DNA of 39,290 nucleotides from positions 1 through 39,290 of the forward strand of contig JAKAJV010000042.1 in the NCBI GenBank assembly GCA_021813585.1. The letters are read 5' to 3'. This DNA is from Bacteroidota bacterium (GTDB lineage Bacteria > Bacteroidota > Ignavibacteria > Ignavibacteriales > Ignavibacteriaceae). The translations under genes and the position numbers were made by a program. The notes below the pieces were generated by a model that saw only the letters and a program-made list of their open reading frames with translations, was not told the DNA's origin and ran no database searches. Positions 1-39,290 of the stretch are shown here, in pieces (within the stretch, counting starts at the first letter, position 1; every line of letters starts with the position of its first letter).

Positions 1-2
1 CA

Positions 3-383
3 ATTTTTGTTAACAATGATTCATTGGAATATTTTGGCTCATGGTCTATTACATATCAGAATGAAAAGCTTTACTTGGGCGAAGTTCAGATATGGTCTCT
101 AGATGTTAATACATTAAAAATAGAAAAGCTGTATGGCCTACCAGGGGGTTATGGAATAACAATGATAGCTTCTGAAAGTGCCAATGATATATATTATTTT
201 GGTAGTGAAGTACCATTTATGGGAAGAATGGTGCATTATAATGGGGCTCGGTATACAATATTTAATATACCATATAGAAGTGACAATTATGGAGGGGCTT
301 ATGCAATAAAGGATCTGGCAGCTTACTGCGGTTATGCAAATAATAAAGCATTCATAACAATTATAAAAAGTGTCGGTAAATGA
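3..383 (+). CDS. C-terminal part of a propeller-like surface protein (5'-truncated by window edge)
   Basis: The reading frame is open to the first base of the window, so the start lies upstream; the TTG at 24 is only an internal codon. The visible ~126 residues contain short strands with aromatic/Gly turns, such as NDIYYFGSE and MVHYNGARYTIF, typical of beta-propeller or kelch-like repeats. The end resembles the C-terminal part of the lipoprotein at 33789-34820 (SENDFFIGSLAGGMGQYNGTD). The stop overlaps the start of the next gene by four bases (ATGA), so the two are probably co-translated. As in the 33.8-36.1 kb pair, the partner downstream is a T9SS-sorted protein. Function is unknown; an extracytoplasmic location is inferred from the similarity to the lipoprotein. 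Confidence 0.7.
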   Translation: MFVNNDSLEYFGSWSITYQNEKLYLGEVQIWSLDVNTLKIEKLYGLPGGYGITMIASESANDIYYFGSEVPFMGRMVHYNGARYTIFNIPYRSDNYGGAYAIKDLAAYCGYANNKAFITIIKSVGK

Positions 384-1912
384 AAAACATATACTTAATT
401 ATTTTGACCGGTTTATTCTTTATAAATAATTTATACAGCCAAATACCCGGTCGCGGAGAATTCAAAGTCGGGATCGTCAATTCCGTTTCAAATCAATTTA
501 ATCTTGCTATCTCTACAAGTGAGTATAGCTGGGATTGGATAAATAATACTGTGGTATCGATAAAAAATTATTACCGTAATTATACCGATGTCATAGGCTC
601 AAAAAATTTTGACGCTCCTAAAGATAAAAATGCCGCCATAGATTCGATTGCCTGGGGTAAATTTAGTATTACTGTTGAAAGCATTTCTCCAAATTTTTCA
701 AGGACTTTTACATTGGATTTAAGAGATGAAAATTGGTCTCAAGAAACTACTTATTCGGTCTATCAAAAGGATACTTATCTTATTATTGATCAGTCAAGCC
801 AAATTATATATTTAAAAGGTTCTGATCCTATTGGTAATGTTGTAACTCATACCATATCAAATGGAGATATAATAAATATATGGGATTTTTTACAAATAGA
901 AATTCCACCTGATCAGTCTAATTTTAAAATACCATTAACATTAAACAATAGGGTAGAGAATTATTCTTCAGATTTTGGCTATTTGGTTTCAAATAACGTA
1001 AATAAAAATTCCGGTGATACTGTTAATATCTATGCGAACACTCAAAATAATATAATGCACGGAACCTCGGACACAACCATTGGAAGTGAACGGAAATATT
1101 CCTTTGATTGGACTTATAATAATGTAGTGCCAAGTACAGGTACAAATATCTACCAGGCTGAAATGAATTATAGTATAGATCAACTTTCTTCTGATAAATC
1201 CATTACCCGGAACTTCAGGACAATCTGGCCTCTTACAATAAAAACTAATTTAAACGAGTATGGAAGTATTAGTGTAGATAGCATTTATTTTAAAGACCCA
1301 ACGACTGATAATCAATTTCATGCTTATAATTCACCTAGCAGCGGATTTGTTAAAAATGAAGCTTTCGATAGTCTAAGTATTATTGTCAGTAATAATCCTG
1401 AACAAAAATATTCAGTCATAGCAAAGTCATCAATTAACTATGGGGGAAATAAATATTGCTGGTACGGTGGCGATTTTAATCCGGCAAACCAAACAGATTT
1501 ATTACTAAGTAGTGCAACATCATTAACGGCAAACTATAAGGGTATACAAATATCAAATAATTCAAATGCCATTGCCAACAACAGCCAGCGCAAGTTTATA
1601 AATGTTGCCGGCTCATTGTTCTTAGCTTACGAAAGCTTAAACAGAGTTTGGCTTGAGGAAAGCACTGACAATGGTCCAACGTGGATTATCTTAAATAATG
1701 GTCAGCCTATTGATGATGGTCCTCAAGCTAAATCTCCTTCTATAGATGAGGTTGATCCTTATAATATCGCAGTTGTCTTTCAGCAGAAAGATGCAAGCGA
1801 TAACGGCTCGACTATTAATTTCGTTAAGCTAAGCATCTCAAGTGGGCAAATTACAGACAAAGAATCAATTGCCAGCATGCCGGATTACAGCAGGATGCGG
1901 CCCCGGTTGTAA
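380..1912 (+). pseudogene. N-terminal part of a large T9SS-secreted protein, split by a frameshift
   Basis: The ORF starts with a Sec signal peptide (MKNIYLIILTGLFFINNLYS, cleavage probably before QIPG). About 490 residues of beta-rich sequence follow, with no catalytic motif I recognise. Frame 2 ends at TAA 1910-1912 after the aberrant tail DYSRMRPRL. From base 1882 the other frame reads PGLQQDAAPVVSVGLYSG and runs without a stop into the C-terminal half ending at 3363. Restoring one G in the GG at 1882-1883 (CCGG to CCGGG) joins both halves into one protein of about 990 residues. The first ~1.2 kb is much more AT-rich than the 3' half. Real mutation and assembly error cannot be told apart here. 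Confidence 0.8.
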
Positions 1913-3363
1913 GTGTAGGCCTTTATAGCGGCGCTAAAATTCTTGTTGTATGGAAAGGAGTGAATACTTTTCCCGATGGTTTGTGGTATAAATATGGAGA
2001 CGGCAATACATCGCCGGTTAGCTGGTACAGTGCGTCTCAAGTGCTCAATGGAACCGGTACTACATCATTTAATCCGGCAATTGCAGTCAACAGGTCAAGC
2101 TCAAGCAATCCTCCTTTGTTTCAGCTTGCATGGGAAGAAGATGTATCAAGCAGTCAATCAAATATTAATTATTCTTCACTCACGGCCTCAACAAATAACA
2201 CAATCACTCAATCAACGCCGGCTAATATTTCTTCGGGGGATGGAATGACATTAAATTACCGGCCGTCTATAATAGCGCTTGCAGATACTACTGCAAGAGT
2301 CTGCTGGGCGGGCGACCTTGACGGCACCGGACAAATTGTTCAAGCCGTCTTTCACGATCCCGGCTATTACCGCTACTGGGGCTTCGGCAGCATCATCAAA
2401 TCTCCAACTGTTACTTTTTCAGATGATAATTCAAGATATGTTGTCTCGTGGAACGAGACATTAAATAATAGTAATGCTAATAAATTCACAGACAGCAGAA
2501 CACTATCGGCAATCTATGACCTTGGTATAAATGGTAACGCTGTTCAGATAAGCAACGGCGCTGCTGCAAGCAATATGTATGGAACAATCTTTAACAGTTC
2601 AACTGCACCTTATTATTTCAGCACATCAAACAGTATAGGAAGCATTGCGCCAAAGGTAAATGCCAACGCAGCAAGCATCGGAAGAGGTGTTGTACTTACT
2701 AAAGACAACGCTCAATTTTATTTTATGCTGGGGAATATCTCGGTAGATAACAGTCCGGTAGGATTTATAGACGTACCGAGAAAGGCAAGGTTCGATAGTC
2801 TTCAAGCGTTAAATAATTGTATTATAACTGCGCCCTTTACTCTAAGCGGCAGCAGTAATTTCAGCTACAGCGTACTAAGCGGAATAACAGACACTGCGGC
2901 GGCGGTATCAGCACTCGGCAAGAATGGTTTCGTCTCTTTCGATGTTGTTAAGAGTAATCTAGCGCCGGAAATATCTGTCGGACAAACAAAGCTTACTATG
3001 ATAGACAGCTATTCAAACGGGAATATTATGGGCAAGTCAACTTCAAAGCCAATCAGCTATCAAAGCAGCAACGAAATAAAAAGTTACAAGCTTGACCAAA
3101 ACTATCCTAATCCTTTTAATCCGTCTACAGCAATCAGCTATCAGCTTTCGGCAGACAGCTATGTAACACTTAAGGTTTACGATATACTTGGCAACCTGGT
3201 AAAGACTTTAGTCAATCAATATCAGAATAAGGGCAAGTATGATATAAATTTTGATGCACGTAAACTTGCAAGCGGAATATACTTTTACCGGCTTAATGTA
3301 ATAAATCCCGCAAATCAATCTCAAAATTATTTTACCGTAAAAAAGATGATGCTTCTTAAATAA
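1882..3363 (+). pseudogene. C-terminal part of the frameshifted T9SS-secreted protein, with sorting domain
   Basis: This is the continuation of the gene at 380, in the frame entered at 1882. A GTG at 1960 could serve as a start for a separate product, but it has no signal peptide, so a T9SS cargo could not be exported from it. The middle part is Ser/Asn-rich and beta-like. The last ~85 residues are a clear type A T9SS sorting domain: LDQNYPNPFNPSTAISYQL, then VYDILGNLVKTLVN, then SGIYFYRL and a basic KKMMLLK end. Family knowledge: this domain directs passage through the outer membrane by the Por/T9SS machinery, followed by removal and surface attachment or release. The specific function of the protein is unknown. 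Confidence 0.82.
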
Positions 3364-3372
3364 ATTTATATG

Positions 3373-3408
3373 AAGATGACATCCCGAAAGCTTTCGGGAT
3401 GTCATCTT
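3373..3408. terminator. perfect 18-bp-arm palindrome, probable bidirectional terminator
   Basis: The 36 bases are a perfect inverted repeat centred between 3390 and 3391 (AAAGCTTT at the centre), starting nine bases after the T9SS gene stop. It is followed by TTTCTCTTCTCTCC, only partly a T-tract. It separates the secreted-protein unit from the flagellar cluster, as expected for a transcription terminator. Confidence 0.6.
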
Positions 3409-3543
3409 TCTCTTCTCTCCGGTTTTAGTAAAGGCTGTGCATCTTAAAAAATGTCATCTCTATTTATTCAACCAAGTGTAGAATAATAACCAATTTTTAT
3501 CTTACTGCGTTCCTGAATTTTGTGTTTACATTGGTAATATGCC

Positions 3544-3559
3544 TGGCATATCAATTGAA
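3544..3559 (+). promoter_or_regulatory. candidate sigma-54-like -24/-12 promoter for fliL operon
   Basis: TGGCATATCAATTGAA has TGGCA and TTG at the spacing of the sigma-54 consensus TGGCAC-N5-TTGC; the final C of the -12 element is A. The predicted start would fall about 17 bases before the fliL ATG. A box with the same spacing and the same TTGAA lies before 12936. Between the box and the ATG is a small inverted repeat, TTATCTG/CAGATAA (3564-3570 and 3578-3584), that may hold the leader. No sigma-54 activator gene is in the window, so this is inference. Confidence 0.4.
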
Positions 3560-3586
3560 CCGGTTATCTGAAAAAAACAGATAAAT

Positions 3587-4141
3587 ATGCCGTTACCAGA
3601 AGAGAATTTAGATAATAAAAAAATTGAAGAGATAAAGCCTGCGGCGCCAAAGTCGTCTGTAAACACAAAGGTTTTAATATTCGGTATACCGGTGTTTATA
3701 CTTCAGCTTATCGTAGTTTATTTTGTAACCGCGAATATTCTTATAAAAAAGATTGAAGCACGCAATACGACCGGTAAAAACGATACCGCCAAAGCAGTCC
3801 AGACAAGCAGCGGAAATACCAATCAGCAGCCGGTGCTGGGTAAATTCATTTACTCGATAGATGATATAATTGTAAACCCCGCCGATACGGACGGCAAAAG
3901 ACTGCTGCTTACCTCCGTCGGCTTCGATCTTCCTAAGGCGGAAATGGAAACGGAATTAAAGAGCAGGGAAGCAATGGTAAAGGATGTTGTTATTACTACG
4001 CTTTCCAGCAAGGATATTTCACAGCTGATAAATACGGCATACAGGGACAGCCTAAAAATAGAAATTACAGGTCAGCTTAAAAAGATGATTCCCGATGTAA
4101 CTATTAACAATGTTTATTTCAGCAAATATATTATCCAGTAA
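3587..4141 (+). CDS. fliL: flagellar basal-body-associated protein FliL
   Basis: FliL is a single-pass inner membrane protein around the stator ring that supports torque and stator stability. The 184-residue product has a short charged N-terminus, one membrane helix at about residues 28-50 (VLIFGIPVFILQLIVVYFV), a low-complexity linker, and a periplasmic domain with the FliL pattern: IDDIIVNPADT, LLLTSVGFDL, then a C-terminal NVYFSKYIIQ end. It opens the flagellar cluster after a 220-bp gap with a terminator-like palindrome and a candidate promoter. fliM follows 21 bases downstream, the classical fliL-fliM order. No strong Shine-Dalgarno is visible before the ATG. Confidence 0.93.
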   Translation: MPLPEENLDNKKIEEIKPAAPKSSVNTKVLIFGIPVFILQLIVVYFVTANILIKKIEARNTTGKNDTAKAVQTSSGNTNQQPVLGKFIYSIDDIIVNPADTDGKRLLLTSVGFDLPKAEMETELKSREAMVKDVVITTLSSKDISQLINTAYRDSLKIEITGQLKKMIPDVTINNVYFSKYIIQ

Positions 4142-4162
4142 CAAAGCCTAAGGCTTGCAAGT

Positions 4163-5149
4163 ATGGCAGAAGTACTTTCGCAACAAGAAATAGACCTCCT
4201 CTTAAACAAGGTTAAAAGCGGAGAAGAACAAAGCCCGGCTCAAACAAACGAGAAGGAAGCCGTATTATTCGATTTCCGCCTGCCCAACAGGATTTCCAAG
4301 AACCAGCTAAGGACTATAAGGAATATACACGAGAACTTTGCGGAAAGCTTTGCTTCGTTCCTTGTATCCAAGCTTCAATGCATTGTAAATATAAACGTAA
4401 CTTCTATAGACCAGATTTATTACTCCGAGTATATCCTTTCGGTATCCAACCCGGCGTGCCTTTACACTTTCGAAATAAAGAATACGGATATTAAAGGGAT
4501 TCTTGAGCTGAACATCGACCTGTCTTTAACGCTGGTAGACCGGCTGCTCGGCGGCAACGGCACCGGCACCAAGCAGTCGAACATTATAACTCCTATCGAG
4601 CAGAAGGTGCTCGGCGTAATTTCGGAAAGAGTTATGCTCGATCTCAGAAAAGCCTGGCAGATTGTAGATAACTACGATTTCAGGGTTGAAAGGTTCGAAT
4701 CGGATATCGACTTTGCACAAATAACCTCGCAGAGTGAATCTGTGCTGCTTATTTCTTTTGAGATTATGATAGCCGAAAAAGCCTACATGATGAACATATG
4801 CTTTGCAACATTTGCGTTCGATACTATTCTCTCCAAACTGTCCTCGCAAAAGCTGTCGTCAATAAGGCCTACAAAATACCAGGGTACAACTTCAAGCGAA
4901 ATTCTTGCAGGCCATTTATATAAAACCTTTCTGCCGGTTACCGTGGAATTTGGTACCGCAAAGATTACGGTTAAGGAATTATTCGAGCTGGAAAAAGGAG
5001 ATATAATAAAGCTGGATACGATGATAAGCGACGAGCATTTAATAAAAATAGGCACTAAAACTCTTTTTTACGGACGCGCCGGCGTTGTTAACAAGCATAA
5101 GGCGATTAAAATAACTCAAAAAGCAGAATTGAATAACAAAATACAATAG
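4163..5149 (+). CDS. fliM: flagellar motor switch protein FliM
   Basis: FliM is the C-ring switch protein that binds CheY-P and sets rotation direction. At 328 residues it has the usual length. The N-terminal CheY-binding segment LSQQEIDLLL (residues 5-14) is intact, so a CheY-like protein should act on this motor although no cheY is certain in the window. The CheC-like middle domain (LVDRLLGGNG; TPIEQKVLGVISERVMLDL) and the C-terminal SpoA domain (VKELFELEKGDIIKLD) are all present. It lies between fliL and fliN, eight bases before fliN, clearly in one operon. Confidence 0.97.
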   Translation: MAEVLSQQEIDLLLNKVKSGEEQSPAQTNEKEAVLFDFRLPNRISKNQLRTIRNIHENFAESFASFLVSKLQCIVNINVTSIDQIYYSEYILSVSNPACLYTFEIKNTDIKGILELNIDLSLTLVDRLLGGNGTGTKQSNIITPIEQKVLGVISERVMLDLRKAWQIVDNYDFRVERFESDIDFAQITSQSESVLLISFEIMIAEKAYMMNICFATFAFDTILSKLSSQKLSSIRPTKYQGTTSSEILAGHLYKTFLPVTVEFGTAKITVKELFELEKGDIIKLDTMISDEHLIKIGTKTLFYGRAGVVNKHKAIKITQKAELNNKIQ

Positions 5150-5157
5150 GTAGTGAA

Positions 5158-5583
5158 ATGGGAGATAATATAGGAAAAGAAAATAATATGACCCCGGATA
5201 ACGACGATGCAAACCAGGAAGTCTTCTCGAACCCTGACGGCAGGCAGAGGGATACAAAAGTATCTGCAGGTATGGCCGATTTTGAGGAGTTCGATGATTC
5301 TAAAATTAAGGGAGCCAGCTCATCGGACAAACTGAATTTTCTCCAGGACCTTCAGCTGAATGTTTTTATTGAACTAGGAAGGACCCAGATGCAGATAAAG
5401 GAAATCCTTGAGCTTGAAAGAGGCTACGTAATAGAGCTGGATAAGCTGGCCAGCGAACCCGTTGATATATACGTAAACAACAAGAAGATTGCCGAAGGCG
5501 AAGTAGTTGTAATAGATAAGCACTTCGGAATAAGAATTACTAATCTAAACGAAGCCGGCAACAGGCTAAAAGGATTATACTAA
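5158..5583 (+). CDS. fliN: flagellar motor switch protein FliN
   Basis: FliN forms the base of the C-ring with FliM and docks the export ATPase complex. The 141-residue product has an acidic, probably disordered N-terminal tail (about residues 1-55), then a SpoA domain: LQLNVFIELGRTQMQIKEIL, LERGYVIELDKLASEPVDIY, and GEVVVIDKHFGIRIT. The start follows fliM by eight bases, and the stop codon's last base is the first base of the fliO ATG, so coupling is likely. The second in-frame Met (residue 11) is possible but less well placed. Confidence 0.95.
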   Translation: MGDNIGKENNMTPDNDDANQEVFSNPDGRQRDTKVSAGMADFEEFDDSKIKGASSSDKLNFLQDLQLNVFIELGRTQMQIKEILELERGYVIELDKLASEPVDIYVNNKKIAEGEVVVIDKHFGIRITNLNEAGNRLKGLY

Positions 5584-5924
5584 TGACGTTTTTTGATCTT
5601 GTAAAAGCCGTTATCCCGTTAATCCTTATTGTCGGTCTGCTGTACGCGGTATTGTATTTTATTAAGAAGTACGGTATATCAATTAAAGGCAATAAGGCGG
5701 GCTCGGTTGCCATAAACGTTTTAAGCTCACAGATGATTATGCCGAAAAAATTTATTTCCGTAGTAAAGGTTGATGACAAGCTGCTTGTTCTAGGCGTAAG
5801 CGAACACTCTATTACGCTTCTCAAGGAGCTCGATAAGCCGGTACAGGTAAATAAAGCTTACGCAGCTAACGATGAGAAAAGCAATTTTTTGGATTTACTA
5901 AAGAAGAATTTCGGACTGAAATGA
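5583..5924 (+). CDS. fliO: flagellar biosynthesis protein FliO
   Basis: FliO is a small membrane protein that helps assemble the FliP ring of the export gate. The 113-residue product has one N-terminal membrane helix (about residues 8-28, AVIPLILIVGLLYAVLYFI), a positively charged stretch (KKYGISIKGNK), and a short cytoplasmic beta domain with the FliO pattern INVLSSQMIMPKKFISVVKVDDKLLVLGVS. It overlaps fliN by one base and fliP by four bases (ATGA). Sequence conservation in FliO is low; the call rests on this pattern and on its place between fliN and fliP. Confidence 0.9.
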   Translation: MTFFDLVKAVIPLILIVGLLYAVLYFIKKYGISIKGNKAGSVAINVLSSQMIMPKKFISVVKVDDKLLVLGVSEHSITLLKELDKPVQVNKAYAANDEKSNFLDLLKKNFGLK

Positions 5925-6679
5925 AGAAGGTTTTATTATTTGTTTTACTGTTTGCAGTTTTCTTTAACCCCGCAGCGGTGCACGCCCAGCAGGCAACCTC
6001 GGTTCCGTTTCCTCATATAGGAATAAATGTTGGAACCTCCAGCAAGCCCGGCGACGTCTCGGTTACCCTTCAGCTGCTGCTGCTGTTAACTGTGCTTTCA
6101 CTGGCTCCATCTATCATGATAATGACTACTTCTTATTTAAGGATTATTATTGTCTTCCATTTTTTGAAGACCGCATTGGGCACGCCCCAAATGCCGCCCA
6201 GTCAGCTTGTAGCGGGCATTTCGCTGTTCATTACTTTTTTTGTTATGGCGCCTACGTGGAGTAAGGTAAACGATGTTGCTCTTAAGCCTCTGATGGACGG
6301 AAAGATTACAGCCGAGCAGGCATACGACAACGGCATAGCGCCCGTAAGGGAATTTATGTTCAGGAATGTAAGGAACGACGACCTGGAGCTGTTCATAGGC
6401 CTGGCCCATCTTAACAGGCCCAACGATAGGAACGACCTGCCGACCTACGTTGTTATACCGGCTTTCGTACTAAGCGAATTGAGGGCGGGATTCATCATCG
6501 GATTCTTCCTCTTCATCCCGTTTATAATGATCGATATGATTATCGCAAGCATTCTTATGTCGATGGGTATGATGATGCTTCCGCCTACTCTCATTTCCCT
6601 GCCGTTTAAGATTTTGTTGTTCATCCTTGTAGACGGGTGGCATTTGGTAATAGGATCGGTAGTAAGGAGCTTTTCGTAA
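5921..6679 (+). CDS. fliP: flagellar export gate protein FliP
   Basis: FliP pentamers form the core pore of the flagellar type III export gate. The 252-residue protein has a cleavable signal peptide (MKKVLLFVLLFAVFF...AVHA), then four predicted membrane helices. The family signature is clear: MTTSYLRIIIVFHFLKTALG, TPQMPPSQLVAGISLF, and near the end MIIASILMSMGMMMLPPTLI. Length and topology are normal. fliQ starts at the base after its stop codon. Confidence 0.97.
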   Translation: MKKVLLFVLLFAVFFNPAAVHAQQATSVPFPHIGINVGTSSKPGDVSVTLQLLLLLTVLSLAPSIMIMTTSYLRIIIVFHFLKTALGTPQMPPSQLVAGISLFITFFVMAPTWSKVNDVALKPLMDGKITAEQAYDNGIAPVREFMFRNVRNDDLELFIGLAHLNRPNDRNDLPTYVVIPAFVLSELRAGFIIGFFLFIPFIMIDMIIASILMSMGMMMLPPTLISLPFKILLFILVDGWHLVIGSVVRSFS

Positions 6680-6949
6680 ATGACTGAAGAATTAATTATT
6701 GAAATTTTAAAAGAAGTTTTTTATACGACGTTTATAATTCTGCTGCCTATACTCGGCGTCTCCCTTGTGGTAGGAATTATAATCTCGATCTTTCAGGCGG
6801 CTACTTCAATACAGGAGATGACTTTGACTTTTGTTCCGAAGATTCTAGTAACCGCGGTAACCATAATTTTTATGCTGCCGTGGATGATAGATAAAATAGT
6901 GGCCTTTACCAACAGAATGCTTACAATGTTTATTACCGTTGTGAAATGA
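6680..6949 (+). CDS. fliQ: flagellar export gate protein FliQ
   Basis: FliQ wraps around the FliP-FliR pore. The 89-residue product has the family length and two hydrophobic helices (LLPILGVSLVVGIIISIFQA and VTAVTIIFMLPWMI) joined by the conserved ATSIQEMTLTFVPKI loop. It starts directly after fliP and overlaps fliR by four bases. Confidence 0.97.
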   Translation: MTEELIIEILKEVFYTTFIILLPILGVSLVVGIIISIFQAATSIQEMTLTFVPKILVTAVTIIFMLPWMIDKIVAFTNRMLTMFITVVK

Positions 6950-7722
6950 TTAATATCCCGGTCGGTGACTTTGTTATAGTGCTGCTTATTTTTTTACGGA
7001 TAATTGCCGCCTTTTTATCGTCGCCGGTTTACAGCCATCAATCAATTCCGGTGCTGGCAAAAACTTTTTTATCGCTGGTTATTGCGTACATAGTTTTTCT
7101 TACTATAGACAAGTCGCAGATACACGTTGAGTTTACGCTGGGCTGGCTTTTTGCAAATGCGGTTAAGGAAATTATTACAGGACTAATCATCGGCTTTATG
7201 TTGAATTTTGTCTTTTATGGAATACAATATGCCGGATCTCTAATCGGGCTGAACATGGAATTATCTATGGCGGAAACTTTGGACCCGGTAGACGGTACAA
7301 GCTCGAATGAAATAGGGCAGGTACTATATATGGGCTCCCTGCTTTTATTCTTTCTAATCAACGGGCACCATTATGTAATAAGCGCGCTTGTATATTCGTT
7401 CTCAATAGTTCACCTGGGAAAGTTTACTGTTAACCAGCCGGTTTACAATCTGCTTGTAAAGTACACCGGGGCTGTTTTTGTAATTGCCGTTAAGATAGCC
7501 TCGCCTATAATCGTCTCCTACTTCCTCATTTATCTTGCCGAGGGAATAATTTCAAAAGTAATTCCGCAGATGCAGGTGTTCTTTGTAGTGCAGCCGTTAG
7601 TAGTGGGTCTCGGTTTCATTCTGCTTGCATCGCTGGTGCCTGTTTATTTTTATGTTATTAAATATTTGCTTAAAGGATACGAGGACAACCTGATGTCTAT
7701 AATCAAAGCGATGGGGCAGTAA
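6946..7722 (+). CDS. fliR: flagellar export gate protein FliR
   Basis: FliR completes the FliP5-Q4-R1 export pore. The 258-residue product has about six hydrophobic segments and FliR hallmarks: FLRIIAAFLSSPVYS near the start, KEIITGLIIGFMLNFVFYGI, GSLIGLNMELSMAETLDP, and PQMQVFFVVQPLVVGLGF. It shares ATGA with fliQ and is followed two bases later by flhB, a common fliR-flhB arrangement. Unlike some clostridia, there is no FliR-FlhB fusion. Confidence 0.97.
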   Translation: MINIPVGDFVIVLLIFLRIIAAFLSSPVYSHQSIPVLAKTFLSLVIAYIVFLTIDKSQIHVEFTLGWLFANAVKEIITGLIIGFMLNFVFYGIQYAGSLIGLNMELSMAETLDPVDGTSSNEIGQVLYMGSLLLFFLINGHHYVISALVYSFSIVHLGKFTVNQPVYNLLVKYTGAVFVIAVKIASPIIVSYFLIYLAEGIISKVIPQMQVFFVVQPLVVGLGFILLASLVPVYFYVIKYLLKGYEDNLMSIIKAMGQ

Positions 7723-7724
7723 GA

Positions 7725-8810
7725 ATGGCGGACTTAGACGGCCAGGAAAAAACCGAGCAGCCTACCGGTAAAAAGCTGGAGGAAAGCAGGAAGGAAGGCA
7801 AGATTGCTAAAAGCGTCGAGATAAATTCTTTTGCCGTTTTTGCTACCGGCATGCTTATGGTGTTTTTAACTCAACGCTTTTTAAGCAGCCGCATATCGGA
7901 TTTTTCCATGAATATTTTTAAGAACCTGGATGTGCTGAATATAAATAACAACACGCTTCAGAGCTTTGCTAAGGATACTCTCTTCTTCTTTTTAATTACT
8001 CTTGCGCCGGTGCTCGGCGTGCTGTTTCTAGTAAGCCTTGTTGCCAACGTTGCCCAGGTCGGTTTTAAGTTCAGTGGAAAGGCGCTGCGGCCAAAGCTTA
8101 GCAGGTTCAATCCTTTCAACGGGATAAAGAAAGTCTTCTTCTCAACCGGCTCCCTGGTCGAGCTTGCAAAATCGTTAATCAAGCTCGGAGTTATCGGCTG
8201 GTTTACATATTCTATCTTGTCGCGGTTCGTAGTTGCATCATCTATGCTGGTTGAGCTCACCATTCCGGAGATAGTTAAATTCATGGTCCAATCTGCCTTT
8301 GAGCTCTTTTGGAAGATAGCGCTTCTCTATATAATTATTGCCGGGCTGGATCTTGTCTTCCAGAAAAAGAAATTTAAAAAAGAAATGATGATGACCAAGC
8401 AGGAAGTTAAGGAAGAGAACAAGCAGAGCGAAGGCGACCCGCTCATCAAATCGAGGATAAAAAAGCTGCAGTACCAGGCCGCAAGGAACAGGATGATGCA
8501 GAGCGTGCCCAAAGCCGATGTGGTTATTACAAACCCGACCCACTATGCAGTTGCCTTAAAGTACGACGGATTAAAAAATGCGGCACCTAAAGTACTGGCA
8601 AAAGGCGTTGATGAGCTGGCGCAGAAAATAAAGCAAGTGGCCAGGGAAAACAACGTACCCATCCACGAAGACCGGGAACTAGCCAGGGCGCTTTACAAAA
8701 TCTGCGACATAGGAGATGAGATACCGTCGTCTTTATTTAAGGCCGTCGCACAGGTTCTGGCTTATATTTATCAATTAAAGAACAATAAGAAAAAGAAATC
8801 TATAGTATAA
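7725..8810 (+). CDS. flhB: flagellar export switch protein FlhB
   Basis: FlhB controls the change of export specificity from rod/hook to filament substrates. The 361-residue protein starts with the conserved EKTEQPTGKKLEESRKEGKI segment, has four membrane helices in the N-terminal ~210 residues, and a cytoplasmic domain with the autocleavage site NPTH at residues 270-273 (between N and P), followed by YAVALKYDG. Both halves look complete, so normal self-cleavage is expected. flhA begins one base after the stop. Confidence 0.98.
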   Translation: MADLDGQEKTEQPTGKKLEESRKEGKIAKSVEINSFAVFATGMLMVFLTQRFLSSRISDFSMNIFKNLDVLNINNNTLQSFAKDTLFFFLITLAPVLGVLFLVSLVANVAQVGFKFSGKALRPKLSRFNPFNGIKKVFFSTGSLVELAKSLIKLGVIGWFTYSILSRFVVASSMLVELTIPEIVKFMVQSAFELFWKIALLYIIIAGLDLVFQKKKFKKEMMMTKQEVKEENKQSEGDPLIKSRIKKLQYQAARNRMMQSVPKADVVITNPTHYAVALKYDGLKNAAPKVLAKGVDELAQKIKQVARENNVPIHEDRELARALYKICDIGDEIPSSLFKAVAQVLAYIYQLKNNKKKKSIV

Positions 8811-8811
8811 A

Positions 8812-10860
8812 TTGAAATCACTGGGAAGAAATAGCGATATAATTTTAGCGTTCGGGCTTATATTTATGCTGGGATTAATGATTATCCCGCTTCCGCCTGT
8901 TCTGCTGGACTTTTTCCTTGCGCTGAATATTTCTTTGTCTGTCTTAATCCTGATCGTATCGCTTTATATTCAATCGCCGCTAGATATTTCGGTGTTCCCC
9001 GGCCTTCTGCTGGTGCTTACTCTCTTCAGGCTTTCGCTAAACATAAGCTCTACCAGGCTTATATTACTAGACGGATACGCAGGAAAAGTTATAGACACAT
9101 TCGGACAGTTTGTTGTGGGCGGAAACTACGTTGTGGGTTTTATAATCTTCATCATACTTGTTATTATCCAGTTCATAGTAATTATAAAGGGATCGGGAAG
9201 AATTTCGGAAGTTGCCGCAAGGTTTACTCTTGACGCGATGCCCGGCAAGCAAATGGCTATAGACGCAGATCTGAATACCGGATTGATTAATGAGGCAGAG
9301 GCCAGGGCCCGAAGAGAATCCATAAGCAGGGAAGCGGAATTTTACGGGGCGATGGACGGCGCAAGCAAGTTTGTTAAAGGAGATGCAATCGCCGGACTGC
9401 TGATCAACGTAATCAACATTGTGGGCGGTTTCATAATCGGAGTTGCCGGCAAAGGTATGTCGTTTACAGATGCAATTCATAACTATACTATATTAACCAT
9501 AGGCGACGGACTTGTTTCCCAGATACCGGCACTTTTAATAGCAACTGCCGCAGGTCTTGTAGTTACTAGAAGCGCAGCCGGCACCGCGCTGGATATGCAG
9601 ATGAGGAAGCAGCTGCTGTCGAACCCGCGTGTGCTCGCTACTGTTTCCGGCGCAGTCGGTTTGTTCTCTTTAATACCCGGCATGCCGATGATTCCGTTCT
9701 TATTGCTTAGCGCCGCACTGGGAACAGCCGCTTATTTTACTAAGAAAACCAGGAGCCAGAGCATTCAGAATGCAGAGCCACAGGAAGTTGAAGCCGAGCC
9801 GGCAGAAGAAAAGGTTGAGCAATATTTGCAGGTTGATCCGGTTGAAATAGAGATAGGCTACGGCTTAATAAGCCTGGTTGACGAAAAGCAGGGAGGCAAC
9901 TTGTTCCAGAAAATTTCTTCCACCCGGAAGTATATTGCATTGGAGTACGGCGTGCTTATACCTCCGGTTAGAGTTAGAGACAACCTGCAACTGGAGCCGA
10001 ACGAATATATAATAAAGATAAAAGGCAACATTGTTGCCGCATACGAAATTTATTCGGACAGGTTCCTTGCGATGAACCCCGGCAGCGTTACCGAACAGCT
10101 TAGCGGAATTCCTACCAGAGACCCCGCTTTCAATCTTTCTAGCTACTGGATAACCAGGGAAGAAAAGGACAAAGCCGAGCTGCTGGAATATACCGTCGTC
10201 GACAGCATCTCGGTACTATCCACCCATTTACAGGAGACGCTGAAGAAAAACTTCGATAAGATTTTAACAAGGCAGGCGGTAAAGCAGCTGCTGGAAAACC
10301 TGAAGAAGGAATACCCTGCGGTTATTGAAGATATAAATTCGGAGGTGCTGTCCCTGGGTATTATTCAAAAAGTGCTGCAGAGTCTTTTAAAGGAATTAAT
10401 CCCCATAAAAGATCTTGTGCAAATACTTGAAGCGTTGATCGATTATTCAAAAGTTACCAAGAATGTAGATGTACTTACAGAGTATGTAAGGCATGCAATG
10501 GGGGATACGCTTGCAAACCTGTACAAAGACCAGAACGGAATTATACATGCGGTAGCACTGGACGCGAATATTGAAACCACAATTACTAAAGCGCTGCAGA
10601 ACCAGAAGGAAGCGGTCCAGACTCTCGGCTTAAGCCCCGCGGTTTTAAGGGAGCTTAACGAAACTATCAAAACATACTTTGACCATTTTAGGATGCTGGG
10701 ATACGTACCGATTATTATAACCTCGGCTACCATTAGGCCGTATTTTTACCGCTTGATAAATTCAAGCTTCCCGGATTTCGTCGTACTTTCTTATTCCGAG
10801 CTTCCTTCGAATATTGAAATAGAGTTTATTGAAAAATTAGAGGTAGCAAATGCAAATTAA
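8812..10860 (+). CDS. flhA: flagellar export gate protein FlhA (TTG start)
   Basis: FlhA forms the nonameric export gate ring that docks chaperone-substrate complexes. The product is 682 residues, normal for the family. About eight membrane helices occupy the first ~320 residues, with the FHIPEP signature region TLDAMPGKQMAIDADL near residue 140. The large cytoplasmic domain follows, with VRDNLQLEPNEY and TVVDSISVLSTHL. The start is TTG at 8812, one base after the flhB stop; no ATG fits the conserved N-terminus better. It overlaps flhF by 11 bases. Confidence 0.97.
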   Translation: MKSLGRNSDIILAFGLIFMLGLMIIPLPPVLLDFFLALNISLSVLILIVSLYIQSPLDISVFPGLLLVLTLFRLSLNISSTRLILLDGYAGKVIDTFGQFVVGGNYVVGFIIFIILVIIQFIVIIKGSGRISEVAARFTLDAMPGKQMAIDADLNTGLINEAEARARRESISREAEFYGAMDGASKFVKGDAIAGLLINVINIVGGFIIGVAGKGMSFTDAIHNYTILTIGDGLVSQIPALLIATAAGLVVTRSAAGTALDMQMRKQLLSNPRVLATVSGAVGLFSLIPGMPMIPFLLLSAALGTAAYFTKKTRSQSIQNAEPQEVEAEPAEEKVEQYLQVDPVEIEIGYGLISLVDEKQGGNLFQKISSTRKYIALEYGVLIPPVRVRDNLQLEPNEYIIKIKGNIVAAYEIYSDRFLAMNPGSVTEQLSGIPTRDPAFNLSSYWITREEKDKAELLEYTVVDSISVLSTHLQETLKKNFDKILTRQAVKQLLENLKKEYPAVIEDINSEVLSLGIIQKVLQSLLKELIPIKDLVQILEALIDYSKVTKNVDVLTEYVRHAMGDTLANLYKDQNGIIHAVALDANIETTITKALQNQKEAVQTLGLSPAVLRELNETIKTYFDHFRMLGYVPIIITSATIRPYFYRLINSSFPDFVVLSYSELPSNIEIEFIEKLEVANAN

Positions 10861-11989
10861 AAAATTTATTGCCCCAACGTTAAAGCAGGCTTCTATGCAG
10901 ATGAAAGACGAACTTGGCGGTGAAGCAATAATTTTGGGAACGAGAGTTATTTATAACAGCACCAAAGGCAGCTCTCAAAAAATGTTCGAGCTAACAGCGG
11001 GCATCGAAGAAGAGGAAGCCGTGCTTGAATATTCGGGGCAGGCAGCGGGCGGCTATTCAGAGGCTGCCGGGAAGAACCTTCCCGACGAGCTGAGGAAGCT
11101 TTCCGATAAAATATTTATTAATCCTTTAGTAAAAAAAGAAACCACGCCTGCTAAATCCGGACCAAGCAGGCAGAGCCGGCAGAAGCCCGAACCGAAGAGC
11201 AATATAGAGCGCGAGCTTAAGGAAGTAGTTGAAACTTTGTTTAACAGGGAAGTTCAAAAGCAGGTTGTCTCATCCCTTGTTAGCCAGCTTAAAAAGTATA
11301 AGGGATTTATTCACTCCTCCAATATAAACAGCTATGTATTATCCGCCATCGCTTCGATGATCCCGACTTATCATTTTGAAGTGAAGAAAGGGAACAAGCC
11401 GAAAGTTGTTGCACTTGTAGGACCTACGGGCGTAGGAAAAACAACCTGCATCGCAAAGCTGGCGGTGATTTCAAAAATATTGCACAACCTTAACGTCGGG
11501 TTAATTTCGATAGATACCTACCGCCTTGGCGCAATAGACCAGCTGCGGATTTTTTCCGAGATAAGTAATGTGGATATGCTGGTAGCTTATGAGCCTAAGG
11601 ATATACCGGGACTGATGAATTCATTAAAGAATAAAGACATTATTTTTATAGATACCGCAGGCAGAAGCCAGAATAATAAAGATCAATTGTTAAATGCGGC
11701 TGAGTTCCTTAAAGCCGCAAATGTGGACGAGACGTACCTTGTTCTAAGCGCAACCGGTACCACAAGAAACCTGCACGATGTTGCGGAAAAATTTAAGCTC
11801 CTTAATTATAATTCCGTAATATTTACAAAGGTTGATGAGGCAGTAACATTCGGGAACATACTTAATGTGGTTAATGCTTTCGACTTGCCTGTTTCTTTTC
11901 TTACCAACGGCCAGGTTATTCCGGATGATATAATTTCCGCCGATCCAGAATTTATAGCCAATATGATTTACACAGGAAAGATAAATTAA
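10850..11989 (+). CDS. flhF: flagellar placement GTPase FlhF
   Basis: FlhF is an SRP-family GTPase that, with FlhG, sets flagellar site and number. The 379-residue protein has the N-terminal FlhF motif MQIKKFIAPTLKQAS and LGGEAIILGTR, a basic linker, then an NG domain. The P-loop GPTGVGKTT is at residues 191-199; DTYRLGAIDQL, the FIDTAGRS G3 motif and FTKVDEA (G4) follow in order. The overlap with flhA (11 bases) and the one-base overlap with flhG support a single unit. FlhF together with FlhG suggests polar or otherwise defined flagella (inference from other bacteria). Confidence 0.97.
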   Translation: MQIKKFIAPTLKQASMQMKDELGGEAIILGTRVIYNSTKGSSQKMFELTAGIEEEEAVLEYSGQAAGGYSEAAGKNLPDELRKLSDKIFINPLVKKETTPAKSGPSRQSRQKPEPKSNIERELKEVVETLFNREVQKQVVSSLVSQLKKYKGFIHSSNINSYVLSAIASMIPTYHFEVKKGNKPKVVALVGPTGVGKTTCIAKLAVISKILHNLNVGLISIDTYRLGAIDQLRIFSEISNVDMLVAYEPKDIPGLMNSLKNKDIIFIDTAGRSQNNKDQLLNAAEFLKAANVDETYLVLSATGTTRNLHDVAEKFKLLNYNSVIFTKVDEAVTFGNILNVVNAFDLPVSFLTNGQVIPDDIISADPEFIANMIYTGKIN

Positions 11990-12837
11990 TGTCCGGCCAG
12001 GCCGAAAGAGTAATGGAGCTGAGAAAGCTTGCAGGGGATAGAAGGCAAAATCCACTTTCTAAAATTTTTGCTCTCACTTCCGGCAAGGGCGGCACGGGTA
12101 AGACTTTTTTGTCACTTAACCTTGCCTATTCTTTAGCAGCTGCAGGAAGCAGGGTACTGGTAATCGATCTCGATTCAAATCTATCCAATTCCAACATTAT
12201 GCTGAATGTTATAGCTGCAAAGACCATATACGGTTTTTATACAGAGCAGAAGCTGTTAAGCGATTTGATAACCGAGTATGAGCCCAACATTCATTTTATT
12301 TTCGGGGATTCCGGCAGGCTGAATTATCCGTCCCCAAAAAGCGGGCTAATTTCCAAGATGTTTAGCCAGCTGAGGAATTTGGAAGACAGCTACGATTTTA
12401 TTTTTCTGGATACCGGCGCCGGCGCCGGCGAGGATATTTTATCCATACTCCTTAAGGCCGACGGCAATATTATAGTTACCCTGCCCGAGCCGACTGCGGT
12501 TATGGATTCCTACGTAATGCTTAAACTGCTTAGCGGAAACCGTTACTGCGGGAAAAAATATATCGTAGTAAATAAATGCTTTGAAGTTGAAGACGGCAAA
12601 GCTACGTTCGATAATCTTACAATGGCTGCCGATCATTTCCTGAAAGATAAGCCTGCCTACCTAGGCGAAGTAAGCTTTGATAAGTCGGTTATCAAGTCCA
12701 TAGTTTCTCAAGAACTGTTTCTTAAAGGATATTCAGGCACTCCGGTTGCTGCGCAGATAGAGCGGATTGCCGGCAGGCTTTATGAATTCAATCATGTGGC
12801 TAATATTCTCCAGCCTCAGGCTTCAAGCGCTCTCTAG
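11989..12837 (+). CDS. flhG: MinD-like ATPase FlhG (FleN/YlxH), flagellar number regulator
   Basis: FlhG is a ParA/MinD-type ATPase that activates FlhF and limits flagellar number. The 282-residue product has an N-terminal QAERVMELRKLAG segment, a variant of the DQAxxLR FlhF-activating motif, then the deviant Walker A KGGTGKT at residues 33-39, VIDLDSNLSNSN, and FIFLDTGAGAGED as Walker B/switch region. The C-terminal end is short, so the membrane-targeting helix is weak or absent. It ends the fliL-flhG block; 98 bases follow before the next gene. Confidence 0.94.
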   Translation: MSGQAERVMELRKLAGDRRQNPLSKIFALTSGKGGTGKTFLSLNLAYSLAAAGSRVLVIDLDSNLSNSNIMLNVIAAKTIYGFYTEQKLLSDLITEYEPNIHFIFGDSGRLNYPSPKSGLISKMFSQLRNLEDSYDFIFLDTGAGAGEDILSILLKADGNIIVTLPEPTAVMDSYVMLKLLSGNRYCGKKYIVVNKCFEVEDGKATFDNLTMAADHFLKDKPAYLGEVSFDKSVIKSIVSQELFLKGYSGTPVAAQIERIAGRLYEFNHVANILQPQASSAL

Positions 12838-12893
12838 CATAAAAAAAACAACCGAATATTCCCCGCTAAGCATACATTTTATTCAGCACATGC

Positions 12894-12909
12894 TGGTATA
12901 AAATTTGAA
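12894..12909 (+). promoter_or_regulatory. candidate sigma-54-like -24/-12 promoter upstream of the fliA unit
   Basis: TGGTATAAAATTTGAA carries TGG and TTG at the same spacing as the box before fliL, and also ends in TTGAA. It sits 29 bases before the ATG at 12936, almost the same distance as in the fliL leader. It occupies the only gap (98 bases) between flhG and the fliA unit. The -12 GC dinucleotide is GA here, so the match to sigma-54 is imperfect; an A/T-rich housekeeping promoter in the same gap is the alternative. Confidence 0.38.
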
Positions 12910-12935
12910 TTTTCCGATGAAAAAATTATACGAAA

Positions 12936-13157
12936 ATGAATAAGATAGTTCTTCAGTTCGGTTTGTTGATATTCTCTCTCTCGGTATTTTTTTTCAGCCG
13001 CGTAGGGCTGCCGGCTATTCAAGTTCTCTTTAGGTCTTTTATAGTTTTTATTTCAACTACGTTTATGCTGGGTGTAATAGTTATAGTCTTTGTTAACGCT
13101 ATTAACAAAGCCTCCTTTAGGAAAAAAGAAATATTAGAAAATAACAACAGGAAATAA
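12936..13157 (+). CDS. small two-helix membrane protein of unknown function
   Basis: The 73-residue product is not recognised. It has two hydrophobic stretches (about residues 5-28 and 33-54), then a short basic/acidic tail (NKASFRKKEILENNNRK), so both ends are probably cytoplasmic. It is the first gene of the unit that leads into fliA, five bases upstream of it, and a candidate promoter lies 29 bases before its start. Codon use matches its neighbours. The position suggests a role in flagellar regulation or assembly, but nothing in the sequence proves it. Confidence 0.7.
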   Translation: MNKIVLQFGLLIFSLSVFFFSRVGLPAIQVLFRSFIVFISTTFMLGVIVIVFVNAINKASFRKKEILENNNRK

Positions 13158-13162
13158 TCAAA

Positions 13163-13792
13163 ATGGATAATGCAAACTTGTGGGCAGAATTTAAGAAAGC
13201 CCCGTCTGCAAGCCTTAAAAAGCAAATTATAATGAACTACATAAAGCTGGTTCATTATGTCATTCATAACTCAAAGTTCATTTCCCTGGAATTCCTGGAC
13301 GACAGAGATTATTTCCAATTCGGCGTAGAGGGCCTAAGCGAGGCGATTGACCGGTTTGATCCCGATTACGGCACCAAGTTCGAGACCTACGCCATACAAA
13401 GAATAAGAGGCAAGATTATCGATGAGCTGAGAAAGCTGCAGATAAAGCCAAGACCAGCAACTGCGGAAAAGCACCTGCAGACTGTTTATTCAAACGTATC
13501 GTTAACCAGCCCGGTTGATGATGAAGACGGATATTTGCTGTACGAAATATTACCGGACGAAACCGAAATTCCGGATCAGACTGCAGAGAAAAACGAAGCA
13601 AAGGAATTCCTTGTTGAGGCAATTAAAGCGCTGGAAGAAAGGGACAGGCTTATTATAAGCTTATATTATTATGAAAATTTAAATTATAAAGAGATAGCTA
13701 AGCTGTTGAATATAACCGTATCGAGAGTATCGCAGGTTCACACAAGAATAATAGAAATGTTAAAAACAAAACTGGCTTACTTAAATGAGTAA
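13163..13792 (+). CDS. fliA: flagellar sigma factor FliA (sigma-28), short form
   Basis: Sigma-28 directs RNA polymerase to late flagellar promoters. Region 2 is clear (FLDDRDYFQFGVEGLSEAID, RFDPDYGTKFETYAIQRIRG, KIIDELRKLQ), and so is region 4 (LEERDRLIISLYYYENLNYK, EIAKLLNITVSRVSQVHTRI). The product is only 209 residues; E. coli FliA has 239 and B. subtilis SigD 254. The missing part is between them: after DELRKLQIKPR only a few residues precede VSLTSPV, where region 3 normally has about 45 residues. It overlaps the next gene by 8 bases. A short SigF/B-type factor is the alternative, but the context and region 2 favour FliA. Confidence 0.88.
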   Translation: MDNANLWAEFKKAPSASLKKQIIMNYIKLVHYVIHNSKFISLEFLDDRDYFQFGVEGLSEAIDRFDPDYGTKFETYAIQRIRGKIIDELRKLQIKPRPATAEKHLQTVYSNVSLTSPVDDEDGYLLYEILPDETEIPDQTAEKNEAKEFLVEAIKALEERDRLIISLYYYENLNYKEIAKLLNITVSRVSQVHTRIIEMLKTKLAYLNE

Positions 13793-14663
13793 CTCCCCGG
13801 TAGAAAATATCCAAGAAAAGGCCATCTACATACGGATGCTTTCTAATATAAGGAACCTGCCGTCGGTTCCATTAATAATTTTTGAAGTATCGAAGATGCT
13901 CGGCAACCCCAATACCAGCGCTTCCGATCTGGGCAGGGTTATTGGCCGCGACCAGGGCCTTGTGGCTAAAATTTTAACGGTAGCCAACTCACCGTTATAC
14001 GGACTGCCAAGGAGGGTTGCGACAATCGAGTTTGCCATTGTCATCCTCGGCTTCGATCATATTAAGAATATCGTAATGGCGCTGTCGATGATAGAGGCAT
14101 TTAAAAGGAACGGGGGAACAAACTGGGACAATAAATCGTACTGGAACCACACGCTGTTTACCGCCGCCGCAGCAAAAAGAATTGCCGATGAGATCGGATA
14201 TCCCAAGTCCGGCGAGGTCTTTACCGCCGGGCTGCTTCACGATCTCGGCATTTCAATTATTCAAAGATATTTTAACAAGGAGTTTAATACTATTTGCAGC
14301 CTAGTAGATACCCAGCAGATGAGATACCTTAAGGCCGAAGAGCAGGTTCTCGGTTTAACCCATCAGGAAGTTGGAAAATTTTTAATTAATAAATGGAACT
14401 TGCCCGAAGCGCTTGGAGACGCTATTGCCAATCACCACCATCCGTCTAAATCCGAGAACAACAAAGTTCTGGCTTCTATCATCCATCTTGCTGATTATAT
14501 GACCCAGAGAATAGGTACGGGCTGCTTTTACTGGGACGATGACATGCAGCTGGACGAAAACATAATCGACATCCTAAAGTTCGGCGACGAAAGCAAGCTG
14601 AATGACTTTATCGAAAGTCATACTGAGCTTTTTAAAGGGCAATCCACGGCAACAATTTTTTAG
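13785..14663 (+). CDS. HDOD-domain signalling protein (first of tandem pair)
   Basis: The 292-residue protein is a single HDOD domain (HD-related output domain), cytoplasmic, without membrane helices. Visible motifs: LPSVPLIIFEVSKML, VAKILTVANSPLYGLPRRV, a WNHTLF histidine, LLHDLGISII, NHHHP and SIIHLADYM. Many HDOD proteins have lost the metal ligands of true HD phosphohydrolases; here the H...HD...HH...D residues seem to remain, so a catalytic role is possible. It overlaps fliA by 8 bases and is followed 7 bases later by a close paralogue. HDOD proteins near flagellar genes are usually thought to act in signalling or motility control; the exact role is unknown. Confidence 0.9.
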   Translation: MSNSPVENIQEKAIYIRMLSNIRNLPSVPLIIFEVSKMLGNPNTSASDLGRVIGRDQGLVAKILTVANSPLYGLPRRVATIEFAIVILGFDHIKNIVMALSMIEAFKRNGGTNWDNKSYWNHTLFTAAAAKRIADEIGYPKSGEVFTAGLLHDLGISIIQRYFNKEFNTICSLVDTQQMRYLKAEEQVLGLTHQEVGKFLINKWNLPEALGDAIANHHHPSKSENNKVLASIIHLADYMTQRIGTGCFYWDDDMQLDENIIDILKFGDESKLNDFIESHTELFKGQSTATIF

Positions 14664-14670
14664 AAGAAAC

Positions 14671-15561
14671 ATGAATATGGTAACCTTAGCAACAACATTG
14701 CAGAAAAAAAAGGAAAAGACGGAGCTAATTTTAAGGAACATCTTTAATCTTCCTCCGGTGCCTAAAGCTATTAAAGAGGCGCTGGATTTATTGAGCAGTC
14801 CTAAGACAAACAATTTCCAGCTCTCTCACGTAATATCAACCGACCAGGGGCTGGTTACAAAAATTCTAACCATTGCCAACTCGCCGCTCTACGGCCTGCA
14901 GCGGAAAGTAACGACGATTGATTTTGCCATTCTAGTGCTCGGCTACCATGAGCTGAAAAATATTATCTCCGTACTCTCGATTGTTGAATCGTTTAAGAAT
15001 AAGACCGACCAATACCTTGATCAAAAAGAATTCTGGCTGCATTCCTTTATAACCGGCACCGCATCCAGAAGGCTGGCTGAAGATTTGGATTTCCCGAATG
15101 AAGGTGAGGCCTTTATTACCGGCTTTCTGCACGACATGGGTATCTCGGTCATCCACAGATTTATGCATTCCAGCTTTATTGAAATACACAACCTTGTTAA
15201 CGGCAGCGGAATAAATTACCAGGAAGCCGAGCTGGAAGTTTTAGGAATGACGCACCAGCAAATAGGCTATTACCTCTTTGAAAAATGGAATTTCCCGGAC
15301 CAGGTTTGCGATGTTATTCTTAACCACCACAACCCGGAAAAATCGGCTAACAATAAAATGCTAACTTCCATAATCCATCTTGCGGATTACATGACCCAGA
15401 AGCTGGAAAAAGGAAAATCTTATTGGGATAAAGACATCCAGCTTAACCTTACGGAGCTTTCCAATTTAAGAATAAGGAACCAGGAAGAAGCGGATAAATT
15501 TATAATCGGGTACGAAGAACTGTTTAATAACCAGGTAGAAGCCGTTAGGTATTTAAATTGA
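14671..15561 (+). CDS. HDOD-domain signalling protein (second of tandem pair)
   Basis: This is a paralogue of the preceding gene across its whole length: LPPVPKAIKEALDLL, VTKILTIANSPLYGLQRKV, FLHDMGISVIHRFM, NHHNPEKSANNKML and SIIHLADYMTQ match position by position. The frame is open further upstream (to 14602), but the ATG at 14671, seven bases after the preceding stop and behind AGAAGAAAC, fits the paralogue's N-terminus. The product is 296 residues with no membrane segment. The HD-type residues are kept as in its partner. It overlaps the kinase-like gene that follows by four bases (TTGA), so the three genes are probably made together. Confidence 0.9.
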   Translation: MNMVTLATTLQKKKEKTELILRNIFNLPPVPKAIKEALDLLSSPKTNNFQLSHVISTDQGLVTKILTIANSPLYGLQRKVTTIDFAILVLGYHELKNIISVLSIVESFKNKTDQYLDQKEFWLHSFITGTASRRLAEDLDFPNEGEAFITGFLHDMGISVIHRFMHSSFIEIHNLVNGSGINYQEAELEVLGMTHQQIGYYLFEKWNFPDQVCDVILNHHNPEKSANNKMLTSIIHLADYMTQKLEKGKSYWDKDIQLNLTELSNLRIRNQEEADKFIIGYEELFNNQVEAVRYLN

Positions 15562-16865
15562 GAATAATAAAAAATAACACTTTAAGGTACGAAGCATTTC
15601 ACAAAACGCTTCCTTCAATTTCCAGAGGCAGGCTGTCTTCCGCCGGGCTTGCATTGCAGGATGGATATAAGGAAGAGATACCCGGTGCCTTGAATAAAGA
15701 GTATGACTCTTCCGTAAAAATTCTTGAGTTTGCCAGGAACATAAAAAGCCTGAACAGCATAAGTGCGGTTGAAGAGAGTTTAAAGCTTCTGCTTAATGAG
15801 CTAATGGGCGTTAAAGAGACCGCTTTATTCTTTTTTAATGAAAACCAAACTTCGCTTATTCCCGTTTCTCCAAATACTTCATCAAGATCAAAATACTTTG
15901 TTAATAACAGCCTTATGTCCGGAGCGCTGAACGGCATATTTGAAACCGGGACCCACAAAATAATTTTGGATTCATTAGTCTATAATATCGACGGGACAAA
16001 ATCTTATTACTTAATTGTTCCTTTTACCGGCGGGGCAAATGAAAAAGGCGTGCTTTTAACCTTGATGCCTTTCTCCTTAACTGAAGGCTCCGGCGAAATT
16101 ACATTGATAAAAGTATGCCTTGAGATGTTCCTGAACAAGCTGGAGGTAATAGGCAGGCAGGAAGAGCTTAAGAGCGCATATAACGAACTTCAGGTGTATC
16201 AGTCGAAGCTGACAAACGATTACAAGCTGTCCGCCATCGGAGAGCTTACCTCCGGTATTGTTGAAGACGTTCTTTCTCCTTTGCAGGTAATATTAAGCAG
16301 CACGGAGTTCTTAAAAAAGGAGGATTCCGCTGCTGATGAAAAAGTGCTTGATACAATAAACCAGCAGGTAAAAAAGGTAAAGACGGTTATTAACCGACTT
16401 GTAAAGTTTGCCGGCACTGCGGATTCTAAAAATAAAATTTATCCGTGCAGCATTAACAAAGCAATAAACGATTTCTATCAGATGTTCAGCTCTTCTCTTA
16501 AGAACGATAATTACGAATGCGTGCTCGACCTTGAGGATAACATCCCCTCGGTGCTTACAAATCCTAATTATATAAACCAGATTTTGACGAATATCTTTTT
16601 TCTTATAAAGGCGGGCGGCAGCAAGGCTGGTGGTATTTTAATACAGACAAGGTATGCGAGCGAGAAGATTGTGGTAAAATTTTTGTCTACCGATTACTTT
16701 GAAGAGCTTGACAACGATACGTTAAATCCTGCCCGGGACGTTAATTTGAAGATAATAAAAAATCTTATGCTTCAGCATCAAGGCGAAATTAAATTCGACT
16801 CAAACAAGAGCAGGGGAACTGTAATAACATTATCATTCCCTTTAAAAAGGAACATTATAAGATGA
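15558..16865 (+). CDS. histidine-kinase-like protein lacking the phospho-acceptor His (pseudo-kinase)
   Basis: The 435-residue soluble protein starts with TTG inside the preceding stop. Residues ~55-195 look like a GAF-type sensor (KETALFFFNENQTSLIPVSP ... LIVPFTGGANEKGVLLTLMP), then a coiled linker, a DHp-like region and an HATPase-like region. In the H-box GELTSGIVEDVLSPLQ, residue 236 is Glu where AHE normally has His. The N-box (TNIFFLIKAGG) lacks the Asn of the usual NA pair, and the DxGxG box is replaced by VVKFLSTDYFEEL; only SRGTVITLSFPL at the end is kept. It should therefore neither bind ATP normally nor autophosphorylate. A scaffold or sensor role for HDOD or kinase partners is inference. 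Confidence 0.82.
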   Translation: MRIIKNNTLRYEAFHKTLPSISRGRLSSAGLALQDGYKEEIPGALNKEYDSSVKILEFARNIKSLNSISAVEESLKLLLNELMGVKETALFFFNENQTSLIPVSPNTSSRSKYFVNNSLMSGALNGIFETGTHKIILDSLVYNIDGTKSYYLIVPFTGGANEKGVLLTLMPFSLTEGSGEITLIKVCLEMFLNKLEVIGRQEELKSAYNELQVYQSKLTNDYKLSAIGELTSGIVEDVLSPLQVILSSTEFLKKEDSAADEKVLDTINQQVKKVKTVINRLVKFAGTADSKNKIYPCSINKAINDFYQMFSSSLKNDNYECVLDLEDNIPSVLTNPNYINQILTNIFFLIKAGGSKAGGILIQTRYASEKIVVKFLSTDYFEELDNDTLNPARDVNLKIIKNLMLQHQGEIKFDSNKSRGTVITLSFPLKRNIIR

Positions 16866-17503
16866 AAGTTTTAATTTCAATTTTATTTGTTTTTTCTTTT
16901 ATGCTTTTTGTTTACGGCAGCAGCAATAATCAGGGCACGGAAACAAATGCCGGGAGCGCAGGCTACTCTGCAAATGATTCCTCAATGAGCAGCGCAGACA
17001 GCGTAAACATAAGCCAGCTGGTTGCAGCTCAAATTCAGCAGGCACGAGACAGGCAGCTCTCTGCCCAAGCCGTTACGGCGGCAAATCAAACCAAGCTGCC
17101 ACAGGTAAAAACAATTAAGACTGTGCAGGCTGTATCCGGCAATTCTCCCATAGTATTTCAGATATCCTATGACACCATGATGAAAATTTTAATTCTCGGT
17201 TCGGCCTCCGTAATGGCGGTACTGGTTGTTTTCATCAGAAGGAAAAGATACAATAAAAAATTCAATGCAAAGAAGTCGTTTAAAGACAATATAAAATCGC
17301 TGCGGGAGGAGAAATTATTTGTAAAGAATAATCCAAAGCTGTCGGAAGTAAGGAACAAGCTGGGCAGCAGCCCTTCAATCTATAATTATTCCAAGGAGGG
17401 TGTATCCAATGCTGCGAGAGACTTGAATATTTCAAAAGGCGAAATATTACTCGCAGCTAAAATTAAAGCGCACGAGCTGAGCAAGACGTGGCCCAGCAAA
17501 TAA
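16862..17503 (+). CDS. membrane protein of unknown function in flagellar operon
   Basis: The 213-residue product has an N-terminal hydrophobic signal (residues 1-18), a Ser/Asn/Gln-rich periplasmic stretch of about 85 residues, a membrane helix at about 107-126 (KILILGSASVMAVLVVFI) followed by RRKRYNKK, and a cytoplasmic tail. The C-terminus (AARDLNISKGEILLAAKIKA) resembles the helix-turn-helix-like ends of small 'flagellar operon' proteins in other phyla, where similar xLGxxxGEVxLxLxL patterns occur; this is only a resemblance. It overlaps the pseudo-kinase gene by four bases and is the last gene before the hairpin repeat and flgF. Confidence 0.65.
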   Translation: MKVLISILFVFSFMLFVYGSSNNQGTETNAGSAGYSANDSSMSSADSVNISQLVAAQIQQARDRQLSAQAVTAANQTKLPQVKTIKTVQAVSGNSPIVFQISYDTMMKILILGSASVMAVLVVFIRRKRYNKKFNAKKSFKDNIKSLREEKLFVKNNPKLSEVRNKLGSSPSIYNYSKEGVSNAARDLNISKGEILLAAKIKAHELSKTWPSK

Positions 17504-17566
17504 AAAATTTAAACCGGAAAAACTTGAAGAACGCGGATGAGACAAAATTTATTGGCCCCTTCTAAA

Positions 17567-17681
17567 TCCTCCCCAAAAGGGAGGACTTTAAATACCCCGA
17601 CCCTTGGGTCGTGGGTGTCTTTTAACGCAGGTCGGAGTCAATACTCCGACCGAGTACTTTTCTCTCCCCCTTTGGGGGAGA
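17567..17681. repeat. hairpin-rich intergenic repeat element inside the flagellar cluster
   Basis: Four near-perfect inverted repeats occur in about 115 bases: TCCTCCC/GGGAGGA (17567-17585), CGACCC/GGGTCG (17598-17611), GGTCGGAGT/ACTCCGACC (17630-17651) and TCTCCCCC/GGGGGAGA (17663-17681). The stretch between 17504 and 17726 has no gene. The GGGAGGACTTT and CTCCC...GGGAGATG arms resemble those at 39124-39181, so this is probably an interspersed REP/MITE-like element. An open frame runs through it into flgF but looks non-coding. Its hairpins could act on transcript ends or stability between the two blocks. Confidence 0.65.
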
Positions 17682-17726
17682 TGGAGGGGGCATTTATTAA
17701 CAAAACAGTTCCAAAGGAAATTCAAA

Positions 17727-18434
17727 ATGATTAAAGGAATTTACATGGCGGCCAGGGGAATGCAGGCAAGAATGAAGAATCTTGACATTGTTGCCAACAA
17801 CCTTGCCAATTTAAATACTACCGGCTTTAAAAGAGAGATACCTTTTTCTATGGTAATGGACCAGATGGGCAATGTTTCTCCCAAGCAGAACACCGATTTC
17901 CATCAGGGTGATATTGTGCAGACATCTAACCCTCTGGACCTAGCTATCTCCGGGCAGGGCTATTTTGTTGTGCAGACCGGGAACGGAACAGAGCTGACCA
18001 GGGACGGCAGCTTCAAAATTTCCAGCGAAGGCTACCTTGTTGATAAGAACGGGAACAAGGTTATGGGTAATAACGGCGCAATCTTCTTAAATAATCTAGA
18101 CCCGGAACAAAAGAAGCTGATAACTATTTCCACTAACGGGGAAGTAAGCCTGGGCAGTAATGTAATAGATACGCTTTTAGTTGCCAAGATGAACGACCCG
18201 CAGCAGGCCTTAAGAACAACCGGTGTTAATTTTTCTGCGGACTCAGGCGGCTACCAGATTGCCTCCGAAGGAGAATATTCAATAAGACAAGGATACCTGG
18301 AAGAATCGAATGTTAATCCCATTAAGGAAATGGAATCGATGATACAGCTGAACCACGAGTACGATTCCGCTCACAAGATGATAAGCTATTTAGATAAAAC
18401 GCTCGATGAAGCAAATCAAATCGGTCAAGTATAA
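17727..18434 (+). CDS. flgF: flagellar proximal/distal rod protein FlgF
   Basis: FlgF is a rod protein between the MS-ring and hook. From ATG 17727 the product is 235 residues and begins MIKGIYMAARGMQARMKNLD with the rod signature IVANNLANLNTTGFKRE. The C-terminal consensus is present (YLEESNVNPIKEMESMIQLN ... DKTLDEAN). The frame is open upstream to 17604, but those codons lie in the hairpin repeat, and the conserved N-terminus sets the start at 17727, preceded by AAAGGAAATTC. It is the shorter of two adjacent rod proteins and lies directly upstream of flgG, so FlgF rather than a second FlgG. Confidence 0.93.
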   Translation: MIKGIYMAARGMQARMKNLDIVANNLANLNTTGFKREIPFSMVMDQMGNVSPKQNTDFHQGDIVQTSNPLDLAISGQGYFVVQTGNGTELTRDGSFKISSEGYLVDKNGNKVMGNNGAIFLNNLDPEQKKLITISTNGEVSLGSNVIDTLLVAKMNDPQQALRTTGVNFSADSGGYQIASEGEYSIRQGYLEESNVNPIKEMESMIQLNHEYDSAHKMISYLDKTLDEANQIGQV

Positions 18435-18449
18435 CGGAAGGAGAAGAAT

Positions 18450-19250
18450 ATGCCAACAAGAGCTTTAAGAACCGCAGCCTCGGGCATGTATGCACAGGAG
18501 CTGAATATTGAAGTAATATCCAACAACATTGCAAACATTAACACCACTGCATACAAGAAAAACAGGGCCGAGTTTCAGGATCTGATGTACCAGCAGGTTA
18601 GCGTAAGTCCTGTCAATTCTTCCGCCCAGGGTGTTAACAGTACATCGTCGGATACAATTCAAATAGGCAACGGCGTGCAGCCCACCTCTACCGAAAAGAT
18701 TTTTACCCAAGGTGATATAACTCCTACAAACAACCAATTAGACTGTGCAATACAGGGCGACGGCTTTTTCCAGGTAAGGAAGAGCGACGGCACTTATGCA
18801 TACACGCGGGACGGCTCGTTTAAAGTCGACTCCGAAGGGAAGATAGTTACCTCCAGCGGCTACGTGCTGGATCCGGGGCTTACACTCGATTCGAACACTT
18901 TGGGAGTAACGATCGCAAAGGATGGTACGGTAACGGTAAATCAAGTCGGCGGCAGCTCATATGTTCTCGGCAATATTCAGCTGGCCAGGTTTATGAATCC
19001 GGGCGGATTGAAATCCCTTGGCGATAACCTGTATGCACAAACGCAGGCATCCGGCACGCCGATAATAGGCACTCCCGGCTCAAACGGATTCGGCGATATA
19101 AACCAGGGCTACCTCGAATCTTCGAACGTAGATATTGTAGAAGAAATGATTGCGATGATATCTGCGCAAAGAGCGTATGAAATAAATTCGAAGACGGTAC
19201 AGACGGTAGAGAACATGATGCAAATGGCTAACAATCTGAAGACGCAATAA
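18450..19250 (+). CDS. flgG: flagellar distal rod protein FlgG
   Basis: FlgG forms the distal rod that crosses the periplasm. The 266-residue product starts MPTRALRTAASGMYAQELNI and carries SNNIANINTTAYKKNRAEF. Other FlgG hallmarks are the internal AIQGDGFFQVRKSDGTYAYT segment and the C-terminal QGYLESSNVDIVEEMIAMIS and AYEINSKTVQTVENMM. The length matches E. coli FlgG (260). A strong Shine-Dalgarno (GGAAGGAG) lies just before the ATG. The stop overlaps the flgA start by one base. Confidence 0.97.
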   Translation: MPTRALRTAASGMYAQELNIEVISNNIANINTTAYKKNRAEFQDLMYQQVSVSPVNSSAQGVNSTSSDTIQIGNGVQPTSTEKIFTQGDITPTNNQLDCAIQGDGFFQVRKSDGTYAYTRDGSFKVDSEGKIVTSSGYVLDPGLTLDSNTLGVTIAKDGTVTVNQVGGSSYVLGNIQLARFMNPGGLKSLGDNLYAQTQASGTPIIGTPGSNGFGDINQGYLESSNVDIVEEMIAMISAQRAYEINSKTVQTVENMMQMANNLKTQ

Positions 19251-19900
19251 TGAGCGCAGTTATTTTATTCATATTGTCTTTGTTCATCAATTCGAATAAT
19301 TCTTTTAAAGGCGAACTGGAAAATTATTTAAAGAAGAACCTTTCCGCATACAAGAACTATAAATATGAAATTCTGCAGCTGCCGGATTCTTATAAGAAGA
19401 TTGAGCTTCTTAAGCCGAATGAATTTAATTTAAGCGGCAACATGGTCTACGTCCCTATCCAGGTTGTGGATAAAAGCGGGCGCACTTTTAGATCGATCTT
19501 ATCCGTAAGATTAAAGCTGTATAAAAATGTTCTTGTAGCATCTAGGCAGATAAGCAGGAAAGAAAATCTTAATGAAAAAGATTTTGTACTTAAAGAAGAA
19601 GACGTAAGCCGTATTAAAGGCGCGCCTATTTATTCTATGGATGGAATAACTTCCTTAAGAAGCACTACGGCAATTAAAGCAGGCGAAGTAGTTCTTAAGC
19701 AGATGCTCGAACAAATACCTGCGGTAAGAATAGGAGACGAGCTGAACGCACAGTATATATACGGCAGCGTGGTAGTCACCACAAAGGTTTTCGCCCGTCA
19801 GGAGGGCGTTGTAGGAGAGGTTATTACGGTTATTACTTCCGACAATAAGTTATTCAAGGCAAAAGTAATCGATTCTAAAAATGTAATTATAATAGAGTAG
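19250..19900 (+). CDS. flgA: P-ring assembly chaperone FlgA
   Basis: FlgA is a periplasmic chaperone for FlgI P-ring assembly. The 216-residue protein has a short N-terminal signal segment (MSAVILFILSLFIN), then a SAF domain region (SRQISRKENLNEKDFVLKEE, STTAIKAGEVVLKQMLEQIP) and a C-terminal FlgA barrel (GVVGEVITVITSDNKLFKAK, VIDSKNVIIIE). Its position between flgG and flgH/flgI, the ring genes it serves, supports the call. The stop is four bases before the flgH ATG. Confidence 0.93.
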   Translation: MSAVILFILSLFINSNNSFKGELENYLKKNLSAYKNYKYEILQLPDSYKKIELLKPNEFNLSGNMVYVPIQVVDKSGRTFRSILSVRLKLYKNVLVASRQISRKENLNEKDFVLKEEDVSRIKGAPIYSMDGITSLRSTTAIKAGEVVLKQMLEQIPAVRIGDELNAQYIYGSVVVTTKVFARQEGVVGEVITVITSDNKLFKAKVIDSKNVIIIE

Positions 19901-19904
19901 GAAT

Positions 19905-20474
19905 ATGAAGAAGTTAATTTTATGGCTGTGTATTTTTGCGCCGGTTATGCTTGCGCAGAACATGAGGCAGAATGCCTTCTCATCGTTGTTCTCAGATCAG
20001 AAGGCAAGCCAGGTAGGAGATGCAATAACAATTCTGGTTGTTGAATCCTCCCAGGCATCAAATAATGCGGCAACCACAACAGACAGGGCGAGCACACTCG
20101 GCCTTTCCGGCAAAGGCGATCTGGGGACCAAGCCTCTGCCCGGTGCAGATTTGAGCCTTGGTACTACAAACGATTTTAAGGGCTCCGGCTCCACTTCAAG
20201 TCAGGGTTCGGTTAATACAAAAATAAGCGCAACGGTCGATTCCGTTCTTGCAAACGGCAACCTTGTTATAGAAGGCAGCAGGAAAATTGTTATTAACGGC
20301 GAAGAGCAGACGATCTATATAAAAGGTATTGTAAGGCCGGCCGACATCTCAACTGATAACTCCGTCCTTTCATACAACATTGCCGATGCTCAAATTGTAT
20401 TTACCGGTAACGGGTCGATCAACAGTGCACAGTCCCCCGGCTGGCTTACTAAATTCTTACACTGGATTTTTTAA
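19905..20474 (+). CDS. flgH: flagellar L-ring protein FlgH, without a lipobox
   Basis: FlgH forms the outer membrane L-ring around the rod. The 189-residue product has the family core: SLFSDQKASQVGDAITILVV, NTKISATVDSVLANGNLVIE, GSRKIVINGEEQTIYIKGIV, RPADIS and a terminal WLTKFLHWIF. FlgH is normally a lipoprotein, but here the N-terminus MKKLILWLCIFAPVMLAQN shows a Sec signal with a likely AxA-type cut before Q and no Cys at that point. Cys9 lies inside the hydrophobic core after Leu, a poor lipobox. It lies between flgA and flgI as usual. Confidence 0.93.
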   Translation: MKKLILWLCIFAPVMLAQNMRQNAFSSLFSDQKASQVGDAITILVVESSQASNNAATTTDRASTLGLSGKGDLGTKPLPGADLSLGTTNDFKGSGSTSSQGSVNTKISATVDSVLANGNLVIEGSRKIVINGEEQTIYIKGIVRPADISTDNSVLSYNIADAQIVFTGNGSINSAQSPGWLTKFLHWIF

Positions 20475-20488
20475 GGCTTAGGTTGAAA

Positions 20489-21577
20489 ATGAAAAAGCTG
20501 ATTGTAATACTTTTACTTTTCGGAATAGCTTCCGCTTTCGGGCAGAGGATTAAAGACATTGCATACATAACCGGCGAAAGCTCGGACCAAATTATAGGAT
20601 ACGGACTAGTTGTGGGACTAGCAGGCAGCGGCGATACCCAGCGCTCTACTTTTACTATCCAATCGGTAACAAGCATGCTAAAGAGGTTCGGCATTACCGT
20701 TACGCAGGATAATATGCAGACACGGAATGTAGCCGCGGTTATGGTAACTGCAACACTTAACTCATCGCTTAAGCCCGGGGCAAAATTTGATGTTACAGTA
20801 TCTTCAATGGGCGACGCATCGAGCCTGCAAGGCGGTACACTATTGATGACTCCGCTTTCGGACATGAGCGGTAGAGTTTACGGTTACGCGCAAGGCGCAC
20901 TTTCCGTAGGCGGGTTTGATATAAGAACGCCTACCGGCAACCGGATTTCGCGCAACCAGGCTCTGGCGGGCAGGGTGCCGATGGGCGGTATTCTTCAACT
21001 GCCGCTGGACGCAGCCTCAATACCCAGCAAAGAAATAAATGTATATCTGAGAGAGCCGGATATTACCACTTCCAACAATATAGCAAACGCAATAAACACA
21101 AAGTTCGGCGGCAATATAGCTCTTGCCAAAGACGGTGCGGAAGTTAAGGTTGCTGTTCCGGCAGATAAGCAGAACAATATTGTTTCGTTCCTTTCCGATC
21201 TTGAAAGCATTACGGTTCAAAAGGATGAGGTTGCAAAAGTTGTTCTGGACGAGAGGACCGGAACGGTTGTAGCCGGAAGCAATGTAAAGATTTTACCGGC
21301 ATCCATTACACACGGCAACTTGAATATTACAATACGTTCGTATCCTATTATTTCTCAGCCGGGTGCTTTTTCCAACGGTACTACACAGGTATTTAACAAC
21401 CTAATTCCTTATGTAACGCAGGACTCGACAAACACGATTGCAATACAGGGCGCTACTACGGTGCAGCAGGTAGCCGCCGCATTAAATTCGTTAAAGGTTT
21501 CGCCGCAGGATATTATTTCGATTTTCCAGGCGCTTAAAAAAGCCGGCGCACTTATCGGCGAGCTGGTGATAATTTAA
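20489..21577 (+). CDS. flgI: flagellar P-ring protein FlgI
   Basis: FlgI forms the periplasmic P-ring. The product has a signal peptide (MKKLIVILLLFGIASAFG, after the first Met), then RIKDIAYITGESSDQIIGYG and LVVGLAGSGDTQRSTFTIQS, the best known part of the family. VVLDERTGTVVAGSNVKILP and the C-terminal ALKKAGALIGELVII also match. ATG 20489 is preferred to the in-frame TTG two codons upstream. Length (~362) is normal. It follows flgH by a few bases and precedes flgJ by 15. Confidence 0.97.
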   Translation: MKKLIVILLLFGIASAFGQRIKDIAYITGESSDQIIGYGLVVGLAGSGDTQRSTFTIQSVTSMLKRFGITVTQDNMQTRNVAAVMVTATLNSSLKPGAKFDVTVSSMGDASSLQGGTLLMTPLSDMSGRVYGYAQGALSVGGFDIRTPTGNRISRNQALAGRVPMGGILQLPLDAASIPSKEINVYLREPDITTSNNIANAINTKFGGNIALAKDGAEVKVAVPADKQNNIVSFLSDLESITVQKDEVAKVVLDERTGTVVAGSNVKILPASITHGNLNITIRSYPIISQPGAFSNGTTQVFNNLIPYVTQDSTNTIAIQGATTVQQVAAALNSLKVSPQDIISIFQALKKAGALIGELVII

Positions 21578-21592
21578 CAGCGAGACAAAGCA

Positions 21593-22432
21593 ATGGCTAA
21601 CTTACAATTAAAAATTACCGATCCGTTAAAGCATTTATCAGGCACTCCCGATATTTCCGGGCGGTATTCCGATGCGCAGAAAGCCAAGATTGCAAATGCA
21701 GCCAAGGAATTTGAGAGCCTGCTTACTTCGATGATGCTCAAAAGCATGTCCAAGACTACAGACGGCATGTTCGGAAGCAGCAGCTTTGGCGGCGACGATT
21801 TTGATACCATCTTTCAGAATGAGATCGCTTCATTCATTTCTGAAAGGAAGAGCCTGGGCATTGCCAGCATTCTCTATAAAAAAATTACCGGCGAGGATAT
21901 GAATGTAATAAGCAAGCCGGCAGAAATGCAGCCTTTAAAAACAGATCAAAAGCTGGATATAAAAACCGATTTTCAAAACACTCCTTCTATTTTGCCCAGC
22001 AGCAAAGCGATGAACAGGCTGAGCCGGTACGACGATATTATAGACAATGCTTCCAGCATTTACGGGGTGGATAAGAATGTAATTAAATCCGTTATACTTA
22101 CGGAGTCCGCCGCAAATGAAAAAGCTTTATCCAGCGCTAAAGCAAAAGGACTTATGCAGCTGATCGACTCAACCGCCGCAGATATGGGCGTGAACAATGT
22201 TTGGGACCCGCAGCAAAATATTTACGGCGGCACTAAATATTTGTCAGAAATGCTTCGAAAATATAACGGGAATCTGGGTCTTGCTTTGGCATCTTATAAC
22301 GCAGGGCCTCAAAATGTTGATAAGTTCGGCGGCATTCCGCCTTTTGAAGAGACACAAAATTATGTTAAGAGAGTGTTAGGCTATTTAAACCATTTAAACG
22401 GAGATAAAAATGGAAGTGAACGATCTATTTAG
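21593..22432 (+). CDS. flgJ: rod-assembly protein FlgJ with C-terminal lytic transglycosylase domain
   Basis: FlgJ caps the growing rod and opens the peptidoglycan layer. The N-terminal ~100 residues carry the rod-binding domain (AAKEFESLLTSMMLKSMSKT, FDTIFQNEIASFISERKSLG, IASILYKKI). From about residue 145 an SLT (GH23-type) transglycosylase domain follows: catalytic Glu171 in ILTESAANEKALS, AKGLMQLIDSTAADMG, YGGTKYLSEML and LASYNAGPQNVDKFGG. In E. coli the FlgJ enzyme domain is instead a GH73 glucosaminidase. The end overlaps flgN by 23 bases. Confidence 0.94.
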   Translation: MANLQLKITDPLKHLSGTPDISGRYSDAQKAKIANAAKEFESLLTSMMLKSMSKTTDGMFGSSSFGGDDFDTIFQNEIASFISERKSLGIASILYKKITGEDMNVISKPAEMQPLKTDQKLDIKTDFQNTPSILPSSKAMNRLSRYDDIIDNASSIYGVDKNVIKSVILTESAANEKALSSAKAKGLMQLIDSTAADMGVNNVWDPQQNIYGGTKYLSEMLRKYNGNLGLALASYNAGPQNVDKFGGIPPFEETQNYVKRVLGYLNHLNGDKNGSERSI

Positions 22433-22862
22433 ATGCCTTAAAGAGCAGCACCAGGCTCTTCAGATTTATCTGGATACAATTCTGGCGCACCAGAAGGCGA
22501 TAATAAGCGCCGATGCCGCGGCTCTTGATGCGACCATTAAGAGCGAAAGCGAATGCCTGTTCCTGGTAGGCAATTGCGAAACCCGCAGGCAGGAAATTTT
22601 GAGCGGGCTTTCCGCCAAATATTCATTGGAGAACAAATCGAACAAGCTTTCAGATTTCATAAAAGAAATAAATAAGAAGAAGCTGTTCGATACCCGGAAC
22701 TTAGTTAAGATGCAGAATTCCATGAAAAGTTTAATTACGGAAATAATAAAAGTGAACAGCCAGAATAAACTCTTAATAGAGCAGGCCAGGAATTTTATCA
22801 AAGAGACAATTGCAGCCTTTATGTCGATGAATAAAAACTCTCTTGTAGACAGGAAGTATTAA
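22410..22862 (+). CDS. flgN: FlgN-like export chaperone for FlgK/FlgL
   Basis: FlgN is a cytoplasmic chaperone that keeps the hook-filament junction proteins ready for export. The 150-residue product is almost wholly alpha-helical, with long heptad-like helices (LFRCLKEQHQALQIYLDTIL, ESECLFLVGNCETRRQEIL, NSQNKLLIEQARNFIKETIA). FlgN proteins share little sequence; the call rests on length, helical pattern, overlap with flgJ and position directly before flgK (one base apart). No flgM was found next to it, although flgM and flgN are often adjacent. Confidence 0.8.
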   Translation: MEVNDLFRCLKEQHQALQIYLDTILAHQKAIISADAAALDATIKSESECLFLVGNCETRRQEILSGLSAKYSLENKSNKLSDFIKEINKKKLFDTRNLVKMQNSMKSLITEIIKVNSQNKLLIEQARNFIKETIAAFMSMNKNSLVDRKY

Positions 22863-22863
22863 G

Positions 22864-24225
22864 ATGGGAATAAGCAACATATTTGATATCGGCACAAGAA
22901 GCCTTACTGCGTACCAGGGAGCTTTGGATGTAACGGCGCAGAACATATCAAATTCCAGCAACCCGGATTATTCAAGGCAGGTAGCAGTGCTGGGCGACGA
23001 AACACCGCAGCAGATTGGCGGCTTTATTTGGGGCAACGGCGTAAAGCTTGAAGACATTAGCAGGGTGCGCAACGCTTTAACCGATCAGCAGCTTAGGGAT
23101 AACAATTCCAAATATTCCAGCAGCAATACTAGCAATGTTCTGCTCGGCCAGGTACAGAATTTATATGATGAGCCGTCCGACCAGGGAATTTCCGGTCTTA
23201 CGACCGCATTCTTCAATTCGTGGCAGCAGCTGTCTGTAACTCCCAATTCGGTATCTTTAAGGCAGAACGTAGTACAGGCTGCTCAGTCTTTAAGCGATAA
23301 AATCCTGAGCGTAAACAACGGCATGGATTCCATACAGACCAGCGTTAAAAGCCAGGTCAATTCGGATGTTACTTCTATTAACAACGACTTGCAGCAGATC
23401 CAATCGTTAAATGCTCAAATCTTTAACTTGCAAAGCACGGGTCAGTCTCCGAACACCCTGCTTGATGCAAGGGATAAAGTGATAGACAGCTTGAGCAATC
23501 TTGTAAATATTAATGTTAATTATGATTCTCAAAATGTCGCCAATATTTCTATCGGCGGAGTGTTTGCTGCAGATAAAGTAACAGCGGTCCAATTTAAAAC
23601 CGCAATGCAGGGCAATAAGATAGTTGTAACATCGCAGGATGGTTCCACAACTTTGGCAATTAACGGCGGCGACCTGAATGCCTCCTTAGATGTTTACAAC
23701 AATAAAATACCATCGTACCAGAGCAGCCTGGATTCGTTTGTAAACAACCTGATGCAGTCCGTCAACAGCCAGCATTCAACCGGCTATACGCTGGATAACC
23801 CGCCGCAGACCGGATTGAATTTCTTCCAAAGCTACACAAGCGGGAATCTAAAAATAAACGACCAGATTGTTAACGACCCGAATAAAATTGCTGTTTCATC
23901 GGACGGCACTTCGGGAAACGGCAATATTGCCTTGAACATTGCCGGACTGAGCACTCAAAAACAAGCTAACGGAAGTACGCTGCTGGACAGCTACAATACG
24001 TTAATCTCTCAGGTAGGGACGGATGTTAAAGGCGCATCGGACATGGCTAATTCCTATAACCTGACCATACAGCAGCTTCAGCAGCAAAAGGCATCTTATT
24101 CCGGCGTATCGGTAGATGAAGAGATGACCAATGTAATTAAATATCAGCAATCTTATACTGCATCTGCAAAATTAATTTCTATTGCCGACCAGATGCTTCA
24201 AACTTTATTAAATATAGTATCGTAA
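22864..24225 (+). CDS. flgK: hook-filament junction protein FlgK (HAP1)
   Basis: FlgK is the first junction protein between hook and filament. The 453-residue product begins MGISNIFDIGTRSLTAYQGA with the D0 signature LDVTAQNISNSSNPDYSRQV, then FFNSWQQLSVTPNSVSLRQN, typical of FlgK. The C-terminal D0 part (SGVSVDEEMTNVIKYQQSYT, ASAKLISIADQMLQTLLNIV) is complete. It is somewhat shorter than E. coli FlgK (547), the loss being in the surface domains. flgL follows after one base. Confidence 0.96.
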   Translation: MGISNIFDIGTRSLTAYQGALDVTAQNISNSSNPDYSRQVAVLGDETPQQIGGFIWGNGVKLEDISRVRNALTDQQLRDNNSKYSSSNTSNVLLGQVQNLYDEPSDQGISGLTTAFFNSWQQLSVTPNSVSLRQNVVQAAQSLSDKILSVNNGMDSIQTSVKSQVNSDVTSINNDLQQIQSLNAQIFNLQSTGQSPNTLLDARDKVIDSLSNLVNINVNYDSQNVANISIGGVFAADKVTAVQFKTAMQGNKIVVTSQDGSTTLAINGGDLNASLDVYNNKIPSYQSSLDSFVNNLMQSVNSQHSTGYTLDNPPQTGLNFFQSYTSGNLKINDQIVNDPNKIAVSSDGTSGNGNIALNIAGLSTQKQANGSTLLDSYNTLISQVGTDVKGASDMANSYNLTIQQLQQQKASYSGVSVDEEMTNVIKYQQSYTASAKLISIADQMLQTLLNIVS

Positions 24226-24226
24226 C

Positions 24227-25483
24227 ATGAGAATTTCAGATTTAATGAGAAGCAACGATTTTTTGTACAACTTAAATGCTACAAAGAATAAGCTTAACGA
24301 TTTGCAGACTCAAGTAGCTACCGGGAATCAAATTCAGCAGCCTTCCGATTCCCCCAGCGGTACAGTTAGCATACTGGGCTGGAACAGCCAGATTAACCAG
24401 GCCAATACTATTATGAGCAATATAGACAGCGGGCTTTCATTTGTTAACGATTCTACCCAGTCGCTGCAGAATATTCAAGATGAAATTACAAATGTCCAGT
24501 CGAAACTAACTCAGGTTCAAAACGCTGCCAACAACCAGGACTTAAGCAACTTTGCAGATCAGATCGATTCATCGCTATCGCTCATTCTAGACAGCGCCAA
24601 CACGCAGTCAGACGGTAAGTATGTTTTTGCAGGCACCGACTTTACTGCCGCTCCTTTCGGATATACTTCCGACGGCAAATCAATTGAAGTTAAAGACGGC
24701 AATATATCCGGCACGCAGAGTATCCGAATCTCTCCGGATGTAGCGCAGCAAATAAACCTTAGCGGCACGGATGTGTTCGGCACTATTATTAAAGGCGGGG
24801 GTAACATCGATTCCGGCACTGCAGTCGGCGCAACGGTTACGGCACAAACGAACGTATACGACTCAAAAGGGAACCAGTATACTTTTAAATTGAATTTTAC
24901 AAAGACCGCGGCAGATACTTATGATTTTACATATGATATAGTGGACAGCAGCAATACTTCAGTGTTGTCGTCGCCTCCGGCCGCTCAGTCGATGGTATTC
25001 GACAGCTCGACAGGCTACCTGCAGACGGTTGACGGGAAGTCCCCGTCATTAACTCATATTACGGTGCCTTCAAGCAACATCGATTTTAATTTTGATCCTT
25101 CGTCCTTAACCGAAAATAACGCATCATCTTCACTTACGTTTACCGCAAACCAGAAGACAGATATATTCAATACTCTTATAAATATTAGAGACAACTTAAG
25201 GAACGGTATTAAGCCTACAACCGACCAGATGCAGGCTGTTTCCGATTTTAACAGCCGCTTGATGGATAACCTAACTCAGGCCGGCAATATTGCAAACCGG
25301 CTTACAAACTCGAAGGATTTAATGAACAATAAAACGCTGCAGCTTCAGGACCTGGTTTCAAAAACCCAGGGAATAGACGTGGCAAAAGCCGTAGTCGATT
25401 TGCAGAACCAGGATTATCTTCTTCAAATGTCTTATAAATTGGCGTCAACAGTTTTAACAACATCTATATTAAACTACCTATGA
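24227..25483 (+). CDS. flgL: hook-filament junction protein FlgL (HAP3)
   Basis: FlgL is the second junction protein, next to the filament, and belongs to the flagellin fold. The 418-residue product starts MRISDLMRSNDFLYNLNATK, NKLNDLQTQVATGNQIQQPS, DSPSGTVSILGW, with the usual GKYVFAGTDFTAAPF segment near residue 130. The C-terminal flagellin-type helix is present (LQDLVSKTQGIDVAKAVVDL, QNQDYLLQMSYKLASTVL). It is longer than E. coli FlgL (317) because of a middle beta-rich insertion at about residues 190-310. The stop overlaps the motA start (ATGA). Confidence 0.95.
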   Translation: MRISDLMRSNDFLYNLNATKNKLNDLQTQVATGNQIQQPSDSPSGTVSILGWNSQINQANTIMSNIDSGLSFVNDSTQSLQNIQDEITNVQSKLTQVQNAANNQDLSNFADQIDSSLSLILDSANTQSDGKYVFAGTDFTAAPFGYTSDGKSIEVKDGNISGTQSIRISPDVAQQINLSGTDVFGTIIKGGGNIDSGTAVGATVTAQTNVYDSKGNQYTFKLNFTKTAADTYDFTYDIVDSSNTSVLSSPPAAQSMVFDSSTGYLQTVDGKSPSLTHITVPSSNIDFNFDPSSLTENNASSSLTFTANQKTDIFNTLINIRDNLRNGIKPTTDQMQAVSDFNSRLMDNLTQAGNIANRLTNSKDLMNNKTLQLQDLVSKTQGIDVAKAVVDLQNQDYLLQMSYKLASTVLTTSILNYL

Positions 25484-26256
25484 TAAGAAAAGCCGGTACA
25501 GTTATAGGATTATTATTAGGTATACTTTCAATATTCGGCGCATTCTTTATGGAAGGCGGCGCCTTTGAAGCCTTATTCTTAATCCCGCCGCTTATCATCG
25601 TATTCGGCGGAACTTTCTCGGCTGTAATTATAGGCTTCGGGTTCGATAAGTTTAAGAACATTTGGCATCTTATAAAATTAGCGTACTTCCCTGCAAAATA
25701 TAATTTGAAGGACCTTATAAATAATTTGGTAGAATTTTCGATAATATCTAGAAAAGAAGGCCTTCTGGCAATTGAGAAGAGACTTTACCGGTTGAATTAT
25801 TTATTCCCCCAGAAGCTGATTAAATATGCGATTGACGGAACCGATACGGATTCGCTTCAGAACCTGGCATCGCTTGAAATGAAGGCAATGCAGGAAAGGC
25901 ATTACTCGAACATTTTTATTTTTACTAAGATGGGCGGGTATGCACCCACGATGGGAATAATAGGCACGGTAATGGGATTGATAATGACTCTTGCCAATGC
26001 GGGCGGAGATCCCAACTCGTTAATCAAGAACATAGCTTCGGCATTTATAGCAACCCTTTGGGGTGTATTCAGCGCTAATATTTTATGGCTACCAATTGGT
26101 GATAAGTTAAAAAAATGTCATTTGGAAGAAAAACACATGATGGAGATTTCTCTGGAAGGTACCTTGGCTCTGCAGAGCGGGGAGATACCTTCGGTGGTCA
26201 AGGCAAGGCTTATAAGTCTGCTGCCCCAAAGAGAACAAATAAAAATGATGATCTGA
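25480..26256 (+). CDS. motA: flagellar stator protein MotA (first stator pair)
   Basis: MotA forms the pentameric ring of the ion-driven stator. The 258-residue protein has four membrane helices: two near the N-terminus (GLLLGILSIFGAFF, FLIPPLIIVFGGTFSAVIIG) and two after residue 145 (GGYAPTMGIIGTVMGLIMTL, FIATLWGVFSANILWLPIG). The cytoplasmic loop contains RKEGLLAIEKRL. The C-terminus EGTLALQSGEIPSVVKARL is the usual MotA end. It is of the compact MotA/PomA type and differs clearly from the second MotA at 28307. Confidence 0.94.
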   Translation: MIRKAGTVIGLLLGILSIFGAFFMEGGAFEALFLIPPLIIVFGGTFSAVIIGFGFDKFKNIWHLIKLAYFPAKYNLKDLINNLVEFSIISRKEGLLAIEKRLYRLNYLFPQKLIKYAIDGTDTDSLQNLASLEMKAMQERHYSNIFIFTKMGGYAPTMGIIGTVMGLIMTLANAGGDPNSLIKNIASAFIATLWGVFSANILWLPIGDKLKKCHLEEKHMMEISLEGTLALQSGEIPSVVKARLISLLPQREQIKMMI

Positions 26257-26930
26257 CCGACCCCGAAGAATCGCCGTTCCACGAGAGCGGTGAAAAGGAC
26301 AGGTATCTTATTACCTACGCGGATTTGATAACTTTGTTGCTGGGGCTCTTTATAATTTTGTACGCTATTTCGAACATAGATGCTCACAAGTACGAGAAAA
26401 TGATCTCGGCAATGGGCAATGTTTTCGGGAATCATGAAAAGCTGATAGACCTTAAAGCCGGCTTGCCTAAAGCAGGCGGAGGCAAGGATGATCTTTTAAG
26501 AAACAAGCTGACCGAGCTTATTGATAAATACCATTACAACCAATCGATAAGGCTCGAAGAAAATGAAAGAGGCATAACCATTCACATTCTTGACGATATC
26601 CTGTTCGGCTCAGGCAGTGCTAATTTAACCGGCGGCTCGCTGCTGGTGCTTAACAGGCTGGCCTCAATTATTAAAGAGCTGCCGAATGATATAAGAGTAG
26701 AAGGACATACAGACGACGTACCGATAAATACTGCGGCATTTCCTTCTAACTGGCATCTTTCGGTTGCAAGGGCCCTAAACACGGCTTATTATCTTATTCA
26801 CAATGAAGGACTGAACCCTGAGAAGGTTTCAATTGTAGGCTATTCGGAGTACAAGCCGATGGACTCCAACAGTACTGCCGAAGGAAGAGCAATTAACAGA
26901 AGAGTAGACATTGTTATAATAAAAAAGTGA
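26253..26930 (+). CDS. motB: flagellar stator protein MotB (first stator pair); start uncertain, possibly CTG
   Basis: MotB anchors the stator to peptidoglycan and carries the ion-binding Asp. Visible are one membrane helix with TYADLITLLLGLFIILYAIS (the Asp is in YAD) and a C-terminal OmpA-like domain (VEGHTDDVPINTAAFPSNWH, LSVARALNTAYYL, GRAINRRVDIVI). The only in-frame ATG is at 26115, which would put 142 bases inside motA and add a 46-residue non-family tail. A CTG at 26253 shares CTGA with the motA stop and would give a 225-residue protein with a normal ~15-residue N-terminus. I place the start there with modest confidence. Confidence 0.88.
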   Translation: MTDPEESPFHESGEKDRYLITYADLITLLLGLFIILYAISNIDAHKYEKMISAMGNVFGNHEKLIDLKAGLPKAGGGKDDLLRNKLTELIDKYHYNQSIRLEENERGITIHILDDILFGSGSANLTGGSLLVLNRLASIIKELPNDIRVEGHTDDVPINTAAFPSNWHLSVARALNTAYYLIHNEGLNPEKVSIVGYSEYKPMDSNSTAEGRAINRRVDIVIIKK

Positions 26931-26935
26931 TTTAT

Positions 26936-27316
26936 ATGAAAGTTAAAACCAATCAATTCGGCCAAGTAGAATACAGCCCGGAACATATTATTAAGTTTCA
27001 TTCCGGCATATTCGGTTTTGAGCAGTTAAAGAATTACCTGCTTATCAAAATAGATGACGACTTTTTTTACTGGCTTAATTCGATAGACGAGCCGGAGATA
27101 GCCTTTCCGCTGGTAGGCGTAAGGGTAATTGACGACAACTATCCCGCTGAAGAAGGCCATGAGCCTTTTGGGATTGTAACATTGAACCACGAGCCTTTAA
27201 AAACAACGGTTAATTTGAAAGCCCCTGTATTTATAAATCAAACTACAAAGACGGGCTTCCAAACAATTTTGGATACGGACAAGTACCCGATTAAATATTT
27301 TTTATTTAAAGAATGA
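26936..27316 (+). CDS. fliW: flagellar assembly factor FliW (CsrA antagonist)
   Basis: FliW binds flagellin and CsrA; when flagellin is exported, FliW sequesters CsrA and flagellin translation is relieved (known from B. subtilis and Campylobacter). The product (126 residues from ATG 26936) shows the family pattern: VKTNQFGQVEYSPEHIIKF, SGIFGFEQLKNYLLI, FYWLNSIDEPEIAFPLVG and a C-terminal LKAPVFINQTTKTGFQTIL. A GTG at 26927 overlapping the motB stop is also possible, but MKVKT is the usual start. csrA follows 16 bases later. Confidence 0.94.
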   Translation: MKVKTNQFGQVEYSPEHIIKFHSGIFGFEQLKNYLLIKIDDDFFYWLNSIDEPEIAFPLVGVRVIDDNYPAEEGHEPFGIVTLNHEPLKTTVNLKAPVFINQTTKTGFQTILDTDKYPIKYFLFKE

Positions 27317-27332
27317 TCGGCCGGGTTGAACT

Positions 27333-27590
27333 ATGTTGATATTAACAAGAAAAACAGACGAAGAAATAAAGATCGGCCCCGAGATTACAATAAAGATACT
27401 TGCAATTTCGGAAGGACAGGTTAAGCTTGGGTTTTCGGCGCCCGCAGACGTCAAAATTTTCCGGGGCGAGATATACGAAAATGTTAAAGAGGTTACTATC
27501 GAAGCTTCCATCTTAAGCCGCAGTAAAATGCCGGCCGATCTGTCTAAATTGAAGCTAAACAAAATTAGGAAGATAGATAATGAAGGATGA
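27333..27590 (+). CDS. csrA: carbon storage / translational regulator CsrA
   Basis: CsrA is a dimeric RNA-binding protein that represses translation at GGA motifs. The 85-residue product begins MLILTRKTDEEIKIGPEITI, KILAISEGQVKLGFSAPADV and has the RGEIYE motif near residue 46. The C-terminal ~30 residues extend beyond the ~61-residue enterobacterial form, as in FliW-linked CsrA proteins. It lies directly after fliW, the common pair, and overlaps the next gene by 11 bases. Confidence 0.96.
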   Translation: MLILTRKTDEEIKIGPEITIKILAISEGQVKLGFSAPADVKIFRGEIYENVKEVTIEASILSRSKMPADLSKLKLNKIRKIDNEG

Positions 27591-28305
27591 AGATAATAAA
27601 ATCACCATTCTTATTGTGGACGATTCGGACATAATCCGCTACTCGCTTAAGAATTTCTTCAGCGATTACGAAATAGAGGTTATAACAAGCCACGACGGGC
27701 TGGACGGCATTCAGAAAGTTGTTGAGTATAAGCCGGCATTAATTTTTCTTGACTTGATGATGCCGAATTTTGACGGCGTAAAAATGCTGCAGGTAATTAA
27801 AGTGCTTGACGGGCATAAATCAGTTCCTGTTATAGTAATAAGCGGGAACACAAACAGGTCCAACGTTCTGGCTGCTATTGAAGCCGGCGCAGAGAGGGTG
27901 ATTTCCAAACCGTTGAAGAAGGAAATAATAATTAAGAATATTAACGAGCTGCTAGGCGAGGATTTTCTGGCCAAGCTGAAAAAGAAAAAAATGTTTTCCT
28001 CCTCCGAAAAGGATGACATTAGGAAGCAGCTTTCGCTTATGTTCTTAAAAAGCTTCCCCGCTAAAAGAGAAACGATAATTAATGGCTTAAGGAAAAACGA
28101 CAAGGAAGCCATCCGCATCGTTGCCCACGAAATAAGAGGAGCGGGCGGCGCTATCGGCTACCCTAAGCTTAGCGTTCTATGCGGGGTTATCGAAGACCAG
28201 GTCTCAGGTACAAACATTAACTGGGAACAAATAAAATTAATGTGCGATCAAATTTTTACGTTCGTGGAAGAAATAGAAGAATCAAATTCATTTATAGAAG
28301 AGTAA
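27580..28305 (+). CDS. response regulator with receiver and HPt domains
   Basis: The 241-residue soluble protein has a receiver domain (residues ~8-125) with an acidic pair in ILIVDDSD, phospho-acceptor Asp58 in IFLDLMMPNFDG, a VISG switch and Lys in RVISKPLKK. The C-terminal ~90 residues look like a histidine phosphotransfer (HPt) domain: AHEIRGAGGAIGYPKLSVLC with candidate phospho-His183. A REC-HPt protein can receive and pass on phosphate but has no output domain, so it is probably a phosphorelay step. It overlaps csrA and is two bases upstream of the second motA. Confidence 0.86.
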   Translation: MKDEDNKITILIVDDSDIIRYSLKNFFSDYEIEVITSHDGLDGIQKVVEYKPALIFLDLMMPNFDGVKMLQVIKVLDGHKSVPVIVISGNTNRSNVLAAIEAGAERVISKPLKKEIIIKNINELLGEDFLAKLKKKKMFSSSEKDDIRKQLSLMFLKSFPAKRETIINGLRKNDKEAIRIVAHEIRGAGGAIGYPKLSVLCGVIEDQVSGTNINWEQIKLMCDQIFTFVEEIEESNSFIEE

Positions 28306-28306
28306 T

Positions 28307-29161
28307 ATGTTTGTAATAATCGGTTTAGTTGTCGTTATTGTTGCTATAATAGCCGGTTTTTTAATTGCCGGGGGAAATCTCGTACTGCTTTTACAGTGGT
28401 CGGAGTTTTTAACTATAGGCGGTGCCGCAATAGGCAGCGTGCTTATCTCATCGCCTCTTTCGCTTCTTAAAAAAATTATCGCCGAGCTGCCAAAGGCTAT
28501 CTCGCCCGATCATTTTACAAAAAAAGATTACCTGGAACTGCTTAAATCCTTTAACGAGCTTTTCCTTGTTGCGCAGAGAGACGGCCTGCTTGCAATAGAG
28601 AAGCACATTGAAAATCCCAAGGAGAGCAGTATACTTTCAGTGAACAAGAAATTTGTTCAGAACGAAATGCTGAGGAATTTTTTCGCCGATACTATGAAGG
28701 TAATGCTTTCCGGCGGGGTTCCCCCGCACGAGCTGGAAGACCTTATCGATACGGAAATAGAAACTTTCGAGATCGAATCGAAACCCGTGCCTGCATCGCT
28801 TTCAAGAGTAGGGGACTCCTTACCCGGGCTGGGTATTGTTGCCGCAGTACTGGGAATTATTGTAACCATGGCTTCTATTGATAAAGGCGCCGAAGTGGTA
28901 GGCCACCATGTAGCGGCAGCTCTGGTGGGAACATTTTTGGGCGTGCTGCTTTCATACGGGTTTGTCAATCCCCTTGCCGCAAACATAGAGCATAATATTG
29001 AAAACAAGATTAGAGTCTTACAGACGATAAAGGCGTGTATAGTTGCCTACGCCAAAGGCAACCCGCCGGTTATTGCTGTAGAGATAGCGAGGAGAACCAT
29101 TTTCTCCGACGAGAGACCGACCTTTTCTGAACTGGAAAACTATGTGAGAGGAAAAAGCTAA
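28307..29161 (+). CDS. motA: flagellar stator protein MotA (second stator pair)
   Basis: This 284-residue MotA is of the longer, E. coli-like type: MFVIIGLVVVIVAIIAGFLI and GGNLVLLLQWSEFLTIGGAA at the start, then a large cytoplasmic loop (LLAIEKHIENPKESSIL), and the second helix pair with SRVGDSLPGLGIVAAVLGII and AALVGTFLGVLLSYGFVNPL. The C-terminus ACIVAYAKGNPPVIAVEIAR fits the family. It is followed two bases later by its own motB and shows only limited resemblance to the MotA at 25480, so it is a separate stator lineage rather than a recent duplication. Confidence 0.94.
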   Translation: MFVIIGLVVVIVAIIAGFLIAGGNLVLLLQWSEFLTIGGAAIGSVLISSPLSLLKKIIAELPKAISPDHFTKKDYLELLKSFNELFLVAQRDGLLAIEKHIENPKESSILSVNKKFVQNEMLRNFFADTMKVMLSGGVPPHELEDLIDTEIETFEIESKPVPASLSRVGDSLPGLGIVAAVLGIIVTMASIDKGAEVVGHHVAAALVGTFLGVLLSYGFVNPLAANIEHNIENKIRVLQTIKACIVAYAKGNPPVIAVEIARRTIFSDERPTFSELENYVRGKS

Positions 29162-29163
29162 TA

Positions 29164-29937
29164 ATGTCTAACGGCGGCGATCTTCCTCCGAGGATAATTA
29201 AGAAGATTAATAAGCACAGCGGGCATCACGGCGGCGCATGGAAAGTTGCTTATGCAGACTTTGTAACCGCTATGATGGCTTTGTTTATTGTGCTGTGGGT
29301 ATTAAGCCAATCGCAAAAAGTGCAGCAGATGGTTGCACATTATTTTCAGGATCCTATTGGCTTTTCCAATGGCGGTAAAAATATTTTAAATAGCAACGGT
29401 TCTTCAATGCCGGATAATACAAAGCTTCCTAATTTACAGATGACACGCATAAGGGAAATGGAATTACTGAAAACAATGGGCGATAAAATTCTTGGCGAGC
29501 TTTCGCAGGACCCCACTTTTAAAAATATTGTCGGCCAAATTAAAATTGAATTTGTTAAGGAAGGATTGAAGATTGAGATAGTAGATTCGGCAAGGGATTT
29601 ATTCTTTGAGATAGGCACAGCAAAACTGACGAAGGAGGCAGAGCTTCTATTGCTTAAGATAGGCAACCAGCTTGCAAAGCTGCCCAATAAAATTATTGTA
29701 GAAGGCCACACGGACGCGCGTCCTTATCCGGGCGGCCCGGCAGGCTATACAAATTTTGAACTGAGCGCCGACAGGGCAAATTCCGCCAGGCGCGCACTTA
29801 CTGCAGGCAACCTGCCGGATAAGCAGATTGACCAGGTTAGAGGATATGCAGACAGAAGGCTGCGCGACCCTGCCGATCCTTTCAGCTTTGTTAACAGAAG
29901 AATTAGCATAATAGTTAAATATTCGGATAATAAATAA
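29164..29937 (+). CDS. motB: flagellar stator protein MotB (second stator pair)
   Basis: The 257-residue product has the E. coli-like MotB pattern: HHGGAWKVAYADFVTAMMAL and FIVLWVLSQSQ, with the ion-carrying Asp in YAD, then a plug/linker and an OmpA-like peptidoglycan-binding domain (IIVEGHTDARPYPGGPAG, FELSADRANSARRAL, DPFSFVNRRISIIV). The YADFVTAMMA form differs from YADLITLLLG in the first MotB. It forms a unit with the motA just upstream and abuts the receiver gene at 29937 by one base. Confidence 0.95.
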   Translation: MSNGGDLPPRIIKKINKHSGHHGGAWKVAYADFVTAMMALFIVLWVLSQSQKVQQMVAHYFQDPIGFSNGGKNILNSNGSSMPDNTKLPNLQMTRIREMELLKTMGDKILGELSQDPTFKNIVGQIKIEFVKEGLKIEIVDSARDLFFEIGTAKLTKEAELLLLKIGNQLAKLPNKIIVEGHTDARPYPGGPAGYTNFELSADRANSARRALTAGNLPDKQIDQVRGYADRRLRDPADPFSFVNRRISIIVKYSDNK

Positions 29938-30329
29938 TGAAAAATATTCTTATTGTTGAAGACGACCCGTTTACTATTGATTTTTACAACTTCATCTTTA
30001 AAAGAGCCGGGTACAACCCCATCGTTCAGGAAGAAGGCGATAAGATCTTTGAAATTCTGGCCGAAGATAATATTGATCTTATTATCATGGATATAAATTT
30101 AAAGAATACTTATCTTAGCGGTCAGAAAATAGACGGGATTAGACTTTCCGGCATAATTAAGCAGAAGGACGGAATTTCTCACCCGCCCATTTTACTTGTT
30201 ACTGCTTATTCACCTAACGTTAAAGAAGGTGATTTCTTAAAAGAAAGCTTGGCGGATGATTTTATTACTAAGCCGATAATAGATTTTAATCAATTAATAA
30301 AAAAAGTAAACGGGCTTATTAAAAATTGA
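29937..30329 (+). CDS. stand-alone receiver-domain protein (CheY/DivK-like)
   Basis: The 130-residue product is a single receiver domain: ILIVEDDPFTIDFYN with the acidic pair, Asp52 in LIIMDINLKN, LLVTAYS with the switch Thr, and FITKPII with the conserved Lys. There is no output domain, so it should act by binding, like CheY on FliM or DivK on kinases. FliM here keeps its CheY-binding segment, which makes the motor a possible target, but no cheA is in view. It overlaps motB by one base and the next gene by four (TTGA). Confidence 0.88.
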   Translation: MKNILIVEDDPFTIDFYNFIFKRAGYNPIVQEEGDKIFEILAEDNIDLIIMDINLKNTYLSGQKIDGIRLSGIIKQKDGISHPPILLVTAYSPNVKEGDFLKESLADDFITKPIIDFNQLIKKVNGLIKN

Positions 30330-30979
30330 ACAAGAATAAAATTCTTATTGTTGAAGACGAAAAAGATACGCTGTTTATACTTGACAAGCTGTTGACAAAA
30401 AATGATTATCAGGTGTATACTTCTTCCAACGGGCAGGACGCACTTAACATTCTGAACGAGGTTATTCCCGAAGTTATTATTGCCGATTGGACCATGCCGG
30501 TAATGGACGGTCTTGAGCTGTGCAATATTATTAAGAAGGACGAAAAGTTTAAGCTCATTTATTTTATCATTCTTACTGCAAGGGCGTCGTTAAAGGACCG
30601 GGTAGCCGGGCTGGATATAGGCGCAGACGACTTTCTGGTTAAGCCGGTGCAGAACCAGGAACTGCTCGCCAGGATAAGGTCCGGCATAAGGATACATAAC
30701 CTGCAGAACGAGCTGAAAAATATTGAGCACAACAAGGCACTTATCGAAATGGCCTGCACTATCGGGCATAAAATAAACAACCCGTTAAGCAGCCTGCTTG
30801 TCTCGGTTAAAAATATTGAAGACGAGCTGGGGGACAAAAAGAACACATTCGAGGAAGAGCTTTTAATTATCAACGAATCGATTGAAAGAATTAAAACTCT
30901 GGCCAACGACCTTACTCACCTGCAGAATCCGCAAATTATTAATTACTCTTCGGATAATAAAATGCTTAAACTGGATTAG
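30326..30979 (+). CDS. receiver domain fused to a DHp histidine helix, no kinase domain
   Basis: The 217-residue protein starts with TTG inside the previous stop. Residues ~4-120 are a receiver with ILIVEDEKD, Asp54 in IIADWTMPVMDG, ILTARAS and DDFLVKPV. A coiled linker leads to an H-box, MACTIGHKINNPLSSLLVSV, with His148 in the normal AHEIxNPL position, and a second helix (IINESIERIKTLANDLTHL). The protein ends there: no N, G1 or G2 box follows and the stop is not near any longer matching frame. It may therefore be a phosphotransfer dimer (Spo0B/ChpT-like logic) rather than a kinase. Confidence 0.85.
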   Translation: MNKNKILIVEDEKDTLFILDKLLTKNDYQVYTSSNGQDALNILNEVIPEVIIADWTMPVMDGLELCNIIKKDEKFKLIYFIILTARASLKDRVAGLDIGADDFLVKPVQNQELLARIRSGIRIHNLQNELKNIEHNKALIEMACTIGHKINNPLSSLLVSVKNIEDELGDKKNTFEEELLIINESIERIKTLANDLTHLQNPQIINYSSDNKMLKLD

Positions 30980-31026
30980 CCCGCTTAACTTATTACCATA
31001 TTTCTTCGATTATAAGTTGAGGAAAT

Positions 31027-31692
31027 ATGCGTATGCTGGAAAAAATTAATAACATATCGGCAGGCAGCGACTTTACAAAGGCCGTTCGCTCGTCCAACAT
31101 CGGCTCTGTACTAAGCTCCGCCTACACAAGGAAAGTTGACGCGCACGATTCGGTAGATATATCGCCCGCATTCAAGTTCCTTAACAGCGTTAACTGGAAG
31201 CTGAAGGAGTTTAAGCATATCGTAAATGAAAAATTATATCTCGCTTTTATTCTTTCCGGCGTAGAGTTCCGCACGGTTATCGATCTTGTGAACTTTGAAA
31301 AGCTAAGCCTGCTTAATTACACCGTGCTTAAGGAAACCAAAAAAGGCAAGTCGGCTTTCAGAATGACCACCGATCTTTCGGTAAGGATAGAGAGGCCCGA
31401 CTACGAAGCCGGGCCGGTGCTTATTAATTTTTCGGCATTGAATGTGTTCTTTCAAAGGGCTTTCGGCCTGAACATGTTCCGGGAGATTACCAGGGAAGAA
31501 AAATACCTGTTCGACGACCTGCTGCAGGGCATCTCATTCGGCATTAAGGAAGAGTTCCTCCGCCTGAACAACCATATACTCATCTTTATGGATAAGCTAA
31601 CAGGTCTAAAAGTTAGCAGGCAAGAGGTTCCCACAAAAGATTACGGTGAAACAGTAGTTATTAAAAAATTTAAAGTGCTTCATGTTGAATAA
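31027..31692 (+). CDS. unknown cytoplasmic protein between receiver proteins and PAS kinase
   Basis: The 221-residue product has no signal peptide, no membrane helix and no family I can name. The N-terminal ~55 residues are polar and probably flexible, ending in DSVDISPAFKFLNSVNWKLK; 'DSVxxS' followed by a helix is seen in FlgM-type anti-sigma factors, which is a weak hint only. The rest is mixed alpha/beta (FRTVIDLVNFEKLSLLNYTV; REITREEKYLFDDLLQGISF). A 47-base gap with GAGGAAAT before the ATG precedes it, and it overlaps the kinase gene by 11 bases, so it is likely made with the kinase. Confidence 0.7.
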   Translation: MRMLEKINNISAGSDFTKAVRSSNIGSVLSSAYTRKVDAHDSVDISPAFKFLNSVNWKLKEFKHIVNEKLYLAFILSGVEFRTVIDLVNFEKLSLLNYTVLKETKKGKSAFRMTTDLSVRIERPDYEAGPVLINFSALNVFFQRAFGLNMFREITREEKYLFDDLLQGISFGIKEEFLRLNNHILIFMDKLTGLKVSRQEVPTKDYGETVVIKKFKVLHVE

Positions 31693-33559
31693 TTTTTCGC
31701 AGAACAGCTTAACTGGCAAGAAGAACTATATTTCTCTCGAGGAGTTCGAAGAGTTCTACCAGCTCCCGGAGAGCAGTCCGCTTATTATCGTAGATATCCT
31801 TTGCAGTATTATCTATTCTAACGAATCATTCAGGAAGACATTCAATGCGGGCAGCCTTAAGTTTTTCGATTTGAATACGGAGCCGGACCTGCGCTACTTA
31901 ATTACATCCCTCATCGGCAGCAACTATAACAACTTCCAGTTCGATCTTTTTTTCCCGGAAGAAGCCGGGCTGGAGAGCGGATTTAACGTAGAGGCCGAAA
32001 GAATCTATATCGGCGGGCAGGAATACTTCGTGCTTATATTCAAAACCCTTAAGGAAAAGGCAAAGCTGGAGGAAAGAATTAATAACCTGCACAATGCTTT
32101 GGAGTTTGGTAAAATACCGGTTATTATTACAGACGAGCAGGGCACTATAATTTATGCAACCTCTTCATTCGAAAAAATATTAAAGTCGGGCATAGAGCAG
32201 TTCTATAAAAGCTCGCTTGCCGATGCATTATCTTTCTATCTCTCCAACGAAGACAGAAGGGTAATGAACGAATCGATACGCGGCAAGAAGATTTGGACGA
32301 AAACAATTTCGTGCGTTGAAGAAACCGGCGCCGTCTCATACTACGAGCTTAAGCTCAATCCGGTTTCAAGAAGCGAGAGCGACATGCTGAACTTTATTGT
32401 TACCGCCAACGATATAACAAACTACATACTGAAAAACTTATACGTTAAAAAATCGGAGAGAAGGCTTAAGTCAATAATCAACAACATCTCCGACCTGCTG
32501 TTTATTATTAGGGAAAAGGAAGGAGCTTACCTGTTTGAGAACGCTAACGATAATTTCTGCAAAATATTCTCGGTTAACAAGGCGTTTTCTTTAAAGAAGA
32601 ATATAAGTCAAATTCTAGAAGAGAACCTGTTAAACCGGATTGCTCAGGCCATTGGGAAAGATAACCCGCATACCGGCTCGTTTATCGAAATCAATTACAA
32701 CAGCCCGGGCGGCAGGCACTACGGCGTAAAAATTTCCAGCATTGAAGACCAGCTTGAGGAGGAAATAATTTATATCGTTAGCATGAAGGATATAACAGAC
32801 CAGGTGCTCTACCAGGAGCAGTTAAAGGTTGCCTACGAAAAGGAGATTAACCTGAACAAGCTGAAGACCGCATTCCTGGAAAACATATCCCACGAGATAC
32901 GCACGCCGCTGAACGCAATTGTAGGCTATTCGGAAATTATAGACGACTGTATAGAAGAGCATGACTTTGATACCATAAGGGAATTAATTTCCTCATTTAA
33001 AGATGTTCTTAACCGGGTGCTAAACTTATACGGCAATATAGTTGAAGTCTTCCAGATAGACTCCGGCGAGATTGAACTTGAAATGGTTACACTTAACGCC
33101 AACCAGGTGCTTAATTCGGTTTACAACAAGCGGCTTGATGAAGCGGTAAAGAAAAATCTTAACTTTAAGCTTAAGGCAGATGAAAGGGAACTTAACATAA
33201 AAATTGATTGGGTTAAGTTCGAAAGGATTATAAGCTCGCTCGTGGATAATGCAATTAAGTATACCGACTTCGGCGATGTGATAATTACATCTGCAAAGGT
33301 AAACGGCAATGTGCAGATAAAAATTTCGGATACAGGCAGGGGAATAAAGTCGAAAGATGTGTTAAGGCTTTATGAGCCTTTTGTACAGGATGAAGAGGCG
33401 TACACCCGCAGTTATGAGGGCGCCGGGCTGGGCCTGACCATTGCATATAAACTAACTCTGCTTATGGGCGGAAGGTTCGACATCAGCAGCGAAGAAAACA
33501 TCGGTACAAATATTATCCTATCCTTCCCGCTTGCAGAACCAGTTCACAGCATGGCATAA
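31682..33559 (+). CDS. PAS-domain sensor histidine kinase, cytoplasmic
   Basis: The 625-residue protein has no membrane segment. After ~25 residues come PAS-like modules (about 25-120, 135-250 and 255-375; for example IITDEQGTIIYATSSFEKIL and LLFIIREKEGAYLFENANDN). The kinase core is intact: H-box LENISHEIRTPLNAIVGYS with His404, N-box SSLVDNAIKYTDFGDV, G1 ISDTGRGI, F/G2 YEGAGLGLTIAYKL and GTNIILSFPL. It has no fused receiver, so its partner must be separate; the REC, REC-HPt and REC-DHp proteins upstream are candidates. It is the last gene of the flagellar cluster. Confidence 0.93.
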   Translation: MLNNFSQNSLTGKKNYISLEEFEEFYQLPESSPLIIVDILCSIIYSNESFRKTFNAGSLKFFDLNTEPDLRYLITSLIGSNYNNFQFDLFFPEEAGLESGFNVEAERIYIGGQEYFVLIFKTLKEKAKLEERINNLHNALEFGKIPVIITDEQGTIIYATSSFEKILKSGIEQFYKSSLADALSFYLSNEDRRVMNESIRGKKIWTKTISCVEETGAVSYYELKLNPVSRSESDMLNFIVTANDITNYILKNLYVKKSERRLKSIINNISDLLFIIREKEGAYLFENANDNFCKIFSVNKAFSLKKNISQILEENLLNRIAQAIGKDNPHTGSFIEINYNSPGGRHYGVKISSIEDQLEEEIIYIVSMKDITDQVLYQEQLKVAYEKEINLNKLKTAFLENISHEIRTPLNAIVGYSEIIDDCIEEHDFDTIRELISSFKDVLNRVLNLYGNIVEVFQIDSGEIELEMVTLNANQVLNSVYNKRLDEAVKKNLNFKLKADERELNIKIDWVKFERIISSLVDNAIKYTDFGDVIITSAKVNGNVQIKISDTGRGIKSKDVLRLYEPFVQDEEAYTRSYEGAGLGLTIAYKLTLLMGGRFDISSEENIGTNIILSFPLAEPVHSMA

Positions 33560-33711
33560 TAATCCGGTTCCACACCATCAGTAATTATGTAATCATTTGG
33601 CAAGACCATTCCTTTCATTATAATCTTTTAATCTTAAAATCATTCTTCATGCGGTCATAATTAATTCCATTTTATTTTTCCACCACTAGAAAAAATCAGG
33701 GAGCGAGGTTA

Positions 33712-33742
33712 TTGACAAATAAAATTTATGTTAGTAGGTTTA
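33712..33742 (+). promoter_or_regulatory. candidate Bacteroidetes-type promoter for the lipoprotein gene
   Basis: In the 229-bp gap after the kinase, TTG (33712-33714, also the start of TTGACA) is followed after 20 bases by TAGGTTTA, close to the Bacteroidetes -7 element TAnnTTTG with its -33 TTG. The ATG follows 47 bases later behind AGGGAGAAA. The rest of the gap (33560-33700) shows no gene and no convincing terminator. Confidence 0.4.
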
Positions 33743-33788
33743 ATTGGGTTAAGGGAAAATAATTGCAAACAAAAAAGACAGGGAGAAA

Positions 33789-34820
33789 ATGAAAAGAAAC
33801 AGTCCGCTAGTTGTCGTCTTACCGGTGATGTTGTTAATAATTTTTTATGCAGGCTGCAAAAGCCCGACAGGGCCGGATGATTCTAACACGGATATAAGAA
33901 ATTATACCTGGAGAGTAGATACAATTAAAACAGTGGACCCGTTAACATTATCGCGAATATGGGGCATTACTCCTACAAACGTGTGGGCCGTGGGAAACGG
34001 CGCTGCAACAGCGTTGGGTATTTGGCATTACGACGGAAAAAGCTGGGACTGTGATTCTATCGCGAGGGGATTTACACCATGGGCGGTGATAGGATTTTCA
34101 AGCGATGAGGTTTGGGTAGGCAATACCAGCAGCTCAATCTGGAAATATAACGGTACCCAATGGCAGCAATACGGAGAATATAAATTAGACGGATATGATA
34201 GAATCTGGATAATGAATTTTGACGGGACGGCAGCCAATAATATATATGCTGTTGGAAGCGCAAACAAAGATGACGGCAGTGATTATAAAGGGATAATAAT
34301 GCATTATGACGGTACGACCTGGAAATTTGTTGATATCCCCTATGTAAAAGTAGGGTTTGCAGATTGTAAAATAGATGAAAAAAGCGGCGCACTTATTATA
34401 GAAGGCACAGTTTATAATTCAACAGGCTGGATAAGTAAACTGTATGCATGGGATGGCAAACAGTTGAAAGAATTATATTCCGGAATTCCATATGGCGATG
34501 TTGGAAGTGTTCAGCATGAAGTGTTGATGGATATAGCTCAGAAAATTTATAAATATGAGAATGGACAATTAGTCCTTTGGAAAGATTTGACGGGTACAGA
34601 CTACAGCGGTAAAATTTGGTGCGGCCGAAGCGAAAATGATTTCTTTATAGGTTCACTGGCGGGCGGAATGGGGCAGTATAACGGAACTGACTTTCAAACT
34701 ATATATAAGACTAATTTAACTATTAATGGCGGATGTGTTTTTGACAAGGATGTATTTTTTATATATACGGATAATAATAGAATAGGAATTAATGTAGTCG
34801 TCCATGGAAAATTAAAATAA
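33789..34820 (+). CDS. propeller-like lipoprotein of unknown function
   Basis: The 343-residue product has a lipoprotein signal: a hydrophobic segment ending FYAGCKSPTGPDD, with the lipobox Cys at about residue 22, no Asp at +2. Behind it come repeated blades with the pattern xxIWGITPTNVWAVGNG, GIWHYDGKSWDCDS, SIWKYNGTQWQQYG and IIMHYDGTTWKFVD: [I/V]WxxG...HYDGxxW repeats, as in kelch-like or seven-blade propellers. It is likely on the periplasmic or outer surface. The end resembles the truncated gene at 3-383, and both are followed by a T9SS cargo gene. Confidence 0.8.
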   Translation: MKRNSPLVVVLPVMLLIIFYAGCKSPTGPDDSNTDIRNYTWRVDTIKTVDPLTLSRIWGITPTNVWAVGNGAATALGIWHYDGKSWDCDSIARGFTPWAVIGFSSDEVWVGNTSSSIWKYNGTQWQQYGEYKLDGYDRIWIMNFDGTAANNIYAVGSANKDDGSDYKGIIMHYDGTTWKFVDIPYVKVGFADCKIDEKSGALIIEGTVYNSTGWISKLYAWDGKQLKELYSGIPYGDVGSVQHEVLMDIAQKIYKYENGQLVLWKDLTGTDYSGKIWCGRSENDFFIGSLAGGMGQYNGTDFQTIYKTNLTINGGCVFDKDVFFIYTDNNRIGINVVVHGKLK

Positions 34821-34857
34821 ATTTGGAGGAATGAGTAAAAAACAAATAATTTAAAAA

Positions 34858-34956
34858 GGAGGAGTGCTGCAACACCCCTCCCTAAATTGCAAATAAAATT
34901 TTTAGGATGCTCGCCTAAATTGGGCATTCGTATGCCTTTTATTTGCGCCGCAATTT
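34858..34956 (+). ncRNA. structured intergenic element: hairpin plus three-way-junction-like fold
   Basis: A hairpin GGAGGAGTG/CACCCCTCC (34858-34881, one A-C mismatch) is followed by a nested structure. The outer arms AAATTGCAAATAAAA (34884-34898) and TTTTATTT + GCAATTT (34937-34956, five-base bulge) enclose two hairpins, TTTAGG/CCTAAA (34901-34919) and GGCAT/ATGCC (34923-34936). An A/T stretch with a run of six T follows (34967-34972). It could be a terminator/attenuator between the lipoprotein and T9SS genes, a leader RNA for the latter, or a repeat element. Confidence 0.45.
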
Positions 34957-34999
34957 TAATTAATTATTTTTTCTAAATCAAACCAATTGGAGGTTATTT

Positions 35000-36070
35000 A
35001 TGAAAGCTTGTTTTTTTGTGGTAACAATATTATTTTTTACATCTATTCAAATGATATATCCACAAAGTATTTGGTTTGACTCTCCATCAGAAGGTCAGGT
35101 AATAACCAATATCAATGGCGCCACAACGCGAAATTATTCTTATACTGTTGCAAATAATGATAACGGCGCAACTATATCTTCGGATATGAGAAAAATATTA
35201 AGTTTAACTTGTCAAAATTACATGGTTGGTTTAGGAGATATAGGAGTTGTGAATGTAAATAATTCTCAATATACCGCTCCTTATCTAAATAGTAATGTAA
35301 TTGAAGGTGATCAAATTACATTAACAGCGCCCACTCAAACCGTAAATGGGATAAGATACGATTTCAATCAATGGAATGATGGCTCCGCATCTTCCAGTAA
35401 AACATTTGTTGCATCGGATGATGCTATTTATACAGCTTATTATACCGGCACTCCTTCAAAAGCAAACTTTAATTTTGGATTTGATCAGGTAGTAGGCCAG
35501 CCTATAAAAATGCACTGGACGGATAATGTTAACCCGAATGTTACATATCAAATTTGGAGAACTTACAAGGGCGATCCTGTTGGCCCCACTGAAATAGCCA
35601 CTGTTCAAAGAGGAGTGCAGACTTACACAGATTATGATTATACTTTTACTAGCACATATACTGATAAACTTCTTTATTATGATGTAAGAGAGTATTATTC
35701 TGTAGAAGGAACAACTTCAGACCCTGCTTGGGAAGCAGTATACGGTTCAGGCGGTGGAATAACGCCTAAAGCGTCTGTCTCGCCAGACAGCATAATGTCC
35801 GGTGAAATAAAAGATTATTCACTTGCTTGTTATCCTAATCCTTTCAATCCGTCAACCACTATTAATTTCCAACTTCCCAAAGATGGCTTTGTTGCCTTAA
35901 AAGTATTTGATATAGTAGGCAATGAAGTAAAAACTCTGGTAAACGGTTACCGCGCGGCTGGCAATTACTCTGTTAATTTTGATGCCTCAAACTTATCAAG
36001 CGGAATTTATTTTTACCAAATAAAAACAAATAATTATTTTGCCGTTAAAAAGATGATGCTGCTGAAATAA
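35000..36070 (+). CDS. T9SS-secreted protein with C-terminal sorting domain
   Basis: The 356-residue protein has a Sec signal peptide (MKACFFVVTILFFTSIQMIY, cut near PQS). The middle contains a module ending RYDFNQWNDGSASSSKTFVA and IYTAYYTG, a 'TAxY' beta module seen in many surface proteins, then a fibronectin-III-like stretch (QPIKMHWTDNVNPNVTYQIW). The last ~80 residues are the type A T9SS sorting domain: CYPNPFNPSTTINFQLP, VFDIVGNEVKTLVNGY, SSGIYFYQIKT, AVKKMMLLK. A strong Shine-Dalgarno (TTGGAGG) precedes the ATG. No enzyme motif is visible; a surface or adhesive role is a guess. Confidence 0.85.
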   Translation: MKACFFVVTILFFTSIQMIYPQSIWFDSPSEGQVITNINGATTRNYSYTVANNDNGATISSDMRKILSLTCQNYMVGLGDIGVVNVNNSQYTAPYLNSNVIEGDQITLTAPTQTVNGIRYDFNQWNDGSASSSKTFVASDDAIYTAYYTGTPSKANFNFGFDQVVGQPIKMHWTDNVNPNVTYQIWRTYKGDPVGPTEIATVQRGVQTYTDYDYTFTSTYTDKLLYYDVREYYSVEGTTSDPAWEAVYGSGGGITPKASVSPDSIMSGEIKDYSLACYPNPFNPSTTINFQLPKDGFVALKVFDIVGNEVKTLVNGYRAAGNYSVNFDASNLSSGIYFYQIKTNNYFAVKKMMLLK

Positions 36071-36077
36071 TTATACA

Positions 36078-36107
36078 TTTGCAGCGCACAAAACTGTGCG
36101 CTGCAAA
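36078..36107. terminator. 13-bp hairpin after the T9SS gene, probable terminator
   Basis: TTTGCAGCGCACA (36078-36090) and TGTGCGCTGCAAA (36095-36107) form a perfect 13-bp stem with loop AAAC, seven bases after the T9SS stop codon. A T-tract is missing on the + strand side, so termination may need other factors. Confidence 0.55.
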
Positions 36108-36115
36108 AGAATAAT

Positions 36116-36202
36116 CTAGGAAGAGTGACTAGATTTTCTAGGAAGAATGATTAGAAATTTCTAGGAAGAATGATTAGATGGGCATACGTAGTACTACTGA
36201 TT
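36116..36202. repeat. three CTAGGAAGARTGAYTAGA repeats, the last within a 42-bp element
   Basis: CTAGGAAGAGTGACTAGA (36116), CTAGGAAGAATGATTAGA (36138) and the same at 36161 are spaced 22 and 23 bases apart, about two helical turns. The third copy continues into a 42-bp element ending in the self-complementary GTAGTACTAC and TGATT. A copy of this element with five differences is at 38377-38418. The array lies about 115 bases upstream of a LuxR-type regulator start, so operator function is possible. Confidence 0.7.
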
Positions 36203-36264
36203 TTTTTTATCCGGTTATTTTTTACATTTATCAGTGACTGTTATTTCTTTTTATTAAGAAATAC

Positions 36265-36285
36265 ATACCGGAAAAAATCCGGTAT
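36265..36285 (+). promoter_or_regulatory. short hairpin in the leader of the LuxR-type gene
   Basis: ATACCGG (36265-36271) and CCGGTAT (36279-36285) form a 7-bp stem around AAAAAAT, 30 bases before the ATG at 36316; an AGGAG ribosome site (36305-36309) lies between. It could be a binding site or a leader structure; there is no direct proof of either. Confidence 0.35.
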
Positions 36286-36315
36286 TTGCAGAATATAAAA
36301 TAACAGGAGAAAACA

Positions 36316-36882
36316 ATGAAAAAGATAAGGGTATTGTTTCGATCTATACAGCCTTCGGTTATTTCCGCACTGCTTAGCTTCTTTGCAAACGATCCTATGG
36401 TAAGCGCCGATGCTGACGGTTACGAAAATTATAGTAAGTTAAAAAAGAAATATGATATAGTGGTTTTTGACGACGGATCGTTAAATAAAATGAGTATTGA
36501 GAAAATTATTAAATCCTTAAATTCCGCCGAAAGGAAGAAAGCCATACTCTATTCCACGCATGCAGAAAAAGAATATTTTTATCCTTTTTTATTCCATTCA
36601 ATTGATGGCATTGTAAGCTACAAATCCGAGTTAAGCATACTTAAGGATGCAATATTTAAAGTCGCACGCTCTGAAAACTATTACTGCAATTATTTTAAAG
36701 AAATTGTTAATGCAGCCGATAATGATGTGGCAGAAGATATAGTATATTTAACAAGAAGTGAAAAGAGAATTCTAGAACTAATTGCCACTGGATTAAGCAA
36801 TCGCCAAATTTCGGAGAGCCTTTATATTAGTATTAAGACTGTGGAGAGTCATAAACAAAATATAAGGAAGAAGTTCGACTAA
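36316..36882 (+). CDS. LuxR/NarL-type transcription regulator with premature stop in the last helix
   Basis: The 188-residue product has an N-terminal receiver-like domain (DIVVFDDGSL, KKAILYSTHAEKEYF, GIVSYKSELSIL) that lacks the acidic pair near its start (LFRSIQPSV), so phosphorylation is doubtful. The C-terminal LuxR HTH is clear: LTRSEKRILELIATGLSNRQ, ISESLYISIKTVESHKQNIR. It stops at TAA 36880-36882 after KKFD, but the same frame continues NSSDELISIENA to a TAA at 36919-36921, exactly the usual final helix. A TTA to TAA change is the simplest explanation. The convergent MFS gene ends two bases beyond that second stop. Confidence 0.82.
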   Translation: MKKIRVLFRSIQPSVISALLSFFANDPMVSADADGYENYSKLKKKYDIVVFDDGSLNKMSIEKIIKSLNSAERKKAILYSTHAEKEYFYPFLFHSIDGIVSYKSELSILKDAIFKVARSENYYCNYFKEIVNAADNDVAEDIVYLTRSEKRILELIATGLSNRQISESLYISIKTVESHKQNIRKKFD

Positions 36883-36922
36883 AACTCCTCTGATGAATTA
36901 ATTAGTATTGAAAATGCTTAAT

Positions 36923-38158
36923 TCAAATCTCCTCAACATAGTCAAGGTCTACGCCGTATGTTTCTCTAAGATAATACAGCGAGGCGAATGCGATTATAAA
37001 AATTACAATGCCTACCGTAAGCGCGGAAGAAATAATACCCATCGATGGACGGAAAAAATTAAAAGCAAGAGTTATGGGTATTACCGAGCCTCTTATAAAA
37101 TTCGGTACGGTTGTAGTTACTGTTGCTCTAAGGTTCGTACCGAACTGTTCTGAGGCAGACATTACAAATACCGCCCAGTAGCCGTTGGCTATTCCGATTA
37201 AGGTACATATCGTGTAAAACTCAAACGGCGTTAAACCGTGGATGAACAAATAAATTAAAGTTAAAACGGCAGTAAGAACAATAAACGTTAATATCGCTTT
37301 CTTTCTGCTTTTTACAGATTGGCTTAAGTAGCCGCTTGCAAAGTCGCCTATAGTAAGCCCCAGGTACGAAAACAAAATTGCATTGCCTGCTTTTATTGTA
37401 CCGGTAACGCCAAGGGCTTTTGCAAATTCCGGTGAAAAGGTTATCAGTATCCCGATAACAAACCAGTTAGGCAATCCTATTAAAATAGAGTTAGCATACC
37501 TAGCAAACCTGTCTTTGGAAGTAAACAAGCTGAAGAACTTACCTTTGCCGACCTTGGCTGTCTTAAGGGAATTATACATACCGGACTCAAAAAGACTGAT
37601 GCGTGTAATCAGCAGGATTATGCCGAGCGCGGCGCCAATTATATAAGCGGTCTGCCATGTAAATATATCGCCTATAATTCCTCCCAGTATTGCGCCCATA
37701 ACTCCTATTGTAGCTACAATGGTTGTACCGTAGCCGCGGGTCTCCTTAGTCATAACCTCGCTAACAAGTGTAATAGCCGCGCCCAGCTCGCCTGCTAGAC
37801 CAACGCCCGCCAAAAACCTGAGTACGCCGTACATTTCAATTGAAGTAACGAATGCATTTAAAAAGTTAGCAACCGAATAAAGAAAGATTGAGCCGAAGAG
37901 TACGGATATCCTTCCTTTCTTGTCTCCTATAATTCCCCAGATAATTCCTCCTATCAGCATTCCTCCCATCTGCATATTAAGCAGCATTACGCCGGAATCT
38001 ATAAGCTGGTTGCCGTGTAAGCCCAGGTACTTTAAGCTGGGAATGCGGACAATCCCGAAGATCAGCAGATCGTATATATCCACAAAATAGCCTAGACCGG
38101 AGACAAGAACAGTTAGATTAAGAACCCTGGTTGTTAGTACTTTATTTTGATCGCTCAT
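36923..38158 (-). CDS. major facilitator superfamily transporter
   Basis: The 411-residue protein is an MFS carrier with about 12 hydrophobic segments. The N-terminal half has GYFVDIYDLLIFGIVRIPSL, the loop 2-3 motif GIIGDKKGRISVLFG and RFLAGVGLAGELGAAITLVS; the second half repeats the fold with ASGYLSQSVKSRKKAIL. The helix 1 'D.YD' and 'AGELG' patterns are like metabolite:proton symporters of the sugar/shikimate type; the substrate cannot be read from sequence. It is the only convincing minus-strand gene here, convergent with the LuxR-type gene. AGGG lies just before its ATG. Confidence 0.9.
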   Translation of the reverse strand: MSDQNKVLTTRVLNLTVLVSGLGYFVDIYDLLIFGIVRIPSLKYLGLHGNQLIDSGVMLLNMQMGGMLIGGIIWGIIGDKKGRISVLFGSIFLYSVANFLNAFVTSIEMYGVLRFLAGVGLAGELGAAITLVSEVMTKETRGYGTTIVATIGVMGAILGGIIGDIFTWQTAYIIGAALGIILLITRISLFESGMYNSLKTAKVGKGKFFSLFTSKDRFARYANSILIGLPNWFVIGILITFSPEFAKALGVTGTIKAGNAILFSYLGLTIGDFASGYLSQSVKSRKKAILTFIVLTAVLTLIYLFIHGLTPFEFYTICTLIGIANGYWAVFVMSASEQFGTNLRATVTTTVPNFIRGSVIPITLAFNFFRPSMGIISSALTVGIVIFIIAFASLYYLRETYGVDLDYVEEI

Positions 38159-38506
38159 AATTTTGTTCCCTGCAATTATTATTTTTAAAGCACAGCCAAT
38201 ATTAACTTGTAGAGTATTGTAATTTAAATTTGATTAAGATATCCTCCGCAAAAACATAAAAATAAATTTTACCTTTTCAAATAAATTAGATTTTATTATA
38301 AGATAATTATTTACTATTGTGATACAGTTGGCTTAAAAAGAATTAACATACTGCTTGTGGCTGCTTATAATTAAAGCTAGGAAGAGTGATTAGATTGATA
38401 TACGAAGTACTACTGATTCGCTTTGATAAAGAATTTAGTAAATTGCTTCCAGGTTAAAATTTTGGCAGGCAGAATTAAAGATAAAATAAGTTAAGATTGG
38501 GTAAGT
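38159..38506. other. 348-bp gene-free stretch between divergent genes
   Basis: AT-rich and without an open frame of note. It should carry the promoter of the minus-strand MFS gene on its left and that of the broken lipoprotein gene on its right. The only structured content I see is the 42-bp repeat at 38377-38418. No convincing -35/-10 or -33/-7 pair could be fixed on either strand. Confidence 0.5.
38377..38418. repeat. second copy of the 42-bp CTAGGAAG...AGTACTACTGATT element
   Basis: The stretch matches 36161-36202 at 37 of 42 positions, beginning CTAGGAAGAGTGATTAGATT and ending AGTACTACTGATT. Here it is single, without the two extra CTAGGAAG half-copies. It lies ~89 bases before the lipoprotein start codon. 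A shared regulator of both sites or a dispersed repeat family are both possible. Confidence 0.7.
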
Positions 38507-38996
38507 ATGAAAAAAATCTATCTAACTAACAGTTTTTTTATTTTCATTAACTTTAATAAGCTGCACTTCAACCTATCGAATAAGTGATTTCTCTTCTAAG
38601 CAAAAATTTTATGAAGATTTTAATGAATCGGTAAAAGATAAATCTCTGAAAATTATACTTACTAATGACAACATAATTAATTCTTCACATAGAGCGGCAA
38701 TTGGGAATGATTCTTTAATTCTAAATAATCAAAATTTAGAATCAATTCCACTGAATAAAATTAGAGAAATAAGTTACAGCAATAAGTGGCTAGGAATACC
38801 ATTACATTTTATTGCTGGTAGCGCTGCCGGTTTTATTATAGGATTTTTCGCAGCGCACATAACAGATAATAATACACAGGAAGGAGATACGCGAGCTGGT
38901 TATGTATTTTTTTATACTTGGGTAACAGGGACTATAGCAGGAATTATATGGGGTTGGTTAACGGGATATGAGTATGTTTATCAATTTAATCCTTAA
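38507..38996 (+). pseudogene. small lipoprotein with two membrane-like segments, frameshifted in a T7 run
   Basis: ATG 38507 reads MKKIYLTNSF, then goes out of frame at seven Ts (38533-38539) and stops after a few codons at TGA. One base fewer in the run gives MKKIYLTNSFLFSLTLISC, an ideal lipoprotein signal with lipobox LISC, joined to an open frame of ~144 codons ending at TAA 38994-38996. That frame has no start of its own and a stop just upstream. The mature part holds a polar region (SSKQKFYEDFNESVKDKSLK, SLILNNQNLESIPLNKI) and two Gly-rich hydrophobic segments (IAGSAAGFIIGFFAA; WVTGTIAGIIWGWLTGY). Function unknown; a phase-variable or miscounted homopolymer is possible. Confidence 0.75.
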
Positions 38997-39102
38997 TCTA
39001 CTTAGCTGCAGTTGCACAAATCCGCTCTTTCATTTAATATAACTTACTGCAAAGGGGTTTTATAAATTAAAGCTGCCATTTATGCTGGGGCAAATCCTCC
39101 GT

Positions 39103-39256
39103 CATCCGCCCCGGCGGATGCCACCTCCTTTACTAAAGGAGGACTTTGATTTGTTATTTTTCTCCCTTTAGTAAAGGGAGATGTCGACGGAGTCGACAGA
39201 GGGATTTTTTTAACAAAGTGCAACAACAAAGTAGTCGACAGAGGGATTTGGAGATC
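39103..39256. repeat. terminal block of hairpin repeats (REP/MITE-like)
   Basis: Consecutive inverted repeats: CATCCGCC/GGCGGATG (39103-39120), CCTCCTTTA/TAAAGGAGG (39124-39142), TCTCCCTTTA/TAAAGGGAGA (39161-39181) and GTCGAC/GTCGAC (39183-39197). The unit GTCGACAGAGGGATTT occurs at 39192 and again at 39234. Between the lipoprotein stop (38996) and the window end there is no gene. The arms resemble those of the element upstream of flgF, so this looks like a genome-wide intergenic repeat family. Confidence 0.65.
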
Positions 39257-39290
39257 CAAGTTTTATTTCAAAATTAATTTTACCCGTCAA

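What the first reader, a model, noticed from the sequence alone, without database searches (positions are those of the whole stretch)
27580..33559. A scattered phosphorelay inside the flagellar cluster without chemotaxis kinase genes
The locus encodes one intact kinase (His404), a REC-DHp protein with no ATPase (His148, Asp54), a REC-HPt protein (His183, Asp58) and a lone REC (Asp52). Together these are all steps of a His-Asp-His-Asp relay, but no DNA-binding output and no cheA/cheW are present. The output may be the motor (FliM) or stator choice. I know of no described system with this set; together with the pseudo-kinase/HDOD block it is the best candidate here for a new system.
Basis: partly seen in the sequence, partly recalled or inferred. 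Interest (0 to 1): 0.62.

Follow-up and report, generated by a model that had tools for sequence, protein, structure and literature searches.

The report
Second phosphorelay wired into flagellar regulon
A set of signalling proteins that could pass phosphate along a chain sits inside the flagellar gene cluster of an Ignavibacteria bacterium, is kept together by nearly all of the flagellated relatives examined, and seems to get its kinase only once the late flagellar switch is on; what it finally controls is unknown.

Summary
The anatomy is real. REC-HPt (D58/H183), lone REC (D52), REC-DHp (D54/H148, no ATPase) and a complete PAS-PAS kinase (H404) lie in the array csrA-[REC-HPt]-motA-motB-[REC]-[REC-DHp]-orf-kinase. 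'No chemotaxis kinase' is true of this contig only: CheA, CheZ and CheY-like genes lie on another. New here: (1) in a non-flagellated family, lone REC and REC-DHp persist in an operon with a FliA/WhiG-type sigma factor and an HDOD protein, so the motor is not the obligatory output; (2) a sigma28-like site, like the one before the che operon, precedes orf-kinase in 28 of 31 loci and lies inside a covarying hairpin predicted to hide the ribosome site. Best reading: an accessory relay whose kinase is gated by FliA. Phosphate route and output are inferred. New variant of a known kind.

The parts
27580..28305 (+). REC-HPt protein (241 aa), D58 and H183; its start overlaps csrA
   Evidence: Pfam Response_reg 84.4 bits, Hpt 34.2 bits; sites
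28307..29161 (+). MotA stator protein
   Evidence: NCBIfam MotA1 335.8 bits, cut-off 303.8
29164..29937 (+). MotB stator protein
   Evidence: Pfam MotB_plug and OmpA
29937..30329 (+). lone receiver (REC, 130 aa), D52, with a stretch NLKNTYLxGxKIDG after the Asp
   Evidence: Pfam; alignment A3
30326..30979 (+). REC-DHp (217 aa, TTG start), D54 and H148, no ATPase domain, conserved C-terminal tail (Y207, M213 invariant)
   Evidence: Pfam Response_reg 93 bits, HisKA 29.2 bits; alignment A1; model pLDDT 88.1
30983..31014 (+). sigma28-like promoter site (TTAA-N16-TTCGATTATA)
   Evidence: only hit of the site matrix in the window, though this site was one of the 27 the matrix was built from; a site in 28 of 31 related loci
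30994..31033 (+). predicted hairpin covering the ribosome-binding site and reaching the start codon of the next gene, with the -10 element in its 5' arm and loop
   Evidence: window z -4.6; covariation
31027..31692 (+). fast-evolving 221-aa protein of unknown fold; the conserved start is probably the second ATG, 31033 (MLEKI)
   Evidence: no Pfam or NCBIfam match; no significant PDB match
31682..33559 (+). histidine kinase PAS-PAS-HisKA-HATPase (625 aa), H404
   Evidence: Pfam
26927..27316 (+). FliW
   Evidence: Pfam 86.1 bits
27333..27590 (+). CsrA
   Evidence: TIGR00202 76.9 bits, cut-off 70.1
13163..13792 (+). FliA/WhiG-type sigma factor
   Evidence: Pfam; best NCBIfam matches WhiG and FliA_WhiG, below their cut-offs
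13785..14663 (+). HDOD protein 1
14602..15561 (+). HDOD protein 2
15558..16865 (+). pseudo-kinase; the phospho-acceptor His position holds E236
   Evidence: HisKA 23.8 bits (cut-off 26.9), no HATPase match; that column reads E22 D4 N2 and G, Q, T, H once each in 32 readable rows

Best explanation
An accessory multistep phosphorelay of the Ignavibacteria flagellar regulon, separate from the CheA system that the same genome carries. SHOWN by sequence: the four proteins have all His/Asp stations; they are conserved and their genes are tightly packed; orf-kinase stands apart behind a sigma28-like site of the kind that also precedes the che operon; that site lies in a hairpin predicted to mask the ribosome site on RNA read through from upstream. 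INFERRED: the kinase is made only from FliA transcripts, which would start beyond the 5' arm and leave the ribosome site open, that is after hook completion. The kinase phosphorylates itself at H404 and passes phosphate to a receiver (D58 of REC-HPt or D52 of the lone REC). REC-HPt moves it to H183 and on to the lone REC. REC-DHp cannot make its own phosphate; at H148 it exchanges phosphate with, or removes it from, its gene partner, the lone REC, tuned by its own D54. The end product, lone REC~P with REC-DHp, acts by protein contact, most likely on the sigma28/HDOD/pseudo-kinase node rather than only on FliM or the stator. My odds: accessory FliA-coupled relay about 0.65; sigma28-node output about 0.35.
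For: Phyletic match to flagella, 39 of 40 against 0 of 19; conserved order and sites and tight packing. Site upstream of orf-kinase in 28 of 31 loci; the same kind of site upstream of the che operon in G000 and G056, a FlgM-like gene in G000 and cheW in G056. Hairpin: mean z -2.8 over 26 loci, 15 below -2, against means of -0.3 to +0.6 and at most 2 loci below -2 at each of 13 other genes; arms pair better within a locus than between loci, 0 of 2000 permutations; covariation score 0.335 against 0.236, 0 of 500 shuffles. Sigma-HDOD-(kinase-like)-REC-REC-DHp operon without flagella; its REC-DHp groups with the flagellar one, support 97/92. G038's REC-DHp has moved beside a second FliA/WhiG-type gene. 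Joint decay in G024: no CheA or CheW, lone REC gone, H404 changed to Ile, only one HDOD.
Against: No phosphotransfer was measured and no effector domain was found. motA-motB lie between REC-HPt and REC, which favours a motor role, and the joint loss of chemotaxis and relay in G024 also fits a behavioural output. G056 has an HPt half cut off by stop codons, so that step is not universal. No kinase hit beside the operon in G040, G042, G049, which have CheA, nor in G032, which has none (not sought elsewhere). REC-HPt is in only 10 of 28 FlhA+ genomes examined outside the order. Weak FlgM-like proteins exist, so a new sigma28 control is not required. The exact promoter pattern is enriched over its reversed control in G000 (11 against 1) and G056 (12 against 1) but hardly in flagellate G030 (2 against 0), and some hits lie inside genes. 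No site was found in the f13 loci scanned or in f13 genome G104. RNAalifold found no structure on the ungapped alignment, and one of five covariation measures, the number of pairs with a change on both sides, is no better than shuffles (8 against 8.0).
Confidence: 0.5

Rival explanations
1. Motor or stator control: lone REC~P acts as a second CheY-like protein on FliM or on MotAB, so that the kinase sets speed, switching or stator choice.
For: motA-motB are sandwiched between REC-HPt and REC; the site before orf-kinase resembles that of the che operon; two stator pairs are present; FliM begins with LSQQEIDLLL, a CheY-binding motif by recall; G024 lost CheA/CheW, lone REC and the kinase His together.
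Against: Lone REC and REC-DHp are kept in family f13, where FlhA is absent in 6 of 6 genomes; the che cluster has its own two single-receiver genes; in four f10 flagellar clusters REC-HPt and a REC follow csrA with no motAB there.
Confidence: 0.27
2. REC-DHp is mainly a phosphatase or phosphate sink for the lone REC, not a relay step; the working path is kinase to REC-HPt to lone REC, and REC-DHp switches it off.
For: H+4 Asn, linked to phosphatase activity in HisKA kinases by recall, is invariant, while the H+1 acid is lost; no ATPase domain; REC and REC-DHp are always neighbours in the 32 loci that show both.
Against: An invariant phospho-acceptor His (34 of 34) fits transfer at least as well; homologues in f10, f18 and f19 keep the H+1 Glu though they too lack an ATPase domain in the two scanned.
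Confidence: 0.3
3. No joint pathway: ordinary two-component genes that happened to settle in a long conserved operon; REC-DHp and the pseudo-kinase are decaying kinases.
For: 99 receiver-domain matches in this genome make accidental neighbours easy; family identity beyond REC/HisKA/Hpt is weak.
Against: REC-DHp is the best conserved of the set (mean column identity 67%) with invariant His and Asp; the same pair recurs outside flagellar clusters in f13 and f18.
Confidence: 0.12
4. The hairpin is the functional element (for example a CsrA or other RNA switch) and the resemblance of its top to a sigma28 -10 site is secondary.
For: Strong covarying stem over the ribosome site; csrA is encoded in the same cluster and the masked strand contains GGA.
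Against: The -35-like T-A-A block upstream of the stem is also conserved (26, 26 and 25 of 27 sites), and the same bipartite site lies before che, cheW and FlgM-like genes at 31-138 nt from their starts.
Confidence: 0.25

Closest known systems
Spo0F-Spo0B, CckA-ChpT and SdrG-PhyT relays (dimeric histidine phosphotransferases derived from kinases; passages of PMC5898713 and PMC9981736 seen)
   Same: A single receiver paired with a kinase-derived DHp protein that has a His but no working ATPase; SdrG-PhyT even ends on a sigma-factor switch.
   Different: Here the DHp protein carries its own receiver and has no degenerate ATPase domain at all; the set lies in a flagellar operon; no DNA-binding or sigma-mimic end point was found.
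HptB-HsbR-HsbA-FlgM pathway of Pseudomonas aeruginosa (passages of PMC5085249 seen)
   Same: An HPt-based relay encoded beside flagellar genes that reaches sigma28 and motility.
   Different: No STAS or PP2C-type partner-switch protein among the 30 window proteins scanned with Pfam.
CheA-CheY chemotaxis
   Same: Kinase unit with a sigma28-like site as before the che operon; lone receiver.
   Different: Kinase is a PAS-PAS-HisKA protein without CheW or CheA dimerisation domains; the genome has CheA as well.
Late promoters inside ribosome-site hairpins, as in phage T4 genes e and soc (recalled, no call)
   Same: Read-through RNA would be folded shut; RNA started at the inner promoter would lack the 5' arm.
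   Different: Here in a bacterial flagellar operon with a sigma28-like site; prediction only.

Membership tests
His-Asp-His-Asp phosphorelay | complete histidine kinase | tested here: met
   HisKA 46.5 and HATPase_c 80.9 bits, H404
His-Asp-His-Asp phosphorelay | intermediate receiver with Asp and a second His (HPt or DHp) | tested here: met
   REC-HPt and REC-DHp sites conserved; HPt cut off in G056
His-Asp-His-Asp phosphorelay | phosphate passes along these proteins | not testable with these tools
   needs 32P or Phos-tag assays
His-Asp-His-Asp phosphorelay | terminal regulator with a known effector | tested here: inconclusive
   the end receiver has no output domain
Dimeric histidine phosphotransferase (Spo0B/ChpT/PhyT type) | DHp hairpin with acceptor His | tested here: met
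   H148 in 34 of 34; HisKA match; helical C-terminal half in the model
Dimeric histidine phosphotransferase (Spo0B/ChpT/PhyT type) | degenerate ATPase-like domain after the DHp | tested here: not met
   chain ends about 20 residues after the DHp with a short strand pair
CheA chemotaxis pathway | CheA and CheW in the locus | tested here: not met
   none in the window; both elsewhere in the genome
HptB-HsbR-HsbA partner switch | HsbR-type PP2C regulator and STAS protein | tested here: not met
   no such Pfam match among the 30 window proteins scanned; the rest of the genome was not searched for them
sigma28 (FliA) promoter | TAAA-like -35 and CGATAA-like -10 with 15-16 nt between | tested here: met
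   matrix of 27 sites; consensus compared with a recalled FliA consensus
sigma28 (FliA) promoter | FliA-dependent transcript start | not testable with these tools
   needs 5' end mapping

The most novel reading that the evidence does not exclude
Ignavibacteria carry a motor-independent phosphorelay cassette (single REC plus REC-DHp) tied to FliA/WhiG-type sigma factors, which outlives the loss of flagella; in flagellates a kinase was added whose synthesis is locked to FliA by a promoter placed inside a ribosome-hiding hairpin, so the relay reports that the hook is finished and then adjusts sigma28 output.
Probability: 0.3. Interest if true: 0.75.

Novelty: new variant of a known kind. Interest (0 to 1): 0.55.

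Why it matters
Flagellar control outside the standard model bacteria is little explored. A second relay, separate from CheA and conserved across an order, would show that the motility regulon there has another input, and a promoter buried in a translation-blocking hairpin would explain how one gene pair inside a long operon can be kept strictly late. A receiver fused to a DHp with no ATPase domain is also a compact natural test case for how kinases turn into phosphotransferases or phosphatases.

Tried and rejected
Rejected: 'module replaces FlgM' (weak FlgM-like proteins exist; over the cut-off in 3 of 59 genomes, below it in G000). Rejected: 'REC-DHp is a kinase broken in this genome' (same length and no ATPase domain in relatives). 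A search of the window with the GCCGATA form of the sigma28 box gave 2 matches, chance level (2 or more in 4 of 100 shuffles); the TTCGATWAT form came from the spacer alignment. A CTCAA/TTGAG inverted repeat across the whole site was tested and occurs in only 12 of 29 loci; the hairpin that matters is the inner one. No usable fold for the 221-aa protein: Foldseek best E 0.043, VIA best Z 5.6 (3qv0, rmsd 5.1, 112 aligned), below the noise level that the tool gives; families not listed are not excluded; Pfam gave only single-member matches, best E 0.022. PDB comparison of REC-DHp covers the receiver only. No papers beyond listings and passages were read; I. album genome paper is not held.

Limits of the counts: gene starts in my scripts are the most upstream ATG/GTG/TTG, which inflates overlaps. 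Hairpin z values use letter shuffles, the transcript start was assumed 6 nt after the CGATWAT box, the start codon was misassigned in at least L033 and L036, and two of 28 loci were dropped as too short. Permutations and shuffles ignore kinship. Ten of eleven control gene ends had the CGATWAT box in 0 to 3 of 32-36 loci, but the end of motA had it in 12 of 35. Locus L072 (G046) was fetched and not analysed; G007 had only a short contig. HK counts include one doubtful row (L064).
Full report
What is there. The window is a whole contig (C11) of a draft genome. Loci that encode close relatives of its REC-DHp come from Ignavibacteria records, e.g. Melioribacteraceae, Melioribacter, Ignavibacterium and the named strain Stygiobacter electus 09-Me (best 80 of a capped list; 37 loci at 56-78% identity, then a drop to receiver-only matches at 43% or less).

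Co-conservation. Among 59 genomes of the own order (own included) 40 have FlhA. REC-HPt orthologues (E 2.8e-54 or better) are in 39 of these 40 and in 0 of the 19 without FlhA, whose best matches are about 1e-16. The exception, G035, still has REC-DHp followed by the 221-aa protein at a contig end. I fetched 36 of the other 38 for neighbourhood analysis: REC-HPt is beside csrA in 36 of 36, REC found in 34, REC-DHp in 33, the 221-aa protein in 31, the kinase in 30. Two loci end at a contig border (L035, L041); REC is truly missing in G024; in G038 REC-DHp has moved to another contig. Sites are as given in the observation check. The spacing of csrA/REC-HPt, motB/REC and REC/REC-DHp is mostly negative (27 of 36, 26 of 34, 26 of 32 overlapping), with the caveat that my starts are the most upstream ones. 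The upstream block FliA-HDOD-HDOD-pseudo-kinase was found in 27 of the 29 further stretches fetched; G024 has a single HDOD, and in G057 both HDOD genes match HDOD1 best.

Chemotaxis is present. One CheA-type match on C39, CheZ, two single receivers and a CheB-like receiver protein stand beside flgB/flgC/fliE-type genes (flagellar names there by position and recall). So the window lacks cheA because the supercluster is split between contigs in this genome; in G056, G051, G041, G004 and others CheA is about 20 kb before FlhA. REC-HPt, REC-DHp and their neighbours remain in two good assemblies without CheA: G032 (REC kept, no kinase beside the operon) and G024 (REC lost, kinase His changed to Ile).

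The non-flagellated cassette. REC-DHp-like proteins occur in 93 of 294 genomes of the class at E 1e-40 (paralogues included) and 51 of 395 sampled from the phylum. In family f13 none of 6 genomes has FlhA and 1 of 6 has CheA, yet 5 of 5 readable loci show sigma-HDOD-(430-438 aa)-REC-REC-DHp; the sixth contig begins just before REC. The sigma factors of three of them, and the second one of G038, are best matched by WhiG and FliA/WhiG models, below the cut-offs. The 430-438 aa protein is like the pseudo-kinase by position; BLAST similarity was seen in 2 of 5, Pfam gives nothing for the two scanned, and it keeps a His in a HSLKN/HDLKN motif in the four read. In the tree the f13 and flagellar REC-DHp form one group (97/92) against those of f10, f18 and f19. 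In f18 the order is large hybrid kinase-REC-REC-DHp in three loci; in f10 a kinase gene precedes REC-DHp in two. In four f10 flagellar clusters csrA is followed by REC-HPt and a REC without motAB, and in G143 REC-HPt-motA-motB is followed by a REC-HD protein and hybrid kinases with a lone REC between them. Of 28 FlhA+ genomes outside the order (chosen mostly because they have REC-DHp-like proteins), 10 have REC-HPt: 9 of 10 in f10 and G143.

The promoter and the hairpin. REC-DHp and the 221-aa gene are separated by about 50 nt. That gap holds TNAA-N15/16-TTCGATWAT. The box CGATWAT lies within 90 nt after the REC-DHp stop in 27 of 34 loci, window included (letter shuffles: mean 0.6, largest 3), and upstream of the 221-aa gene in 28 of 31 (not L056, L057, L063). 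A matrix of the 27 sites finds in the window only the training site, and in the che contig stretch one new site, 63 nt before the HEAT-repeat gene that heads the che operon; one site in L070, none in L071, the five f13 loci, or L195, L224, L226. The exact N15 pattern, which does not fit the window's own N16 site, gives 11 matches in G000 (reversed control 1), 12 in G056 (1), 2 in G030 (0), and in three non-flagellated genomes 1 (0), 1 (3), 0 (1). Eight of the 11 in G000 and 7 of the 12 in G056 lie up to 350 nt before an ORF; they include the che operon in both, a FlgM-like gene (18.9 bits, below the cut-off) in G000, cheW and the 221-aa gene in G056; the others lie mostly inside genes.

The same stretch folds: over 26 loci the start region has mean z -2.8 (15 below -2), while 13 other genes have means from -0.3 to +0.6 and at most 2 such loci each; the ribosome-site stretch is unpaired with mean probability 0.24 in read-through RNA and 0.60 in RNA begun after the site. 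Arms from one locus pair better than arms swapped between loci (10.6 against 9.6 of 13; 0 of 2000). With the register of the window 71.5% of cells pair (64.7% in shuffles, 0 of 500), the covariation score is 0.335 (0.236, 0 of 500), and sliding the partner lowers both; but the count of pairs with a change on both sides is not raised (8 against 8.0). Loop length differs between loci, which is why RNAalifold found nothing on the ungapped alignment. Reading: the -10 element is in the 5' arm and loop, so RNA started there lacks the 5' arm. This is like phage T4 late genes (recalled), and would keep the kinase strictly late.

How it most likely works and what is open. See Best explanation and rivals. 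Direction of flow, role of REC-DHp (transfer or phosphatase) and output are inferred. The strongest argument against a purely motor output is the f13 operon; the strongest for a motor or behavioural one is the place of motAB and the joint loss in G024. Literature seen: passages of PMC3534657 (M. roseus described as having flagellar motility), PMC5085249, PMC5898713, PMC9981736; listings otherwise.

Noticed in passing
window 30983-31033: sigma28-like promoter placed inside a covarying hairpin that masks the ribosome site of the following gene; conserved in most relatives. Could be a general device for late genes in long operons.
   Followed up: yes
L226 (G143) 6216-7406: In G143 the gene after motB is a receiver fused to an HD_5 domain (c-di-GMP phosphodiesterase type by recall), in the place where the order has REC.
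   Followed up: partly
G023:C84, G040:C1, G042:C3, G044:C118: Second, more distant REC-HPt-like copies in four flagellates (E 1e-45 to 3e-37; those of G040 and G042 with one stop inside).
   Followed up: no
L245 1600-1920 and L242 1117-1458: Short similar proteins (106 and 113 aa, no Pfam match) follow the sigma28-like site in both G000 and G056.
   Followed up: no
L199, L201 and similar f19 loci: In f19 genomes a REC-DHp homologue follows a long gene; the one scanned is an NFACT/RqcH-type protein, an odd pairing.
   Followed up: no
window 25480-26930 and 28307-29937: Two stator gene pairs in one flagellar operon; the first is nearest MotD-type, the second MotA1/MotB-type.
   Followed up: no
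window 1960-3363 and 35000-36070: Proteins with type IX secretion sorting tails flank the flagellar genes.
   Followed up: no
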